IMG/VR virus record: IMGVR_UViG_3300009124_000081
Location: 1-27,450 of that record
DNA length: 27,450 bases
From: a virus
Strand: one strand, 5' to 3'
Shown here: in pieces, positions 1 to 27,450 of the stretch
Layout: every line of letters begins with the position of its first letter
How positions within the stretch are numbered: the first letter of the stretch is position 1
Notes under the pieces: generated by a model
What the model was told of the DNA's origin: nothing
Seen by the model: only the letters and a program-made list of their open reading frames with translations
The model's database searches: none
Program-made: the position numbers and the translations under genes

Positions 1-194
1 ACTGTGCTACGAACACCACAGTGCCTCATACATGTGGTGGAGACCCTCCACATCCTGATGTATATACCTTAGGTAGTACCTTAGGTAGTGCAAAGGTGAT
101 GATCAATGGTCAACAGGCAATGCCTATAGGGGGGACACTTCTTCCTGGTGGCACAGTGGCAGAGGGTTCCCATAACGTGTTTATTGGTGTATAA
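1..194 (+). CDS. PAAR-like baseplate spike-tip protein, C-terminal part (gp5.4-like)
   Basis: The frame starting at base 3 is open from the window edge to TAA at 192-194, giving about 63 residues; the N-terminus lies outside the window. The visible part has the PAAR pattern: a cysteine/histidine/proline-rich stretch (HTCGGDPPHPD), then GSAKVMINGQQAMPIGG and a final GSHNVFIGV, that is, repeated GS-x-x-V-x-I-x-G units. PAAR proteins fold as a small cone that caps the beta-helical spike of contractile tails and sharpens it for membrane piercing. T4 gp5.4 has this role and its gene also precedes gene 6. The following baseplate genes agree with this. A tandem 4-residue duplication (TLGS TLGS) is present. 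The alternative, the C-terminus of a longer gp5-like hub protein, cannot be excluded because the start is missing. Confidence 0.72.
   Translation, partial: CATNTTVPHTCGGDPPHPDVYTLGSTLGSAKVMINGQQAMPIGGTLLPGGTVAEGSHNVFIGV
66..89. repeat. 12-bp perfect tandem duplication inside the PAAR gene
   Basis: ACCTTAGGTAGT occurs twice back to back (66-77 and 78-89). The duplication is in frame and encodes Thr-Leu-Gly-Ser twice. Each copy also contains the near-palindrome TACCT-T-AGGTA, which could favour slippage during replication. Confidence 0.85.
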
Positions 195-219
195 TATAGA
201 AGTCAAATTAATTTAAGTT

Positions 220-369
220 ATGGCAAAGAGCAGAATTGGATTATCAGGTGGAGACACAATTGAGTCTAAACCAAAGCGTACTCGTCAAGGACGTGGTAAG
301 CATACTAAGTATACTGCTACATCACGTAACAATGCAAAGAAGCGTTATAGGGGACAAGGTAGGGGATGA
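220..369 (+). CDS. Small, very basic 49-residue protein of unknown function
   Basis: An ATG at 220 opens a 49-codon frame ending at TGA 367-369; its last four bases (ATGA, 366-369) form the start of the next gene, which supports a real, translationally coupled gene. The product has 7 Lys and 8 Arg against one Asp and one Glu. It begins MAKSRIGLSGG and ends KKRYRGQGRG. It has no signal peptide or membrane segment and is probably disordered by itself. I believe similar short basic proteins occur near baseplate genes of other cyanophages, but that is memory and not a search. Its role is unknown; binding to nucleic acid or to an acidic structural partner would be compatible with the charge. No strong ribosome binding site is visible (only a weak TTAAG upstream). 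Confidence 0.72.
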   Translation: MAKSRIGLSGGDTIESKPKRTRQGRGKHTKYTATSRNNAKKRYRGQGRG

Positions 370-1049
370 ATTTAATTTGCAATCTTCCTGCAGAGAAAGT
401 TTGGGTTCGTAGAGAATACTTACGAGATCATCAAGATGGTCATGGGGAGTTTGTTGAGGGCGTCTGGGTTGCTGCAAAGAGCATACCTGGACGTGCTTTT
501 TATTTTGAGACGTACTTGCCCGAGTATGGTGCTATGTACGACAAACTCCCTATCAGTGCGTTTGTACGATCTCCCGAAACCCCAGTCATAGACATGAGTT
601 TGGAGAATCTACAATTCTGGAATTGCATGGACTATGGTGTCATGGCAATTAACAAAGGTTTTGTCTCATCAATGGATTGTGAGGTCTTTACACGAGATCA
701 TGGTTTGGTAAGAGGACAGTATCTGTTTACACTTGATAACTACCATGCAAATCCTGATGTAATAGATAATAATGTGAGTGAAGTGCCACAAGAGCACAAA
801 TCACATAATTGCATTGCATTGAACAACGGTCAGTATGCATTGTATCCTAATAACAGGATGCGTCTGTATGACCTCTCCATTACTCCTGAGGAACCCAAGT
901 TCCCTGACTTCAAGGTTTCTACCATAGAATACCAAGTAGAGGCAGGAATCGACTGGGGACGCCTTGGAGACACCGATGATTATTTTTGGCAAACAAATGA
1001 TGAACGAAAACTACGAACGGAGACCACAGATGGACAAGAGAGTGGATAA
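366..1049 (+). CDS. Unknown 227-residue protein in the baseplate cluster
   Basis: The ATG at 366 overlaps the previous stop by four bases and has AAGGT at 356-360 as ribosome binding site, so the start is well supported. The product is soluble, with no signal peptide or membrane segment, and is rich in Tyr, Trp and Asp/Glu. Recognisable stretches are VWVRREYLRDH near the N-terminus, FWNCMDYGVMAI in the middle and a polar C-terminal tail. I do not recognise a family. It was compared from memory with T4 gp53, which would be expected in this neighbourhood, and lacks the gp53 pattern (GERPEDVA followed by YYYWLI). Position between the spike-tip gene and gene 25 suggests a virion or assembly role, but that is inference from context only. 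Confidence 0.85.
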   Translation: MNLICNLPAEKVWVRREYLRDHQDGHGEFVEGVWVAAKSIPGRAFYFETYLPEYGAMYDKLPISAFVRSPETPVIDMSLENLQFWNCMDYGVMAINKGFVSSMDCEVFTRDHGLVRGQYLFTLDNYHANPDVIDNNVSEVPQEHKSHNCIALNNGQYALYPNNRMRLYDLSITPEEPKFPDFKVSTIEYQVEAGIDWGRLGDTDDYFWQTNDERKLRTETTDGQESG

Positions 1050-1200
1050 GAGTGAAGAGTTCAGAGAATCTGGAATGACTCTTATTACAGAGGTTGAGAG
1101 TGATAAGTATCTGCGTAAAGCAGGTAAACGTAAGGACATGCAAGAGGGCGAGTTGTTTGATAACCAAGAGGAGTGGGCAGACGGGTTCTGTGGTAAGTGA
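1030..1200 (+). CDS. Small charged protein of unknown function (56 residues, start uncertain)
   Basis: This frame ends at TGA 1198-1200. I chose the ATG at 1030 because GGAG (1019-1022) lies seven bases upstream and the overlap with the preceding gene is then only 20 bp. In-frame ATGs at 976 (with GGAG at 966-969) and 1000 would give longer products with longer overlaps. The protein starts MDKRVDKSEEF and ends EEWADGFCGK; it is highly charged, with no membrane segment and no motif I recognise. Placement directly before the late promoter of gene 25 makes it the last gene of the upstream unit. Confidence 0.6.
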   Translation: MDKRVDKSEEFRESGMTLITEVESDKYLRKAGKRKDMQEGELFDNQEEWADGFCGK

Positions 1201-1206
1201 TAAATA
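1199..1206 (+). promoter_or_regulatory. T4-type late promoter GATAAATA ahead of gene 25
   Basis: GATAAATA matches the NATAAATA late promoter motif of T4-like cyanophages (TATAAATA in T4, read by gp55 with gp33 and the sliding clamp). It overlaps the stop codon of the previous gene and lies 24 bases before the gene 25 ATG. The short leader contains a small hairpin ACAGC-ctatt-GCTGT (1210-1224) and no clear Shine-Dalgarno sequence. Confidence 0.65.
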
Positions 1207-1230
1207 GAAACAGCCTATTGCTGTGTCTAA

Positions 1231-1623
1231 ATGCCTTCCTTTCAGACATTCAAAGACTTGAGTGTTACATTTAAGAAGCATCCTGTTACTGATGATTTGG
1301 TAACGGTAAAGGACAAGGCAGCTATCGTTCAGTCGATTACTGCCTTGCTTCTTACTATGAAAGGAGAAAGACCATTTCAACCTAATCTGGGGTGTGATGT
1401 TAAGAGAGCTTTGTTTGAACCATTAGATTATGGTTCTGCAGGTATTATCAAAGCAGAGATTACCAACGTATTAACAAGATACGAACCAAGGATTTCTGTT
1501 GAAAGAATTAGATGTATACCAGATGAATTGAATAATGGATACGAGGTAGAACTTCAGTATTCTATTATCGGTAGAGAAGACGCACCAGTGGCAGTAGACT
1601 TCTTCTTAGAGCGAACACGATAA
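1231..1623 (+). CDS. 25: Baseplate wedge subunit gp25
   Basis: The 130-residue product is close in length to T4 gp25 (132 residues) and has the gpW/gp25 family signature. Residues 45-63 contain GERPFQPNLGCDV followed by LFEP, and E85-P86-R87 (in RYEPRISVERI) is the EPR motif conserved from gp25 to the type VI secretion protein TssE. In T4 this motif region joins gp25 to the core bundle made by gp6 and gp7, and gp25 connects the baseplate to the first ring of sheath. The gene follows a late promoter and its stop overlaps the start of gene 6 (TAATG at 1621-1625). In T4 gene 25 is not next to gene 6; here 25-6-7-8 are contiguous. The start is the first ATG and gives the normal family length. Confidence 0.95.
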   Translation: MPSFQTFKDLSVTFKKHPVTDDLVTVKDKAAIVQSITALLLTMKGERPFQPNLGCDVKRALFEPLDYGSAGIIKAEITNVLTRYEPRISVERIRCIPDELNNGYEVELQYSIIGREDAPVAVDFFLERTR

Positions 1624-3416
1624 TGCCTTATACTCAGGTTGCCAACTTAGACTTTGAAGATATCAAATCTGCTCTGAAGGAATACCTCAGGTCAGAGTCT
1701 GATTTCACTGATTATGATTTTGAGGGATCTGCGATTTCTACGCTGATTGACACTCTTGCGTATAATACGTACTACACTGCGTTCAACACCAATATGGTGG
1801 TGAATGAGATGTTCCTAGACTCTGCTACGTTGAGAGACAATGTAGTAGCACTAGCGAAGCAGTTAGGGTACAGGGCAAAGTCAATCACCGCTCCTACTGC
1901 ATATGTTGACTTTACTGCAACGTATGCTAATCCTACGACTGATTCTGAATTAGTTTTAAAAGCAGGAACAGGATTTGTTGCCTCTTATGATGAAACACTG
2001 TATCAATATGTTACACTAGAGGATGTAAAGGTTCAGGTAGTGAATGGAAACACTGCATCCTTTGCACAAGTTCCTGTAAGAGAAGGAACACAAGTTACGA
2101 ATACGTATCAAATTAACACTGCATTACTAAGTCAAAGGTTTATCCTTGACAATAAGAACATTGATACTAACACTGTTAGAGTAAAAGTATATCCTACTGG
2201 TGGTAGTTTCAGTGAACCATACTTTGTTTCTGACAATATTTTAGATGTCAACTCAGAATCAAAGGTATTTTTCTTAGATGAGATTGAAGACGAGAGATAT
2301 GAACTCTTCTTTGGTGATGGTGTTATTGGTTCTGCTCTCCCTAATGGTGCAAGAGTAGAAGTCACTTATCTAACAACATCTGGTCCTTCATCAAATGGCG
2401 TCAAGACATTTGTGTTCTCTGGTGTTTTGGAGACTGTAAATGGTGTCAACCCAAATACTACTGTAAGTATTGGAACAGTTGTTGCATCTGCTGGTGGTGA
2501 AGAAAGGGAGTCTTCAAAGAAGATTAAGTACAATGCTCCAAAAATCTATGCTGCACAGAACAGAGCAGTAACATCAAACGATTACGATGCATTGATTCGT
2601 AGAATCTATCCTGCTGTTAGTGACATCATCATCTTTGGTGGAGAAGATCAAGTACCACCACAGTATGGAAGAGTCTTCATTGCGATCAAACCAGAAGATG
2701 CTTCATACATCACTAGCATCACGAAGCAAGAGATTAGAGATGAATTGAAGAAGTTTAGCATTGCATCTGTCATTCCTGAACTAGTTGACCCCTCAATCTT
2801 GTTTGTTGAGTTGACGAGTAAGATTTTCTATAGTAGAGCGAAGACTAATGACAGACCTGCTGTTATTCAGGGTAAAGCAATCAGTTCTCTGAATGATTAC
2901 ATTGAGACTAGTGATACTGAAAAGTTCAATGGTAAGTTCAGATATAGTAAAGCGATTACTGTGATCGATCAATCTGATAATTCTATCAATTCTAACCTTA
3001 CATCTGTTACGTTGAGAAAAGATTTTATCCCTCAACTTAACAGCACATCATACTACGAAATTTGCTATCAAAATGCATTTGCTGATGATGACGACCCTGT
3101 AGTGTTCTCAACGGGTTTCACTGTTACAGAATACCCTACTTTTACTGTCTATCTTGAAGATAGGTTGGGTAAAATGGTCCTATATAGACTAGATGGAACT
3201 AATGGTGATAAAATTGTTTTAGACGATTTTGTTGGCACCGTAGATTATGAAAAAGGCGAAGTAAAAATGAATGATCTTACGATTATCAAAGGATCATTTG
3301 AGGACAACAGAATTCAACTGAGGGCACTTCCAAGACAAAACGACATCGTTGCGTCAAGAGAAGTTTATCTAGACGTAGACATCACAAACAGCAGCTTTAT
3401 TGCATACGCAGAGTAG
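1623..3416 (+). CDS. 6: Baseplate wedge subunit gp6
   Basis: The 597-residue product is slightly shorter than T4 gp6 (660 residues). Its N-terminal part shows the gp6/baseplate J-like pattern: DFEGSAISTLIDTLAYNT followed by NEMFLDSATLRDNVV and AKQLGYRAKS (about residues 34-90). In the middle there is LFFGDGVIGSALPNGA and then YNAPKIYAAQNRAVTSNDY, typical of J-like baseplate proteins. In T4 two gp6 chains and one gp7 form the wedge heterotrimer, and gp6 rings hold the baseplate together through both infection states. The gene overlaps gene 25 by one base and ends five bases before gene 7, so the three are probably co-translated. No frame disruption is seen. Confidence 0.93.
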   Translation: MPYTQVANLDFEDIKSALKEYLRSESDFTDYDFEGSAISTLIDTLAYNTYYTAFNTNMVVNEMFLDSATLRDNVVALAKQLGYRAKSITAPTAYVDFTATYANPTTDSELVLKAGTGFVASYDETLYQYVTLEDVKVQVVNGNTASFAQVPVREGTQVTNTYQINTALLSQRFILDNKNIDTNTVRVKVYPTGGSFSEPYFVSDNILDVNSESKVFFLDEIEDERYELFFGDGVIGSALPNGARVEVTYLTTSGPSSNGVKTFVFSGVLETVNGVNPNTTVSIGTVVASAGGEERESSKKIKYNAPKIYAAQNRAVTSNDYDALIRRIYPAVSDIIIFGGEDQVPPQYGRVFIAIKPEDASYITSITKQEIRDELKKFSIASVIPELVDPSILFVELTSKIFYSRAKTNDRPAVIQGKAISSLNDYIETSDTEKFNGKFRYSKAITVIDQSDNSINSNLTSVTLRKDFIPQLNSTSYYEICYQNAFADDDDPVVFSTGFTVTEYPTFTVYLEDRLGKMVLYRLDGTNGDKIVLDDFVGTVDYEKGEVKMNDLTIIKGSFEDNRIQLRALPRQNDIVASREVYLDVDITNSSFIAYAE

Positions 3417-3421
3417 TATAG

Positions 3422-6400
3422 ATGGCGAAAATCAAGAATTCAATTTCAACTCTGATCGAGACCCAACTTCCAGAGTTTATTACTACTGAGTACGAGCTTT
3501 TTGGTAACTTCCTTACCAAGTATTATGAGAGCTTGGAAATTCAGGGTGCTCCTCTTGATATTGCCAACAATCTAGCAACCTATTCTGACATTGGGTATTA
3601 TGAGTCTAAAGTTCTTGAGCAAAGCAGTGAACTGGTAGGCAACCTATCTGATTCTGCTACTACTATTACAGTCACTGATGCTAGATCATTCCCTAAAGAG
3701 AATGGTTACATTAAAATTGGAAAAGAAATCTGTTTCTACAAGAGTAGAACAGATACCGAGTTCTTAGAAGTCTCTAGAGGTGTTAGTGGTAACACTAAAC
3801 TTGGCGACCTTTATAATACCACAGAATTTGTAACTAGTCAAACATCGACCCACTCTGGTGGAGAACTAGTACAAAACATCAGTAATCTATTCTTGTATGC
3901 TCTAGTCAAGAATTTTGAAGAGCAATACTTGGCATCCTTCCCAGAGAAGTATTTGAAGGAAGCAATTGATAAGAGATCTCTTATCAAAAATATTGGTCAG
4001 TTCTATAGAGCAAAAGGAACCGAGAAGTCAATTCAGTTTCTTTTCAACACTGTAATTGCTGGTGGACAAGAAAATAAACCAGAAGTATATAACCCATCAG
4101 ACTTCACGTACAAGTCCTCCACGTCTGATTGGACCCAAGGATATGCTCTACGTGTAAAAGTTCTTTCAGGCAGCGTAGAAGACCTTATAGGACAGGTTAT
4201 TGTACAGCAAGAGGGTCCTAGGAATGGTTATGCCTCTGCTACTGTTGACAATGTAAGGTTTGACTCAACTGTTGATGGTGAGGATACTTATAATCTATTC
4301 CTTGCTACTGAGACTATTAATGGTATCTTTGAGTTTACTGCAAAAACAGAACTAACGAAAGAAATTCTATCTACAGATAGTCAAGGAGACAGAATCAATG
4401 TTGCGTCCACACTAGGATGGAATGATAAGGGTACGTTATTAATCAATGGCGAGACCTTCACGTTTGAAGACAAAAACATTACCCAGTTTGAGATCAACTC
4501 AAGAACTCAAACAACAATTCATCCTGAAGGGTCTATTGTATATGATCCCATCTATATTGGTAGTGGTAATGTACAACTACTAGTATTTGGTCTTGCATAT
4601 AATTTGCTACCAACTGATGCACAACCTTATTCTTCTGTAAACGATCCTATTGAGGTTTCTAATCCAGGATTTGAGACTACTGATCCTAAGATTGTATCAC
4701 CCCAAGGAGTAAGATGGCTGTTATCAAACACAAATGACAAACCAACATCTCCAACAAATCCCGCATATACTAGTAACCTTGCAAATCTTTCTACTGATGT
4801 ATCTGCTGTATTCTCGGATGAGCAATTCTATTACATTGCTTCTTCTGGATACCCATCATATCCTATTCTGGAAAATGTAACCAGCATTCCTGGTAACCTT
4901 GCTGATCAAAAGATTTTAAAACTTATTCGTAAGCAGGCAACCTCTACTACAGAGATTTACAAGACTCCAAACCTAGATTCTGGTATTTTTGTCAATGGTG
5001 CTAGAGTTTACAGTTATAAAGATACAGAAACTGTAAGATTTGGAAAACTAGAGAGAATTACTGTACAGAACCAAGGATCTAGTTATAAGAACCCACCATA
5101 CGTTCTTGTCAATGGTGTCAGTGGTAGAGCAGTTGCTAAACTTGCTGGACAGTTTGTTGAGTCTGTAGAAGTTCTAGAACCAGGACTATACGGACAAACA
5201 CCAACTGTAGAGATTACTTCTGGTCGTGGTGCTGAAGTTAGAGCGACAATTACGTTTGGTGCAGTAACCGACCTTATTATCGATAACCCAGGTGAGTATT
5301 ATTCAACTCCACCTCTAGTGGTTATTACTGATCTTGCTGGTCAGGGAAGACTTGCAGAATACACTGCTCGTGTTTCTAATGGTGAGATTGTTGGTTTTGA
5401 TCTTGTCAATCAAGGATCTTTCTATTCACAAGACAATGTAAGAGTAACTATTCTTCCTGTAGGACAAAATGCTGTTGCTACCCCAGAACTTACCGAGTGG
5501 GTAAAAGACAGATACTATATTTTACAAAACAAATTAGATGATAACAATGGTTTTGTTTTTGAAAATTATAACAGAGCATTAGAGTATGGATATGCACATG
5601 TTGCTAATCCAAAATCACTACGTGTTAGACTTAACGATAATCTAAGTTCTTTAGGTGTAGAACCTGCAACTAAAGCACACTCACCCATTCTTGGTTTTGC
5701 TTATGATGGCAACCCAATCTATGGTCCGTTTGCACATGAAAATCCATTAGATCAACAGTCTCCTATTGTTAGGATGACTTCTAGTTATATTTTAAAACCA
5801 TCTAGATCTTTTGGACCTAGCACACAAGACTATCCACTTGGTTCGTTCATTCAAGACTATGAGTATCGCCACCAGTCTGGATTGCTAGATCAAAACAACG
5901 GAAGATTCTGTGTAACTCCAGATTTCCCAGAAGGAACATATGCATACTTTATTACTATTAATTCACAGCAAGTTCCTCAGTTCCCATATGTTATTGGGGA
6001 GAATTTCTATTCTTTGCCAGTAGAGTCTAACTATGCTTCAAATCTAAATCAAACAAACCTTTCTAAAAATGTAAAGCGTTTATTTACTCCAGGACTACAA
6101 GTCAATGGTGGCGGAGTCAATGCTATTGTTCAAGATCTTGAATCTGGCAGTATTGAATCTATTGATGTAGAATCCTCTTCCGATTCTTTTAGTGTTGGTT
6201 CTAGTTTGGTATTTGATAATTCTGGAACAGAAGGGAATGGTGTTGAAGCAACTGTTAGTTCTGTAAAAGGCAAGTCTGTAAACTATCTGCAGAGTTTTGA
6301 GAGTAAAGTAGTAAAACTAGTCATTACTAGAGACTCTTACGTATTTGCTGATGATTTCTTAAGACAACCAGCATCTGGTGCATTTGGAACAATTGTTGGT

Positions 6401-9400
6401 ACTGTAAGAGCAGATAACACTATTCTTGTCAAGGATGTAAATGGAACCTTTGATGATAGTGCTACATTCTCTACAGACATCAAAGTTGTTAGATTAACCA
6501 TTGATAAGGTATCTTCTTTTGCACAGGGTTCTACAATTGAACTGACCGATGGCGTTGTAACTGTTGCAGCAGAAGGAGAAGTTCTAGAATCAATTGTTGC
6601 TGGAAATACACTGATTGTAAAGGTTACCTCGGGAACATTTGAAGATCAAGAAAATTTACCAGGATACTTTATCAAGAGTAGTTCTTTATCAGATACTTCT
6701 GGTGCAAAGATTGATGATGTTGAATATTTAAGTGATGGTTTAGTTCCTTTCGATATTGATGATAACATTGCTCTAGTAGAAACATCTTCCGAACACAAGT
6801 TAGGAATTGGTGATGTAGTCAATGTTTCTATCAATCCAGACGATACAACTAAAACAAGAACTTACTTTGTAAGAAAGAGAATTTACCAAGAACTCCAGTT
6901 ACAGACTCCAACATACAATACTGTTGTTAATTACAGTGGTATTGGCAGAGGAATTGTTCTTAACTCTGGCAGTCTATATGATGTTGGTTCATATACCAAC
7001 ATTCCATTAACTGGTGGATTGGGTGAAGGTGCAACAGCAAACATTGTAGTAAGTCCCGATACTCCTAATAGTGCTACTGGTTACATTTCTGATATTCAAA
7101 TTTCAGATGGTGGTACTGGATACAAGAGAGGTGATGTTCTTGGAGTTGCCGATTCTTCTTTGGGCAAAGTTCCTGGAAGTTCTACTCAAACACTTAGATT
7201 TTTTATTGACCACGTTGGCATTTCTACAGAATCAACTAGAATTGATGTTAAGAGTGCAGTTGAGTATGCAGAAAACGATTTACTTAAGATTGACGATGAG
7301 ATTGTAAAAATTGTTTCTCTTACTAACAATCAAGTACAAGGCGGAACTCTAATTGTTGAAAGAGCACAACTGGGAACTAAAGCAGTAGATCACTACGATG
7401 GTGCAACTGTTTCTCTATACGATGGTGGATATAACTTTGATGCTAACTTTACAGTAAATGGTAGCGAGTCGGTTATTTACAACAAAGAGAAGCAGACTTT
7501 ACTAGTAATCTATCCATCAACTCAGTCATTGTCAACACTACAAGCAATTACTGAAACAACTACATTCTTTGACAATAGTACACCACAAAGGTTCGTTACT
7601 ATTATCACAGCATCTAGTGCAGAAAACAGATTTGAGTTTAGACTAGATCCATCTATGTCTATCTTTGGAACTACTGCTCCAAACACTTATACTAGTGACT
7701 GGGTAGTAAATCCTATTATTGAAGTACAAGAGTTTTACAAGTATAGATTTGATACTTCCGATAACTCACTGACTGGTGCAAGTCTAGACTTTAGTCCTAG
7801 TGGAAATTATAACATAATTTCAGTAGAAAAAGCAGAACCTGCCATTCTTCAGGGATCCCCTGGATCTTTTGTTGAAATGAAGTTTGGTTTTGGTGCAGCA
7901 ATTGCGTCAAACCAATATACAGAAGAAGAAGCATCCAGATTTGCAAATTATTTCTACTTCGACAGAAATAATACTATTTCTAATAGTGGTTCTTACTTGA
8001 CTGTAATTCAAGACCCTCTTGCTGGCAGACAAGTTGTCAACTATGTCACACCAACCAGATTCTCATACTCACTGAAGAAAAATCCACAGTGGGATGGATC
8101 AGGTGATATTTCTTACACAACAACAGGATCATTTGCTGTTGGCGAAATTGATTCTGTATCAATTCAAAACATTGGATCAAATTACAAGAAGACTCCTATT
8201 GTTTTAGGTGCATACTTAAACACTGAAAGTCAAGCAAGTGCAACTGTATTGTTTGATCCTTTACTCGATACTATCACTAGTGTTAGGGTAGATGTTGAAG
8301 GATCTAACTATAGCAAACCAAAAGTTGTAATTTTAGAAGGTGATGGAGTAGATGCAGAGTTTGGTGTTACTTCCAGAGATGGAAAAGTATTAGACATTTT
8401 TGTCATTAATAAAGGCACTGACTATACTAAAGCACCCACAATTGCTATTATTGAATCTGATGTAAAATTATTTGCACAGGGAAGTAGGATTGGTCGTCCT
8501 AAAAATGTAAAAATGATAAAAAATGGAAGTTCTTTCCATAGAGATAATACCCTTCTTTCAGAATATACTAGCAGCTACACATTTGCTGTTACTGGGTATG
8601 GAGATTCCAATTTCTTAAAAGGCGAAACCATTACACAGACCAGTGGCAATGATGTTGTTTTAAGAGCAAGAGTAAATGAGTGGAGGCATGGATCTAACTT
8701 ACTGAAACTTTCTAACATTCAAGGAAATGTTAGAAACAATCTTCCTCTAGTTGGTGAGATCTCAAAAACTTCTGCTACTATCAAGTCAGAATACAAAACT
8801 GTTTTTAATCTAGACTTAAAACCTTATTCTAACAACATAGGATCTTATAGATCTGATAGGGGAAAACTTGGTGTTAGTAATCAGAGATTAACCGATTCTT
8901 TCTTCTATCAAGACTATTCATATGTTGTTAAGTCTAGAACAGCAATTGATAACTGGAGAGAGTTAGTAAAAGAAACTACACACCCAGCAGGATTTAAACT
9001 GTTTGGTGAAGTTATCATTGATCCTATTATTGAAGATGGCATCACAATGCCAACTGAGATGCCAAAAGCATCACACTTTAGTATTATTGAATTGTGGGAC
9101 GCTGATAAGAATAAAGTAACAGTAGAGAGCACTACCAGAACTATTACTCAATCAGTTCTTTCGGTTGATGATTACCGTGCTATTAAAGGTAGTGGTTCTA
9201 TTGCTGTTAACGAATTTGATTTTAATTACACTAACGCATTCGAGTTAACTTTAAGACAGAATCCAACTGATCCATCACCTCTCGATGGTACATTCAATGG
9301 AGATGGTCAACTAGTAGGTACACGATCATTTACTCTTTATAATAATGGAGCACCATTTAATCCATATAGTGCAGAAAATCTCATTGTAACGATTGATGGC

Positions 9401-12400
9401 GTTTTACAGGAACCAAAGGTAGCGTATACTATTTCCAGTAATCAAATTGTCTTTGCTACACCTCTACTTGGATATAATGTAGTTGAAGGACAAGATGTCT
9501 ATGAACAAAAAGTTCTAATCCGATACATCGAATTTAAGAATGATGCTTACAATGATAAGCACTTCAGAAAGATCAGAAACTTCTATCAAAGAAATGGTAG
9601 ATGGTTGGATGCAGCAAATCAAATTCTATTGAATGTAGATTTTATTGTTGCTGAGTCTATTGGTTACTTTGAATCTAAGTATGCTAGTGAAATTGCAAAT
9701 GCTACAATTCCATGGACAGCGATTGAAAACGAAGTTCAGGGAGATATTAGAAATCTTTGTGCTGCATTAGAACATGATTTAAGATTTGGTGGAAATATCA
9801 AGAGTGTAGACTATGCAGAACTTTTTGCAAGTTCTTACTCTGCACAAAATACACAAATAAATGATTTGTTCCAGTATGTCGCAAGACTAGCAAAACTTGC
9901 TGCCAGAAACTGGGATTGGGTTGCTATTGGAGCATCATATACTGCAGGAAGTGATATTATCACAATTTCTGATACATCAAATATTGCACTAGGTGCAGTT
10001 GTAAGTTCTGGACAGGCAATTCCACTATCTTCTGGATATAAAGTTATCGAAATTATTTCAGATACTCAAGTAAGAATTGATGGAACAGCACTGGTTGATA
10101 GTGGCACTGCGCCTCCAGGATCTGGCGGACCAGGAACCACTTATTTAAGTGGCACACAGTCAGGTGACGTTACGCTACCAACAGCAACTGGCGCGGTTGT
10201 TCCTCCAGATACATATGGACTACCACCAGGAACAACATTGACTGCACCTCCTGTATTTGCAGGACTTGATCAAGTTACCTTCTCGTTCAGTGGTATCAAT
10301 AATGGCACTTATTATGATGCATCAAACCTAATTGATAAAAATAGAGACTATATCGTTGACTATGCTATCAACTGGGCAAAAGCAACATATCCTGGTCTAC
10401 AATGGTCTCAAAATGAGACTAAGTGTAGAAGAGACACTGGGTATCTCTTAGATGCAGCAATTTACAGTTTAAGATTTGGTGGCAACCTCAAGTTGGTAGA
10501 ATTTGCAGAACTATACTTTGTAGGAAGTCAACTCAATTATATTGTTGGTGAGTTTGTTGAAACAAAAGCAACATATCAAAAAGTTCTAACTGAACTTTGT
10601 GTTGATGCTATGCGTCAGACTTTGCAAGCATCTCAGTATACAAATATCATTCCAGTAATTGATCCAGAAGTAATTGTTGATGCCGTATCTCCCACATGTG
10701 CAGGTGTAGAGTCTGCATTGAATACTTATTATGATATTATTGAAACTATTTTAGATAGTGGTCCTAATGTTGTTCAACCAACACAACAAAATCCAACTAA
10801 GAAAGGACTTTACACAAACTTAGTTCCTTATGCAAACTATAGTATTATACCAGATAATCAATTAGTTTCTAGAGAATGTGAAGATGTTGTTTCTGCACTG
10901 TCAACGTATGCTTCTATTGTAGAAGATTATATGGTAAATGGCAATACAGTAACCAAGTCATTACCAGACTTTATTGATAATGAAACTTCTGAGTTTGAAT
11001 TATATTGGGATGATGATGGATCACCTGTTGCATTGACAGAAGCAGATGAGCACTTGCTAGTTGCATTTAATGGTGTAATTCAACGTCCTAAGTATAATCC
11101 AGATGAACCAGCATTTGATTCATATTGGGTTGATAGAACTGTTACTCCAAACGTAATTAAATTTACTGCTCCTCCTATCTGGGATCAAGATTTGTCTGCA
11201 AAGACAATTCAAGAACCAACAATGGTTGAGAAGTTCTTTGCTACTAACATTGGTAATTACAGAAGATATACTATTGATAAGTCACTTGTCAATGGCGTAA
11301 GAAAAGGTCCTTTCTTGATTCTTAGTGTAGACAAAGACAAGATATTAAACATTGACGATCCAAACTACATGATTGTCATTGTTAATGGCGTAATTCAAAA
11401 ACCAACCACTGCATATGAAGTAGTTGGAACATCTATCACGTTTAAGTATCCAATGCGTGATGAAGATGTTGTTGATATTAGACTATGTTATGGTAGAGAC
11501 TTAGACCCAACAGTAACTTTACATGACTTCGACACTACTGGATATTTGTATGATTACACATTAGAAGTTAATGGCACAAATACTGGTGTTAACTTCAATA
11601 GTTTTGCTTTAACCACTGACTGGGCATTAACAACCAAAGATAAGTTCTACATCTATCAAGAAGATTCTAATGGAACTTATGGCATTGGTTCTGTGTATGA
11701 CTGGAAGCAGTCTGGTGCAAATCAAGTCACAATTAAGATGTATTCTAACAACATCGACTATGATCCAAGCAGAACAACATACATGAAGACAATGGGTGCT
11801 ACTGCGGTAAGCATTTATACTTTTGCTTCTTCCGATACATTTACATTGACCAAAAATTATGATTATTTGTCTAGAACAGATAAGTCATACTTTGCACAAG
11901 ATGTAAAGAGAAGCAATGATCTCCTCCAAAGAAAAGGATTCTTCAGACTTGCACCAGGAGATAAGATTAAGATTGATGGCGAGTCAAAGTATAGAACAAT
12001 CAGATCTATTCCTGATGAAGTTTACACTAGAGACAACCGTGTAGATGGTGATGCTGGTAATGACATCTATGGTTCTTTTGGCATCTCATCTTATAATGGT
12101 AAAACTATGGGTGAAGGTCTCAGCGTTTCTGCTGAGATTACAAATGGAGTAGTCACTGCACTTACATGGAATGAAAGAATTGTAGAACCAATTACAAATT
12201 CTGATGGATCTATAACTTATAAGTTCTATAGACCAACCGCTTTTAATTATGAGACTGCACCAAAATTAATGTTTGTTCCCAAAGATGGGAATGGTGGTGG
12301 TGCAAGAGCACAAATTATTGTTGATCGTGGATATATCCAAGCAATTCAACTGGTCTCTGGTGGATCGGGTTACACTGAAGCACCTAAGGTAGTTGTTACT

Positions 12401-14029
12401 AGAAAGTATGATGTCAAGAAACAAGATGATATCAAGGTATCTCTTGTAAAACTAGGTGTACAAAGTGTCGTCACACAAGGACTAAGAGTTATCTCTAATG
12501 TCAGTGCGATTGGACTTCCACCACCAGGGGAGGCATCACTTTCTATTGCTGTTTTGGATTCAGTACAAGAAGTCCAAGACGAGATTGAACAGGAAATTCA
12601 ACCAGAACCTGTACCTGATGCTATTATGGCGTCAGAACCTCTGCCAGTTAAGAGGAAGCAAATTATTCATCTTGACCCAGTTGATGCTGGACAATCTGAT
12701 ACTGCAGAAAGATTTGTACAAAGTATTCTTGAAGTACGTGCAGAAGATATTGTAAGTATTTCTCAATACACTACTAGTAGACTTGTTACACAAACTATTC
12801 AGCGTGAGATTGCAAACACATTCTTAGATAATGTAATTTACAGAGCACCTGGAGCATATCTACAAGCACCTCTGAATATTGGAGATACTATTGTATACAT
12901 CCCAGACACCTCTAAGTTTACCAGCAATGGTAAATTGATGGTTGGTGATGAAGTTGTCTATTATCCAAGAAAACGTGGCGATAGATTCCTCAGTGTAACT
13001 AGAGGATTTGAAGGGACTACTGAAAAGAACTGGGCACCTGGAACATTTATTAGACAGATTGAAGATTTTGTAAGTGTCGCATTTGGTGGTGTTGCTGAGA
13101 TTCAAAGTGAGACTGTTGTTAGAAACAACATTCCAACTGGTGTTACTGAAAGAAAAACACAACAACAGTTTGAAGCACCTGCTGAATTTACAATTCAGAC
13201 AGAAATTGAACATGTAAGTCAATTACAAGTACCTGTAGATGTAGTTTCCGTTTCTTCTGTATCTCAAGAAATGATTTCCAGCGTTTCTGCTGGTGGTTCT
13301 TCTATCGTATCTGACTTTACTAACTTCAGACCTGCTGCTACTATTGTTACTGCAGAAATTGAAGTTCAAACAAAAGTAACTTCTGAAGTACAAAACACTG
13401 TACGTGAAATTTTATTCTTTGCTCCTCCTGGAGGTGTTATTGATTATTTCCAAGAATCTTTATTCTTCACAAATCCAATTGAAACCAGATTGAATGGATT
13501 TGTCACTTTAGTTGACAGGACAGTAACCACAAGAAGTGGAAGTGTAATCGAAATAAGAAATATCACGGAACGAGAACAAGTTTCGTATGTTGGACAATAT
13601 ACTGTAGGAAATGTAGGTGCTAATATTAGATCATGGAATTACGTTTCTAAAGATGAAGGCACTATTCCTTCTAGTGGTGTTACTATTGGTGAGTTTAATT
13701 TCTTATTCCCAGCGTTTACTCTAAGAAACTTTGAAGAAAGGGGATATTCAAATTATACTTTATCTGGTGACAAATTTAATCTTGGCATTCCAACTTTTAA
13801 CACTGCCGTTACTGTATGCTTTACCTCTGGAAATATCGGATCAACAATTACAGTTCAAAATACCGATTATTTCCCAGAATCTGGATACATATTCCATGGA
13901 GCAGGAGCTACTAGGGGAGTAATCAAATATACTGGAAAACAACCAACCACCTTTACTGGTTGCACGGTTTATTCTGGATCAACTACTATTACGAATGGGT
14001 CTGAAGTTATACCCCATTCAATTGACTAA
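3422..14029 (+). CDS. 7: Giant baseplate wedge protein, gp7 homologue with large insertions
   Basis: This 3535-residue protein sits where T4 has gene 7 and has two blocks resembling the C-terminal half of T4 gp7 (1032 residues). Block one, about residues 154-270, includes FYRAKGTEKSIQFLFN and VEDLIGQVI; T4 gp7 has FYSTKGIEASYKFLF and TEDLVGQTI. Block two, about residues 1827-1867, includes HPAGFKLF (His1854); T4 has HPVGFGF. About 1550 residues separate them. This insert holds Gly-x-x-Tyr beta repeats (about 545-680 and 1577-1690) and a YHYH domain (753-863). After block two come two helical units containing LRFGGN (2120-2125 and 2350-2355) separated by a Pro/Gly-rich linker, then VNGVIQxP beta units (about 2540-2700), a Pro/Glu-rich linker near 3050-3080 and a final beta module. 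No signal peptide or membrane segment is visible. A weak ribosome site and a five-base gap suggest coupling to gene 6. The coding assignment is certain; the gp7 assignment rests on remembered T4 sequence and gene order. Confidence 0.85.
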   Translation: MAKIKNSISTLIETQLPEFITTEYELFGNFLTKYYESLEIQGAPLDIANNLATYSDIGYYESKVLEQSSELVGNLSDSATTITVTDARSFPKENGYIKIGKEICFYKSRTDTEFLEVSRGVSGNTKLGDLYNTTEFVTSQTSTHSGGELVQNISNLFLYALVKNFEEQYLASFPEKYLKEAIDKRSLIKNIGQFYRAKGTEKSIQFLFNTVIAGGQENKPEVYNPSDFTYKSSTSDWTQGYALRVKVLSGSVEDLIGQVIVQQEGPRNGYASATVDNVRFDSTVDGEDTYNLFLATETINGIFEFTAKTELTKEILSTDSQGDRINVASTLGWNDKGTLLINGETFTFEDKNITQFEINSRTQTTIHPEGSIVYDPIYIGSGNVQLLVFGLAYNLLPTDAQPYSSVNDPIEVSNPGFETTDPKIVSPQGVRWLLSNTNDKPTSPTNPAYTSNLANLSTDVSAVFSDEQFYYIASSGYPSYPILENVTSIPGNLADQKILKLIRKQATSTTEIYKTPNLDSGIFVNGARVYSYKDTETVRFGKLERITVQNQGSSYKNPPYVLVNGVSGRAVAKLAGQFVESVEVLEPGLYGQTPTVEITSGRGAEVRATITFGAVTDLIIDNPGEYYSTPPLVVITDLAGQGRLAEYTARVSNGEIVGFDLVNQGSFYSQDNVRVTILPVGQNAVATPELTEWVKDRYYILQNKLDDNNGFVFENYNRALEYGYAHVANPKSLRVRLNDNLSSLGVEPATKAHSPILGFAYDGNPIYGPFAHENPLDQQSPIVRMTSSYILKPSRSFGPSTQDYPLGSFIQDYEYRHQSGLLDQNNGRFCVTPDFPEGTYAYFITINSQQVPQFPYVIGENFYSLPVESNYASNLNQTNLSKNVKRLFTPGLQVNGGGVNAIVQDLESGSIESIDVESSSDSFSVGSSLVFDNSGTEGNGVEATVSSVKGKSVNYLQSFESKVVKLVITRDSYVFADDFLRQPASGAFGTIVGTVRADNTILVKDVNGTFDDSATFSTDIKVVRLTIDKVSSFAQGSTIELTDGVVTVAAEGEVLESIVAGNTLIVKVTSGTFEDQENLPGYFIKSSSLSDTSGAKIDDVEYLSDGLVPFDIDDNIALVETSSEHKLGIGDVVNVSINPDDTTKTRTYFVRKRIYQELQLQTPTYNTVVNYSGIGRGIVLNSGSLYDVGSYTNIPLTGGLGEGATANIVVSPDTPNSATGYISDIQISDGGTGYKRGDVLGVADSSLGKVPGSSTQTLRFFIDHVGISTESTRIDVKSAVEYAENDLLKIDDEIVKIVSLTNNQVQGGTLIVERAQLGTKAVDHYDGATVSLYDGGYNFDANFTVNGSESVIYNKEKQTLLVIYPSTQSLSTLQAITETTTFFDNSTPQRFVTIITASSAENRFEFRLDPSMSIFGTTAPNTYTSDWVVNPIIEVQEFYKYRFDTSDNSLTGASLDFSPSGNYNIISVEKAEPAILQGSPGSFVEMKFGFGAAIASNQYTEEEASRFANYFYFDRNNTISNSGSYLTVIQDPLAGRQVVNYVTPTRFSYSLKKNPQWDGSGDISYTTTGSFAVGEIDSVSIQNIGSNYKKTPIVLGAYLNTESQASATVLFDPLLDTITSVRVDVEGSNYSKPKVVILEGDGVDAEFGVTSRDGKVLDIFVINKGTDYTKAPTIAIIESDVKLFAQGSRIGRPKNVKMIKNGSSFHRDNTLLSEYTSSYTFAVTGYGDSNFLKGETITQTSGNDVVLRARVNEWRHGSNLLKLSNIQGNVRNNLPLVGEISKTSATIKSEYKTVFNLDLKPYSNNIGSYRSDRGKLGVSNQRLTDSFFYQDYSYVVKSRTAIDNWRELVKETTHPAGFKLFGEVIIDPIIEDGITMPTEMPKASHFSIIELWDADKNKVTVESTTRTITQSVLSVDDYRAIKGSGSIAVNEFDFNYTNAFELTLRQNPTDPSPLDGTFNGDGQLVGTRSFTLYNNGAPFNPYSAENLIVTIDGVLQEPKVAYTISSNQIVFATPLLGYNVVEGQDVYEQKVLIRYIEFKNDAYNDKHFRKIRNFYQRNGRWLDAANQILLNVDFIVAESIGYFESKYASEIANATIPWTAIENEVQGDIRNLCAALEHDLRFGGNIKSVDYAELFASSYSAQNTQINDLFQYVARLAKLAARNWDWVAIGASYTAGSDIITISDTSNIALGAVVSSGQAIPLSSGYKVIEIISDTQVRIDGTALVDSGTAPPGSGGPGTTYLSGTQSGDVTLPTATGAVVPPDTYGLPPGTTLTAPPVFAGLDQVTFSFSGINNGTYYDASNLIDKNRDYIVDYAINWAKATYPGLQWSQNETKCRRDTGYLLDAAIYSLRFGGNLKLVEFAELYFVGSQLNYIVGEFVETKATYQKVLTELCVDAMRQTLQASQYTNIIPVIDPEVIVDAVSPTCAGVESALNTYYDIIETILDSGPNVVQPTQQNPTKKGLYTNLVPYANYSIIPDNQLVSRECEDVVSALSTYASIVEDYMVNGNTVTKSLPDFIDNETSEFELYWDDDGSPVALTEADEHLLVAFNGVIQRPKYNPDEPAFDSYWVDRTVTPNVIKFTAPPIWDQDLSAKTIQEPTMVEKFFATNIGNYRRYTIDKSLVNGVRKGPFLILSVDKDKILNIDDPNYMIVIVNGVIQKPTTAYEVVGTSITFKYPMRDEDVVDIRLCYGRDLDPTVTLHDFDTTGYLYDYTLEVNGTNTGVNFNSFALTTDWALTTKDKFYIYQEDSNGTYGIGSVYDWKQSGANQVTIKMYSNNIDYDPSRTTYMKTMGATAVSIYTFASSDTFTLTKNYDYLSRTDKSYFAQDVKRSNDLLQRKGFFRLAPGDKIKIDGESKYRTIRSIPDEVYTRDNRVDGDAGNDIYGSFGISSYNGKTMGEGLSVSAEITNGVVTALTWNERIVEPITNSDGSITYKFYRPTAFNYETAPKLMFVPKDGNGGGARAQIIVDRGYIQAIQLVSGGSGYTEAPKVVVTRKYDVKKQDDIKVSLVKLGVQSVVTQGLRVISNVSAIGLPPPGEASLSIAVLDSVQEVQDEIEQEIQPEPVPDAIMASEPLPVKRKQIIHLDPVDAGQSDTAERFVQSILEVRAEDIVSISQYTTSRLVTQTIQREIANTFLDNVIYRAPGAYLQAPLNIGDTIVYIPDTSKFTSNGKLMVGDEVVYYPRKRGDRFLSVTRGFEGTTEKNWAPGTFIRQIEDFVSVAFGGVAEIQSETVVRNNIPTGVTERKTQQQFEAPAEFTIQTEIEHVSQLQVPVDVVSVSSVSQEMISSVSAGGSSIVSDFTNFRPAATIVTAEIEVQTKVTSEVQNTVREILFFAPPGGVIDYFQESLFFTNPIETRLNGFVTLVDRTVTTRSGSVIEIRNITEREQVSYVGQYTVGNVGANIRSWNYVSKDEGTIPSSGVTIGEFNFLFPAFTLRNFEERGYSNYTLSGDKFNLGIPTFNTAVTVCFTSGNIGSTITVQNTDYFPESGYIFHGAGATRGVIKYTGKQPTTFTGCTVYSGSTTITNGSEVIPHSID
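5678..6010 (+). other. YHYH domain inside the gp7-like protein
   Basis: Residues about 753-863 of the gp7-like protein match the YHYH family (PF14240) pattern: HSPILGFAYDGNPIYGPF, then YEYRHQSGLLDQNNGRFCVTP, then FPEGTYAYFIT and FPYVIG. The order and spacing of these blocks match the family as I know it from secreted bacterial and eukaryotic proteins of unknown function. It is a domain within the gene 7 frame, not a separate gene. Confidence 0.8.
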
Positions 14030-14050
14030 ATATCGGTATAAATATAAATA
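14026..14050 (+). promoter_or_regulatory. Tandem T4-type late promoter ahead of gene 8
   Basis: Two overlapping perfect TATAAATA boxes occupy 14037-14044 and 14043-14050, and a CTAAATA variant lies at 14026-14032 over the gene 7 stop. TATAAATA is the consensus T4 late promoter. The boxes end 37 bases before the gene 8 ATG, and GGAAAAAG (14074-14081) can serve as ribosome site. This is the strongest promoter signal in the window, consistent with independent late expression of gene 8. Confidence 0.85.
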
Positions 14051-14087
14051 ACTTTGGCATAACCCACAACGTCGGAAAAAGAAACCA

Positions 14088-15899
14088 ATGGCTGCTATCA
14101 TCTCTGATAAATTTAGAATTTTTAATGCGAAGCAATTCCTTGAATCGCTTAGTGAAGGCGCAAACGATGCTAGCGCCGACCGTACCAGACTCTACTTTTT
14201 TGTAGGTCGCCCCCAAGCATGGAGAGCATACTTAGAAGTATACTCAGTAGACGGTGGATCATTCACTGTAGGAAACGAAGTCTACGTCGGAACTAACTAC
14301 GGAACTGCAACTTTCCGTGGAACTGTCGAAAAGGTTTACAGCAATTCAATTCTCCTAAGTGCAATCTTCGGTAGCACTGGCACCGCATCTACTCCTGGTG
14401 CAGGATCTACACTTAAAGAGTGGGATGGTTCTGCTGACACCGCTGTTACTGCTGTAACAGGTGTTTATCGTTATGCAACTGAAGATGCACCCCCACTTCC
14501 TCTAGACAACCAAACAGAGAAGTTTAGTGTTTATGACGACATTATCGCTGCAAAAAGAGTAACCGACGCTAATGCCCGCGCAGTAATCCGTCGTTATAAC
14601 TGGGATCTTTCCAGCAATCCTAAGTTTGATGCGTGGAAACCCGATTACTCCTCATCACCATCTGGTGGCGGACAAATCGGTAAGCAAACTGCTTTAGGTT
14701 ATGACAGCATTGCTGATGCTAAGTTCTATGTAATGAACACCAATTATGAAGTATTCAAGTGCCTCTATAATGGCGAGAATCCTTCTAACCCAACTGGTCA
14801 AAACGCAACTGTAGAACCTTCTACTGCTGCTGCTGGTTACAATGGTACTACTGGAATCTTCACTGAAGGATCTGGTGCTGGTTATGTGTGGAAGTACATG
14901 TACACTCTACCAACTGATGATGTACTGAAGTTTCTTTCTTCTGACTTCATGCCAGTTGTACTACCTACCGAGTCAACTAGAGTTGCTGTTGAAGCACTAG
15001 CAGTTAATGGTTCTATTGACGTTGCACTAATTGAAGACGCTGGTGGCAACCTACCTCCTTCACAGACTCTATATGCTGCTATCCAAGGAGATGGAACCAA
15101 CGGTGTTGTACAAATCTCAACAACTGCAGGTGGAGCAATCAGCACTGCAACTGTAGTTGGTCGTGGTCAAGACTACACCTACGCTAACGTTCTCCTAAGT
15201 AACGGTTATCTTTACAGTGATCAGGGACTAACCACTGGAGTTGCAACTCCTGCTGGTGCAACTGGTGCTATTGAAGTTGTACTACCTCCCAAGGGTGGTC
15301 ACGGATCTGCTGCAGATATCGAACTAAATGCTAAGCGTGTTATGACGAATATTCGTCTAACCTACGCAGAGGGTTCTGGTGACTTCCCTGTAGATAACGA
15401 CTTCCGCCGTATTGGTCTCCTAACAGATCCTTATGATTGGGGTACTACTTCTTATGCAACTGCTTCCACTTTGAACGGTATGTATGCAGTTAAGATTACT
15501 GGATCTACTGCAGATTACATCCCCGACGAAGTAATCACACAAGTCCGTGGTGATGGCAACACTGCAAAAGGCACCGTAGTTTCTTGGACTCTTGATAGTG
15601 GTTCGACAACTGATGGTATCCTTAAGTATTATCAATCACCTGATCAACACCTCCACAATGGTGCAGTTTATCCATTTGAAGCAAATGGTGCTGTAGATGT
15701 TGGTGGTGCTGCATCTGCTGCTGATGGTAATGTTGATACCACTTATAACGGAACTCTAGAGGGCGTCACTCTTGCTAACGGTCTAGGAACTCCTGAGATT
15801 GCTAACAACTCTGGTGATATCATCTACATTGAGAACAGAAGACTAATCACTCGTGCTCCTGACCAGATTGAAGACATCAAACTTGTCATCGAATTCTGA
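14088..15899 (+). CDS. 8: Baseplate wedge subunit gp8 (enlarged)
   Basis: The 603-residue product carries a T4 gp8-like core (T4 gp8 is 334 residues) cut by insertions. Core segments are: residues 6-45 (SDKFRIFNAKQFLESL to FFVGRPQAW; T4 TSKFRTEKMLNFYNSI and FGRSEPW), about 134-170 (APPLPLDN to RRYNWD), GYVWKYMYTLP near 265-275 (T4 GYVWEYLFEIP), DFRRIGLLTDP near 438-448 (T4 GFRQISIITNP), and the C-terminal SGDIIYIENRR with PDQIEDIKL (T4 SGEMIYMENRP, DQTEEINIL). gp8 is a dimer that joins the outer part of each wedge to gp7 and gp10. Inserts at about 48-130, 295-400 and 455-565 are beta-rich. A ribosome site and late promoter precede it and a strong terminator follows. Hand-counted GC of one sampled line is 45%, higher than sampled gene 7. 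Confidence 0.88.
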   Translation: MAAIISDKFRIFNAKQFLESLSEGANDASADRTRLYFFVGRPQAWRAYLEVYSVDGGSFTVGNEVYVGTNYGTATFRGTVEKVYSNSILLSAIFGSTGTASTPGAGSTLKEWDGSADTAVTAVTGVYRYATEDAPPLPLDNQTEKFSVYDDIIAAKRVTDANARAVIRRYNWDLSSNPKFDAWKPDYSSSPSGGGQIGKQTALGYDSIADAKFYVMNTNYEVFKCLYNGENPSNPTGQNATVEPSTAAAGYNGTTGIFTEGSGAGYVWKYMYTLPTDDVLKFLSSDFMPVVLPTESTRVAVEALAVNGSIDVALIEDAGGNLPPSQTLYAAIQGDGTNGVVQISTTAGGAISTATVVGRGQDYTYANVLLSNGYLYSDQGLTTGVATPAGATGAIEVVLPPKGGHGSAADIELNAKRVMTNIRLTYAEGSGDFPVDNDFRRIGLLTDPYDWGTTSYATASTLNGMYAVKITGSTADYIPDEVITQVRGDGNTAKGTVVSWTLDSGSTTDGILKYYQSPDQHLHNGAVYPFEANGAVDVGGAASAADGNVDTTYNGTLEGVTLANGLGTPEIANNSGDIIYIENRRLITRAPDQIEDIKLVIEF

Positions 15900-15920
15900 T
15901 CAAAATTAAATACGATTAAG

Positions 15921-15948
15921 TCCCCCGAGAGATCGGGGGATTTTTTTT
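15921..15948 (+). terminator. Intrinsic terminator after gene 8
   Basis: TCCCCCGA (15921-15928) pairs perfectly with TCGGGGGA (15933-15940) around a GAGA tetraloop of the stable GNRA class, and eight T residues follow at 15941-15948. It lies 21 bases after the gene 8 stop and closes the upstream late unit. Confidence 0.95.
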
Positions 15949-15954
15949 ATCTCT

Positions 15955-15962
15955 ACTAAATA
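15955..15962 (+). promoter_or_regulatory. Probable late promoter (ACTAAATA) for the second structural unit
   Basis: ACTAAATA differs from NATAAATA at one position and lies just after the terminator T-run and 34 bases before the next ATG, the same geometry as the gene 8 promoter. Since the terminator should stop upstream transcription, a promoter is expected here. GGAG at 15989-15992 is the ribosome site for the following gene, with a short four-base spacer. Confidence 0.6.
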
Positions 15963-15996
15963 CTAAAGACAAGATGCTAGTATTTGGCGGAGTACC

Positions 15997-18900
15997 ATGC
16001 CACAGAAGACTAACCTTAATGTTTCTCCTTATTTTGAGGATTTTGACGACAATAAGAATTTTTATAAAATCCTTTTCCGCCCTGGATATTCTATTCAAGG
16101 CAGGGAGTTAACACAGTTACAATCTGTTTTACAAAATCAAATTGAAAGTTTTGGTAAAAATTCTTTCAAGCAGGGAGAGTTGATTGTACCTGGAGAGGTT
16201 GGACTAAACAATAAATTAGACTATGTAAAACTATCTTCTGTTTCTGAAGTTGCAGTAAACGAAGGTGGTACTATTGTTTACAGAAAGTATGACATTTCAC
16301 AGTTGGTTGGTCAACAACTTAGAGGTCTTACTTCTGGTGTTGTAGCAAATCTTGTCGCGGTACAAACATCAACAGAAACTAGCGCAGATACTTTGTTCGT
16401 TACTTATGTAACAAGTGGTAATGCTGGTAATGAGTCTACTTTTAGACAAGGTGAGACTCTTGAAGTTATTGATGGTGTTAACACTCCTTTGCTGGTAGTT
16501 GGAACAGATGGTAGTGTTCTTCCAACTACTGTTACTGTAGTAAACCCCGATACTCAGGATGTAACTGTTGTAGAAAGTCCCGCAATGGGTTACGCTTCTG
16601 CTGTCAAGGTAGAAGAAGGTATCTATTTCATTAATGGATATTTTGTTCGTAATGATGCAGAACTATTCATTATTGATCCATACTACAATGCACCTTCCGC
16701 AAAAATTGGATTCAAAGTAGAAGAATCTATTGTAACACCCGAAGAAGACTCAAGCCTCTACGATAATGCTATTGGTTCTTCTAACTTCTCTGCTCCTGGT
16801 GCTCATAGATTAAGAATTCAATTAAACCTTGAAAAGTATGGGTTATCTGAGACAACAGATAAAAACTTTATCAAGATTTTAACTGTAAAGAGTGGTGTAA
16901 TCCAAAAGCAAATTAAACCTGCTGATTACACTATTCTAGAAGATACACTAGCAAGAAGAACTTACGATGAGTCTGGTGACTATGTTGTAGATAGATTCGA
17001 TGTTAGTGTCAGAGAATATTACCAGAGTGAAGACAACAATGGTCTGTATGCTCAGGGAGAAGATGGACTAGTTAATGGTCTCTCCCTCCAAGATGCATCC
17101 CAAAAGATGGTTGCAAATATTGGATCAGGTAAAGCATATATTAGAGGATATGAAATTGTCAACAAAGAGACAAAGTATCTTGAAGTAAATAAGGCAAGAG
17201 AGACAGTAGACGCAGAAAATATCACTCTCAAAACTACTGGTCTTCCAACTTACCCAATCACCAACGTTTATGGATCAATTCCATTCAACGCAGAGGGTTC
17301 CGAACTAACTGCATATCCTGATGTAGAACTATACAAAACATTTAACGACGGTACAGCAGGACAGAATATTGAATTTGCCTCTGGTCAAACTTCAGTTGCA
17401 AATCCAAACAGAACTGGAATTGGGACTCGTTCTTCTATTGACAGAAGAGGACAACTTTATGGTGACAGTCTTGCTATTGTCACAGTATATGTTGACATCA
17501 CTAAAGGCGATGACACCCCAAGTCTTATCAACAAAATTAACGTTACTGGTGATTTAGCATTTGAAGATTGCTGTGATGCTAATGGCAAACTATACTTAGC
17601 ATTTACTTATACTGGTGGTGCTCCATCAACATACAAGTCAGTCGATCTGATTGGGTTTGCAATCAAAGAAAGACCAGATATTTTGGTAGCAAAGAGATTT
17701 GCAGAACTTACATTGATGGGCGACAAAGCAGTCTTAAAAGGATTAGTTAGGACTTATGATGTAGATGATTCTAATGGATCCAGAAGACAGTTGTATTTGG
17801 AACCACTAGCAGGAACTGATGATCAAGGAAATGTAGTAGACGCATCTACTAAGATCTTAGGAAATGTTTGGGACCACACAGCAGTTACTACTCCTTTAAT
17901 TGGTGTTGCAAAACCAGGAAACTTCACACTAAAAGAATCTGGATTTGGATTTAACCCAGACTCTGATACTGCTATCTCTAAAGGTAAACTATCTGGTGGA
18001 CAGGTTGCATATAATGGTATCTTTGGTCTTGGTTATTTTGCTCCATCATTTTACACCAAAATTACATTAGATTCTGATATTGAAACAGGAACTTTTGAAA
18101 AAGGAAAGTATATCTTTGGTATTACTAGTGGAGCATATGGTGTTATTGAGGGATCTTCGGGTTCTACCTTCTCTACTGGAAATGAGTTAATGATTACTGC
18201 TCTTTCTGGTAAGTTTATTTCAGGAGAGGTAATTAGAGACGAAGACGAGAATTCAGCAAAAATTGCTACAGACAATACCATCTCACGCTTCGTAGTTAAG
18301 TACAGAGGAAGTGGTGGTTACAATGTAACTACAGGTGGAACTAAAGGAACCGCTGGTATTACTATCAATGGTGTTCCATACGATACATCTAAAGTCAATG
18401 TATTTGGTGATATTGATGGATTTGTTCATGGAATTGATATTCTAAGTAAAGGATCCTTCACACAAACCTACTCACAACCACCTGTTGTAACTGTAGACCT
18501 TCCAACTAGTGGAAGTATAACTACAAGTGTAAAGATTGATGCTATCCTCGTTAGAAACAGTGTACAAACATATACTCCAAATGATGTTAAATCTTTTGGA
18601 TGTTCTTATGGATCTGGCGGAAACAATGTCTTTACTGCTGACCTGGAAACTTCTAAGTCTCCATATGCAAAACTAATCTCTATAACTGATTTTACTTTCA
18701 CTGGAAGCAAAGGATCTAAATTCCTTGAGTGTAATGGATTTAATGGTGACACCACAATCTTCCTGAAGCAAGGAGACTACATCCAGTTTACAGATGCAGA
18801 CTCTGTTGCCGAAAAAGTCATGGTTTCCTATGCAACCAAACCAGAGGGAACACTTAAATCAAGAATCTACTTAGACACTGCACTTGCTGCTGATGTTGTA

Positions 18901-21900
18901 AACGGTAGTGTTGTTAAGGTAGAGTCAAACATTGAGAACTCTTCTAAGGGATCACTGCTATATCCAACTGGTGGAAGTCAGGTTGCAAGCATTTCTCAGA
19001 GCAATGAAGACTCTAAGATTTCATATTTCTACAGAAAAGACTTTATTACCGAAGCAGCATCTAGTGGTGGTAACATTACATTTACAGCACAGTTGCCATT
19101 TGGCACTCAAAGATTTGCTAAATTCTCACCAGAGAACTTTGTAATGACGGTACTAAATCCTGGTTCAGCAACTAAGGTTGCAAAAGGTGATGTAATCTAC
19201 TTAACAGAAGATAACATCGTTTCAGAAAACACCACTGATTTGTCCAGTGGATTAAATGCTGGTAGTGTTAAAGTTAACCTACCACAAGAATTTTTTGGAG
19301 CAACCCAAGAACCATTCCCAACTCTAAAACTAAGTGCAACTTTAGAATTAGATAAAGCAAGACCAAGAATTAAAACTGTTGTAAGAAACAGAAGAATTCT
19401 TATTAAATCTGCTGGAGACAGAACTGTTCCATTGAGAGGAGAGAATTTTGATACCGAAGCAACTAATGTATCAACATACTCTGATGTCTTTAAACTTAAG
19501 TATGTGTATGAAGGCACTTCTTCATCCCCACCAACAATTGACAGTGCTGGCAACTTAGTTTCTGGTGTTGATGTTACTGAGAGATTTACTTTTGATGATG
19601 GACAGAGAGATACATTCTATGATGTATCACGAATTGTTCTAAAACCAGGATTTGAAGCTCCTGTTGGACAACTTGTAGTTGCATTCGATTACTTTGAGCA
19701 CTCACAAGGAGATTTCTGTACCGTAGATAGTTACTTGCATGAAGCTGGCGTAACTTTAGAAGAAATCCCAACATTCAACTCGTCTGTCTATGGCATTGTT
19801 TCTCTTAAGAACGTATTTGACTTCAGACCAAAAGTTGACTCTGCATCTTTCGTAACTGGTTTCCAAGATCAGTCTTCTAGAGAAGCAATCATTAGAAACT
19901 TTATTGGTGAAGGTGGTGTTGCATCTGTTGTTCCTGCACCAGATAAGAACCTTGAGTATACGTTTAAGTTTACTCAAACAGAATTCCTAAACAGAATTGA
20001 TGGTGTCTTCTTAACCAAGAAGGGCAGCTTTGTTCTAAAAGAAGGTAACTCTTCACAGAACCCAACTAAACCAGAACTAATCGATGACGCTATCCCACTT
20101 TATTATCTGTATATTCCTGCGTTTACTACAAGCAGCAAAGATGTAAGAATTTTGCCTGTTGATAATCGTAGATATACAATGAAGGATATTGGTAAACTTG
20201 AGAAGCGCATTGAGCGTCTTGAGTATTATACTACTCTTAGCATTCTAGAGCAACAAGCTCTCAACATGCAGATTAGAGATTCTATTGGATTTGACAGATT
20301 CAAGACAGGATTTGTAGTTGATAATTTTGAAACTCATGGAGTTGGTGAAATTTCATCTGCTGATTACAGATGTGCTGTCGATACCCAACAGTCTGTTCTC
20401 AGAGCACCAAACAAAGAAGACTCTTTACGTTTGTTAGAAGTCAATACAACAACCGATCAAAGATTTGTTAATGGTTATGTCAAGACTGGAGATCTTGTTA
20501 CTCTTCCATATTCAGAACTAGAAGTTCTTGGAAATGATTTTGCAACCAAGACTCTCAATCCAAATCCATTTGTTGCTCTCCAGTATGTTGGAGAAGGTCA
20601 ACTAAGTCCACAGATTGATTCCTGGTATGATGATACCATTGAACCAATTATTGTAGACAACAACACTGGTTTATATTCAATCTTTATTGCAAAGGATGAT
20701 ACTACAGAAACCTTCTCTAGCATCTTCAATTCTTTCATTATTAACTGGGTAGGTTCCAAAGGAACATTTGGTAGCATCACTTCATTTGGCACTACCAATT
20801 CCGATTCTTCGATTGAAAAGGTATCTCAGGCATCTGTATCCAGTAGTTCAAACGTAAGTCCAGATAACAATGAAATTGGTAAGGGTCTTGCTACTGATTC
20901 TGACCAGAAGGGTTCAGTTGCAACTTCACTCAAGTTTTATGCTAGACCAACACCTGTTAAGTTTGCTGTAAAAAGACTAAAACCATTTACTACTGTATAT
21001 CCTTTCCTAGAAGGAAATGATATTTCTAGATGGACATGTCCTGACAGCAGATTTACTGGAATTGCAGGTAACTCTTCTATTGGTTTTAATGCTCCAATTA
21101 CAACTGACGAAAATGGAAACGCTAGCGGTATTATCATCATTCCTGCAGGAAAACCACCAGTAGAGAATGCAACTTGGACTGGAGATGTTAATACAGTATC
21201 ATACGATACTACACAACCAGATCTAAGAATTACAACTGGCATCAAAACTATCAGGTTCACATCTAGTGCAACCAATGAAGCAAAAGATACTGTAGATACC
21301 TACGCTGATTTGAAGTATTATGCTATTGGTAAACTACCTCAAAATCCACCATCAATTAATGCAACTTCTCCTGCTTACTTCAAAGCAAATGAAGGTATCC
21401 AAAAGATTGATAGTGTTACTGATGTTGAGATCAAACCAAATCCACTTGCACAAACTTTCAGCATTGAGGCATTTGAAGGTGGATTGTTTGTAACTAGTGC
21501 AGAACTTTACTTTAATAAGAAGAGCACTAACATCCCCGTAAGAGTATATCTAACAAATACTGAAGTTGACAAACCAGCAAAGCATATCATTCCTGGTGCT
21601 GAGGCAACACTGTCTCCAAATACATTGATTCGTGCATATGCGAATGGAACAACTACATTGACTGTTGGCGAAAACATTGTTGGTTCTCAGTCTGCATGTA
21701 GTGGACCTCTACTTAAAGTTCTTGATTCTACTAACATTGAAGTTACTGCTTCTGCTGATGGAAAAGTAATTGTTTCTAACGACCAAGTTTATACTCTCGT
21801 CTTGTCTAATCACAACGGTAAAGAGTACATCCAAAATGAAGGACTTATTATTGACTCTATCACAGAATACAACAATAAGAACAATACAAATCTTGGTTTA

Positions 21901-24246
21901 ACCATCGCCAAAGATGCTGGTAGAGTAACAGACTTGGAAGTTACTGCAACTGGTCAAAACTACGATTCTGCTTTCTTGACATTTGAAAGTCCACAACTTC
22001 CTGGTGGCAGTCAGGCAAGTGGTGCTGTAAACATCTCGGGGGGAAGAATCTATAACTCTTCTGTATCTCTAGGTGGATCTGGTTACACAGCACCCCCTGC
22101 AATCGTCGTGAAGGGCGTTGGAACTGGCAATGGAGGTGCAGTCATCACCGCCAAACTTACGATTGATACACCCGCTGTTAGAATGGGTGTAGCGGTTGAC
22201 ACAGAGGGTACAACCAACTCAACAATTCCAACTAAATTCAAGTTTAAGAATCCTGTATATCTACAAAATGGTACTAAGTATGCATTGGTTGTAGAAACGG
22301 ATTCAACAGAATATCTACTTTGGGCATCTAGATTAGGTGAGACTGAGATTGTTACCAGTTCTCCTGTGACAACTCAACCTCTACTTGGTTCTGTTTATAA
22401 GGCACAGAACACGGACAACTGGACAGAAGATCTATTTGAAGATCTCAAGTTCAGACTAAATCGTGCAGAGTTTGACACATCGAGAACAGCAAGTTTAAGA
22501 ATTAGTAATGAGAATCCTGGTTTTGAGTATCTCGGCATGAATCCATTTGAGACTAGTGGAGTTTCAGATCAGAACGCAACATCACCACTATTCAAACTTA
22601 ACAATAAGATTGTTAAAGTATATCATAAGAACAATGGAATGGAAGACAGTGGAAAGTCATATGTATTCTTCAAGGGTGCAGATGGAGTAGGTGGTGTTTC
22701 CAGCACACAGTTGAACACTGGTCTATTCAAGGTTTCTAACGTTGGTGTTGATAGTTACAACATTCAAAACGACACAACTGCTTCCAGCAGTGTTAAAGGT
22801 GGCGGTGGTGCTGTTCTAGCAGTTTACAATAGAAAGTTTGAAAGACTATTCCCACAAGTCAACTATCTCTCATTCAGTGATACTAGCATTGTTTCTACTG
22901 TAAAAACTACCAATGTAATTCCTGTAGATTCTAACACTCAGAACTATGTGTCTTACTCTCAGACCACTTATGAAAAGACTTTCTTGAATGAGATTCAGTA
23001 TTTTACAAATCAGAAAGTTATTGCTTCTAGAATCAATCAAGTTCTAAACAATGTAGATCGTTCACTTGAGTATAAGATTGATTTTAGATCCGATGTTTCA
23101 TATCTATCACCAGCAATTGACTTGTCATCTGCTGCTGTAATTACTTCTACAAATAGAATTGAGAAAGCTTCTGGTAAAGAAGACAGATATGGAAGAAGAG
23201 ATGCTCGTTTAATCTTGAAGGATGTTTATTCATTCACTCTTGGTAACTTGAATGGACAGGATATTCTATCCAATCAAGAAGTTAGTATTGAAGCAACTGG
23301 TTCTGCAAATGCTGGATCTGCTGGATCTCAGGCAAAAGGAACTATCGCAAGAGTTGTTGAAGTTGGTGGAGACACAATTGTATATGTAAGAATTTCCACG
23401 GTCAACCCATTCTCCAAAAATGATCAACTATCAATTTCTGGAATCACTGGAACACCAGTTGTAAACTCAGATCCTGTTAAGGTTGAGTTTGGTGGAACGG
23501 GTGGACCAGCAATTCCTAACGTTGGTGCTACTGTAACTGCTAGAAATGTTGGATTTACTGATATCTTTACTGCTAAGATTGAAGGTAAAGTATCGTTCTT
23601 TGATATTAAGAATCAAGAGATTACTGTTAAGAATGATAAGAAACCTTTTGGTTCTACTACATTTGATCAGACACTTTCTGAAGCGTCTATCGTAGAACCA
23701 AGCGTTGCAAGAAGTGGAGAAGGTGTCGAAGATATCTTCCGTGTTGGTGATATTCTATCATACACTAGTCAGGAAGATGATGAATCTGCATACTGGGAAG
23801 TCCAAGAAATCGTCTACACGGATGGTATCGACTACTCACCAGAAATTAGATTCTCCAATAGTTCTTCAGTTGCTAAGTATGTAACCAAAGAAATTTCTAT
23901 TGGTAACCCTGGTACTTCAATCAATGTTAAGTTGACAGCAAATGTCAAAGATATTTCTGATATCCAAGTTCTGTTTAGATACAAGGAATCTTCTAGTCAA
24001 GAATCCTTTGATGTTATTGAATATCAATACTTTAATGGAACTGGTCTACCAGACTTTGATATTGTTGCTACTGCTGAGAATACAATTTCAAGTATTACAG
24101 AGAAGCAAAGTTCTTATCAAGAACTAGAGTATAGTGTATCAGATCTACCAGAGTTCTCATCCTTTGGTATCAAGATTGTTATGAAGTCAGATAATCCTGC
24201 ATTTGTTCCTAAGATTCAAGACATGCGTGCAGTCGCTTCTTACTGA
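15997..24246 (+). CDS. Very large DUF4815-like baseplate/tail-fibre structural protein
   Basis: The 2749-residue product starts like DUF4815 phage proteins: LNVSPYFEDFDDNKNFYKIL followed by FRPGYSIQGRELTQLQS (to about residue 43), then IYFINGYFV and GKAYIRGYEI within the first 400 residues. The middle (about 1258-1485) has LKNVFDFRPKVDSA and an amphipathic helix LEKRIERLEYYTTLS (1401-1415) that looks like a coiled-coil joint. About 1810-1850 contains NPLAQTFSIEAFEGG, and about 2082-2160 contains PVYLQNGTKYALVVE; both look like conserved structural blocks. A GC-rich Gly-Tyr repeat insert lies at 1975-2057. DUF4815 proteins are tail-associated, often baseplate-attached; position after gene 8 corresponds to T4 genes 9-10, but I see no clear T4 similarity. 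It heads a new late transcription unit. Exact function unknown. Confidence 0.82.
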   Translation: MPQKTNLNVSPYFEDFDDNKNFYKILFRPGYSIQGRELTQLQSVLQNQIESFGKNSFKQGELIVPGEVGLNNKLDYVKLSSVSEVAVNEGGTIVYRKYDISQLVGQQLRGLTSGVVANLVAVQTSTETSADTLFVTYVTSGNAGNESTFRQGETLEVIDGVNTPLLVVGTDGSVLPTTVTVVNPDTQDVTVVESPAMGYASAVKVEEGIYFINGYFVRNDAELFIIDPYYNAPSAKIGFKVEESIVTPEEDSSLYDNAIGSSNFSAPGAHRLRIQLNLEKYGLSETTDKNFIKILTVKSGVIQKQIKPADYTILEDTLARRTYDESGDYVVDRFDVSVREYYQSEDNNGLYAQGEDGLVNGLSLQDASQKMVANIGSGKAYIRGYEIVNKETKYLEVNKARETVDAENITLKTTGLPTYPITNVYGSIPFNAEGSELTAYPDVELYKTFNDGTAGQNIEFASGQTSVANPNRTGIGTRSSIDRRGQLYGDSLAIVTVYVDITKGDDTPSLINKINVTGDLAFEDCCDANGKLYLAFTYTGGAPSTYKSVDLIGFAIKERPDILVAKRFAELTLMGDKAVLKGLVRTYDVDDSNGSRRQLYLEPLAGTDDQGNVVDASTKILGNVWDHTAVTTPLIGVAKPGNFTLKESGFGFNPDSDTAISKGKLSGGQVAYNGIFGLGYFAPSFYTKITLDSDIETGTFEKGKYIFGITSGAYGVIEGSSGSTFSTGNELMITALSGKFISGEVIRDEDENSAKIATDNTISRFVVKYRGSGGYNVTTGGTKGTAGITINGVPYDTSKVNVFGDIDGFVHGIDILSKGSFTQTYSQPPVVTVDLPTSGSITTSVKIDAILVRNSVQTYTPNDVKSFGCSYGSGGNNVFTADLETSKSPYAKLISITDFTFTGSKGSKFLECNGFNGDTTIFLKQGDYIQFTDADSVAEKVMVSYATKPEGTLKSRIYLDTALAADVVNGSVVKVESNIENSSKGSLLYPTGGSQVASISQSNEDSKISYFYRKDFITEAASSGGNITFTAQLPFGTQRFAKFSPENFVMTVLNPGSATKVAKGDVIYLTEDNIVSENTTDLSSGLNAGSVKVNLPQEFFGATQEPFPTLKLSATLELDKARPRIKTVVRNRRILIKSAGDRTVPLRGENFDTEATNVSTYSDVFKLKYVYEGTSSSPPTIDSAGNLVSGVDVTERFTFDDGQRDTFYDVSRIVLKPGFEAPVGQLVVAFDYFEHSQGDFCTVDSYLHEAGVTLEEIPTFNSSVYGIVSLKNVFDFRPKVDSASFVTGFQDQSSREAIIRNFIGEGGVASVVPAPDKNLEYTFKFTQTEFLNRIDGVFLTKKGSFVLKEGNSSQNPTKPELIDDAIPLYYLYIPAFTTSSKDVRILPVDNRRYTMKDIGKLEKRIERLEYYTTLSILEQQALNMQIRDSIGFDRFKTGFVVDNFETHGVGEISSADYRCAVDTQQSVLRAPNKEDSLRLLEVNTTTDQRFVNGYVKTGDLVTLPYSELEVLGNDFATKTLNPNPFVALQYVGEGQLSPQIDSWYDDTIEPIIVDNNTGLYSIFIAKDDTTETFSSIFNSFIINWVGSKGTFGSITSFGTTNSDSSIEKVSQASVSSSSNVSPDNNEIGKGLATDSDQKGSVATSLKFYARPTPVKFAVKRLKPFTTVYPFLEGNDISRWTCPDSRFTGIAGNSSIGFNAPITTDENGNASGIIIIPAGKPPVENATWTGDVNTVSYDTTQPDLRITTGIKTIRFTSSATNEAKDTVDTYADLKYYAIGKLPQNPPSINATSPAYFKANEGIQKIDSVTDVEIKPNPLAQTFSIEAFEGGLFVTSAELYFNKKSTNIPVRVYLTNTEVDKPAKHIIPGAEATLSPNTLIRAYANGTTTLTVGENIVGSQSACSGPLLKVLDSTNIEVTASADGKVIVSNDQVYTLVLSNHNGKEYIQNEGLIIDSITEYNNKNNTNLGLTIAKDAGRVTDLEVTATGQNYDSAFLTFESPQLPGGSQASGAVNISGGRIYNSSVSLGGSGYTAPPAIVVKGVGTGNGGAVITAKLTIDTPAVRMGVAVDTEGTTNSTIPTKFKFKNPVYLQNGTKYALVVETDSTEYLLWASRLGETEIVTSSPVTTQPLLGSVYKAQNTDNWTEDLFEDLKFRLNRAEFDTSRTASLRISNENPGFEYLGMNPFETSGVSDQNATSPLFKLNNKIVKVYHKNNGMEDSGKSYVFFKGADGVGGVSSTQLNTGLFKVSNVGVDSYNIQNDTTASSSVKGGGGAVLAVYNRKFERLFPQVNYLSFSDTSIVSTVKTTNVIPVDSNTQNYVSYSQTTYEKTFLNEIQYFTNQKVIASRINQVLNNVDRSLEYKIDFRSDVSYLSPAIDLSSAAVITSTNRIEKASGKEDRYGRRDARLILKDVYSFTLGNLNGQDILSNQEVSIEATGSANAGSAGSQAKGTIARVVEVGGDTIVYVRISTVNPFSKNDQLSISGITGTPVVNSDPVKVEFGGTGGPAIPNVGATVTARNVGFTDIFTAKIEGKVSFFDIKNQEITVKNDKKPFGSTTFDQTLSEASIVEPSVARSGEGVEDIFRVGDILSYTSQEDDESAYWEVQEIVYTDGIDYSPEIRFSNSSSVAKYVTKEISIGNPGTSINVKLTANVKDISDIQVLFRYKESSSQESFDVIEYQYFNGTGLPDFDIVATAENTISSITEKQSSYQELEYSVSDLPEFSSFGIKIVMKSDNPAFVPKIQDMRAVASY

Positions 24247-24464
24247 TGGATTATATTAAAGTAAAGGATCACGATTCACTTGTTCGTGATCCTAAAACTG
24301 GTGCTATTGTTAATGCAAATCGTGGGGAATTTCTCAAACACGTTGAGGCGAGACGTAAGATGTCTCGTATCGAGACTGTAGTTGATGACATAAATAACTT
24401 GAAGGATGAAGTATCTGAAATCAAAGCCTTACTGCGAGAGTTAATCAAAAATGCCAGCAATTAA
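24246..24464 (+). CDS. Small coiled-coil protein of unknown function (72 residues)
   Basis: The start overlaps the previous stop (TGATG at 24244-24248) and the stop overlaps the next gene by 14 bases, so the gene is tightly coupled on both sides. The product begins MDYIKVKDHDSLVRDPKTG, and residues about 36-68 form a heptad-like amphipathic helix (VVDDINNLKDEVSEIKALL) suggesting a coiled coil. No membrane segment or signal peptide is present. I think short proteins with the LVRDxxTGAI motif are common in T4-like marine phages beside fibre genes, but their role is unknown to me; a small structural connector or assembly factor is a guess from location. The 5' part of the mRNA carries a strong hairpin (24265-24293). 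A minus-strand frame covering the same bases is a shadow. Confidence 0.82.
   Translation: MDYIKVKDHDSLVRDPKTGAIVNANRGEFLKHVEARRKMSRIETVVDDINNLKDEVSEIKALLRELIKNASN
24265..24293 (+). other. 10-bp perfect inverted repeat near the start of the 72-residue gene
   Basis: AGGATCACGA (24265-24274) pairs perfectly with TCGTGATCCT (24284-24293) around the nine-base loop TTCACTTGT. On the plus strand it is followed by AAAACTGG, not by a T-run, so it is not an ordinary terminator. It lies inside codons 7-16. Confidence 0.75.
24389..24396 (+). promoter_or_regulatory. Candidate internal late promoter CATAAATA
   Basis: CATAAATA matches NATAAATA exactly and lies 54 bases before the ATG of the fibre-like gene, inside the coiled-coil gene. 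It may give extra transcripts of the fibre gene. In an AT-rich genome an eight-base match can occur by chance, so support is only moderate. Confidence 0.4.
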
Positions 24465-27450
24465 TGTCGCTAGAACCGATACCTTTGAACAACAAAGGGT
24501 AAAAATTAACGAAATCGGTAATCAAGTATTTTCAGTCACTCAAGGTGGCAGTGACCTTGCTACTGGTAATTTAAAGTTGGGTGATGGGATCAGAACTGCA
24601 CCATCTTTAGCATTTACTTCTGATAATAGTCTTGGAATCTATAAAGCAGATTCTTCTACTATTGGATATGTAGCATCTGGAAAAAAACTTGCAGATTTTG
24701 GATCTACAGCAAATATTTTTTATAAAGATTTTTTAATTCAAAGAAAAACTTTAATTTCTTCTGGACTGTCAATCTTAGATAATGGTTTAAATTATGATAC
24801 TGGATCATATTCTGATATCTCTCTTACTGGTGGTTCAGGAGATGGAGCTACTGTAAGTATAGATGTAACTGCTTACACAGGATCTGTAACAAATGCTGGT
24901 GTTAATTATAATCCAGGGTCTTATTCAAATGTTTTGTTAACTGGAGGAAGTGGAACTGGTTCTACTGTAGATTTTTCTATCGACACAATCGAAGGAAATA
25001 TTACAAATGAAGGTTCTGGATATATCGCAAATGTATACCAAAACGTTTCATTAACAGGTGGTTCTGGATCTGGAGCTACAGCAAATCTTACTGTTATTGG
25101 AGATCCAACATATGTTGGATCTATTACTAATAGCGGATCTGGATATACACAAGGAACATATACTAACATTCCAGTCTACAATGTTCCTAAACAAACATTT
25201 ACAGTAACTGTTGTTTCTAATGGTTCCCCTCCTCCAGACAACATTTATCAAATTAATGCAGTTAGTCACCAGACTTTAACTTTAGAAAAAGGGAACACAT
25301 ATAGATTTGATACATCCGATGCGTCGATATCTGGCCACCCATTTTCTTTTAAATCTTCTGGTGGAGGAATATTATCAGAACAATATTATAGAATACTAAC
25401 AGTTGGAATTACTGGAACTTCTGGTTCGTATACAGATTTAATTATTTCACCAGATGCTCCAACAGAAGTAATTGAGTATTATTGCTTGATTCATTCTGAA
25501 ATGGGTTCAACTGCTTCAATTGTTTCTGGAACCGAAGGAAATTACGGAACTAGTGCATCAGCTGATGCTGAAGTAGATTCAAATGGAAATATTGTTAGTT
25601 TTTCGTTTTCTACTCCTGGCAATGGTTATAAAATTAATGACACTGTAGAAATTGCATCTTTTAATGTTGGTGGGACTGGATCTGGATTTGAATTTACGAT
25701 CACATCAATTACTTATAATGGTGTTGTAACAAATATAACAATTTTAGATGAAGGACAAAATTATCTAGTTGATGATGTTTTGTCTGCAAATACATCTGAT
25801 TTGGGTGGGGTAGGTTCTGGATTCCAATTAACAATTACATCAAATCCAGGGAAAGTATCAAACTTAAACTTTACAGAAAAAGGAACTGGATATGCATTAA
25901 ATGATATTTTAGAACTTTCAACAGGTGCTTCCAATGTTTCCGCTACATTAAGAGGATTAGTAACAGGTCTGACATCAACTCTTGATTCTGCTTCTACTAC
26001 AGTTACAGTTTCTAGCACAACTGGAATTGTTCAGGGAATGGAAGTTAGTAATGTTGGTGGAGGCGATGTTGGCGCTATTGCTCTTGGCACCACAGTTGCC
26101 TCTGTAGATAGTTCCACAACTTTAACTCTCTCCCAAAATCCAACTACATCAGGATCTGCTGAGTTATTATTCAGGTCTTCTGGTAATTTAGTTGATATTT
26201 CCGTAACTTCAACAGATGAAATAGCATTTGGTTATCAAGTAGAAAAAGTTTCTGGATCTGGAATCCTTGCTTCTGGAACTACAGTATCAGCAGTAGATTC
26301 CGATACTAATACGGTTACTCTTTCATCTTTACCAGATCTGGCAGGAGATGTGGTATTGAATTTTATTCCAACTTTCGGAATTGGAACTACACCGTTCCAA
26401 TATACAATAGGTAATGTTGGAGAAATTGAATCATTTTCAATTTCTTCTGGTGGTAATGGATATTCTTTACTGGATCAATTATCAGTAAATCCATTTGATC
26501 TGACACAATCAATTGTATACAATGTATCCAATAAAAATTTACAATTAATTACTTTATCTTCGCCAATTCCAGATGGAACATTATCTGTTGGCGATACAAT
26601 CAAACAAATAGATGGTGGTATTGTTGGATTTTCTACCACGTCCACACCACAAGTATCACCCACTGTAATCAGTGTTAGTACAACTGTAGATCTCAACGAT
26701 GCGTCTACAACAGTTACACTTTCCAGCACAACGGGAATTGTTCAGGGAATGATTGTTGCAGCAGATGCTGGTAGTGTTGGTGATATTAACCCAGGAACCA
26801 CTGTCGCCTCTGTGGACAGTTCTACAGTAATTACTTTATCGGAAGCACCAAGATCAAATGGTTCTGCTAATCTAAGTTTTACAAGCGACGAATCTGAATC
26901 CTTTACTGGTGTATCAAGTACATCTAATGGATCTGGATCACTAGCAACTTTTGATGTTGTAAGATCTGTAAGCGGTGCAATTAGCAGCGTTACAATAAAT
27001 GAATCTGGAAAAAATTATTCAGATGGCGAAACTGTAACAATTTCTGGATCTGATATTGGCGGAACTTCCCCAACTCATGATATTACTTTATCAGTCTCTT
27101 CTACATTTGAAGCTCCATCGCTAGAAATTTATGAAATTAATAGTTCTAGTGGATCTATCCAGTCAATTTTAATTGACTTTGGAAATTTCGCAGATGGGGA
27201 TTATTTTACTCCATTTGGAGCAACAACTCCAGAAAGAGAAATATCAACAGCTGGTGACTTAGAGTATAGATTTTTTATTGATACTGGGAGTGGATCTCAA
27301 ATTTCTCCAGATTTAACTTTATATGTTGGATCTACATATACATTTGACTATTCTGATTCTAGTAATAATGGACATTCTTTTCAACTATCTAAATTTAGAG
27401 ATGGTATTTGGAGTCCAAGTTATATTCAAAATGTATCAACTACTTTAGAT
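24451..27450 (+). CDS. Large tail-fibre-like structural protein, N-terminal 1000 residues
   Basis: From the ATG at 24451 (GAGAG at 24436-24440 as ribosome site) the frame is open for exactly 1000 codons to the window edge; no stop was met. The N-terminus MPAINVARTDTFEQQRVKIN with GSDLATGNLKLGDG (about 34-47) looks like the attachment end of cyanophage fibre-type proteins. Then come: four Gly/Ser-rich beta units with LTGGSGxGAT (108-243), a cupredoxin-like domain (about 248-360), Gly-Tyr units (about 390-500), three copies of a GIVQGM-type beta module (511-574, 580-638, 748-810) and the beginning of a second cupredoxin-like domain near 955-1000. Expected location is the virion tail, in contact with the cell surface. 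The composition is more AT-rich than upstream genes in several hand-counted lines (22% GC in 24721-24780). Function as a receptor-contact fibre is inference. Confidence 0.85.
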   Translation, partial: MPAINVARTDTFEQQRVKINEIGNQVFSVTQGGSDLATGNLKLGDGIRTAPSLAFTSDNSLGIYKADSSTIGYVASGKKLADFGSTANIFYKDFLIQRKTLISSGLSILDNGLNYDTGSYSDISLTGGSGDGATVSIDVTAYTGSVTNAGVNYNPGSYSNVLLTGGSGTGSTVDFSIDTIEGNITNEGSGYIANVYQNVSLTGGSGSGATANLTVIGDPTYVGSITNSGSGYTQGTYTNIPVYNVPKQTFTVTVVSNGSPPPDNIYQINAVSHQTLTLEKGNTYRFDTSDASISGHPFSFKSSGGGILSEQYYRILTVGITGTSGSYTDLIISPDAPTEVIEYYCLIHSEMGSTASIVSGTEGNYGTSASADAEVDSNGNIVSFSFSTPGNGYKINDTVEIASFNVGGTGSGFEFTITSITYNGVVTNITILDEGQNYLVDDVLSANTSDLGGVGSGFQLTITSNPGKVSNLNFTEKGTGYALNDILELSTGASNVSATLRGLVTGLTSTLDSASTTVTVSSTTGIVQGMEVSNVGGGDVGAIALGTTVASVDSSTTLTLSQNPTTSGSAELLFRSSGNLVDISVTSTDEIAFGYQVEKVSGSGILASGTTVSAVDSDTNTVTLSSLPDLAGDVVLNFIPTFGIGTTPFQYTIGNVGEIESFSISSGGNGYSLLDQLSVNPFDLTQSIVYNVSNKNLQLITLSSPIPDGTLSVGDTIKQIDGGIVGFSTTSTPQVSPTVISVSTTVDLNDASTTVTLSSTTGIVQGMIVAADAGSVGDINPGTTVASVDSSTVITLSEAPRSNGSANLSFTSDESESFTGVSSTSNGSGSLATFDVVRSVSGAISSVTINESGKNYSDGETVTISGSDIGGTSPTHDITLSVSSTFEAPSLEIYEINSSSGSIQSILIDFGNFADGDYFTPFGATTPEREISTAGDLEYRFFIDTGSGSQISPDLTLYVGSTYTFDYSDSSNNGHSFQLSKFRDGIWSPSYIQNVSTTLD
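24772..25179 (+). repeat. Four in-frame beta repeats in the fibre-like gene
   Basis: Units begin at 24772, 24886, 25000 and 25123, with spacings of 114, 114 and 123 bases (38, 38 and 41 codons). Each has the pattern [IV]-x-N-x-G-x-x-Y followed by a Tyr-x-[ND] turn, and the first three also have LTGGSGxG[AS]T. The fourth is shortened and runs into the cupredoxin-like domain. Confidence 0.85.
25192..25530 (+). other. Cupredoxin-like (type-1 copper) domain in the fibre-like protein
   Basis: Codons about 248-360 encode a plastocyanin/amicyanin-like pattern: a beta strand, LTLEKGNTYRFDTSD, the ligand His in SGHPFSF (His296) and the C-terminal ligand loop YYCLIHSEMGS (Cys345, His348, Met351). The C-x2-H-x2-M spacing is that of amicyanin. 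All four expected type-1 copper ligands are present. Actual copper binding is not shown by sequence alone. Confidence 0.72.
25981..26880 (+). repeat. Three copies of a GIVQGM-type beta module in the fibre-like gene
   Basis: Copy A (25981-26172, 64 codons) and copy C (26692-26880, 63 codons) share ASTTVT followed by SSTTGIVQGM and later GTTVASVDSS; their DNA is nearly identical across the GGAATTGTTCAGGGAATG stretch. Copy B (26188-26364) is diverged but keeps GTTVSAVDS. Between B and C lies a separate unit with a Gly-Tyr motif. Confidence 0.85.
27310..27450 (+). other. Start of a second cupredoxin-like domain (cut by window end)
   Basis: LTLYVGSTYTFDYSDS followed by NNGHSFQLSKF parallels the first copy (LTLEKGNTYRFDTSD and SGHPFSF). 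The possible ligand is His975; the Cys-His-Met loop would lie beyond the window. Confidence 0.5.

Follow-up and report, generated by a model that had tools for sequence, protein, structure and literature searches.

Amicyanin and plastocyanin (PF00127) are small exported electron carriers, while stellacyanin is a known case in which glutamine takes the place of the axial methionine. Cyanophages also carry a cupredoxin, the plastocyanin PetE, an auxiliary metabolic gene found in 401 records, which is a free-standing gene with a C-x2-H-x4-M loop. In the open-access literature, as covered by titles and abstracts, no cupredoxin domain is described in phage virion proteins. To our knowledge, no metal centre with a thiolate ligand has been established in a phage virion. 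Bound iron is known from phage tail proteins (HxH tail fibres, T4 gp37, Alteromonas phage R22Y), and the nearest published idea is that of iron held in tail-fibre HxH motifs as a Trojan horse (PMC11705849).

The window, i.e., the whole stretch of DNA analysed here, is IMG/VR virus record IMGVR_UViG_3300009124_000081, positions 1 to 27,450 (all 27,450 bases). Judging by its gene content, it carries genes from the baseplate region of a marine cyanophage of the T4-like kind, with baseplate wedge proteins at 1231-1623, 1623-3416, and 14088-15899, and giant structural proteins, such as the ORF at 3422-14029. After the baseplate genes comes an ORF on the + strand, hereafter P0001 (24451..27450), which begins with an ATG at 24451 and is still open at the window end, leaving 1000 codons visible. 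Its best PHROG match is phrog_6005, 'virion structural protein' (E 4e-225), with weaker matches to tail-fibre PHROGs, and its orthologues in named cyanophages, where synteny is kept, are labelled either 'virion structural protein' or hypothetical. The start of P0001 is overlapped by a small conserved virion ORF (phrog_473, 24246..24464, + strand), a conserved neighbour in orthologous loci that precedes the P0001 orthologue, where annotated, in ACG-2014h (S-MbCM7), Syn1, S-PM2, S-CAM4, S-H9-1, S-H9-2, and S-RIM32. The preliminary description had called P0001 a phage tail-fibre protein; a virion structural protein among baseplate genes it is, and a fibre identity is plausible.

The feature of interest is a cupredoxin-like domain, D1, covering codons 248-360 of P0001 (25192..25530, + strand) and supported by an AlphaFold2 model, Foldseek, and a 50-sequence alignment. 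Four residues occupy the positions of a type-1 copper ligand set, all on the + strand: His296 (25336..25338), the N-terminal ligand position; Cys345 (25483..25485), the thiolate position; His348 (25492..25494), the C-terminal histidine position, placed by sequence and orthologue comparison; and Met351 (25501..25503), the axial position. Reading the sequence gives H-x48-C-x2-H-x2-M, which confirms both the residue positions and the amicyanin-type loop that the preliminary description had reported. Over its 1000 visible residues, P0001 has one cysteine (Cys345 itself), four methionines, and five histidines, at positions 273, 296, 348, 876, and 975.

The proposal that this region adopts a cupredoxin-like fold is supported by structure prediction. 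From the alignment of 50 sequences, AlphaFold2, which models no metal ions, returns a confident beta-sandwich for D1 (mean pLDDT 95.6, pTM 0.88), in which the histidine lies just ahead of strand 51-55, the cysteine closes strand 92-98, and the His/Met loop precedes strand 106-111. In a type-1 site, a histidine precedes strand 4 and the final two strands flank C-x2-H-x2-M, as they do here, and the modelled strand order and ligand placement are those of a cupredoxin. When the model is compared with the PDB using Foldseek, the top matches are Hyphomicrobium copper nitrite reductase and rusticyanin, followed by multicopper oxidases and plastocyanin, with Ig-like domains lower in the list; for cupredoxins, the probability reaches 1.00, the best E is 2.6e-4, and TM is about 0.5-0.6. 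Both predictions place D1 among the Greek-key beta-sandwiches of the cupredoxin superfamily, matching solved type-1 copper proteins rather than another fold. By sequence profile alone, D1 falls short of the cupredoxin families. No Pfam or NCBIfam family, PF00127 included, matches D1 above threshold; the hit of one distant relative (L013) to PF00127, at E 0.042, misses the cut-off. For D1, no cupredoxin emerged when solved structures were searched by sequence, and a related domain of P-SSM2 aligns weakly with a copper nitrite reductase (E 0.11). Using hhalign against real amicyanin and plastocyanin, the ligand loop alone aligns, weakly, with probabilities of 33% and 51%, respectively. Among predicted viral structures (BFVD), D1 matches many cyanophage tail proteins. 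The same database also contains fold matches to 'beta-sandwich' proteins from pithovirus- and marseillevirus-like genomes (A0A481Z7Q7, A0A481Z6J5, A0A481YY19).

Compared with the described systems, D1 resembles amicyanin and plastocyanin in predicted fold and ligand order, and has the same C-x2-H-x2-M loop as amicyanin (L207), but it is a module within a virion structural protein, and P0001 has neither a PF00127 match nor mau or photosynthesis genes around it. The best Foldseek matches, rusticyanin and the Hyphomicrobium nitrite reductase cupredoxin domain, share 14-18% identity with D1, which shows neither a second copper centre nor an enzyme context. An origin of D1 by capture of cyanophage PetE is not supported, as profile similarity between the two is weak. 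The iron-binding tail fibres likewise carry metal ions on phage tail proteins, but through two histidines per chain, in a site and a fold different from those of D1, and there is no HxH motif among the five histidines of the 1000 residues of P0001. Finally, the domain is common to PHROG families 6005, 30742, 677, 32294, and 693, which are named by their virion role (virion structural, tail fibre, baseplate connector), with no cupredoxin or metal annotation.

Conservation of the ligands was assessed on a ligand-blind set, made of orthologues recruited by their N-terminal 200 residues (80 of the 513 N-terminal IMG/VR relatives were taken in), plus named phages. Histidine, cysteine, and histidine with an axial methionine or glutamine are found in 55 of its 57 D1 domains (44 with Met, 11 with Gln), and all four ligands are gone from the remaining two (L152, L154); ten further orthologues lack D1 altogether. 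Across the 87 D1 domains compared, His296 is conserved in 85, and the axial residue is Met in 74 and Gln in 11. Wherever D1 keeps the H-C-H residues, glutamine is the sole replacement of the axial methionine. The four positions, therefore, do not vary freely among homologues, being either kept or lost jointly.

A second copy of the domain, D2, begins at 27253 and is cut by the window end (27253..27450, + strand); it is detected by an HMM match and a tblastn-type match at 27310-27432, and its histidine, codon 975 (27373-27375, + strand), is visible before the cut. In orthologues, an insert about 65 residues long, of the same type as the STTGIVQGM-type repeat module, splits D2. A Foldseek search using the split D2 model gives no convincing cupredoxin match and is uninformative, so the D2 fold rests on homology to D1. 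D2 ligands were scored in 92 non-identical orthologues: 57 have a complete site (His plus C..H loop), 27 have neither element, 8 have the histidine only, and none has the loop only. Each of the 12 proteins lacking a D1 site has an intact D2 site; hence, at least one complete site, in D1 or D2, is retained in 92/92 scored proteins. Many of these rows are related, as seen in a tree of the N-terminus, along which each trait changes about nine times. Independent pairs for D2 co-loss comprise four concordant, zero discordant, and two uninformative cases (p 0.125, underpowered), and the tree-corrected evidence is suggestive but not significant. The D2 loops of several orthologues (L048, L053, L161, and others) read C-x4 to x6-H-x2-E/M, often with Glu, and suggest a differently shaped site beside the classical D1 site of the same protein.

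Further tail and baseplate proteins of marine phages contain the domain as well. A consensus-like family member matches at 683 places in 345 of 50,697 phage records, whose names are those of Synechococcus, Prochlorococcus, cyanophage, Pelagibacter, and Methylophilales phages, with a few uncultured or unassigned ones. Complete sites occur in tail proteins of the short-genome pelagiphages Baldr and HTVC028P, in those of Mosig, Melnitz, Bellamy, S-TIM5, and P-SSM2, and in a gp9-like connector of S-B64; the other site-bearing tail proteins come from both podo- and myophages. The large baseplate protein gp7 of P-HM1 has a ligand-bearing copy with a C-x2-H-x3-M loop. Within the window, a ligand-less relative is detected by homology at codons about 1416-1500 of the giant structural ORF 3422-14029 (7679..7876, + strand). 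Such ligand-less copies persist, and the fold, therefore, does not need a metal. Two scans of GTDB genomes with a strict NTYRFD[TM]S / GNTYRFDT motif found no cellular relative, the patterns being so strict that distant cellular cupredoxins would be missed; the single locus returned is a chance match inside an unrelated gene. The host-derived adhesin fold considered in the preliminary description is neither favoured nor opposed by these scans.

Taken together, these data favour the reading that D1 has the fold of a cupredoxin and carries a metal site that is functional, to which we give a probability of about 75%. Mononuclear, type-1-like metal binding by His296, Cys345, His348, and the axial Met351 is itself likely, judging by the sequences and the model. 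A metal site, most simply of copper, is favoured because residues far apart in the chain are retained or lost jointly, because the fold is that of a cupredoxin, and because methionine gives way to glutamine alone where D1 is intact; if a metal is bound, copper is the somewhat better candidate. The D1 site would take up one metal ion, probably copper, and the bound metal would pin the C-x2-H-x2-M loop to the histidine strand; the pinned loop could then stiffen or shape a domain that helps to stabilise the virion or to attach it to the host. This role for the site is tentative. It is preferred since ligand-less copies persist, the proteins belong to the virion structure, and nothing points to an electron-transfer partner. 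With neither a redox partner nor a second redox centre in evidence, electron transfer ranks below stability or adhesion.

The same H-C-H-M/Q set on a cupredoxin fold could also hold a metal other than copper, such as zinc, iron, or cobalt, in a purely structural capacity. The D1 and D2 conservation data apply equally to this case, Glu is a frequent axial residue in D2 loops (C-x4 to x6-H-x2-E), and iron-bound phage tail proteins have been described (PMC11705849). Nevertheless, the axial residue of D1 is Met or Gln only, favouring copper over zinc or iron, and its loop is of the amicyanin type; a non-copper site is rated unlikely. A rather more doubtful extension holds that type-1-like copper centres sit in the tails and baseplates of phages infecting the bacteria that are most abundant in the ocean and that the copper is functionally used, in a redox-triggered or copper-displaying adhesin, by analogy with the iron Trojan-horse idea. 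While conservation of the site in many tail proteins of marine picoplankton phages, and its retention at least once in each scored protein, are in keeping with such a use, neither a redox partner nor a receptor nor expression speaks for it. The redox or envelope-sensing role raised in the preliminary description is likewise speculative. More improbable still is a cupredoxin- or Ig-like adhesin fold whose Cys, His, and Met are kept for non-metal reasons, such as packing or a shared recent ancestor: the persistence of ligand-less copies, the Ig-like Foldseek matches, and the relatedness of many scored rows would fit, but far-apart residues are lost jointly, including in two independent-looking D1 losses (L152, L154), and no protein has the D2 loop without its histidine. 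A meaningless H...C-x2-H-x2-M pattern, for which only the repetitive composition of P0001 speaks, is ruled out for practical purposes, as H-x(38-70)-C-x2-H-x2-M arises in 0/20,000 shuffles of P0001 and the motif is conserved across many phages.

If the metal site in D1 is real, it would add a metalloprotein class to the tails of Synechococcus, Prochlorococcus, Pelagibacter, and Methylophilales phages, would tie the ocean's trace copper chemistry to virion stability or adsorption, and would allow re-annotation of a domain that recurs in numerous structural proteins currently labelled hypothetical. Should the copper also be functionally used, part of the protein-bound copper in seawater would reside in virions, a pool so far unrecognised.

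Other features of the window are worth recording. The ORF at 366-1049 belongs to a PHROGs family named 'ferredoxin' (phrog_3704, E 5e-119), a name that appears doubtful here, since its translation shows no iron-sulphur motif of the CxxxxCxxC type. Codons 728-850 of the giant structural ORF 3422-14029 encode a YHYH domain (PF14240, E 8.6e-28), a further conserved module rich in histidine and a possible metal binder. Within P0001, tandem-like degenerate LTGGSG-x-GAT repeats, spaced by about 114 nt, lie just upstream of D1 (24826-25099), and a 52-nt direct repeat, 90% identical between 25989-26040 and 26700-26751, corresponds to the STTGIVQGM-type module.
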